From the NCBI RefSeq assembly GCF_000003605.2, contig NW_003135845.1:21336-66869 (forward strand): a stretch of DNA of 45,534 bases, written 5' to 3'. The position numbers were made by a program, and so were the translations under genes. The DNA is from Saccoglossus kowalevskii. Lineage: Eukaryota > Hemichordata > Enteropneusta > Harrimaniidae. Below the pieces are notes generated by a model. The model saw only the letters and a list, made by a program, of their open reading frames with translations, had not been told where the DNA came from and did not search any database. Position 1 is the stretch's first letter. The number at the start of each line of letters is the position of its first letter. Positions 1 to 45,534 of this stretch are shown in pieces.

Positions 1-455
1 CAAAAAACAATTATTGCATTTCAATAAGACTTGGTACATAAGTGCCTAGGAACAATGCTAAAGACTTGTTTTAGCTTGAAATTTGAGCATACTAATTGCA
101 TATTATGCGTAATCATCACATATCATTGAAGTTTGGTTTATAGATGCTCTTGGGTAATCCACAGACGTGATTAGTTTAATGTTGAAAAACATGCATATTT
201 AAATTGAACTTGTGGTAAAGGTGCATGTTCTGGAATAAATTAATTAGACTGAAAACCACAGATGTAAAATCAAATTTATTTTCTGTGAGTAGTATAAACT
301 TCAATAATGGTGATCACATTGTTTTTACACCGTGCATCTAAAATATCAGACAAATATCAGTTGCCAAGCTTCTTGTTTTAAAGGCTAATTAATTTTTAGT
401 GTCTCCAATATAGCACACAGGAGATCTTTCTAAGCTTTCTTTGATTTGTTTTTAG
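1..455 (+). repeat. Repeat family A, right part (truncated by window start)
   Basis: It shares the motifs aaacttggtacata, ctaattgcatatta and the terminal agcacacaggag...ttctaagctttctttgat with copies at 21410-22570 and 29811-30916. The internal units of about 145 bp are strongly decayed. No coding potential. Confidence 0.6.
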
Positions 456-1739
456 AAGTAGGAACCAAACATGAATAACACACAGTATGGATAAATCCTG
501 CTGTCAACTGCAAAATATTGTTTTGGACATGTATTTCTACATGGTTTTTGATATGTATGTACAACGTAATTATTAAGCAGATTCTCATAATTTTAAAATT
601 CTGATCACATGCACATGCTTACCTCATAGTCTACACATGTTTATTTAATGCTTAATATTATGTATATTCTAAATAGTCTTCAGGCATGCCAGTTTGGTAA
701 TGAATATAACATATTTATTTGTTTCCATACATGTAACTGATAGTAAGTGGTCATGATGATATTGTGTCACTTGCTACAGCAGTACATGTTTATAATATAA
801 GTAAAGAGTATGAAACTCCACTCAGTTACGATCACATACTTTATTAAAAAGTAGTTTAGTACAATTCAAAAAAAAATATGGGCTTTACAGTGGGAATCAG
901 TGGTGGAGATGACATCATAGCGAATTGAACCAAAGTGTCACCAGGGTGTGTCTATTGCCAAATCAAGTAAATATTTGAATGATGCAATTGATGCTTTACA
1001 TGTACTTCAATATACCCCTAGCTGCCTCTGCCTTCTCTACTTCACTGCCGAAAAATAGTCTCCAGAACATTTGATATACAATTTCTGTTCCGCCCACTAT
1101 GAATTTGCATACCTCTGGCCTTTTAAAAAAACTTCTAATCATGTAAGACATGTCAGTACAAAAGGTCACCCACTTCAATACATAATAAATTTACATGCCC
1201 ATATTTGTCAACTGGCGATAGGTGATTCAAACGCCATAGAATCATGTAGGTGTTTGACACTGCATTTCAGATATTTGATACTACATTGACATTTTTTTAA
1301 AGTACTCATACTTGATCAGTGCACTGTAAACCATTTTTTTTCATGTTATTTGACATACTCGGTATGTGCACTGTTTTGGTATTTCACCCTCTTCCTTTGT
1401 AAATACATTTCTTGAATATTGTAAAGACCAAGTTTGCTACATGAAGATTAGTTTGAACGGAAACTGTGTCACTTTCAATGACTTTCGTTTAAATGTAGTA
1501 TACAGCTTTACAGTACTCAAAGCATGTAACTATGGCATTATATGCTTTTAGAAACCTACCGTAATATATAGGAGAATGTGATCTTATACTTTTATTATTT
1601 GCTTAAAATTAGGTTGTGGAAGTTACTGTGAACCTCCAAAAAAATTGTTTTGCAGGATTGGCCATTTCTTGCTGATCATTCATTGTATGTTTTTTTATGT
1701 TGGAATTTGTATTCCCTTCGTACATGTATTCCTGGAGGT
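456..1739. other. AT-rich sequence with no recognised gene
   Basis: I looked for upstream RLR exons here (a CARD or other death-fold domain, or phase-1 donors after a long open frame) and found nothing I can support. Short ORFs such as 1071-1289 and 1366-1551 have no recognisable domain and no neighbouring splice signals that would tie them to the gene. Confidence 0.5.
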
Positions 1740-1745
1740 ATAGTC

Positions 1746-1883
1746 CAGGGATTGCGTTAACCCCGTATTTTGCTCCCCTGGCTCCAATTATTGAAGAGGG
1801 ACCCAGTTTTTCAGGATAACATTTCTATTTCTTAAAATTTTGTAAGTGGGACTCGTCTTTCCGAGACACTAGCGCAAACCCTG
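1746..1883. mobile_element. hAT-like MITE, 138 bp
   Basis: The ends are inverted: CAGGGATTGCGTTA on the left and TAGCGCAAACCCTG on the right, differing at two positions. Both sides are flanked by ATAGTC (1740-1745 and 1884-1889), a likely target-site duplication. CAGGG...CCCTG termini suit hAT-type non-autonomous elements, although those usually make 8-bp duplications. A one-sided relative (CAGGGATTGCACC) lies near 2628. Confidence 0.65.
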
Positions 1884-1889
1884 ATAGTC

Positions 1890-2303
1890 GATCAAATCTT
1901 TTGAGACTCATTATCATGGATGCGTCCATTATCTTGTAGCCATGAATAAAAATCAGAGACGTTATTTTTTAGCCCATTTTGCGGTGAACGGATGTTGATT
2001 TTTGTTTGTCAATGGTCAGTATTTAGTTAAAAATTAGTTTCCGTAAAAAAACAATTGTGCCAAATTGTGCATTGATAACTAGTGAATGCTTCAATTAGTA
2101 TGAAAATTAAATTAAATTAAATTCAAGTCTATCAAGGTACTGCCGAGTGTTTACCAACAAAAAGGTTTTTTAAAATAAATAGAAATTAAACACCAAATGC
2201 ATCACACGCTAGATTTGGACCACTTGATAAATAAAAAATGCAATATAATGATATGTAATCAGATATTTTTTTTCTTCTCCCCCTTGTCGTTATGTTAAAT
2301 CAG
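1890..2303. other. Unrecognised sequence just upstream of first visible RLR exon
   Basis: AT-rich, with a short ATTAAATTAAATTAAATT microrepeat near 2107. It ends in a pyrimidine-rich tract (ttttttttcttctcccccttg, about 2267-2287) that serves as the acceptor region of the exon at 2304. No promoter or gene seen. Confidence 0.45.
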
Positions 2304-2507
2304 GTGAAGATGGTGATGGACATTTAAAAGGCAAGAAAGCAGAATCCGACACTGCAACTCATACCGTCAGCTTTAGTTCAGAAGGAGAAAACAAAGACTT
2401 GGAAAGTGAATATGTGAATGATGATGTATTGGATGGTAATGGTGATATACACAATAATGATGATGGTGATAATAATGTTATTGAGAAGTATGATAAAGAG
2501 GGCACAG
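2304..2507 (+). CDS. IFIH1-like: RLR exon a: acidic interdomain linker
   Basis: Open exon between a cag acceptor and an ACAG/gtatag donor, phase 1 at both ends, giving 67 complete codons. The peptide is low-complexity and acidic, rich in Asp, Asn and Glu (for example NDDGDNN). It fits the flexible linker between N-terminal death-fold domains and the helicase. There is no conserved motif, so the call rests on phase agreement, splice sites and position before the helicase exon. Being multiple-of-three and symmetric, it could be a cassette exon. Confidence 0.7.
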
Positions 2508-5500
2508 GTATAGATTTTCTATGTTATAGTCATGATACTGTTACAACACTGTGTACAACCTTTAACATGATTAATTATCAAAGGCAATAGTGCAATCAGT
2601 TGGTTCTTTCAAAACCTACTGTCAATCCCAGGGATTGCACCAGGGAATCATGTGACACGTTTGTTATTTACACCATTAATCTGTCACTTGTTTGCCATTT
2701 TAATCCACAGTAAACTGTCGTTGTATACCGCATAGCTATAAAATTAAATAATTTGACTATAGTTTAACTTCACATGTGATTGATTTGAAATGTTATCTTC
2801 ACCATACAAATATTTATCTCATTTTCTCAAGTATTCTGTTCTACAGTTTTACTAGAAAATATAACTCAAATTAAAAAAAAACATTTGTCATTGATATTAA
2901 AATGTGTGATCAAAGAAGTTTAAGCTGTGTAATCATTTGAATGATTCAACATGTAATTTGTTACAGAAAAATGTGGAGCTACAAAAAAAACTGGTAAAGA
3001 TGGATTCAATAATGAAACATCCTCTGATGCAATGACTGTAAAACTGCGCAAATATCAACACGAATTGGTACAACCGGCCCTGGAAGGCAGAAACACAATC
3101 ATTTGTGCACCTACAGGTTGTGGAAAAACAATCACAGCATTATACATTATGAAGCGCCATCTAGAGAAAAAATTCACAGGTACTTTTATTTTTACTGTAA
3201 CCACTTTTCTGCAGTCATTGAAAATCAAAAGGAATGTTATGCAAAAGAATGAGCATAACACAACAGTCCATATGTACCTTACTGTTCCCTGTCACCTATC
3301 ACAAAACAGACGCATATTTTTCAAAATACCTTTAATCATTACCTGTGGAAATGTCCAAAATTAACAAAGAATAATTAATGGGAATAATTCATTGCATTCA
3401 AAGACTTGATTTGTATTATATTCTCACCAGCTGTTCTATCAGGACGAGTACCGCAAAAACTAGAAATATTCAACCATCTAATTATTTACCAAATTTGCCT
3501 AATTTATTGTTTTCTAAAACTTCAACCAATCACAAAATTGTGCTATTTTTAGTTCTCTGATAATTTGGTTCATTTCATCTTTTTGAACTAAAGGTTTGAC
3601 TTTGACTTGGAACACAAAAACAGTTGCTCTGACATATTTAGTGTTAGGGACACTGGAAAAATCACAACATCACACAAACAATCTTCTACTACAGTGGCAG
3701 ACCGGTACACACAAAACAACATTTCCAAAGTTCTAAAAGCATTGCTCATTTTTCAGTCAAGTTTTGATACAAAAAATGTTATTTCTTTTATTTTCTATAA
3801 AATATATGCAAACTTTAAGTTAGTTTATTTGTGAAAGAAGGTTTTAGAAAACTTGATCGATTCCAACAAATGCTGAAATCTACCATGTTTTCTTGAACCT
3901 GAATTGACCTAGTTTTTTGACCAAATAGGTCATTAATGCCATTAAACAATCAGAAAACCGCATGATACTGCCATCAATTTCTGGAATCTTAGCACACCTT
4001 TGGAATTTCAGAAGTAAATTTCAATATTATCAAAATTGTTTTGCTGCATCTTTTAAAAAGGTGCACGTGATTAGCACTTTTTAAAAAGTAAAACGAATTT
4101 GTATTGCTCACTAATTACAAGCAGTTATATCAATATTGTAATGAATTCAATAGAAAAGTTTTATGTTAAGTGCACATTTCATTTTTACCTTGTCCGTATC
4201 ATCAAAGATTACAACCTAGAAAATATGCCATATACGAGTGGTAAAAACGGCATATGCGAGTGGTAAAATGTATGATTTGCGAGTGGCAAAAAAGGCCTAT
4301 GCGAGGGGTCAAATGTGTTGTTTACGAGTGGTAAAACAAAGGCCAGGAAAACGGGTGTATGCGAGGGGTGAAATGAGTCATTTGTGAGTGGTAAACAGTA
4401 TCCGTTAGAATGCGTACGGGACCTCGGTACTACAGGAATGTCAGTTTGGATTCGTTTGTGTATAATAACGTACGTTCAAATGCGTTTTATCATGATGGTA
4501 AAATCAAATATTTACCATGATTAGGAAATGGTGTGTACATGGTTGGTTAAGATTGGCATTATGCTGTTAAAGCTTTTACTTTAGATGCGATTCATATATA
4601 AAAATAATGGTAGCAAATAGGTGTCAACGCGATCTAGTAGCCTAGATGTCAACCGGCGCACGCCACCCGGTACTCAACATTACAGTCGGCCAGTGTACGC
4701 GGATAACATTGTGAAGGTCGCAAAAAAATGAAGCCTGAACTACTCTTTCCATGTAGTGCTTTTTATTCATTTGAGTGTTTATATCAAAACATAGAATCGA
4801 TGTTTGCTTTTCACACTGCACAGCAAACATGACAGCACAATCATTTGATAAACGTCCATGAAGGTGTCTTCATGCATGAAACAGCCATCACACTCCACAT
4901 TAACATGCGAAATGTTTTCTTTGTTTCGGTAAAATTAGTATGAACCCGTGGTCTGCGTTAAAGAATCATAGAATTATAATTGTAGTCAGTAAAAACGGGT
5001 GGTCACAGAAGGGTCGCGACTATAAAATAGAATTCTTGTGTCACGCGCCGCCGGTTAAATAAAAACAATGGCAGGTTTCAAAAATAGTCACAAGCCAAAT
5101 GTAAACAAATACACAATTCTAAGATAATACATCGACACGAATTGATAGTATACGTGAAGAAATAAAGTGCATGTTGTGTGATGTCCCTCACACATGGAGT
5201 GTATTTACACACAACCCCGATCAAATTAAATTGAAACAAAGAAGCGTCTGCCGTTGCTTCAGCGGGATAGAGAGATAATATTTACGGGTAAATAGAAGAC
5301 TTAGCTTCAATGCCCCAAACACTTCGACCTAACCACTTTACTTGTATAAGTATGTTTCGTTAAAGAATGGACATGTTAGCGTTGTAATAATTATAGAAAT
5401 ACAGTTATCATCAGTACCGATAGACTCGCTGAACAGGACTCACACGCGAGCCAATGAAAACAATGGCTGGATTAAAAAAAATTCAGGATTAAAGTAAAAA

Positions 5501-8500
5501 ATTAAATGTTAATTTCGTGGTATTTCAACAGTTATGTAATGAAGTAGGCCCTCCGCAAAATCCCCCTATATAATGCTGCAGTGTAACGTTGATTCTGTCG
5601 ACTAATGGGAATGCACGTTTCTACTTCGACCAAGAACGTGCGCCGTTGACTTGAGGAAAGCACGACCTGTGTGTTTGATTAAACCATAGACCTTAGAATG
5701 ATTAAACGTTGATGTTTTAATAATTTTATTAACACTTACACATTCCCCGGAGGGATCTGCAATGGTTACAAAAGTTTAAGAAGGAATAAAAGGTTACAAA
5801 AAAGTAAATAGATAAAATAAAACAAACTAACCTAATACATTACAGAGAATAAAAAATATTAAGATTAAATTATGATACCACAATAGATAGAAAACAAAAT
5901 GCAAAACTTAGATTGTGAAAGAAGATTGTCACTTGGGTTGCTGTCTTATTTCAAAACACTTCTTTAGGTACCTTGCTACAGGGAGTGTTAGACCACTGTT
6001 GTTTAGCAAGGCTATGAATTGTGTCCTTGGTGGCAAATTTTTAAAGTTTTGGATTTTGGTTTTTTGCCATTTCGAATAGGACATTTCTTTCGGGGTATAT
6101 CTTTGGCATGACATCATTAGGTGATACTCATCTTCTACTTCGTTTTGATCACAAAGGTTGCATAATATATTACCAAGGGGTATTCCTTTTTTTCAAGTAA
6201 TGGTCACTGAGGCGGAATTTAGTTAAATTTTCGCGCATTTCAATATTTTGCAGGGTAACAAGGTAGGTTTCAAAAGCAAAATTGTTTTTTAACTCTCTGT
6301 ATGTTCTTAATTTATTTTTTTCATTTTGTTTTGATTGATTGTCGCTATGTAATTCACTTTTCCAAGTTGATATGAATGATGTTTGTATATTTTTGTTAAT
6401 TTGTCCTAATTGCCTTGCTGTTATAATTTCATCTCTTTCGACCAGGTTAGACTGGTTGATGTTATTCAAAAGAGAATCTATATTGGTGTACCATTTACTA
6501 TTAATTTCTTTATTTTCTTGGAAAGCTAGTTTTAATAATGGATTTGACGAGTTCTTTACACGATTAAAATAGTTGGGTAACGTCCAAGTTCACCGTATAA
6601 ACCCATTGTTGTGGTGTTTTTGAATGTCCCCAGGAGAAAACGAAGATAATTTATATGTTCATCTTCAATGTTAGTGTAATTTCATCTCCCCATACATCAC
6701 TACCATATGTGAGAATAGTTGCGTTCATGTACAAGGACTGTTGTTCATGGGAGGACAGAACCAAGCGAGGCGTTTTTTTTTAAGATTAGATATTTATCAG
6801 TACTTCGAGATATTTATCAGTACCTTCAAATATTTTAGCGGAGTCAAATCCACAATAAACACGTTGTCAGCTTTTCAATCGCTCGCTTTTGTGACCGCTT
6901 GTTGAATTTGACCGGACAATTTCCGCTTTATTTTCGACCGTGCAAACCCGGAAATATCACAACCCGCTCGCTTGCATTTAAAATTCGGACTACTAACAAT
7001 TTTTAGGTTTTGATAGATGTTGAACAACCGTCAAAAGTTCGAATACTTTTTGTTTTATAACTATCTATAATTATATGCACGCAATCTGATCCTTTGACTT
7101 AGATTTGGCTGGGATTGAATATTTTATTTTAAACAATATTTTGACGTAACGCACTGCTACAAAATGTATTTCAACAGAAGTACGATATGGTTGTCTGGGT
7201 TTCTTTTCCTGATTGCGCCGAGTCTTTGCGATTTGTATAATTATTGTTGTTTTCCCCCAAGGAGAAGACAAGCCGAAGGACCATGAAGCTAAATAGAAGT
7301 CCCACGCATGGACTGAGTGAAAGAAAATATTTCTAAGGCTAAAATAAAACCCAATATTACACTTCTTTGTGTATTTGTCAACTGTGCATATATTTGATAT
7401 GACAGTATGTTCGTAAATATCTAGAAAAATCTCGTTTTTCGTTAATAATTTCATTTGTTTGGAATGTCTACCGATCGTGTCCCAATAATTTGTTTGGAAT
7501 ATAGATCCCCGTTGGTTTCTTCAAACGGTCCCGACGTCCGTCATTCAACACAAGCAGCATTAATTTATCATAATTATCAAAACTACAACAGAGCTAGAGT
7601 TGTCACAGTGAAACAGCCTCCTTAAAATCGGTGCAACTTCAACTATCCATTTCTCATCTTGGAATAAAAAAACAATATAAATGAATCGCCCCTAAAGTAA
7701 AAGCTTAAACTGCATCATGCCAATCTTACAACCATGTACACATCATTTTCTAACCATGGTAAATATTTGATTTTTACTATGATAAAACGCATTTGAACGT
7801 ACGTTATTATACACAAGCAAATCCAGCCGTTGATCAAACTGACATTCCTGTAGTACCGAGGTCCCGTACGCATTCTAATGGATAATGTTTACCACTCACA
7901 AATGACTCATTTCACCCCTTCGCATACACCCGTTTTCCTGGTCTTTGTTTGCTCACTCTTTTCGAAACACCTGACATCACTTGGTTTGTGCCTTGAGTTC
8001 CATGTATCTCTCTCACCGATTTGACAGTGTGTTGTTTGTTTTGTTTGTGTGTCCCCTGTTTGTTCGGATTTGTAAATATTGCCTTTTGACATTGATTGTT
8101 TGGATTATAGTTGGGTATTGTTGCTTGGATTTTTACCACTCGCAAACAACACATTTGATCCCTCGCATAGGCCTTTTTTCCACTCGCGAATGATACATTT
8201 TACCACTCGCATATGCCGTTTTTACCACTCGCATATGGCCTATTTTGCTACTTGCGACTCGCAAATTGGTACTCGCATATGGCATATTTTCTAGGTCGTA
8301 CATAGCTCAAAGGAAAGGAAAGGGTATATTAAAGGGAAAATATCTGTCGTTGCTGTTGTTGTTGTTAATAATTGTCAACGTGTACCCAATAACTTTATTA
8401 ATCCTATTCGAAACTGTATCAAACTTGGTCACCTAATTCATCAGTATAAAATCATGTTCTGTGTTCTGTGTGAAAATATCATGCAAAAATTTAGAAAGTA

Positions 8501-11500
8501 GTAGTCAAAATCTGATAACAAATTTTGACTGTTTCTACTTGACTGATTACTGGTGATACACATTCAAAGATCACTGGTCCCAGTGGGGATATGCATTGCT
8601 GTACTGTAAAGTGAATCATTTATCTTGTAGTCAGTATCTCTTGAATCCCATGGAAATACTAGACTGGATTTCAATGTCAACTCATGGAGAGAATTGTTGC
8701 AAACATACCAATAAAATACATAAACTATCTTAATAGAAAACAAGTTGTCAAATAATCGATATAAGCACTTCTTTGAATAACCCTTTGGGTGCCAAATTTG
8801 TTATCAAGATCTGAAGCCGATAGAAAATTATGTTAGTTATCAAAACAAAAATGAGGTTGCATCCGCGTTTTGAAATGAAAATTGTACTCAAAAACATGTA
8901 TTCTAGGTTAGAGTTAAAATTAATTAATTAATGTAGATTAATTACCATGTTTGTATAAATTGACAAGTTTTGTGTTATCTCAATAGCTACTTACCAGATT
9001 TAAATTAAACTTGATGCAAATGTAGAGATTGGTTAATTTTCCCTATTTCTAATTCATATGCTTTCAATACCCTTAACACAAGAAGATTCTTGCTAAGCTT
9101 CCTTTGATTCAATTATAATATTGGTGAATGAATTATTTGAGTTTCAATTTTATTTTATTTAAATTTTCATTTTCAAAACAGGTCAGAGACCAAATAAGAT
9201 TGTGTTTCTAGTGAATCAACGTCCCTTGGTGGAACAGCAAGGAGGTGTGTTTCGAGACTACTTGGAACCATTGAAATACAATGTGATGCAGCTGACTGGA
9301 GATACTTTTACCATTCCCCTAGAAGAGGTAGTCAGAATGGATTACCATATAATTGTGTTGACGGCTCAAGTATTGGAAAATGCATTGAGGGATAAAGTAT
9401 TATCCTCATTGTCTGTGTTTACTATGTTAGTATTTGATGAGTGCCACCACACACAGGTGAGAAATACAGAATAAATTACCACCAAACTGTGATGTACATT
9501 ACATCGCCCATTGCAATTGCATCGCCTATGTCATATTTATTATCATTTGTTCCTGAGAAATTGATAAGATATTGATAGAGCCTGAGCATTGGGTTGACCT
9601 TTAACAGAGTTATTCATTTAGTGACACAATCTTCAATTCCCTATTTTTGGTGAATATTTTTTACTGAATGTTTTTTTAATATTTGGTAAAAATTGCTATT
9701 TTTGACTTCTTCTTGAAAACTATCATCTTTACTGCTTTGATACTTGACATGAAGGTTCTTTGGGTAGACCTCTGTCAAATTTGTTCATTTTCTGGCAATA
9801 TCTTTTGGCAAAAACAGTTGATCAACAGGCCAATTGTTGTAGTTTCTGTTTGTGATAGATGCGAATTTTACAAAAACCTCTCACTCGAATCTGAATCTCA
9901 AGGAGATTCTTATCGGATAACTATATCAGTTTTAATTTTCTCTAATTTGCATACAAATATCTGATTATTCAGGATTCTCACAGTTTTCTCTCTAATTTGC
10001 ATACAGATCTGATCAGAATCACAATGAGATTCTTGATGGAATTTACACCCTCTGTCCCTCACAAATATACTGACTACAAATTCTTCCTGGAGCAGAATCA
10101 AAAGCCATTATTTTGTAATACTGATAAACAGTAAGATACACAGATTCTGCAATATTCTGATCAGAGTTTCTCATGAGCAAGAATCTGAGCAAAAAATGTT
10201 ATGCTAGAAGCTAGCAAGAGAAAATCATACTTATGCTTGCTTCAGTCGCAATTGAAAAAGTAAATAAACAACAAAATTGTCATCATTTTTTTTTTAAATT
10301 TCATTGAAAAAGAAAAAAGAACCGTACAACAACATCATGGCAAGGTACAGAGATATGAAGTTGGACAAGCCTGAAGCTCCAAGACCCCAGGTAAGCTAAC
10401 GTTGTCTGGTACTATAGTGGTATATATCTAACGAAAAAAACATTCTCCAATGGTCTATTGATATATCTTTTAGGGGAAGTCTCATACTTTCGAGGGCATT
10501 CAGTTTGTTAACAATTATGCACAGAGTTTGGAATTGGATAGTGGGGTCCTTAGAAAACTCACAGGCTTAATAACAATGTGATAGGAGCACATGTGAAAAT
10601 ATAACCATTTTATGACATGTATACTCCATTTCAAATTGAAGTTTTAAAACTGTCTTTGACCATTTATAATTTATTATTAAGATTTAGGCATGCATTGTTT
10701 CTATGACCTCTTTGAAAATCATTGTATGTCATGCACGTAAGCAATCATTGTATGTCATGCAGGTAAGCAATCATTGTATGTCATGCAAGTGAGCAATCAT
10801 TGTATGTCATGCAGGTAAGCAATCATTGTATGTCATGCAGGTAAGCAAGCAATGTATGTCATGCAGGTAAGCAATCATTGTATGTCATGCAGGTAAGCAA
10901 TCATTGTATGTCATGCAGGTGAGCAATCATTGTATTTCATGCAGGTAAGCAATCATTGTATGTCATGCAGGTAAGCACTCATTGTATGTCATGCAGGTAA
11001 GCAATCATTGTATGTCATGCAGGTGAGCAATCGTTGTATGTCATGCAGGTAGGCAATCTTTGTATGTCATGCTGGTAGGCAATCATTGTATGTCATACAA
11101 GTAGGCAATCTTTGTATGTCATGCTGGTAGGCAATCTTTGTATGTTATGCTGGTAGGCAATCATTGTATGTCATGCAGGTAAGCAAGCAGTGTATGTCAT
11201 GCAGGTGAGCAATCATTGTCTGTCATGCAGGTAGGCAATCTTTGTATGTTATGCTGGTAGGCAATCATTGTATGTCATGCAGGTAAGCAAGCAGTGTATG
11301 TCATGCAGGTGAGCAATCATTGTATGTCATGCAGGTGAGCAATCATTGTCTGTCATGCAGGTAAGCAGTCATTGTATGTCATGCAGGTAGGCAATCATTG
11401 TATGTCATGCATGTAAGCAATCATTGTATGTCATACAGGTACGCAATCATTGTATGTCATGCAGGTTGGCAATCGTTGTATGTCATGCAGGTAAGCAATC

Positions 11501-14500
11501 ATTGTATGTCATGCAGGTAAGCAGTCATTGTATGTCATGCAGGTAAGCAATCATTGTATGTCATGCAGGTAGGCAATCATTGTATGTCATGCAGGTAGGC
11601 AATCATTGTATGTCATGCAGGTAAGCAATCAATGTATGTCATGCAGGTAAGCAATCATTGTATGTCATGTTTTGTTTTTACATTGTAAACAGATCCAGTC
11701 GCCATAGTTATTTGACTTTTATGACCAAGAATGAACATGAATAAATATACTGTTAATATGCTGTTAAAAATGAGAAAAAAATGTTTTAAATAAAATGATT
11801 TAAAAATTACAACTCATGATGGAACATTGAATTACATTTTTAGTCCCTGTTCGGACACGCATCCGTGTCTCTGTGTGTCTGTGCATCCGTGCGTGCGTGC
11901 GTCCGGATCTGTATATTGGACATGCCTGGACCAATCATAATCAAACTTGACACATACATCATATATAATATTATACATAGGTATGTACATCAATTAGTTT
12001 CACGATGAGATTCAAGATGGCCGAATGGTGGCCATTTTTGTGCTAAAAAATCATCAAAATCAAGCATTTATGGATGGATTTTGTTCAAACTGTGTACATA
12101 CATTAAAGATTATGGGTTCCTGATGAACGTCAATTTATTTGTCAGATCGGATTCAAAATGGCTGACTGGCGGCCATTTTGTTTTAATGAATGCACATCTA
12201 GTGCCATATCTCTGTCATGCTTTGACTGATTATATTCAAATTGTATATATTCGTTTTACATCATGTTATAGATATATAGATGTAGTCAAAATGGCGGACT
12301 TGTGACCATTTTGTTTTAATTAATGCTGTTCCAAAGCAATATTTCTCAATATGGACAAGTACTCATTTGACGATAAGATACAAGATGTCAATCATTTTAA
12401 TGTTAAAAATCATCATAATCAAGCATCATTTTCTAGATCCATACTTCTGTCATGTTTATGTTCCAACTATATTACTATAAACAAAACTATATATCTTAAA
12501 TTTGATAACTAACGGGGACTGTGCCATGCATGGCTCGTTCTTCAATGATCTTTTATGATCAAACTATAGCTATGACTTTTACAATACCTTTATATTAATA
12601 GTGATAATTACTTAAATTTGTTATTACTTATACATGTAACAGCATTGCTACATGGTTTAATATTAAGTTCTCCCATTTATACAAGAGAATTTAAGTACAT
12701 CATTTATTGTATTAATGACGTGCTATGTTACTTTTAATCCCCACAGATCATTGGCTTGAGTGCATCTTTAGGTGTTGGAAAAGCAAGATTGCATAGTGGA
12801 GCTATAAAACACATCATAAAACTGTGTGCTAACTTAGATGCTGAAAAGATATCCACTGTTGTAAAAGAAAAAAATGAACTCATGAAATACGTGCCAATAC
12901 CCCATGAAGGTATTTATTATAGCCTTGTTTTAAAATACATTTAATAAATGAACCTTTAAATTTGCTTTAAATTTGTTTTCAAGATTAATTGATATCATTC
13001 ACACATCTTATGGAAATTTCATCATTTACTGTTCAGAAGAGCAGAACAGGTATGGCACTGCTGTGGCCTGAGGAGAGCATCTTCTAAGTGGCGGCCATTC
13101 ATTTTCGCATCCAAAGTACTTTTTAAGCACAGATCACTAAGCTGATTAAGTGCACCCTCACAATATGTACGTTAACCTATAGCATGATCACCACACTGAA
13201 CATTTCAAATGATATTTGAAGTAGATCAATTAAACATCTGAGCTATACAGATGTTTAGTCATTGGGACTGATGATTCCATCATCTTTGTCAGAATTCTGC
13301 CAGCACTATTTGTTAATATAGTTGTAAACCACTCCCCCACCCCAAGACATTGAAATATCTGCGATTCAGAAACCAGATCTTTGTCAAGCATTGACTGATT
13401 TTGTTCAAACACAATATACATACATATATGACATCTTGTAACATTTTGTACAGATCACATATTATGTATAAATTCCAAAGCCATTTCTCAGGAATTCCTG
13501 GACCGATTACATTTAAATTGTATGCATGTAGCATCCATACATTTTTTATTGCTTAACATTTCCTGACAGTCATTGCAATGCCTTACTATACTATTATTAT
13601 GCTATGATATTATTATGATTGTGTAAAATGCAAATTTTAACAAAACAAAACATAAATGCTGGTTCTTTTGTTAGATCGGTTGAGTGTTAAAGGAAGAACT
13701 GAGGATCCATTTGTGAGACAAATAAATATTATCATGTCCCGTATTGAGGAGATCATGAAAACATCTCAAGGTAATTTATATGAAAATTCATCACATAATG
13801 TACATACAAGAGGGGACAGAATGGCAATTACATGTACGATGCAAGTCTGGGGCTCTTTCTTATTTCATGGCATTGCTACCAATTACTAAATCTGATTTGG
13901 TTGAAATCCATGCATACTAATTATATAATTTGAATATTAATTAGCCAATATTGAGCTGTTGTTTGCAGATGATACAGTTTTAGATCAACTGATTGTAGAT
14001 TCGATGTGCTATAACGATTTTTGGCGAATGTGTTTTTTATTTTTCTTCAAAAAGTAGTTCATACAGTTCTGAAACAAAACTTTGGTAATGGTGAGTGCAC
14101 TAATTGCACAACAATGGTTGAACCATAATTGAGGAGGGTCAACAATTTATTAATCCCCCCCCACTAATACTTTGTTGCAACAATTTTGTAAAGCTCATCA
14201 CTTATTTGCGTACTTGTACTTCTGTACAAGGAATAAATATTTTGTTTCATGTAATAATTGTTTGTGATCCGCTTCGCTAGAATTGCCTTTAAAATCACTT
14301 TTGTCTGTGTGTGTGATTTCCTGTATCTTCACATATTAACTCTTCTATGATTTTTTTGGCTGGGCTGATTTCGCTCAAACTTGGCAGGCAGATCACACCT
14401 TCACTCTAGTTAGGTGGTAAAGTCTGAAAATTCTTGGCCCATCGTTTCCATGGCAACAATCAAAAAAATTATTTTTGAATAGCGCCAAATATATTTGCTC

Positions 14501-17500
14501 ATACAAATTTAAAACTAAAAATATCAGACATACATGGAGCTCATTATACTAAGCTTGAGTGTGAACACAAAGTTACTATTCGTTTTTTTATGTCTTTTTT
14601 CGTTATTAAAAAATTTGACCTCAAAGTTTGGGTAACTTTTCACCAGTAACAGCTTTTTTTGGCTGGGCCGATTTTGTACATTCTTGGCAGGCATGTCATA
14701 CCGTCACTCTAGTTAGGTGGTAAAATCGCAAAAAAAAATACTGGCACACCGTTGCAACTGATTTTTGAATACTTTCGCCCCAAATGTATTACATGTACCT
14801 CCTACCACTTTTGTAATAGCAGTGTTCAAATGATCATGCTTTTTATTTTGGCTAGGTTGTGCACTGAGAAGAGATCACCAGTGCCGACATTGTTACACTG
14901 TATCAATGTAAATCCCAATGCAACTTTGAACTTTGAATGAACTGTAAATGCTGCGTTCAATCAAAGAATCTAGAAAATACAATAATAATAACAGCAAAAT
15001 ACATAATATAAGTGACTCCTGAAGACTGAATGCCCTTTGCGAACTTCGTATATGGGGCCCTGGTTTTAGTTATAAACCGACATTAGCTTCCAGTTCATGT
15101 CCTACCATAGTAACAGCCGGAAACATGTTGTTGTTTTCATGTTAACTACTCTACATAATTGTGTGTTATTCAGTTCTGTACAATTAAAGCGGTGAAATGC
15201 ATAGTTTGCACTACAAATTTACATCATCCAACATCGTATTTTCTATAGTCTGTTCTGTAATTGTAACTCACCACACACCATACTAGTCTGGAACATGTCA
15301 ATGCAATATCCCATCCATTTCAACTGATCAATATATAATAATACTTTGAGATAATAAATTATATAAATTGCAAAAAAATCCAGTGATTAACATAAATGAC
15401 AATTTATCAAATTGTTCCCTCCCCTGAAATATCAAATCCTATGTGCATGTTGCTTGAAAATGACGCCAATTTTGTTTATTCCCAGTACTGCTTATATTAT
15501 GTCGTATTCCTGCTAAAATTACAATATGCTAGTTAATGGTATGTTATGCCATTTGATGCAACAACATGCCATTCTACGGTGCAAGATTTGAGTATTTATA
15601 TTGCCATTCCACAATGTTTCATGTCATTTAACATTGCGTCTTCCATTCTGTTTTTACAACATAATAATGGTGAAGGAGCTTTCCAACTATAAGCACTTTC
15701 GACCAACAGCATCGGGTGGAATCAACATGCGTCATTAACTGTAACATAGCAGTCATGGTTAAAGTAGCGCACTCAGTCATGTCTTCTGCCCCTGTTCATA
15801 TGACAGCATACTGTATACATCTTTAATATTCCATGCTCATTTCTGAATCTGGCATTTATGGAACCACCATACTAGATCTATGTTTTTTATTCTTATATGG
15901 GCCTTGTATATACAAATTTGATTACTGTGCCTGTTGATGCTTGAACACATTGTTATTCATAATGCGAAAATAAATTCTTGAATTTACGATAATTGTTCTA
16001 GATCTGAACTATGGTCGCGGTACAACTGAAAACTTCTCCAAGCATGTGATATTGTTTTAGGCGGTCTGGGTTTGGTCTATGTCAAAATATATTTCTACTC
16101 TCAACCAGAATGAAAACACTGATCCAGAAAAGCTTAAGAATAAATAAGCTATTTATTGCAGGATGTATTTCCTATTGCACAAAAATTAGGCCAATGGGCT
16201 TATGCAAGTATCCATTAGTGGTATATTATGTATGGTAGCTCATCCACTATCCCTGGTAATTGTGCTTAGTAATTTGACTTTGCCAGTGCCATGATTCTAA
16301 ATTTCATTTGCCAATCAGTCGCCATAATGGTGATCACGAAATGTCACAACATCGCTACGTCGATTATAGGGATGTATGTTATAGTTTAGGATTTGGGATC
16401 TATGGGCGGATAATGGTCATACATGTACAACTGCATATTATTTTTCCTTCATCGAGTTCCAGCTATATTTTTATTTCCATGATGATTTTTTTTAAGCTTT
16501 ATTTCAGTGCATTTTTACATTGCCTGTACCATCAAAGATGGAATGGAAAGGTATACTAAGGGAAAAATTTCTGTCCGGCATTGTCGTTGTCGTCGTCGTC
16601 GTTAATAATTGATTTTGTGTGCACAATAACTTTACTAATTCTATTCCAAACTTTATCAAACTTATTCAACTTATTCATCAGTACAAAGTCTTCCCTGAGT
16701 ATGAACGACAGATAAAAAATATTTTCTGTTTCTACTTGATCACTGGTGATAACACATTCAAAAGGTCACTGATCTCAGTGGAAGTATGCATTGTTGTATG
16801 TGTTCAATCAAGCAAATCATTTATCTTGTAATAATATCGTTGGTAATGTATCTTCCAAATCCTATGAGAATACTAAACTGGGTTTCAAAACCAACTCATG
16901 GAGAGAGTTTTTGCAGTCTGAAATACATTTGCAAACCTGCCAATAAAATCTTTACAGAAAACAAGATGTCAGAAAATCAATATAAACACTCCTATGAATT
17001 GGGTACCAAACTTTAATCAAGATCTGAAGCCAATAGAAAATCTCTTTAGTCCAAAGTTATCAAATCAAACACAATATATAAAAATACATAAAAAGCAAAA
17101 CGTTGTATCCACATTTTGAAAAGAAAAGTGTACTAAAAAATATGAATTCTGTATTTGACAAACAGTTTATTCGACAAATGAAAATTCACAGGAATTTGTT
17201 TCAGCTATTAAAACAGAATGATAGAGCTTTATAATACTAATTTAAAAACGCACTTCAAAAACAAAGATTGCAGTGTTTGACGATGTAGATTCTCAGTAGG
17301 CAACAGTACTGTTGACTTATCTGTCCACTTGACGCCAACTAACTATTTAAAGTTGAATTGCATACAAAGCAGAGCTTGCAACATGATAGCTATTCATAGA
17401 GGCCGTTTTTGTAACTTTTCAAATATTACAGTAGTCACACAATGAATGTAATAAGGCAGTTCATATTTGTCTCAGTGAATCATTCATTTTTGACACCTGT

Positions 17501-20500
17501 ACAAAATACTTGGGCAAAAGCCTGCTAAGATTTTCTGTTATCTTGCATGTATTATGAATCTATTCACGTCTAAATGCAGCACTTTTTGTCTGAGATGAGG
17601 CATTCGTTTTTATACTAAAATATCTGAATTATTTTGAATAAAGCTGGAAATTATGTCCCTTAAAATAATTAAAAAAATTAGGCACCAATGTTTTTGTAAT
17701 GCGAAAATAACATAAAGATTGTCACAACAATACACCTGGTCAGTTCTGTAATAATGACGTTTATTCCTTTCAACGTTTCGCCCTGGAATTAGGGCTTCTT
17801 CAGGAAAACTGTTGTAAAACAAATAGATACAGTGTGTAAAGGATTGTGATTGAAAATGGTACAGTGAAAATAACATGATTACAAGTACAATGTATTTGCA
17901 AAAATAATAATAATACAAAGACTTACCCCTGTTAGGATTCCGTGAGATGTAAATTGGCATAATCCATACAGAGGGTGGACAACCAATTTATAGGTGTAAT
18001 AGGTGGCGCTGTTAGACAAATGCGCCCTCACTTGTGGATGTTAATGCCCAGTGGTGTGTGTGTAGTCAATTTGTCTATTCATATGGACTCAAGTTTTCTT
18101 CTAAGGTGGTCGTATATTTTGTTAATTTTTATTATGCCAATAAATGAAATATCGTCTATGTCATGGTTGGTTTTATTAAAGTGCTTGGCTACTGGTGTGT
18201 CCTGGTTGTGTCGCACTGTCGATAGGTGGTTATTAAATAATATTATATAACAAAGGGCAAGGTCACCAGAGTTCAACTATGTTTTCTCTTTATAATTCCC
18301 TTCCCCAGTTTATAATGGTCAATTCCTTACATCAATCAACTTCCAGGCCAGAGTAAAATCTTAGGTGTTAGGTGTAGACTGTATATTACCAATACTTTAA
18401 TTTCGAGTGAGATGTGTGAAGTTAGTAAGCTATAGGATAAATTGGAAACATCAAGACTATTTCTACCATTATCTTGTTCACATGCTGAACTAGAAACTCT
18501 GTAATTTGCAAAATGCATTAAGAAGATTAAAATCCACAAGATAAAATAGACATTGAAAATTCCTTCCTTCTTTCAACAAGAAGCGGTACTTACAATCAAA
18601 GGGCTACAATAATGCAAAAACAACTACACTTACACTCTAGGTCTTCTGAAGAAACAGTATGGCCAGGAACATGAAATCACCTCCGACTATATGAAGTCAT
18701 TATGCAAACTTCAAAGTAACATTCGTGTTCTTGAAGCGCTTGGTGAAAATTCATACAGAGACTTACTTACGCCCATCACCATGGACAGACTACAGGGAAT
18801 GTCACTTCCATTTCTGTGCAAAGTGCTATTCAAGGAAATTAAAGCGATAAAATCCGGCTGCACAGTCACTGGAAACGACAAGACGATTCACACTCAAAAC
18901 GACGACTAATACCGCTGTCCTCTACAGGGTACCAGAAAATAGACAATCACCGTGCACCAAACACCACAATCAAGAACAAAAAGAACATGTGGCTTTCGCA
19001 CTGAGACATTACCACAACAACTGCATTGCTGTTGGTGGAAAAAAATGGTATGATATCCGATAATATATCACGAAACGTGACTGATTTTGCTAAAATTTCC
19101 CAGGTATACATCAAACGACTGAATGTAAGTCCAGAAACAACCAAACACTCCATACCTCCCTTTGTTCTATGGACTTAGAGTTGAAAACATTTATGTCACC
19201 CAAAACAACTACTGGACATGACCCTAAGGAATACCATCGAGAAACGTGCGTAAACTTTGCTAGAACAAAGCTTAAGGTTATCTTGCGAGTTCAACCAGTT
19301 CAAACAGTAGTATATTTGTCGCATCGCAAATGTCATCGTCTTCGTTAATTTTGTCGTCTTTATCGTGTTGAGTTGATTCCTGTTCCGGTTGCGATATGAT
19401 AGTTCTATTAGGTAGAGCAATGTCAGTTGTGATATTGAAGTTCTGTTGTTGTTTACAGTTTGCCTTGCAAATGTTTATTGTATCTTTTCAACTCACACTC
19501 GTGGGTAAAACAATTCCAATGTTCTGTAACTTCTGTCGAACTTCAGCGCTGGACCAGTTCTTGAGGTTAGTAGGATCCAAAACTCTGGTACGTGATGTGT
19601 TTCTTGGTGAACGAATAGATTGATCAACTGTAGCCGAGACTGTTACGTTAAATAATAATTTTAAAATGTAATGAGCACCAACAGCCATTCAAGTAGCAAA
19701 ATGTATACAAAAAGGCTTAAGACAACCACTTCACAATTTTCCCTTCTAATTTAATATTACCTTATGACTGTTTATTTAAAATTTTGCCTATTCATTTCCC
19801 TTTACCTTGCAATTAATGTTACTTTCATATTTTTTTATCTTTTTTGTGACCTTACTGCTGTTAAGTCAGCGTTGTGTTGAAAGATATTTTATTATAAAAC
19901 TGTAAAATGTGTTGGCGTGACAAATTCACTTGCATCTTGACCAACGTTTAATCTGTGACGTTTTATTCATGTAAAAAAAAATATAATAAGAAACGAGTTA
20001 GATAAAAATAGTCGCAGTATACATACACGTTATGGTTGTACTGACGGTGGCTACCATGTTACAGTTAATGACGCATGTTGATTCAGGCATGCTGGTCGAA
20101 AGTGCTCTTACGAGATTCAAATCATGCCATGTTGATAGTTGGGAAGCTCCTTCAGCATTGTTATGTGTGAGATATCGCATGACTACCGAGGCGATATCCA
20201 TAATATCGACCGACGCCGAAGGCGGAGGTCGAAATCATGGATATTGTCGAGGTAGGAATGCGATATCAAACATACACAACGAGAGGATATCCCTCCCTAA
20301 TGTGCAACAAACGTTTAACCTGCTTGTGTAATTTATTCGGAGGTAGGTCGTGATATCACCCCTCGGCTTCGCCACGGGATGATATCACGACCGTACCAAC
20401 GGAGTGTCATTTCGAGACATATCGGAAATGACACGAGACGAAGTCGAGTGTTATTTCCGATATCATGCCGAGAGTATGGCAGGTCTATAATATCTCCCAT

Positions 20501-23500
20501 TCCCTTCAAATATCGCCTGAGTTTGAGGTTGTCAAAAAAACAACCTCAAAGTTTATTTTATTTATTTATATGAATGAGTTTCCTCTAAATGAGAAGGCGT
20601 CAAATGGGGTGGCTCCAAATGGCTTGACCCAGAATGCGATCGCGTCAAATGGGCTTGCTCCAAACGACTTCAAATGGCATGGCGCATTGTGGAATGACAT
20701 GACGCACTGTGAAATTGCAATACAAATACTCAAATCTTGCATAATGGAATGGTATGACGCAATGTTAAATGACATGCCACATTGTGGAATTGCAATATAA
20801 ATACTCAAATCTCCCATCGTAGAATGGCATATTGTTGCACCAAGTGGCATAACATACCATTAAATGGCATATTCTAATTTTGGCAGAAATACGATGCCAT
20901 ACTGCATATGATATGGACAATCATAATACTTAACAATGTTACTGATATTCCTTGTAATTGTTATGTATTTGATTCATGGGCTTGGAATAATGTGTAGACC
21001 ATTATAGCAGGCTGACTTGGTTTGGTGAATGTGCTTAGAAATAATGCCTGTGACATTCTGGCAGGTTGCATGCTTGGAAGCGATTATTCTGGTAGGCTGT
21101 AGACAAAGTGGATCCCACTGTGGCACTAAGAGCATAAGAGATGTGGTTCGCTGTTTTGTGATAATTACACAATTTGTGTGATGTACAGTAAGCAGAAAAA
21201 AATCATTGGGGTACGAATTACTAAGTAGCCAGGGCATGACTGTTTCACACAAAAATATTTACTCGTATAAAGGGTCAGCAGGAAATTGAGCGAATGTGAA
21301 TAAATCATGAAATCAGAAATTTTGGGCATCAGAAATTGTGGTGTTGTGAAACAGATGCCTGAACAACTTTCTTTTCTCTACTTTTCACCATGAACAATTT
21401 CCCCCTCCTTATTGTTGGGAGACTTTGCATTTAGTCTGTATGTATGTGTGTTTGTGTGTCCGTCTGTTTTACAGATATCTCAAGAACCATATGTTGGTTT
21501 TTGATGAAACTTAATGCATAGATGCTCTGGGCAAATTTGATTAGGTTTTGGTTTAAATCCATGCATATTAATTACCTAATTTGGACGATAATTAGCTAGT
21601 TTTTAGCTGCTCCATGAATGTGAACTGATATCTAAAGAACCACTAGTTGGATTTTGAAACTTGGTACATAGATGATCTAGAACTATGTACAGGCCTGATT
21701 AGTTTTGGGTAAAATTCCTTGCATACTAATTACCCAATTTGCATAATAATTAGTAAATTGTTAGCTTTTCCACTTATATGGTACATAGATGTCATAGGAC
21801 AATGCACAGATCTGATAAGTTTTGGGTTAATACTAATTACCTAATTTGTCTCATAATTAGTAAATTTTTGGCTTTTCCGCTTATATTTCAAATACTAATC
21901 ATTACATTTCAATGAAACTTGGTACATAGATGATCTAGGACTATGCACAGGCCTGATTACTTTTAGGTTAAAATATGTGCATATTAATTACCTAATTTGC
22001 ATAATAATTAGCTCACTTTAAGCATTTTCACTTGTTTCTCATGTACTATTCAACAGATTTCAATGAAACTTGGTACATAGATGCCCTGGGATACTGCGCA
22101 GACCTGATTAGTCTTTGATTGAAATCCTGTGCAGTTTAATAATGCACAACCATGATCAGTTTTTAGTTGAACTCAATGTGATATGACTTATGGTTTCAGA
22201 TGACTATACATGTATATGGCCATGTAACCTCAATAATATTATAATAATATACTTTATTTCGAGTACTAGCTCATATTAACCTAACCAAAATTACAGAAAG
22301 ATAAGAACAAATACCAAGAAAATGTACATAATAAATATATTAAAAAACAAATACTCAAAAGTGAACTACATTTCATTACGTCTGGGCTATAAATATGTCC
22401 AAAATATCAAGTCATTATATATGGTCATTATTTCATTAAATATTTATAATTGTTAAACCATAGCTATTTGGAACCACCCTGATCATTGCTTGCAGTTATA
22501 TTTTTAAATGCTGCACATGTGCTAACTTCATGCCTCCAATATCTTCAGCACACAGGAGTTCTTTCTAGGATTTCTTTGATTGCTACTGTCCCCATTCGAA
22601 CGCAGTCTAAAAATAGGGAATTATTGATTTGTGTCCGTGCGTCTGGACCTATATCTTAGACATGCCTACATCATACATAATATTATACATGTGCACATCA
22701 ATTTGTTTCATGATCTGATTCAAGATGGTCGAATGGCGGCTATTTTTGTACTGCAATCAAGCATTTCTGGCATTCCGGAACCGGACCTCTGCTGTTTACA
22801 GATGGATTTTGTTCAAGCTTGGTACATACATTGGGCATTATGGGACCTTGCACGTCATTTTGTTTTTCAGATTAGATTCAAAATGTGGTGGCCATTTTGT
22901 TTTATACAATGCGGTTCTAGTGCCATATCTCTGAAATTCTTTGACTGATTATGTTTATATATTCATTATACATCATTTCATAGATATACAGATGTGTTCA
23001 ATATGGCCGTCTAGTCAGAGCAATATCTCAATATGGACAAGTACTCGTTTGATGATCAGATACGAGATGACTGAATGCCAACCAATGTAAAACAATCATC
23101 ATAATCAAGCATCAGCTTCTGGATCCATATCTCTGACATGTTTATGTACCAATTATATTACTATAAACAAAACAATATATCTTAAATTTGATAACTAACT
23201 TTTTATAGTAGTATTTTTAGCAGAGGAGTGAAATGAAATTGTTTCTAAAATGAGCCTTACAAGTCTGTTCATTTTGTATTCGTATGGTATGGCAGTATAT
23301 GTACAGTAATCCGGAAAAGTATTCATGCTTGTCAACTGACCTTTTGATAACAATTTGATGGTTTGCAATGTTGAAACGCCGATCACTCTTTTCGGTATTT
23401 TTAAAGCCCATTGACATCCCAGAAATCGGAGTATTGGTTTCAAAATGTATGTGTTACGCAACAAAATCAACTGAGACACCTGAACTTAAAATTATGGAAG

Positions 23501-26500
23501 CATGAAAAGTCACTTGAGGCCCGAAAATCCAAATAATTATTATATATACTACGATGTAAACCCAGACGAAGTACATCGTTTTTAAACTTGTCACAGTGAT
23601 GATCGTCATAATATCACCATGTATGATCAATTTTGACTATTCATTCATTCCTTAACCTTAACGAATGTGGGAGACGAATTAAAAACCCATTCTTACTATT
23701 TGCTAACTTTATTTCATTCAAAACCCTAAAACTGTTATTACCCAATGATGTCTTTGTAACATCGGGATGCTAAAATCTGAAATGCAGACATTTTTTTTTT
23801 ACCCAGGGGATGCAGTCCTTATTTGACCTCCGAATTCATTCTCCTTCCCATATTATCTCTGCCACAACACACTGCCATTTTGTGGTGTACATTTTACTAT
23901 GCGTAATCTTGGCGTGTTTTTGTTATTAAAGGGATCTTTTGTTGATTTATTTCTACTGCTAAACAAGTTTTAAAATTTTTTATCAAATGCTGATAATGAT
24001 TTTTTTGAATCTACTAAAGATTGTACACTTTCATTGGGTTTGAAAATCAAACACCTGCAATGCTTGCAATAAACATGAGATCCATGGCAAGATATATTTG
24101 TAGAAATCGAACTCTGATTAGGACATTGCTTCTGACTCAGAAGTCAGCTAGTGATAGTGCCCTTAATTGGACAACAAAACATTACTTTTCTTTTTAATAA
24201 TAATAATTTTTCAGATAATAATCACCAAATAAGAGTTTTGAGACTGGCAAAGATACTCCAGTACATCATATGTAATGCTGCTTGTGTAATAATGTTTTTG
24301 CAAACCGAGAATCAAGTAGGTGCTGTTATTTGTAACAGTTAATATGAAAAGTCATAATGTTTGGGTCTGCAGCCCAGTCACGTTTATGACCAGCTTTGCA
24401 CCTATTAATACTAATAGCAGATAGTTTCCTGACTCAAGTGATTCCAGTCATTAATAACTCTTACTGAGAAGAATTTAGCTTTTTTCTGCAGTTTCAGAAT
24501 GTGGCCCTGTGTAGTTTTACCACATTACAGAACAAACATTGCCTTATCCGGACAAACAAGACAATAGGTATTCTGGTTATTATGATCATGTTCGTGGATA
24601 ATTTCATAGGTTTGAATTAAGGTAGCATGCTTGCGACGATAATGTAGAGTTGGAAGTTTGAGCCTCCTCAGCCTTTCAGTATATGTTTGGTATGGTTGGA
24701 ACAAGTTTTGTTGTACCCATATCTTTCTTTCATCAATGTTGCGAATTTGTATAGTTGCCTAATATTATGTGTATGTGCTGTCAATTAAAATGTATTTGTT
24801 GTTGTTGAAAATTGTGTGTGTCGAATTCTAAGGGTTTTAATACATGCCTTCCAAAGGCTACATACACCGCCATTGTTCAAAATAAAAACGGCCTCACGCG
24901 GCTATGACTGCCAATTCAAATGTAGAACCATGACGTAATATCGTCTGATTAATCCATGACAACTAGGGGGTATATTCACTCAAAAACCTTCTGGCGAGCC
25001 AATATTCTTGCTCGTTGCCAGCAAACTACTAGTATGTGGAAACCATTGAATTTATTCACGGGAGAGTTGCCGACCTGCAAATATTATGGGCGACATGCAC
25101 CAGCATGGCAAAAAACATCTTTTTTCACTTTCCCGTGTCCTAAAAAGGGTCTTGTATGGGAGGCAAACATTGGTACAGATTCCGTATTTGACTCGGGCTC
25201 GTTATTTCATTTTCAGTGAAATCTCTAATTTAGGCATCATATTTGAACATTTCAATCTTTCCCGGCGCTAAATTAGAGTATAATTTAAGTTGTCCGTGGT
25301 ATTTGACACCTATTCAAGAGTATGGTAATCATTGTGGCTAGCGTGATGGGGTAAACTTTGTTTCCACAATGAGCTGTTATCACCGTGCAAACAGTGCAAC
25401 ATGAATATGATTGAGGATGAATTCCACTTTCTCATGATTTGTCCAAAATATGGAAACTTGCGCCAGCAACTTTTGTCTGAATTAGATTATCTACTGTATC
25501 ACATGATTCACACAATACATTTATTCGATTGCTCAGTGCTGATGAATGTGAAACTATTAAAAAGCTTTCACAGTTTATTTACAAAGCTTTTCAAGAAAGA
25601 ATAGATAGTTGATAGTTTTGAAATTTTATTATTATTAATTGGTCTTTAACTAATATGTTTAACACATTACATCATTTTACTTTTATACTTAACATTATAA
25701 TATTTTCTTTCTTTATTATTTCATTATTATTATTATTATACTTTGTAATACTTGTATTGCTACTGTACTAATAGAAATACTGTATTTCTATAGATGCAAT
25801 CAATATTATTATTATTTCATAACAATTCAACACATTTATTTTTACCTTATAGGAAGGTAAGGTATAGGAGGAGAAAAGTTTCCGTCTGCGGCGTCTGTCA
25901 TTGGGCATGATTACTATGTCTTGTTAGCGCAATAAGTCGAAAAAAATATTTATTCAACTGTTTTTATTTTACTATATATTCTGGTTTAATATATACTTAC
26001 TTGACCAAGTTCAAAGTTTTATTAATCCCCGTTCGGACGCAGTCCGAAAACGGGGACTTATGTTTTGACCTCTGACGTCCGTGCGTCCGTGCTTCCGTCC
26101 TTCCTGTATCTTAGAAATGCCTGGACCAATCACAATCAAACATCATACATGATATTATACATATGCACATCAATTTGTTTCACGATCTGATTCAAGATGG
26201 CCGAATGGCGGCCATTTTTGTTCTAAAAATCATCAAAATCAAGCATTTCTCAGCTGTTTACAGATGGATTTTGCTCAAACTTGGTATATACATTGGACAT
26301 TATAGGACCTTGATCCACATAATTTTGTTTTCAGATAAGATTCAAAATGGATGACTGGCGGCCATTTTGTTTTAATGAATGTGGTTCTAGTGCCATATCT
26401 CTGACTTACTGTGACTGATTATGTTCATTTTTTAATATTCATTATACATGTATTCAAAATGGCTGATTTTGTTTTAATTAATGCTGTTCCAGAGCAATAT

Positions 26501-29500
26501 CTCTCAATACTCGTTTGACGATCAGATACAAATGTCAATCATTTAAATGTTAAACAATCATCATAATCATATTCCTGACATGTTTATATTCCAGCTATAT
26601 TACTATAAACAAAACTATATATCTTAAATTCGATAACTAATCGGGACTGTGCAATGCATGGCTTGTTTTTTCAAATATTGGTAAACAAACTCGACTGACA
26701 TACCTGGGTTCAAGCCCGGGACCCGGCGTCATTTTTTTCCCTCTTTGTTACTGTTATTTAACTGTATTTAATCACTTTGTATAAGCAACTGATTCTTCCT
26801 ATTTATTTTTTATTTGACATTTTTTGCTTTTTTTTTAAGAAATTGAAATCAGGGCTCTCTATTCAAAGTAGTGCTTGGCTGCTTGCTAACCTTGTTATTC
26901 AGCTTTCATTTGATTATATATTCGGATTTAATGTAAATACTTGACCAAGTGGAAAGTTTGTGTGTGTAGCTCAAATAGTTTATGAAATATTGATAAAATA
27001 GTAGCTTAAATTCTGCATTGGTTATACAAGGGATCCGGCAGACCTGGGTTCAAGCCCAGGACTTGGCTTCATTTTTCCCCTATTGTTCCTGTTTTTCACT
27101 GTTTTTTTTGCTTTTTATTGAAATAGAGAGCAGGTTTCTAATCAAAGCAGTGCATGGTAGCCTGCAAACCTGGGAAAATATTTTAAACTATTTTTTATTA
27201 TACTATATGTAGATTCTTAAACAATGTTTGGCCAAGTTCAAAGTTGCTGTGCCTAGGTTCTAAATATTTGGAGACATCTGTGGAAATGCCTAAATGTAGC
27301 TTAACATGTAAAATCAATTTCTGCATTTGACTTGCAACATGTCAAGGTCAAAAAGTCATTTGTGAATTGTAAAATTCAGTGGGTTAAGTCATGGTTTAAA
27401 CTTATCTCTGGATCCTAAAAATAAATCTATAAAACGACTCTGTTCCTAGCAAAGTTTCAAAATAATGAGAAATGTTTTCCAATTTTCTTTTTTCTGCTTG
27501 TATTCAATTCTGCTGTTCCTTAAAACACATTTTAATATGAGTGCAAAACCGTGTTCAAAGCAGTGCTTAAATGAATAGGTATGTGATGGGGAAATATAAA
27601 GTTGGTTAAATGGTGGGGGCATTTATACACTGTCTCATCAGAAAGATAGATTCTGTTTAAATCATTACATCTCTCTGGGCTGTGAATATAAATTTTAGCA
27701 TATTTGGTTGACCTAATTATATATATATATATATAAATAATAATAATTTGTAATGGAGAGTGCAGCTCTGACCATCTGCCACAACATACATATCTGTACA
27801 GTTGACAGAGTACAGTCTTTGAGAGTAAGTACTTGGGAATGGGTCTGAATTGGGGATGAATATCCTTGGCTATAGAAAAAGTGATTACACTTTGTAATAG
27901 CATTTGAAATAATGCAGACCAAGATGAAGATTCGTGAAGCCTAAGTAAAGAACCTTACATTTTCCACGATGGAAACACATTTGCATTTTTGAGAAGACCA
28001 GTTCTGTAGTTCATGTAGATCAAGCTTAAGCTAAACTGAAGCTGAGTTTGTAAGAGCAGAATATATATTTGTGTCATTGTGTCACTGTCTTGGAAGTTCA
28101 GCATTGTCCAAGCTTGACTAGAAGATTATAGTTAATGGTTTACAAAATAAGGGTGCCATCTTTTTCAGGATACTTGGGTAAACTTTGTTAAGTCCGAGAG
28201 ATCCATCTATTTTCAAGCTATTGAGCAACTTGAGTACCTTTTGGTCTGAGATTAGTGGCTAACTGTCTGGTATATTGTCCATATTTTCAGAAGTGAAAAC
28301 TGAGTAGTACTGGTCACTGAGAACCTCAGCAACTTCATTTTCATTATATCTTGTTTCTATGCCAACAGATCCAGAAGATGAATCTGCTCTTCCAGTGAAC
28401 CCTCCTACTATTCGTGGAACACAGTCATATGAGAAATGGGTTATAGATATAAAAAAAGACAGTGCTGAAGTGATACATGATCCACAAAAGTCAAGGATGT
28501 TTGCAACTTGTGCTGCACAACTTAGAGTATGTATATTACTATAAACATTTCGAAGGCAGACTTTGTGATATTATTTTCCACCTTTAATATAGATAGCTTG
28601 AATGACGAGAAGTCAAATTGACTCAATTATTGCTTGAAAATTAAAGTGCTGAATAGTATGCATTTGAAGAAGTTTTGTATGTTGGGGGGGGGGGGATCTA
28701 AATATTTATTTCAAAAAGCCATGTTCATAAACACAGTTTCGGGGTTAGTATCTGAGCTTTAGTGGTGTATGTTAAGTTATACCAACAATTTCTACTGTTG
28801 CTTTCTGGATAATCCCCAAATGATAACAGTTGGATGTATTCATAATTGGAACCATTTGATTTATGTATGATGCTTGGAATACTGGAATCTGATCTGCCTG
28901 TTTTTTTTTTTTTTTTTGGTTTTTTTATAAATTGTATATTTCCTATTTAGTACATATCACTTGAACGGTTTTTCTCTCTTTGTTGGTCTTTTGGTGGTGC
29001 AGTTTTACTTCAGGATTGTGATTGTGTATGTTGTATATAATAAAGGTAAATATATTATATATGTACACACAGGATATATCCCCTCAATGACTCCAGGGAC
29101 AGAATTTATTTCCTTCTTGTCTTCTTGACTGCCCCCCCCCCCAGACAGGATATATCTTCTCCCTGACTGTTCCCCCTCCAGGGTCAGAATATATGTGTGA
29201 TATGACTGCTTCCCCTCCTATTCCAAAATACCCCCATTCTAATACATTGTTTTGTCAATTATTTAACTACAAGGAAACTCATTACTTGTACAAACATTAG
29301 TATCTATGGGGCCATCACACAAGTATGTCTACTCAATGTTGCGAAAAAAACAGTCAAATAAACCTCCCTCTCTGTCGTGAGCAAGCTTATTAATATAACA
29401 AGAACAACATAAAAGTATAATTCATTCTGCATTCAGGAATACAACAATGCACTATTCATCAATGAAGATGTCAGAACTTTAGATGCTTTACGATATCTTC

Positions 29501-32500
29501 AGAAATATTTTAAGAGTCTTGAAGATCGACAGGAAGGGTTTGATCAGCTGGATAAAGACCTGGTACAACTTTTCCAAGGTAACTTATTTTTATGACTATT
29601 GTCAGAAGTTTATGAATACTATCTTCGGTTAGCTGTCCATGGACGTCAACTTGTATAAGATTTGTCTATCATAATCCACAGGAGAAAAAAAATTGTTTCC
29701 GCTCAAAAAAACATCCTAGGGGTTGTAAATTACAAAGATCTATTTAATATGAAGTTAAAACAGCGATTTTTCTAACAGAATCTTGTTAACACATTACTTG
29801 ATAATGCTTTTTGACTCCCGTGTGATAAGCAACAATGGGAGTCTTCTTTGTGTGTGTGTGTCCGTCTGTTCCACTGATATCTCAAGAACCATACATCGGT
29901 TTTTGATGAAACCCAATGCGCAGATTTGATTAGGTTTTGGTAGAAATCCTTGCATATTAATTACCTAATTTGCATGATAATTAGTTCATTTTTAGCTGTT
30001 CCATGACTGTTCCACTGATATCTAAAGAACCACTCATTGAATTTTGATGAAACTTGGTACATAGATGCTCTCAACTAATGCCAGGTTTTGATTAGTTTTG
30101 GGTGAAAATCTTTGCATAATAATTACCTAATTTGCGTAATGATTAGTAAATTTTCGGTTTTTCCACTGATATCTCAACTACTAATAATCACATTTCAATG
30201 AAACTTGGTACCTAGATGTCATAGGACACTGCACAGACCTGGTAGTTTTTAGGGTAATATCAGTACATATTAATTACCTATTTTGCATAATAAATTAATT
30301 TCCAGCTTTTGATATTTCAAGTAGTAAGCATTACATTTCAATAAAACAGGGTACATAGATACTCAAGGATTATGCAGATGTTGATTCTTTTGGGATAAAT
30401 ATTTGTGCATATTAATCACCAAATTTGCATATTTAGTTAATTTTAGGATTTTACCGTATATCTCAAATACTAATCATCACATTTCAATGAAACTTTGTAC
30501 ATAGGTCCTCTAAGACTATGCAGAGAACTGATTAGTTTTGGGGTAAATAATTGTGCATATTAATTACCTAATTTGCACAATTATTTAATTTTTACCTTTT
30601 TTCACTGATATCTCAAGTACTAATCATCACCTTTAAATGAATCTAAACTGTGCAGAGAGCCAATTAGTTGTTGGTATATATTTATGCATATTAATCACCT
30701 AATTTGCATATTTAACCAATTTTCAACTTTCACACTGATATCTCAAGTACTAATCATCATATTTCATAGAAACTTTGTACATGGATGCTCTAGGACAATG
30801 TACAAATATGATCAGTTTTGGGTTAAAATCTGTTCATATTAATTCCCTAATTTATTTTTACTGTGTCTCTAATACTCTTAGCACACGGGAGTTCTTTCTA
30901 AGCTTTCTTTGATTTTGACTCCTATGTGCTGAGCACATAATAGGAATTGTTGCAGTTACCTCTAGGACAATGCACCAATATCTCAGGTACAAATCATCAA
31001 ATTTCAATGATTCTTGGTAAATGAATGCTGTAAGGCAATGCGATAACCTAATAATTGGGTTGCAATATTTCCATAATAATGAAAATTGATATCTCAAAAG
31101 CTATTCATCACATAGCAATAAAATTTAATACATATGCAATGTGTTTAATATACCTACACGTAAAAAACAGCGACTTCAATTATTGCATCAATATGTTTTT
31201 GTTCTTGTGCACCTCTCTGTTTTAATTCAGAGTTATGTACAATTCTATATTTTATAGATAAGCAACCTCAGCTAGAAATTATTGCTGCTGACCCATCATT
31301 CAGTAATCCATTGCTGGAAAAACTAGGATCTTTAATCCAGTTGGCATACCAAGAAAATGATTCATCACAGGCAATTGTATTAACAAAAACCAGAGCTGCA
31401 TGCTATGCACTTCAAAGCTGGATGGAAGAGACAGATGAATTGAAACACCTCAATCCTGGTGTGTTGATTGGTAGCGGTGGCAGTGGAGAAAACCCTGGTG
31501 AGTACACATCTCCTACCAAATCTTATTGTAGTTGTGACAGTGGAGATAACCCTGGTAAGTACATACCTACCAAATCTGATTGTAGTTGTGACAGTGGAGA
31601 TAACCCTGGTAAGTACATACCTACCAAATCTGATTGTAGTTGTGACAGTGGAGATAACCCTGGTAGGTACACGCCTCCTACCTGTTTTGATACGTATTTG
31701 GGTATAAAAGTAGTCACGAAGAGGCCGTGGTCTGGATGTGTTGCAGACGCAACATTTACTAAGCCTACATCAACAAAACAGAGCATGTGCGTAAAAGTCA
31801 TAAAGGTCATGCAAACAAAAGAACATCACAATAGTTACAAACAGTAAAAATACTCAACAGTGCAAACCAATAACTGCAAAACTAATAGTAAACAGTCTAA
31901 GTCATACTGTCAAGTCAGATGGTCAGTCAAGTGGTGTATTTGTCAAGATAGGCTCGTGGTTAGACATTATGTCCACTTCGTGTCTTGGTGGGTGATTTGT
32001 ATGGTTCAGTCACTGTGGGTGTAGCTTGCAGTGCAGCGGCTGATGTCAAATCACATGTGGTATTCGACCGAGTATTTGTGGGTAATGGCCATCTGTGATG
32101 AGGTTTGTCTGTCAAGAATGAAGTGAGATTCAGCAGATTTTCTCAGGTTCATTCTGTTGCGTCGGTAGTTGCCTTTGGGTGTGTCTATGGTGTAAAATCT
32201 TTGGTCGAGACGTTGTGTCATGATGCCTTTACTCCATTTCTTCACGCCGAGGACAAACGGTTCCATTCTGATGACATCACCCATCTCTAAAACAGGTAGA
32301 TCATGGGCTTGTCTGTTGTATGAGTTGTTTGTGTCTCATTCTTTCTCGCTTTTGTTCTGAGTTGACATATCTTGGTTGTAGTAGTCTAGCTGTGGTTGGG
32401 AGTAGTGAGTGAGTGAGTGAGTGGTTGTACTGGACGGGATTCTACTCCTTGTGTAGGGGTGTTGCGCTGGTCGAGTATGGCAAGGTATCTATCGCTTTTT

Positions 32501-35500
32501 GAGTCCTTGCACTTCCTTGGAATGCGTTTTGCTTTCTTGACTGCAGATTCTACCTTTCCATTGACTTTGCTATTGTAGGGACTGGTTACCAGGTGTTCAA
32601 AGTCCCATGCTTGTGCAAATGTTCTAAACTCAGATGAAGCATATTGGGGTGTATTGTCGGATACTACTTTTCAGGGTTACCATGTCTCGCAAAATGGCTC
32701 TTTGTTGCCTTTATCACAGTAGCTGATCGTGTGTTTGGTTGTTTGTCTAGTTCGCTGTAATAGTCAACAGTCACAAGATAGTTAGTGTTGTCATATGTAA
32801 AGAGATCAGTCGCAACTTTCTGCCATGGGCGTTGAGGTAAATCGTGACTCATCAGTGTTTCCTTTGCTTGAATAGTTCTGCAGGTTACGCATGATGAGAT
32901 ATGGTGTTTCACTTCTGCTGACATGCTGGGTCAATACAGGCTAATGCATGCTCTATGTAGGCATCTCTACACACCAATATGAGATGAGTGTATGCGAGTT
33001 AGCATGTCTTTTCTTATGCTATGCGGGATGACTACTCTTCTCGAAATATCAGGCCATCATCCTGTGATGATTGTTCTCAGTAGCGTCACAGATTTTGGCC
33101 AGTCGTTCTTCTCTGATGGGTAGGAAACTAAACAAATTAATTCTGTCAAAGACGGTTTCTTTAGTACTTGCAGTTGTGGGTGGGTGTGCCCTCGACAGTG
33201 TATCTGCAATAAACATTTCTTTAACTTACCTTTACATTAATGCCATGGTTCATAGCTTTGTGTAGTGGCTTCTTCACTATTGACTCTAGTGTTTTATGAT
33301 CACTATAAACAATGGTGTGGTGGCCGTATTGTAGTAGGCTAGAATAGGTGCTGAACCAATCTTAGACATAAGTTCAGTGAAAGCTGATTTGTAAACTGTG
33401 CGCCATTCCCACTGGATATCAGAATGTGTCAGCAGTCGAATTGGCTTCATTATATCAGATAGATGAGGTAGGAATCGGCTGAGGTAGTTTACCAAGCAAT
33501 TGAGACGTTGGACATCTTCGGTATTTCTTGGAGTAGGCATGTCTTGTATTGCCCCCACTTTATCAGGGTCAACTTTGAGACCTTCTGACGTTAACAAATG
33601 TCCTTGGAAGCGAATCTCAGAACAACGAAGTTCAAGTTTTTTCTTCTTGAGCCTTATTCCTTTCTCACATCTGTTCAGCAGTTTCTTAAGATGAGTATCA
33701 TGTTCGGTAACAGTCTCAGTGAACTATTACGTCATCAGCAATACATATTACACCAGGCAAGTTCTCTAAGGCTTGATGTAATAGTTTTTGAGTTATCTCA
33801 CTCGATACATTGAAACCGAATGGAAGTCTAAGCCAATGGTATCTACCATACAGAGTAATGAATGTAGTTAACAGACTAGATTCTTCGTCAAGGACTAGAC
33901 GCCAGTATGCAGAAGACAGATCAACATTTGTGAAGATTTTAAACTTCGCTAAATCAGGTAGGTGCTCATCATGCATTGGCAACTGGTACCTTTTTCGTTA
34001 GTGGGCTTCGTTGAGGGGCTTCGGGTCGATGCATATTCAGATTTCGCCTGATTTTTAGTTGTAGTAACAAACAAACTGACTAGACTATTCTGTGGTTTTG
34101 TATACTGGGGTTAGAGCTTCTAAATTCTCAAGTCAGTCAAGCTCAGCTTGCAGTTTCGAACTGAAACTGCGACTGGTCGACACATGGAGGTTCACTTCAC
34201 CCTCAAACTTGCCTAGAGCAGTGTCATCGAACACATCAGGATAGTAAGGGTGATATTATCTTTGCTGTCAGTTTTCACTGCGTCGACTTGCTTGAAATTT
34301 CCCCTATGTATTGACAATAAGTTCATTGGTTCAGTAGCATGAAGACCAAGTAGTGGAGTTAACTTATCTCCCACTATGATGTACTCTACGGGAAAACTTC
34401 CTGCCCGACCTAGGATTGCAAATATTTAATCGACAAACTCTAATTGGCTTTACTTTGGTACCGTTCCACATTACTAAGGTTGTGGGACAAGGCTTGATTT
34501 GTATCTCTCTAACATATATAGCAGGCAAAAGGTTGACACTAGCTCCAAAGTCCAAATACAATTTTACTGGTTGCCTATCAATGACCATTTCAGCATGGAC
34601 TTGTTTCTCTTGAGAACCAACAGTGTAGACTTTTACACATGATATCCACTCAGGGTCAGGGTTAGAGTCACTGTCAGGTCGGTTGTTAGTGTCATAGTCA
34701 CAGTCAAGTACAGCATGTGCTCTACTAGATTTTCTACATTTCTTAGAAAAATGATTTCTACCCTTACATAATGAACAGGTTTTACCCCACGCTGAGCATT
34801 TAAATTTGCCAGAAACATGTTTATAACCACAAAATTGTCCCTAGTTTTTGCTTCAGGCTTTGAATATTTCTTCTCAAATTTCTGTCTTGGCTCTCTGGAT
34901 TGAGTTGACTTCACCATGTGTACTTCATGTTGACCTCCCATTTCCTCCAGTTGTGAGGCAGTTGCCTCAGCCCCATGGCAAATATCAATACAGACATTTA
35001 ATTTCAGATCACGCTCTTGTAGTAGACGTTTGCGGACTGCATTGTCCTTTATACCAATCACTATCTGGTCGCGGATGACAAAAATTACAAGTTTTTGCTA
35101 GTGTTCTGAGTGAAGTTACATATACATCAATACTCTCACCCGGCTCTTGGACTCTCTTGTTGAATAGATATCTCCCGTAGGTTTCACTTGTTTCTCCAAT
35201 AAAATGCTTGTCAAATTTCTGTATAAATTACAAATAACTGTATCAACTAGACTTTTATCTTCCCCAGCACCTTATACACTCACAGAGCTTCAGGCCCATT
35301 ATAATGTAAAAACAGGGCTAGTACACTGGAGCTTGGATCTGCAGGTTAGTAATAATGCTATAATTGCTCCAAATCTGTTTCCAGAGTTTACTACATCACC
35401 TACCAAAAATCCGTTGAAATAATAAATTACTCATAAGGCTTAATTACAGATAACAGCCCCAAACGGAAATTATTAAAGAATATACCCGGGTCCAAACGGG

Positions 35501-38500
35501 GAACACCCTATGGTAACATTCTCTAAGAAAAATGCCTCGCCTAAGGGGTTATCACCCAGGCGATCACTCTAAAAAGGGAAGTCCCCAGCCAAAGCTAACG
35601 GTGCGTTTCACAGAAAAAAATTTCTCCCTTTTCCCTTTGAGGTCGGACTCTCTGCTCAATGTAGCGAGTTTGACGACCTTCACAGCCGTCCATCTTTGAG
35701 GTGACAGATGGCGGGACATTCTCCCATTGTGAAGTTAGTTTCTCTGCGCGGTATTACCAAGGCGGGCACCGCTTTTGCCGGGGGGACTGAGTTGCCAATC
35801 ACCGCGAATACCACCATTGGTATACAGCGTGTCCCTACTTGACATTGAGTACCAAGATAGGATCAGTACAGCCCTTATGGGCTTCATCAACAGTTACGCA
35901 ACCCGCGTTGATTCCTCAAGTACAGGGACATCCCTTGTTGTCTTCCCCTACCGATGTTAGTCAGGGTGAAAGGGGCTCCTCCTATGGTAATGAGATGGCT
36001 TTCAAAGTGAATTCCCTCCTGCAGTCATGGGGTACGAGAGTCAGCTGGGAGAGGGACGGGTCGTGCTTCTGCCTGTCCCCCCTCCACCAGAACTCGGGTC
36101 AGATGTGTCGCATCCTTCCTTCGAACTCTCCCTAAGAGGATCAGGGGTGGCAACCCACATCAGTGGGGCAGCGAGCATCCACCTCTCTTATGGAGGGGGA
36201 TCCCCCTTCTGGACAGGGCACGCTATGTGCTTCCCGCCAAGTTTTCCACTCCTCCCTCAGGCACGGTCGGAGCAGGCTGCATTTCCCTTGTTTCACCAAG
36301 CTGCGCAGAGTGCCCCTACTTGTGCTCTGCAAGGGGGGACTCAGTGTTGGTAGCCCTGTGCAGGGTGGTACGCAGGCCTTCTGCGGGGCGATTTGTCATC
36401 TCTCTTCCCCTCCATTTCAGGACAGTCACAGGCTACCCAGTCAACCGGATCCCAGCTGACCCTTACTAATATGCAGTTAGGACGCAGCTTGTGAACCGGG
36501 CATTGCTTGGCATGAGACTTTTGTTCCGTGCGCAGCCGGTAGTAATCCTACGCCTGGATGGCGGAGTCGCCGTCGTTTTCATTGGTGTTCTCCTCTCTCA
36601 CTGCCGGCGAGACCACTCATGTTGGCTGACTCCCCCGGGCACCTTGTGTGGCCCTGGCTATGGTGGGGGCTCATAGGGCGATGGAGGGAGGGATGATTAG
36701 TACCCTTCGGGAGAAAAGGACAAAAAGACTGATCCTGTATTTGGGTTGGTGCTGTCCCATGCCTTCCGTTGGGGAACAGATACCCCACCGGGGCTATGCG
36801 AACCATCGATGGGTCCCTGGTGTGGGAAACCCATGCGGTACTGCAGCCTTCTCCATGGGTTCCCCGTCCCAATCCGAGTACTCATGCCTTTGTTAAGGCG
36901 GGTTGGGCAGATCGTGAAAGCCATGTTGCATGGTCATTTTACCAGAACCAGAGCCTGCAAGTGCATTGGGCTCTACAGGCAGAATTAAAACCCATATTTT
37001 TTTTAGAATGGGCTCCTTTGGCGTTAGAGCGTCAGCTCACCCTTTTAAGTTCTGATCGCCTGAGTGCTCAGCAATGAACCATGATCTTTGGGCAGTTGGG
37101 CCAGTTTCTGGCTGTGCAGAGAGTCGCTATGTGCGATATCATGCAAGTCCATACTGCCCTCTTGGCAGGACAGGTTTCGGTCGAGCAGGAGGCAGTTCTG
37201 AGTCAGTGCACCTACCCTACTCCATCGGGAGACGAGTTTGATCACCTGTGGTGAATGTCTTGGGTGCACGACCGGGTCTTTGCTGGCCGGTTAACTGATG
37301 CGGAGTATGGTTTGGCGGTTGCTGAGGATCAACATATCCAATTGAAGCAATCGTCCTCATTGACCAAGATAGCTAGTCCTTCTGGCCAGCAGTTCAAACC
37401 AAAACCGCAGGCAATAATAATAAGTCCCCCACTCTGAACCAGAAACAGCATTGATCAAAGCGCTCATGGTCTCTTTCTAGGGGCAGAAGAAGACTAGTAG
37501 CGGGAAGCGTCAGAAGAAGCCCAAGAACGTGGCTCTGGTGGTGGGTGTTTCGCCGGCTGCCTGGTCTTGAATGGTGGACGACTCTGGATTCCCTTTCCGG
37601 AGTCCTCGGGCTCAGTCTCCCCATCTTCGTCCTCCCACACTGCAGGCTGGAGGTCGGGGAGCTCTTGTTGTGAATGACCGATTTTTTTTACCGTGAAATT
37701 ATTTCCACGGATTTTCTGCTAGGTATGATTAGGTAAACAAACGGGTTTGTGCAACCCTAATAGTTTCCATTATTGTTGATCGATAACAGGGAGTTCTGCC
37801 ATAATTAATTCAACAATGTCAAAAAAGCAACAACAAAACAGAGCATGCGCGTAAAAGTCAAAAAGGTCATGCAAACAAAAGAACTTCAGCATATTGTTAC
37901 AATCTGATTGTAGTTGTGACAGTGGAAATAACCCTAGTAAGTACACACCTCCTACCCAATCTGATTGTAGTTGTGACAGTGGAGATAACCCTGATAAGTA
38001 CACACCTCCTACCCAATCAGATTGTAGTTGTGACAGTAGAGATAACCCTGGTAAGTACACACCTCCTACCCAATCAGATTGTAGTTGTGACAGTAGAGAT
38101 AACCCTAGTAAGTACACACCTCCTACCCAATCTGATTGTAGTTGTGACAGTGGAGATAACCCTGATAAGTACACACCTTCTACCCAATCAGATTGTAGTT
38201 GTGACAGTAGAGATAACCATAGTAAGTACACACCTCCTACCCAATCTGATTGCAGTTGTGACAGTGGAGATAACCCTGATAAGTACACACCTCCTACCCA
38301 ATCAGATTGTAGTTGTAACAGTAGAGATAACCCTGGTAAGTACACACCTCCTACCCAATCAGATTGTAGTTGTGACAGTAGAGATAACCCTAGTAAGTAC
38401 ACACCTCCTACCCAATCTGATTGTAGTTGTGACAGTGGAGATAACCCTGATAAGTACACACCTCCTACCCAATCAGATTGTAGTTGTGACAGTAGAGATA

Positions 38501-40480
38501 ACCCTGGTGAGTACACACCTCCTACCCAATCAGATTGTAGTTGTGACAGTAGAGAAAACCCTAGTAAGTACACACCTCCTACTCAATCAGATTGTAGTTG
38601 TGACAGTAGAGATAACCCTGGTAAGTACACACATCCTACCCAATCGGATTGTAGTTGTGACAGTAGAGATAACCCTGGTAAGTACACATCTCCTACCCAA
38701 TCAGATTGTAGTTGTGACAGTAGAGATAACCCTGGTAGGTACAAACCTCCTAGCCTGTCTGATTGTAGCTGTGATAGTCAAGACCTCCTTACCAATCTGT
38801 GAAAATATATTGTTTGTACGTGTAATTGATCATATGAAGATAATGTACATCGTGGATATATATGATTCCAAACCTTTTTCTTAATGGGTAAAGATATCAT
38901 ATAACTGCTAGATAAACAATTTGCTTTGATTTCACCATCTTAGGTCTGACACAATCAGAACAGACCAATATTCTAGAGATGTTCAAAGATGGCTGCCATC
39001 GTATTATTATTTGTACTAGTGTGGCGCAGGAAGGAATTGATATTGCAAGTTGTAATTTGGTATTCAGATATAATTATTCCAATAATGAAATTGGACGAAT
39101 ACAATCTAAAGGTATGCTATATTATATTTCAAAGTATTTACTGAAATAGCACTGAGGGCCATGTCAACTGGTACACAACAGTTTTACACATATTTTGTAA
39201 ACTAATTCAATTGACTTCTCAAAATGTATTTTTTCTCAATTAATGACATATAATCCATTGCTTGTCTCATTATTGATTTACTTTTGCCAAAATAAGGAAC
39301 GTCATGTGCTAGTCAACTCTGTTTCTATCGTTGTACTAGGCATGTACTAAAATACCATTAATGAGCAATGTTTTGACCATCATACATCTTGTATCCTGTT
39401 TTCCCATGAAGTTTAATGAAGTGAAAAGGTTCCTTCAATAGTATTATCTTTAAATGAGCAATTGAAAAGGCATACAAAACACCTTTTGTATTTAATATGT
39501 AAGTTTAGTGTTGTGTACACCCTGGGCAAAGTAACTGCTTGTTGACCACAACTGTGGCATTTACAAGCATAAAAGTACACTATAACTATATAAAATAGTA
39601 GTAACATGTCCCTTAATATTTTTGCACTAAAAATAATCAGTATACTGGCTTGTATTTAGTAGCTCATAATAGTCTTAATGTAGCCTTTTGAGATGTACCC
39701 AATCCAAAGTTATTGGGTGATCAATTAATTTGAACCAAAAACACAGTCAAGCTTCTGGAATTATTCCAAACATCCTGAATTTGTACTGAAATCTGATGAA
39801 TTTTAGGCGTTCTTCAGATATTTTTTTTTCAATTTGGTGTTTGGTTTTTCTGTACAGGTAGAAGCAGAGCCAAGGATGGAAAAACGTTTCTGGTTGCAGG
39901 AGATAAAACCGGAATAGCAGCGAGGGAACAGCTGAATATGATCAGAGAGAATATGATGTATCGAGCAATATCAGAAGTTAAACAAATGCCTAACTCTGAA
40001 TTTGATAACCGAATTATAGCAAACCAGAAGGATGACCAAACCGAACGTCGCTATTTAGCAGCAGCTGAAGCCAGTTCAAAGAGTAAGCTCGAAAGACAGA
40101 CACCAGAGAATGCCATTAAATTTCTGTGTGGAAGATGCATGGAATTTGCATGTTTATCAAGTGACTTTCGTCAACTAAAGCAAAATCACCATGTGGTAGT
40201 TGATGAGAAATTCAAGACTAGAATCACAATCAAGCCTCATGCAAAACCAAAGCAGATTGATGATCTCTTCCTGAAAGATGGGAAAGTATACTGTAAAAAG
40301 TGCATGCATGACTGGGGTATTATGGCTAAGATTCGATTTACACACTACCCTATCTTGAAAATCAGTAGTTTTGTAATGGAGATGCCAAGTGGGGGTCGCA
40401 AGGTACGTGCTAAGTGGAAAGATGCGCCCTTCGCTATCGAACCCTTCATACCTGAATACTGTGATGGAGATCAATACTGA
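2304..40480 (+). CDS. IFIH1-like: RIG-I-like receptor (MDA5/LGP2-type RNA helicase), 3' part of gene, 11 coding exons
   Basis: Join of 2304-2507, 2967-3179, 9182-9456, 10313-10390, 12747-12909, 13675-13770, 28369-28526, 29437-29578, 31258-31497, 38944-39111 and 39858-40480. All introns are GT-AG, phases agree throughout, and the join gives 785 residues plus a stop. RLRs are cytoplasmic dsRNA-activated ATPases that signal through MAVS when they carry CARDs. Seen by model residue number: motif I APTGCGKT (115-122), motif II DECH (224-227), motif III SAS (261-263), TKTRAA (486-491), motif [12 protein letters not shown] (547-557), motif VI QSKGRSR (576-582), and zinc cysteines 669, 672, 724 and 727 in the C-terminal domain. 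The stretch GTQSYEKW and the motif V-VI region resemble MDA5/LGP2 more than RIG-I. The first visible exon starts in phase 1, so the start codon and N-terminal domains lie upstream. No internal stop or frameshift is seen in any exon. Family assignment is strong; the MDA5 versus LGP2 subtype is inference. Confidence 0.93.
2508..2966 (+). other. RLR intron 1
   Basis: 459 bases, gtatag...ttacag. It contains a CAGGGATTGCACCAGGG segment near 2628 resembling one end of the MITE at 1746-1883, but no matching second end. Otherwise featureless AT-rich sequence. Confidence 0.6.
2967..3179 (+). CDS. IFIH1-like: RLR exon b: Hel1 start, Q-type region and motif I (Walker A)
   Basis: The acceptor is ttacag and the donor CACAG/gtactt, with phase 1 at both ends. 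It contains the helicase entry [20 protein letters not shown] and then Walker A APTGCGKT, the ATP phosphate-binding loop. The open frame runs about 180 bases past the donor into the intron, but that extension has no helicase similarity, so the exon is ended at 3179. Confidence 0.93.
3180..4209 (+). other. RLR intron 2, proximal part, no recognised feature
   Basis: About 1 kb of AT-rich sequence between the motif I exon and the foldback element. Short ORFs (3378-3560, 3607-3834) have no domain and unremarkable composition. The last few dozen bases (ttaccttgtccgtatcatcaaag) match the start of repeat family C and appear to be its left flank, interrupted by the foldback insertion. Confidence 0.5.
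4210..4600 (+). repeat. Foldback element, left inverted arm
   Basis: It contains about seven copies of a CGAG(T/G)GGT-type subrepeat between 4234 and 4395. A unique inner portion with cgtacgggacctcggtac and cgtacgttcaaatgcg is exactly mirrored in the right arm. Confidence 0.88.
4601..5719. other. Foldback interior, left part, no gene recognised
   Basis: Mixed-composition sequence slightly richer in CpG than the surroundings (for example tcacgcgccgccgg near 5041). No ORF has a recognisable domain and no transposase signature was found on either strand. Confidence 0.5.
5720..6740 (-). pseudogene. Non-LTR retrotransposon 3' fragment (RT C-terminus with zinc motif)
   Basis: Reading right to left, 6740-6470 shows eroded reverse-transcriptase C-terminal sequence in shifting frames (YGSDVWGDE, then a GELGR-like stretch). 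An open segment follows at 6469-6170, then [19 protein letters not shown], a CxxC...H...C motif typical of the C-terminus of CR1/Jockey-like non-LTR ORF2 proteins, with a stop at 5929. The 3' UTR reaches about 5720 and includes cattccccggagggatct. Truncated at the 5' end and frameshifted. It lies nested inside the foldback element. Confidence 0.8.
6741..7675. other. Foldback interior, right part, no gene recognised
   Basis: It contains a short direct repeat (atttatcagtac near 6790 and 6809) and a 127-codon minus-strand open frame (7071-7454) with no recognised domain. No target boundary other than the arm start at 7676 is evident. Confidence 0.45.
7676..8300 (-). repeat. Foldback element, right inverted arm
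   Basis: Inverted copy of 4210-4600 with the same inner blocks (cgtacgttattatacac, gtaccgaggtcccgtacg) and TTTTACCACTCGCA subrepeats toward the tip. Extra sequence at about 7949-8132, lacking in the left arm, looks like an insertion or arm-specific expansion. Confidence 0.88.
8301..8930 (+). repeat. Repeat family C, copy 1
   Basis: About 600 bases collinear with 16525-17110: aaggaaagggtata...aaaggg, a GTTGTTGTT or GTCGTCGTC run, taataattg, aataactttattaat, tcatcagta, tttctacttga, tcaagatctgaagcc and tttgaaa..aaaattgtact blocks in the same order. No ORF. Probably a decayed non-autonomous element, split from its left end by the foldback insertion. Confidence 0.7.
8931..9181 (+). repeat. Decayed right end of a family A repeat before exon c
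   Basis: Around 9066-9115 the sequence acccttaacacaagaag...ttgctaagcttcctttgattca resembles the right terminus of family A (agcacacgggag...ctaagctttctttgatt). The rest is AT-rich and includes the acceptor region of exon c. Confidence 0.4.
9182..9456 (+). CDS. IFIH1-like: RLR exon c: Hel1 motifs Ia to II (DECH box)
   Basis: The acceptor is aaaacag and the donor CACAG/gtgaga; phase 1 in, phase 0 out. Motif Ia region [12 protein letters not shown] is followed by the Ib/Ic region (LTGD, then [13 protein letters not shown]) and motif II VFDECHH, which coordinates Mg-ATP. All are typical of RLR Hel1. It follows the 6-kb intron 2 that contains the foldback element. Confidence 0.95.
9457..10312 (+). 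other. RLR intron 3 with repeat family F and a short tandem duplication
   Basis: 9590-9830 resembles family F at 41760-42165 (shared blocks cctatttttggtgaatattttt, gacttctt, cctctgtcaaatttgttcatttt). Further on, tctctaatttgcatacaaatatctgatt near 9940 is repeated as ctctaatttgcatacagatctgat near 9990, a roughly 55-base tandem duplication rich in gattct and its inverse. No gene. Confidence 0.5.
10313..10390 (+). CDS. IFIH1-like: RLR exon d: short Hel1 exon
   Basis: A 26-codon, phase 0-0 exon. It reads [14 protein letters not shown], the conserved stretch after the DECH box where RLRs have a PYN.IM..Y pattern, and ends in CCCCAG/gtaagc. The acceptor is weak: the T-run is separated from the AG by A-rich sequence (gaaaaag). 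The donor CAGGTAAGC is identical to the core repeated in the minisatellite about 330 bases downstream. Confidence 0.87.
10717..11669 (+). repeat. 26-bp minisatellite in RLR intron 4 with a 5' splice-site-like core in nearly every unit
   Basis: About 36.7 units of 26 bp with no length change across 953 bases. The unit has core atgCAGGTAAGCaatc followed by attgtatgtc. Donor-like cores fall every 26 bases from 10734 to 11644. By eye 16 of 36 read CAGGTAAG, 5 read CAGGTGAG and most others CAGGTAGG or CTGGTAGG. Variants occur in blocks, a sign of unequal exchange or slippage. A TAA in each unit and a non-multiple-of-three period close all frames, so it cannot be coding. Exon d, ending CAGGTAAGC, lies 326 bases upstream. 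Confidence 0.97.
11670..11841 (+). other. Unique intron 4 sequence between minisatellite and repeat B
   Basis: AT-rich with no recognised motif; it begins with a tttgtttttacatt stretch right after the last minisatellite unit. Confidence 0.5.
11842..12530 (+). repeat. Repeat family B, copy 1
   Basis: Bounded by AGTCCCTGTTCGG on the left and AACGGGGACT (12511-12520) on the right, which are inverted. It contains a gtgcgtgcgtgcgtccgg tract and then units of about 130 bp, each with gattcaa(g/a)atggc..gg(c)ggccatttttgt. Collinear with copies at 22588-23200 and 26024-26648. No ORF: a non-autonomous dispersed repeat with internal degenerate tandem structure. Confidence 0.8.
12747..12909 (+). CDS. 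IFIH1-like: RLR exon e: motif III and start of Hel2i
   Basis: The acceptor is ccccacag; phase 0 in, phase 1 out. It begins [13 protein letters not shown], where motif III (usually LTAS) reads LSAS, then [17 protein letters not shown], the helical entry to the Hel2i insertion. Both the splice sites and the conserved residues are clear. Confidence 0.94.
12910..13674 (+). other. RLR intron 5, nothing recognised
   Basis: 765 bases of AT-rich sequence. ggaattcctggaccgattacatttaaattgtatgca (about 13490) resembles the internal unit of the A/B class of repeats. No other feature. Confidence 0.5.
13675..13770 (+). CDS. IFIH1-like: RLR exon f: Hel2i helices
   Basis: A 96-base symmetric phase 1-1 exon with acceptor ttttgttag and donor CAAG/gtaatt. 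It reads [18 protein letters not shown], matching the Hel2i position of MDA5/LGP2 proteins. The next exon is 14.6 kb away, but the peptide continues naturally into it. Confidence 0.85.
13771..14279 (+). other. RLR intron 6, proximal part, nothing recognised
   Basis: The open frame of exon f runs on to 13889 but without RLR similarity. tccatgcatactaattatataatttg...ttagcc (about 13906) looks like a single decayed family A unit. No gene. Confidence 0.4.
14280..14775 (+). repeat. Degenerate tandem repeat, about 295-bp unit, two copies
   Basis: The block tttttttggctgggctgatttc...cttggcaggcagatcacacc...cactctagttaggtggtaaa (from about 14350) recurs from about 14653 as ttttttggctgggccgattttg...cttggcaggcatgtcatacc...cactctagttaggtggtaaa. 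Both are followed by a cgtttccatggca or cgttgcaactgat block. It resembles the A/B class in its ..caaacttggcaggcag.. core. No ORF. Confidence 0.7.
14776..15479. other. Intron 6 sequence, nothing recognised
   Basis: AT-rich, no ORF with a domain, no clear repeat boundary. The stretch attttgttaaataat-like and ccagttcatgtcctaccatag near 15090 did not match anything else in the window. Confidence 0.4.
15480..15665 (-). repeat. Inverted copy of the repeat at 20690-20900
   Basis: Blocks gccattctacggtgcaagatttgagtattta, attgccattccacaatg and tgtcatttaacattgcgtc occur as reverse complements at about 20745-20850. Each arm is itself made of short degenerate units around caatgccattccac. The arms are 5.2 kb apart and enclose the Penelope-like and BEL/Pao-like fragments. 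Confidence 0.75.
15666..16524. other. Intron 6 sequence, nothing recognised
   Basis: No convincing ORF or repeat. gtcgccataatggtgatcacgaaatg (16318) resembles cataatggtgatcac near 303, possibly another decayed dispersed repeat. Confidence 0.4.
16525..17110 (+). repeat. Repeat family C, copy 2 (uninterrupted start)
   Basis: It begins accatcaaagatggaatggaaagg, showing the intact left junction that the foldback element disrupts in copy 1. Then comes a GTCGTCGTCGTC run and the same order of blocks as 8301-8930, including actcatggagaga and tcaagatctgaagcc. No ORF with a domain. Confidence 0.7.
17111..17719. other. Intron 6 sequence, nothing recognised
   Basis: AT-rich; short ORFs only. It ends where the Penelope-like 3' region begins. 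Confidence 0.4.
17720..18290 (-). pseudogene. Penelope-like retroelement 3' fragment (GIY-YIG endonuclease remnant)
   Basis: On the minus strand from 18276, [29 protein letters not shown] and LRRKLESI are followed, after a stop at 18076-18078, by [16 protein letters not shown]. This order matches the C-terminal GIY-YIG domain of Penelope-like elements (R.N.DTPVA.HFN...W...L.T..P.GIN). The 3' region carries the phrase [15 protein letters not shown] with aagaagccctaattccagg and gaaacgttgaaagg, often seen at the ends of these elements. The GIY-YIG start and the RT are missing, so this is a dead 5'-truncated copy. Confidence 0.75.
18600..18912 (+). pseudogene. BEL/Pao-like gag fragment (DUF1759-type)
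   Basis: An open frame of about 90 codons reads [20 protein letters not shown] (its last residues overlap the ATG-initiated frame at 18691), then [20 protein letters not shown] and MDRLQG. The pattern L..RYG....I....M..L, then a helix, then ALG..SY..LL.PI.M..L is that of Pao/BEL gag proteins. It stops at 18907-18909. Partial and isolated. Family call moderate. Confidence 0.5.
18913..19190. other. Possible continuation of the gag fragment, out of frame
   Basis: After the stop the sequence remains richer in GC and CpG than its surroundings. It has short open pieces in several frames (for example [18 protein letters not shown]) but no motif I can name. Confidence 0.3.
19191..19700 (-). pseudogene. 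Transposon ORF remnant with a SAP-like N-terminus
   Basis: On the minus strand from 19688 the frame reads [20 protein letters not shown], then [10 protein letters not shown], followed after one stop by more sequence in the same frame including an acidic KINEDDD stretch. The W...E+R..L...G I+LP pattern resembles SAP-like or HeH DNA-binding helices found at the start of several transposon ORFs. I cannot place it in a family. Confidence 0.35.
19701..20154. other. Intron 6 sequence, nothing recognised
   Basis: AT-rich, then a short higher-GC stretch (20032 onward, open on the + strand for 99 codons) with no domain. The open frame runs into the hairpin cluster and is probably fortuitous. Confidence 0.4.
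20155..20551. repeat. Cluster of four inverted repeats with nested mini-hairpins
   Basis: 1: 20155-20285, imperfect palindrome of about 130 bp centred on CGCCGAAGGCG, arms including gatatcgcat and gatatcca. 2: 20341-20398, arms GGTCGTGATATCA and TGATATCACGACC around CGGCTTCGCC. 3: 20416-20467, arms CATATCGGAAATGACAC and GTGTTATTTCCGATAT around GACGAAGTCG. 4: 20522-20550, arms TTTGAGGTTGT and ACAACCTCAAA. The first three have a GAA or TTC loop closed by a short GC stem. No ORF of note. Confidence 0.85.
20560..20900 (+). repeat. Degenerate tandem repeat (aatggcatgacgc-type units), inverted relative to 15480-15665
   Basis: 20595-20690 has short units ending in caaatgg (gcgtcaaatggggtgg, gcgtcaaatgggcttg). 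20690-20900 has longer units: tggaatg.catgacgca, tgtgaaattgcaata, aatactcaaatct. The latter part is the reverse complement of 15480-15665. Open frames on both strands here are products of the repeat. Confidence 0.7.
20901..21409. other. Intron 6 sequence, nothing recognised
   Basis: AT-rich. A 92-codon minus-strand open frame (20974-21252) lacks any recognisable domain. Confidence 0.4.
21410..22570 (+). repeat. Repeat family A, copy 2
   Basis: It starts near attgttgggagactt with a gtgtgtttgtgtgtccgtctgt tract, followed by about five units of roughly 140 bp. Each unit has gatatctcaag, then (t)ttcaatgaaacttggtacatag, atg, ctctgg or atctagg, cctgatta, and attaattacctaatttgcataataattag. It ends cacacaggagttctttctaggatttctttgatt. 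An AT-rich stretch at 22230-22440 is inserted or diverged. No ORF. Confidence 0.8.
22588..23200 (+). repeat. Repeat family B, copy 2
   Basis: It starts GTCCCCATTCGAACGCAGTC directly after family A copy 2, then gtccgtgcgtctgg, and collinear units with gattcaagatggtcgaatggcgg and gattcaaaatgtggtggcc. It ends ataactaac at about 23199 without the cggggact terminus of the other copies. Confidence 0.75.
23201..25289. other. Intron 6 sequence, no gene recognised
   Basis: Short open frames at 23195-23479 (-) and 24956-25219 (+) have no identifiable domain. aaagggatcttttgttg and ctaggggg-type phrases do not mark a boundary I can define. The 24956-25290 stretch could be eroded upstream sequence of the non-LTR fragment that follows, but it shows no RT motif. 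Confidence 0.35.
25290..25750 (+). pseudogene. Non-LTR retrotransposon 3' fragment
   Basis: At 25384 the frame reads [20 protein letters not shown] and continues to a stop at 25602-25604 ([20 protein letters not shown] at the end). The CxxC...H...C array followed by a helical tail is the C-terminal motif of CR1/Jockey-like ORF2. The 3' flank is AT-rich with (ATT)n at 25722-25740, a plausible 3' end. Heavily 5'-truncated. Confidence 0.75.
25751..26023. other. Sequence before repeat B copy 3, including the interrupted start of an E-type unit
   Basis: ttttattttactatatattctggtttaatatatacttacttgaccaagttcaaagttt (25964-26020) matches parts of the E units at 26910-26960 and 27185-27245. Family B copy 3 therefore inserted into an E array. 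aggaaggtaaggtatagg (25851) marks another repeat edge. Confidence 0.45.
26024..26648 (+). repeat. Repeat family B, copy 3
   Basis: Starts with hairpin CCCCGTTCGGAC / GTCCGAAAACGGGG (26027-26056), then gtccgtgcgtccgtgc, then units with gattcaagatggccgaatggcgg and gattcaaaatggatgactggcgg. It ends aactaatcgggact. Same orientation as the other two copies. Confidence 0.82.
26690..27260 (+). repeat. Repeat family E, tandem units of about 340 bp with a tRNA T-arm-like hairpin
   Basis: Two units begin with cctgggttcaagcccggg (26703-26720) and cctgggttcaagcccagg (27043-27060). These are 6-bp stems closing TTCAAG, like a tRNA T-arm and B box. They continue with parallel blocks: cttcattttt, tgctttttattg, gcagtgc or gtagtgc..ggct/tagcct, and ttgaccaagt/ttggccaagttcaaagt. 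No A box was found upstream, so this is tRNA-like at most. Confidence 0.6.
27261..28368. other. Intron 6, distal part, nothing recognised
   Basis: Contains an (AT)n run at 27717-27736. A 123-codon minus-strand open frame (27532-27903) has no domain. It ends in the acceptor of exon g. Confidence 0.45.
28369..28526 (+). CDS. IFIH1-like: RLR exon g: Hel2i, GTQSYEKW segment
   Basis: The acceptor is gccaacag and the donor TTAGA/gtatgt; phase 1 in, phase 0 out. The segment [14 protein letters not shown] is characteristic of the Hel2i arm of MDA5/LGP2, which contacts the dsRNA backbone and autoregulates the helicase. It is followed by a CAAQLR helix. Confidence 0.93.
28527..29436 (+). other. RLR intron 7, nothing beyond homopolymer runs
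   Basis: Contains a G run (about 28683-28694), a T run (28901-28918) and a C run (29133-29143), plus a direct repeat caggatatatc (29090 and 29146). No gene. Confidence 0.6.
29437..29578 (+). CDS. IFIH1-like: RLR exon h: Hel2i C-terminal helices
   Basis: The acceptor is gcattcag; phase 0 in, phase 1 out. It reads [20 protein letters not shown], the conserved YN.AL.IND.....DA....L pattern of RLR Hel2i. It is separated from exon g by only 0.9 kb. Confidence 0.93.
29579..29810 (+). other. RLR intron 8, proximal part, nothing recognised
   Basis: Short AT-rich stretch between the exon h donor and the start of family A copy 3. Confidence 0.5.
29811..30916 (+). repeat. Repeat family A, copy 3 (most complete)
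   Basis: Starts with hairpin GACTCCC...GGGAGTC (29813-29843), then gtgtgtgtgtgtccgtctgt. About seven units of roughly 145 bp follow, each carrying tttcaatgaaacttggtacatag, a ctctagga-like block and attaattacctaatttgcat. It ends gcacacgggagttctttctaagctttctttgatt. The left ACTCCCGTGTG and right CACACGGGAGT ends are inverted. No ORF. Confidence 0.85.
30917..31257 (+). repeat. Repeat family A, truncated start of a further copy
   Basis: A second start hairpin (gactcctatgtgctgagcacataataggaa) immediately follows the previous copy. It is followed by one or two decayed units (tttcaatgattcttggtaaatgaatgctg) and then the acceptor region of exon i. Confidence 0.55.
31258..31497 (+). CDS. IFIH1-like: RLR exon i: start of Hel2 (motif IV region)
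   Basis: The acceptor is ttttatag and the donor ACCCTG/gtgagt, phase 1-1. It contains [11 protein letters not shown] and then [14 protein letters not shown], the first Hel2 strand and motif IV region, and ends in the glycine-rich loop [12 protein letters not shown]. Its last 32 bases (31466-31497) are homologous to the first part of every unit of the 57-bp minisatellite that follows. The open frame continues without a stop through the left array to 31847. Confidence 0.93.
31466..31682 (+). repeat. 57-bp minisatellite, left part, seeded by the exon i/intron 9 boundary
   Basis: Unit 0 is the genuine exon end plus donor: 31466-31497 exon and gtgagtacac from 31498. Units of 54 bp follow at 31524 and 31578 and a partial unit at 31632, each repeating cagtggagataaccctg followed by gtaagtac or gtaggtac. 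Donor-like GTs therefore lie at 31498, 31555, 31609 and 31663. Spacings are 57, 54 and 54, all multiples of three, and the frame of the exon stays open throughout. The array is cut at 31682 by the LTR of the Gypsy element. Confidence 0.93.
31683..31839 (-). repeat. Gypsy 3' LTR candidate
   Basis: 157 bases running TGTTTTGATACG to GTTACA on the plus strand, between the broken minisatellite unit and the element's interior. Only its last 69 bases match the right-hand copy at 37831-37901, so the right LTR is either truncated or very diverged. No purine-rich tract is obvious beside it. Confidence 0.5.
32051..32930 (-). pseudogene. Gypsy integrase remnant
   Basis: Minus strand: [16 protein letters not shown] (end of the HHCC zinc finger), [20 protein letters not shown] (first catalytic Asp region), then [10 protein letters not shown]. 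After a frameshift follow [15 protein letters not shown] (catalytic Glu region) and a C-terminal stretch with [16 protein letters not shown]. All are typical Ty3/Gypsy integrase landmarks. Several stops break the frame, so it is inactive. Confidence 0.82.
33000..34260 (-). pseudogene. Gypsy reverse transcriptase and RNase H remnant
   Basis: Minus strand: [65 protein letters not shown] and IADDVIVH (the active-site DD). Then [14 protein letters not shown] and [19 protein letters not shown] (connection), and RNase H-end phrases [17 protein letters not shown] and [11 protein letters not shown]. Stops and frame changes occur between segments. Confidence 0.88.
34364..34590 (-). pseudogene. Gypsy aspartic protease remnant
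   Basis: Minus strand reads [30 protein letters not shown]. The catalytic D(S/T)G triad of retropepsins appears as DFG, a damaged active site, in the right context after the zinc knuckle and before RT. Confidence 0.75.
34591..35225 (-). pseudogene. Gypsy gag C-terminal part with zinc knuckle
   Basis: Minus strand: [60 protein letters not shown] and [15 protein letters not shown]. Then, shifted in frame, [14 protein letters not shown], a CCHC-type knuckle. The order and phrases match Gypsy gag-nucleocapsid. At least two frameshifts. Confidence 0.8.
35226..35449. other. Junction between Gypsy gag and the GC-rich segment
   Basis: AT-rich; a 72-codon plus-strand frame (35204-35422) has no domain. 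The upstream gag portion that should follow on the minus strand is not recognisable, so the junction marks a deletion or insertion. Confidence 0.4.
35450..37740 (+). pseudogene. GC-rich eroded coding segment, possibly DIRS-like or other retroelement gag
   Basis: Base composition changes sharply to GC-rich with frequent CpG. Open pieces on the plus strand align in one frame from 36769 to 37437 with only two TGA stops (37075 and 37252). They read [57 protein letters not shown], then QFKPKPQ, and in another frame a basic [14 protein letters not shown] tail. It looks like a structural (gag-like) protein with a basic C-terminus. DIRS elements are my best guess, but no RT or tyrosine recombinase is present to prove it. 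Confidence 0.45.
37741..37830. other. Right edge of the nested insertion
   Basis: AT-rich sequence between the GC-rich segment and the LTR-like repeat. It could be diverged 5' LTR, but I see no clear match to 31683-31770. Confidence 0.35.
37831..37901 (-). repeat. Gypsy 5' LTR outer-end candidate
   Basis: 71 bases matching 31771-31839 with about ten differences, ending GTTACA on the plus strand. It is directly followed by atctgattgtagttgtgac, the interior of a minisatellite unit. Confidence 0.6.
37902..38790 (+). repeat. 57-bp minisatellite, right part, with a three-unit higher-order pattern
   Basis: Fifteen full units of exactly 57 bp from 37906 to 38760 and a diverged partial unit from 38761. 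In the plus frame the unit encodes [19 protein letters not shown] and close variants. The donor-like position reads GGTAAGT, AGTAAGT or GATAAGT. The order GAT, GGT, AGT recurs in units 2-3-4, 7-8-9 and 10-11-12 (units 5-6 lack the middle member), a 171-bp higher-order repeat. Eleven of 15 units keep the GT. It is open in several frames on both strands because 57 is divisible by three. Confidence 0.95.
38944..39111 (+). CDS. IFIH1-like: RLR exon j: Hel2 motifs V and VI
   Basis: The acceptor is accatcttag and the donor TAAAG/gtatgc, phase 1-1. [14 protein letters not shown] is followed by [15 protein letters not shown] (motif V) and NEIGRIQSK, which completes motif VI with the first codons of the next exon. 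It starts about 170 bases after the end of the right half of the split minisatellite. Confidence 0.95.
39112..39857 (+). other. RLR intron 10, nothing recognised
   Basis: 746 AT-rich bases, gtatgc...gtacag. It contains ttatttagtgac-free, unremarkable sequence; no repeat match found in the window. Confidence 0.55.
39858..40480 (+). CDS. IFIH1-like: RLR exon k: end of motif VI, pincer and zinc-binding C-terminal domain
   Basis: The terminal coding exon has acceptor tctgtacag and ends in TGA at 40478-40480. The first residues give the arginines of motif VI (GRSRA). Helical pincer sequence follows ([15 protein letters not shown]), then the C-terminal RNA-binding domain. That domain has CGRC and CKKC zinc pairs about 50 residues apart and a basic stretch ([15 protein letters not shown]) expected to face dsRNA. 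The whole domain sits in one exon. Length matches complete RLR C-termini. Confidence 0.95.
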
Positions 40481-41040
40481 ATTGTCACAATTATTGCACT
40501 TGAGATTTCGGTGTTGCAAAAATAGTGTAGTTGTTCATTTAGAACACTTTCAAATTTACAAGCTCTTAAAATACTTCCAAATGAGTCGATACCCAAGATT
40601 GTTTTTATAGAAACAATATATGACTAGATTTCCCCTACAGTGGTATGCCCAACTCTGGTGCCAATTTTGAATTGAAAATTTGTAAAGGCACATCTTAAGT
40701 AAAACAAATGTTAGGGTATCCTATTTAAAAAACACACTTTATCAATAATAATTTATTACTTGGAAATAATTGTCATGGACATGTATCCTAACATGTATAA
40801 TTGGAAGAGACAAAAAAACATGGCAACATTGATGGCTGCCAGTTGGTCATTCGAAAACAAAATAAATCATCATGGACATGTATCTCAATATGTACAATGT
40901 TTATATCAAATTTGAACAAAAACTGACAAATCCTATCCAAGATACCACATTTTCAAAAACACGAGATGGATGCCAGTCAGCCATCTTGGATTGGACCGGC
41001 AAAATAGTTCATGTGCATATGTCCCAGATAAAGTACTAGG
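40481..41040 (+). other. 3' UTR and downstream sequence of the RLR gene, with one candidate poly(A) signal
   Basis: There is no ORF of note. AATAAA is present at 40861-40866, 381 bases past the stop, and is the best poly(A) signal candidate. The stretch includes degenerate tandem sequence with catggacatgtatc repeated near 40777 and 40875 and ccatcttgga near 40982. The true 3' end needs transcript data. Confidence 0.35.
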
Positions 41041-41764
41041 CACACCAAAATAACCCTAAAGCTTAAGCTCTGAAAAATGTTCAGAGAGCATACGATTTAG
41101 TTGATCTCCGGAGAGTCATGCATTTTGATGAGTGGCAATTTACATGGCAGCAACACTAGCAGGCTAGACTATCTCTGACCGGACATTCAGAGCAAAGCAT
41201 CTAAGACAATTATTAGCTTTGGATATAGAAGTGACCATTCTCTGTTGTCATTGGAATATGACTTTGTGCACTTTAATAGAGATAGGGTTTTTTTGAAACT
41301 AAATATGTCTTTTCTTGAGGAGGGTAATTATGTAGACATAGTAAATAAATATACTGGTATTCCCTGCATTGTAATGTAGTGTTAATGACATTTCAGACAG
41401 GGTTACAAACATTGAGGACTTAGATTCTGATGAAATACCAAATTGAGTATGATTTATTATGGGAAATGATTAAGATAAAGATCCTTTCTAAGTCTATTTC
41501 TCATGCAGCTTTTAAAAAAAATGAACAGGGATTGCAGGGAGAGGGAACTGGAGAAGGAAATAAACACATTACCCGATCATATGAACACATTTACTAGTAC
41601 TGAAATAAATGCAGAGAGAGAGAGAGATATTCTAGTGAGGGAGCTGAAAAATATTAGAGCATATAACATTAAAGGGACTATTAGTATTAATGGCCAGGAA
41701 TTCGTAATAGGTCAATATGCGGATGATACTCTATTTTTAGCTCCACTGTCATCAAAGATGGGTT
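41041..41764 (+). pseudogene. Non-LTR retrotransposon fragment (endonuclease end and RT YADD box)
   Basis: Around 41165 the frame reads RLDYL and then, shifted, FGYRSDHSLLSLEYDFVHFN and FLKLNMSFLEEG. This is the SDH region and tail of an AP-like endonuclease. After a gap the frame 41503-41764 has acidic/basic helix sequence, then KGTISINGQEFVIGQYADDT, the RT catalytic YADD box. Most of the RT palm between them is deleted. Dead copy. Confidence 0.82.
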
Positions 41765-42170
41765 GACTCGTAGGTTGACTGGACCTGTCGTCGTCTGTCT
41801 GTTATCTGTCGTCCGTCAACTTTTATTCAAGCGACTTCTTCTCCCAAACCGGAAGCTAGATCACCTTACTATTTAAAGCACAGCTACCTAGGATGGTCCT
41901 CTGTTAGATTTGTTCATTTCATGACATCACATCCAAATCTTTATTTTTAGGGAATATTTTTGTCATTTTTGGTAAGAAAATATACCATATGTAAGTGACT
42001 ATTTTGTTTCGACTTCTTTTCCAAAACCACCTGCCAGATTTGCTTTGAGATTCATAATGTAGACACATGGACGGGCCCTCTTTCAAATGTGTTCATTTAG
42101 TGAAGATATCGCTAATTCTGTGAAAGTTTTTTTTTATTTTTTCCCACTTTCCCATACATTATATATGGTC
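41765..42170 (+). repeat. Repeat family F, two degenerate units of about 185 bp
   Basis: ctgtcgtcgtctgtctgttatctgtcgtccgtc is followed by cgacttcttctcccaaaccggaagctagatcacc... and gacttcttttccaaaaccacctgccagatttgc.... Each has a later tcctctgttagatttgttcatttc or ccctctttcaaatgtgttcattta block. A related copy lies at 9590-9830. Same design as families A and B: gtccgtc-rich start, then degenerate units. Confidence 0.65.
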
Positions 42171-43085
42171 TGTAATAATAATAATAATAATAACGTTATT
42201 GCCTCCGTGTAAAAAGATTTACATAGGATAAGTAGAGCAAAAAGGAGTTTTAAAATAATAACAAGATATATGTAAAAATATTATAAAAAAACAAAAACAA
42301 AAGAGTATTTAAATGTTAAATAAATCGTTGTGCTGTGTAAATATAATTGGCAAGTTCTATAATTATGCCAGAATCTTTGCTTGAGAGTATATATGTGAAC
42401 TGTATTTTTATTTTTGGATGAAAGTAGTGTCATAATTTTTTTAGATGAAGTTGCCCCTGTATGTGTTATATTTTGGGCAATTCAATAGAAAATGTTCTTC
42501 ATTGTATTGTATAGTATTGTGTTGTTCTAGGTATGCGTGTTTTGTTCCTTTATATGCAACCAGTAATTAATAGCTTGAACTTTTGCACTGAGCAGTAGTG
42601 GATAATGACCCACCTCTGATCTTGATGCTAAGTTACAGGATTTTTACAGAATTTAATATTGTTTTTTTTTTCAATTGATGTTTTGTCCCATTTAATATTG
42701 TCCTGAATGTTCTGCAAGTCTAGGGCCCATAATTCTGAGCCATAAAGCAAAATTGGTTTTACGTAAATGGTAAATAGTTTCATTTTTAGTTTTAGTTTTA
42801 TGTCTAGATTTCATAAAAGTACTTTCATAAAAGTTCATGATGTAAATTGATTTTCCAGCTTTACCTACTAAATTTGACATGGCATCAGCAAAACTCCCAT
42901 TTGATTTTATTGTGATCCCTAGATAACTGTAACTGTTTGTTGTTTGAATGTTATAATTTCCAAAACTGAATTGGTATTTTTTTCTCAATGTTGATCAACC
43001 AAAGATAACAACTTCAGTTTTTGAAAGGTTCACACTCAATTTCCACTTATTGCAATACTCATTTAGTGTTTTTAATAATAATATA
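42171..43085 (-). pseudogene. Non-LTR retrotransposon 3' part (RT thumb to zinc motif)
   Basis: Minus strand from 43085: EYCNKWKLSVNLSKTEVVIF, then YQFSFGNYNIQTTNSYSYLG and ADAMSNLVGKAGKSIY (RT thumb). A broken stretch follows, then EEHFLLNCPKYNTYRGNF (the H...C half of the C-terminal zinc motif) and SKDSGIIIELANYIYTAQRF near the end. The 3' end carries TTA repeats ((taa)n at 42174-42193 on the plus strand), usual for CR1-like elements. Frameshifted. Confidence 0.82.
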
Positions 43086-44079
43086 AAAGTGTATTGTTGA
43101 GTTCTGAACAACCAGGGCCAATGGTTTTCAAAAATTTCAGATCAAGGTCATTTCAATGTTTATATGTTTTGTTGCTATTAGACAACTGTACCATAAGACA
43201 TTGTGTACTGAAATACCTGGGCCAATGTTTTCCATGGTATTTTTCAGTACACATTGTGCTAGATTCTTAACTACATGGGCGAATGTTTTTTAAAAAATGT
43301 TGAATTTCAGGTCAAGGTCATTTTAATGTTTATATGGTTGCTGGTATTAGACAACTATGTGGAAGTTGAGTTCAAGCCCCCCCCCCCTATCTTCAGGGTT
43401 GGATCAAGGTCACATACAACAATTGATACAAGATTGAGATTGTTTGGCTATATATATGGGGGTTTGTTGATACAGCACTATGTAACTGGTGCAGTTCGGA
43501 TATTGATGGCACGGAACATTATTTCTGGTTTTGTGAATATGCACAAAACCTGTGGGCAGAAATTAATATTTTAATACAAAGTCAGATTTGCCATGGATTT
43601 AGATTATCTATGAAAATGGCAATATTAGGAATTTTGGAAGACATTGTAAATGCCACATGTATTAATCAGATCTTATTATGTACATGCTACTATATATACC
43701 AATGTAAGCAAAAAAACAAATTTCCGTTCTTTTCTGCTTTTTATTGGTATCTTATATTTTAATAAAAATGGGGTAAATTGGCAGAGCTTATGGAGTAATA
43801 ACTGGAAAGAGTAACTCTAGTAGCATATCTGAACTGCACACTATTGTATGTTTTTGTTCCACAAGTTTAATTGCAAGTCATTCTAAGCCATTGATGTTGT
43901 ATTTAAATGTAATACTTCTAAAAACAGTGTAGTGTATGTTTAATAAGAGTACATTATTGTATTATTATCATCTTTGGTACTTTCATTTTTTCTGTACAGT
44001 ATTTTATTTTGTTGTGTTATATATGTATTTGTAATGGGAAATCAAACAGGTGAATTATAAAAAAAAAAAATTTGGTCCA
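43086..44079. other. Intergenic sequence with a short tandem duplication
   Basis: ccagggccaatggttttcaaaaatttcagatcaaggtcatttcaatgtttatatg (about 43112) recurs in part near 43219 (cctgggccaatgttttcc) and near 43284 (gcgaatgttttttaaaaaatgttgaatttcaggtcaaggtcattttaatgtttatatg). This makes a degenerate ~180-base repeat over 43090-43400. The 99-codon frame at 43275-43574 is a by-product. Nothing else recognised. Confidence 0.5.
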
Positions 44080-44480
44080 CAGAATAAATAAAACAGGATG
44101 CAAAAACTATAAAATAGACGGAGTATGCAAGTTTTGTAATGATGGAAAGGGAGATATTTATCACTTTCTAATTCTTCACAAATCAACATACCACTTGAGA
44201 AGTAAATTAATTAACCAACTATTGTAGATAGATTTTTCTCAGGTGGAATTCATTTTAAATTTGATATTTTTTCTTCAGTAAGGCTTTATGCGCAGTAACT
44301 AAGGATTGGGATACAATACATCAAAAGAAATCTGTAACTTTTTTTCTTTGGAAATTCAGAAACTAGAAACTGAATGATTTACATACCTGAGTGCTTTAAT
44401 AGTTATTCTGTTAACTTGAATGTTTTATTTTAAGCCGCTACAAAGGCTAATAAAATATTAATTGCCCTCCGAGGATCCTG
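44080..44480 (+). pseudogene. Non-LTR retrotransposon 3' fragment
   Basis: Plus strand: RINKTGCKNYKIDGVCKFCN followed by DGKGDIYHFLILHKSTYHLR, the CxxC...H motif region with the last Cys replaced by His. Stops follow. gctaataaaatattaattgccctccgagg at 44446-44476 resembles the 3' ends of the other non-LTR copies (5740, 42195). Confidence 0.7.
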
Positions 44481-44935
44481 TTTATAGCTATTTGGTGGAC
44501 AAATTCTTCATACAGCCTTCAACGTTTTGAAAAATCCACATGAAGATTCTACATAATTAACACACCAAGCCGAATCTTGTTGATAATAACTTTGAATTGA
44601 AAGAAATAAAATGTTACCTGAAACACACCATTTTATATTTAATGTCTCTATATTTTTAACTACATACCATATTATTCTTTTACAACAAATTTTTAAAAAC
44701 CTATTCAAATAATACCATTGTATCTCAATGAACTTCTGTATTAGCTACTCGGACATCTGATGCACAATAAAATGCTAGAATAATACAAAATTACTTGGTG
44801 GTTTGGAGAGCCTATCATCAACACCAACTGCCTATAGCAGGTCAATTTCATTAAGTAAAATATACTCTTGGTGATAACTATACACAGGTAACTGTATAAA
44901 CATATGGTTTAGTGGTTGTGTATAAAGATAAAATA
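44481..44935. other. Intergenic sequence, nothing recognised
   Basis: AT-rich. The last 12 bases, AAAGATAAAATA at 44924-44935, form the left target-site duplication of the SINE. Confidence 0.5.
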
Positions 44936-45378
44936 AAACCCGGTCACTGGTAGCATAGTGGTTGTCGCATCAGACTCATGATCGGTAGACCCGAGTTCAA
45001 ATCCTACCTTAGACTGAACATCAAAGGGTCGACCCCTACCCTGGGTGAGTGTGCCACAGACTCAATGGGAAGGCCAATTCCACTGGCCGAGATTCATTCA
45101 CTAACGAATGCGACTTTGGGGGAACCTTGGTTAAGGTCCGCAGGTGCTTGTGTTCGACCGGGCCTGGTTGACGCCAGGATAGCGCATTAAAAAATTGCCA
45201 TTTGATAGGAAGATGGCCACACAACCCTGTCATGTAGTCCCAAACAGGAAATGACTTCTGTGGCAAAATGCACTATGTGTCAGCACTAGCACTTGCAATT
45301 TGCACTTACAAAAAAAAAAAAAAGTCAGGAGAGACAACAGTGACATTCAATGTCCGGAACTGTCGCCTGGCACAAAAA
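44936..45378 (+). mobile_element. tRNA-derived SINE with 12-bp target-site duplication
   Basis: The head (about 44941-45015) is tRNA-like. It has A box TAGCATAGTGG (44951-44961), a would-be anticodon loop around CTCATGA giving CAT (Met-like), and B box GAGTTCAAATCC (44993-45004). A roughly 300-base body follows (ccctgggtgagtgtgcc, then ggttgacgccaggatagcgc) and A-rich tracts at 45310-45323 and 45374-45380. AAAGATAAAATA occurs at both 44924-44935 and 45379-45390, a 12-bp target-site duplication. Transcription would be by RNA polymerase III from the internal boxes. Confidence 0.88.
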
Positions 45379-45390
45379 AAAGATAAAATA

Positions 45391-45534
45391 CAGTGTAATC
45401 GTTGAATATGTCGAATTCACATTCCCTAATAAGGTAGGATACAAATACCCCAGTACGATGCCACAACAATATGGTATGCTGTAACTTAGGCAGATACAGT
45501 AACCGATGTATGATAATAGCAAGCATTTTATGTA
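45391..45534. other. Window end, nothing recognised
   Basis: Unremarkable AT-rich sequence after the SINE duplication. Confidence 0.5.

Follow-up and report, generated by a model that had tools for sequence, protein, structure and literature searches.

The RLR gene and the array within it

The window (the whole stretch of DNA analysed here, 45,534 nucleotides) lies on the contig labelled C2797 in a genome of 572 Mb and 4830 contigs. It contains a gene for a RIG-I-like receptor (RLR), recognized by a Hel2 region with RLR sequence together with a C-terminal regulatory domain (Table 1). When the exons at 31258-31497 and 38944-39111 were joined, the product aligned with human RIG-I with a best E value of 8.3e-28; the first of the two, taken by itself, matched no Pfam family. 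Upstream, the frame at 29428-29592 matches the Pfam RIG-I_C model (E 1.3e-13). At its 3' end the exon at 31258-31497 is in phase 1 (...GENP-G); the exon that follows starts at 38944. The exon/intron boundary relevant to the array was placed from the RIG-I alignment.

Table 1. Features of the RLR locus (window coordinates; a slash marks the exon/intron boundary)
Feature	Position	Strand	Basis
Additional donor-bearing minisatellite (26 bp x 36.7; unit AATCATTGTATGTCATGCAG/GTAAGC), within a different intron of this RLR gene	10717..11669	+	TRF
RLR exon, first part of Hel2 (exon 9 of the preliminary description), 240 nt	31258..31497	+	RIG-I alignment jointly with 38944-39111; acceptor AG and translation; start predicted
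Seed segment, final 32 nt of exon and initial 25 nt of intron, homologous to the array unit	31466..31522	+	Alignment and shuffles
Putative native 5' splice donor, CTG/GTGAGT	31498..31499	+	Top donor score in left array; join gapless at junction against RIG-I
Left array, 3 added junction copies in frame (57, 54, 54 bp), donors 31555/31609/31663	31523..31682	+	TRF and junction read-out
LTR retrotransposon insertion with reverse transcriptase and integrase-like pieces and a GC-rich block; no target-site duplication seen	31683..37901	-	Left LTR start placed from TG...CA
Left LTR, high-coordinate end common to the right copy and a third copy on contig C4618	31683..31839	-	Sequence comparison
First in-frame stop (TAA) past left array, just within the insertion; blocks exon extension into right array	31845..31847	+	Frame reading
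Right LTR fragment, 91% over 66 bp against left LTR	37828..37901	-	Sequence comparison
Right array, 15 junction copies of 57 bp (11 GT, 4 AT), then a degenerate donor-less unit 38761-38799	37902..38799	+	TRF and junction read-out
Next RLR exon, Helicase_C, LTQSEQ...	38944..39111	+	Pfam Helicase_C E 5.9e-12 over 38946-39110; boundaries read from sequence
Reading frame with RIG-I C-terminal regulatory domain	39821..40360	+	Pfam RIG-I_C-RD E 2.1e-21

A 57-bp unit homologous to the exon/intron junction

Tandem arrays were located by TRF at 31465-31671 and 37900-38778, and all of the junctions within them were read out. There are 19 in total, four on the left (native donor included) and 15 on the right. 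The left donors lie at 31498, 31555, 31609 and 31663, with spacings of 57, 54 and 54 bp, and those on the right run from 37937 to 38735, one per 57 bp. Our recount of retained GT dinucleotides, four of four on the left with the native donor included and 11 of 15 on the right (15 of 19 overall), is the same as that of the preliminary description. The four donor-less right junctions all carry one change, G-to-A at +1, giving AT. At 39 nt, the last right unit (38761-38799) falls 18 nt below the usual 57 and no longer carries a donor.

The unit aligns with the exon end and intron start over 57 columns with one gap. On the exon side the local alignment score was 19, compared with a shuffle maximum of 12, and none of 1000 dinucleotide shuffles reached it; for the whole junction the score was 38 against a shuffle maximum of 20, again with none of 1000 dinucleotide shuffles reaching it. 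Outside the donor consensus, 18 of the 20 intron bases from +7 to +26 agree with the unit, the maximum being 10 among 250 control GTRAG sites drawn from the window and from 13 sampled stretches of the genome. A genome search with the array sequence gave seven matches among the best-scoring candidates, all at the RLR locus, in an assembly of which parts read N, and the same search revealed no second locus or haplotype of the array. Since the exon homology beats the shuffles, the intron-side match beats the controls and only this locus was found, the seeding of the array from the RLR exon/intron junction is sound. These results bear out two proposals made in the preliminary description, namely that the unit joins the end of the RLR Hel2 exon to the first bases of its intron, and that the array was seeded by this junction. 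The case named there as contrary to seeding, an array elsewhere in the genome unlinked to any gene, was looked for, and the genome matches fell only at this locus. Although the genome is rich in tandem repeats and parts of its assembly read N, it is exceedingly improbable that an unrelated satellite landed by the exon through chance, and we reject this explanation on the exon homology and the single-locus genome search.

With the unit types coded at the junction as A (AGT), D (GAT) and G (GGT), the right array reads A D G A D A D G A D G A G G G, so that types recur in a higher-order pattern along it. Along the right array, likeness is greatest between units at lags 3 and 5 (mean differences 3.1 and 3.0, respectively), compared with 4.1 for neighbours and 3.7 to 4.4 for lags 2, 4, 6 and 7. 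Because unit types recur in blocks, with likeness at lags 3 and 5, the dead-donor type was probably spread by block amplification, as in neutral repeat turnover.

An LTR retrotransposon splits the array

Between the two halves of the array lies an insertion of 6.2 kb with the features of an LTR retrotransposon. It carries LTRs, a reverse transcriptase piece (RVT_1, E 5.4e-11, score 43 against a cut-off of 29.6) and an integrase match (rve) that falls below its cut-off (25.0 against 32.6), the latter two on the minus strand. Six of the eight pieces of the insert tested against Pfam gave no match. The LTR end, ...GTTACA, was established from the left LTR, the right fragment and the copy on C4618, this third copy reading GTAACA. 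The two LTRs share 91% identity across 66 bp, which means that the element did not insert very recently. We take the insert to be Ty3-like. Elements of this kind generate target-site duplications of 4-6 bp; none was found at the flanks of the insertion, though both element ends look intact. A GC-rich block occupies 35400-37820 within the insertion, with 52% GC at 36-38 kb, and three of its frames tested against Pfam gave no match.

The array stops at ...CCTACC and restarts at ATCTGATTG... (ATCTG), two unit bases short of perfect register. The left and right arrays of the preliminary description are both there, but as one array cut by the insertion; with the register good to two bases, the possibility of two separate arrays was ruled out.

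Donor choice

The protein obtained when 31498 is joined to 38944 shows no gap at the junction in its alignment with human RIG-I; one single-residue gap lies about 15 residues further downstream. Donor scores, computed from a frequency table, were 11.7 bits for 31498 and 10.8, 10.8 and 9.2 bits for the left copies; calculated U1 pairing was -10.6 kcal/mol for the native donor and -10.5, -10.5 and -10.2 kcal/mol for the copies. On the basis of the gapless RIG-I junction and the best donor score, we take the first donor, 31498, to be native. Leakage to the left copies is plausible because they are near native strength and all in frame. It is highly improbable that 31663 or another copy is now the main donor, so that the RLR would constitutively carry an insertion of 19-55 residues. 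The donor scores differ little and the DNA forbids nothing of the kind, but 31498 scores best and reproduces the RIG-I loop length, and 31663 is the weakest of the four left donors.

Reading frame and coding constraint

We confirmed the earlier finding that the 57- and 54-bp units keep phase and that the exon frame is open across the left array, up to the stop at 31845. Because this stop and the 6.2-kb insertion intervene, only three extra donors could be reached by the exon, with possible additions of 19, 37 or 55 residues. The count of up to about 19 in-frame copies given in the preliminary description therefore holds for the DNA, but as an exon extension only the three added left copies are reachable, and donors of the right array were ruled out in this role by the stop.

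When the unit is 57 bp long, 63% of random 26-nt fragments drawn from the window keep the frame stop-free, and a second plus-strand frame is likewise open across the left array. With chance openness this high, the open frame and the phase weigh little as evidence, and we rejected the open frame as a sign of selection. In the exon frame, five of 20 distinct variants among the right units are synonymous (0.23 expected), compared with seven of 20 (0.29 expected) and six of 20 (0.25 expected) in the other two frames. The right units show no coding constraint; this result covers the right units, the left array having too few differences for a selection test. A PDB search with the peptide that the left copies would insert gave no hit at E values up to 1. 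Against Pfam it gave nothing above cut-off, its one EGF-type match (E 0.034; 14.4 bits) falling below the cut-off of 27, and on the PDB and Pfam results we rejected a known domain.

Position of a would-be insertion in the Hel2 loop

The junction aligns with RIG-I G672, in an alignment that covers residues 597-727 of the full-length chain. The RIG-I Hel2 translocation loop comprises residues 664-685, and the T667E and T671E mutants lower translocation and signalling (PMC11346460). In MDA5, dsRNA-dependent ATP hydrolysis requires the Hel2 loop at 758-767, which reaches into the major groove of the RNA (PMC6310684). As the junction lies inside the Hel2 translocation loop, the idea that the copies generate isoforms is made testable, not supported. 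If ever used, the three left copies could lengthen this RNA-gripping loop; a module of 18-19 residues there would be a strong change, with harm likelier than tuning.

According to one form of this idea, tandem alternative donors would produce a family of RLR isoforms, in which donor 1, 2 or 3 adds 19, 37 or 55 residues to the loop in the dsRNA groove and so tunes translocation or signalling. Three left extensions that are in frame, stop-free and served by strong donors speak for it, as do the position of the junction within a loop whose mutants lose function and the part played by the MDA5 loop. MIR137, in which variable tandem repeat length changes the use of nearby donors (PMC6692358), also favours it. 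Against it stand the likelihood that phase and openness arose by chance, an inserted peptide without significant matches, the probable harm of an insertion in a contact loop, the absence of coding constraint in the right units and the normal splicing reported for comparable arrays in amphioxus (see below). Overall, we consider this explanation unlikely. A related form, in which minisatellite copy number sets the number of in-frame donors and thereby a length-polymorphic RNA-contact loop, longer by 0, 19, 37 or 55 residues, is decidedly unlikely. The tunable isoform generator envisaged in the preliminary description was not supported: the right donors are unreachable, phase comes cheaply by chance, the right units show no coding constraint, and four of these 15 units carry a donor-killing change.

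A second donor-bearing array in the same gene

The 26-bp array sits in the intron that follows ...KPEAPRPQ/, with its native donor at 10391. Its unit carries CAG/GTAAGC, and the array holds 38 sites above 4 bits. We observed no homology of the unit with the exon side (4/20). Intron bases +7 to +18 match those of the native donor at eight of 12 positions, a value reached by three of 250 control sites, and over +7 to +26 the match is just 9/20. The local alignment score of 13 was reached by six of 1000 simple shuffles, which ignore the shared donor consensus. In the genome search this array gave four matches, all at the RLR locus. Taken together, the comparison suggests that the 26-bp array may have been seeded from the start of its intron.

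Donor copies might instead act unspliced, by serving as decoys for U1 snRNP, which could slow splicing or protect the long introns against premature polyadenylation. The window has 25 sites on the plus strand that are at least as strong as donor 31498, and one on the minus strand. Twenty-one of the 25 fall in the 26-bp array and two, 31498 itself and 38507, in the array of 57-bp units, which therefore contributes just one added site of that strength. RNA structure around the left donors was not beyond chance (z 0.10). Across the genome, tandem triples of AGGTAAG (1879 + 2714 = 4593) are not clearly commoner than those of the reversed motif (2551 + 1131 = 3682); these counts are of matches, so that long arrays weigh most, and places are known from the first listed of each. 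A decoy role thus seems quite improbable. Donor motifs are not clearly enriched in tandem arrays genome-wide, and because tandem donor motifs do not clearly exceed the reversed motif we claim no general rule.

We also sampled 13 stretches of the genome (L019-L031; 127,752 letters in total, 52,472 of them N). With TRF periods of 12 or more, these contained 14 distinct array places after overlapping rows were merged. One had a unit with GGTAAG (L021) and one a unit with only AGGTA, on the minus strand (L023), numbers too few for testing. The former, at L021 3292-3815, is a 41-bp x 12.8 array with AGGTAAG, next to a masked region.

Relatives in the genome

A genome search for relatives gave eight matches, two of them the RLR gene's own exons. 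Two further exon matches belong to a helicase relative on C3161 (L016 2365-2944, minus strand), which has a 580-bp intron after MTQ, 11 nt downstream of the arrayed one. The sole tandem repeat listed in the 580-bp intron is 18 bp x 2.1, without donor motif. Two relatives on C2922 and a weak one on C4173 have no intron at the site, and the match to the C1168 relative does not cover it. Near intron pairs ascribed to intron sliding or tandem duplication are described in Drosophila (PMC2891723). The C3161 intron resembles these in its position, judged by eye, but differs in that its 5' and 3' junctions show no similarity by eye; intron sliding between the C3161 relative and the RLR gene is possible.

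Comparison with known systems

Tandem repeats of exon/intron boundaries, known as mirages, have been reported in amphioxus in Adh3, the globins BflGb6 and BflGb9, TnC and PGBD5 (PMC3087553, PMC3902484). According to the same papers, units are 10-72 bp in Adh3 and 150-160 bp in the globins, many but not all of them keep splice signals, and the arrays undergo allelic and somatic length changes; splicing is reported to be normal, and the authors allow that copies could serve as cryptic sites. The RLR array shares with these the head-to-tail unit across a real exon/intron boundary (placed here by the RIG-I alignment) and the retention of the splice signal in many but not all copies. It differs in belonging to an RLR gene, in its 19 junctions, in having an LTR element between its halves and in lying in a genome that looks unlike a lancelet's. 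Internal tandem repeats at exon-intron boundaries also occur in human segmental duplications, where minisatellites are kept in or spliced out (PMC2812944); unlike the RLR array, those belong to paralogues of recent primate origin and are backed by transcripts. Earthworm metallothionein genes have large minisatellite arrays in intron 1 and in this respect resemble the RLR gene as another invertebrate case, but boundary-spanning units are not described in the available part of that paper (PMC12783039), which we set aside as a mirage outside lancelets. PMC7960049 was also set aside, 'Mirage' in its available part being a transposon class. Our literature search found no such array in an RLR gene, which is no proof of absence.

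We consider it likely that the RLR array is a splice-junction minisatellite of the mirage type, in which the first donor is native, the array as a whole is without coding constraint and the left copies are perhaps used occasionally. The steps that we infer are that a stretch of about 57 bp, reaching from the end of the RLR exon across its donor, underwent head-to-tail duplication within the intron, and that slippage or unequal exchange then expanded the unit to about 19 junction copies, with amplification in multi-unit blocks. Later, an LTR retrotransposon would have split the array. The copies would lie in the intron, with donor 31498 yielding the normal mRNA and the three left copies perhaps used occasionally, in frame. 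The array is probably harmless intron DNA. Counted against this explanation are the left donors, nearly as strong as the native one and all in frame, the restriction of the available mirage papers to lancelets, from which the genome here looks different, and the effect of repeat length on nearby donors in MIR137.

Splice-junction minisatellites are an odd and little-studied class, published, as far as the available sources go, for amphioxus genes and, in related form, for young human paralogues. The RLR array appears to be a real, well-formed example of this class, in a gene that is new to it and probably in an animal branch that is new as well, and is unlikely to be an isoform generator. A large junction array in an immune sensor of a probably non-lancelet invertebrate, and another candidate array in that gene, suggest that the process is more widespread. 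The in-frame donor copies of the RLR array fall in a protein loop of known mechanism and would be either harmless DNA or a new source of isoforms.

It is probable that this mirage-type array belongs to a non-lancelet invertebrate. A search of the genome for the GFP family as a lancelet marker gave no match, but the control search was equally empty, which makes this negative a weak one. None of the lancelet mitochondrial gene orders described in the available part of PMC2034537 fits that of the mitochondrial contig found here. On this contig (L035) the order is nad1(+), cox1(-), trnQ, trnA, cox2(+), with cox1 in the reverse orientation to the genes beside it. Here TGA codes for Trp, and AGA in nad1 falls at what we take to be a conserved serine position.
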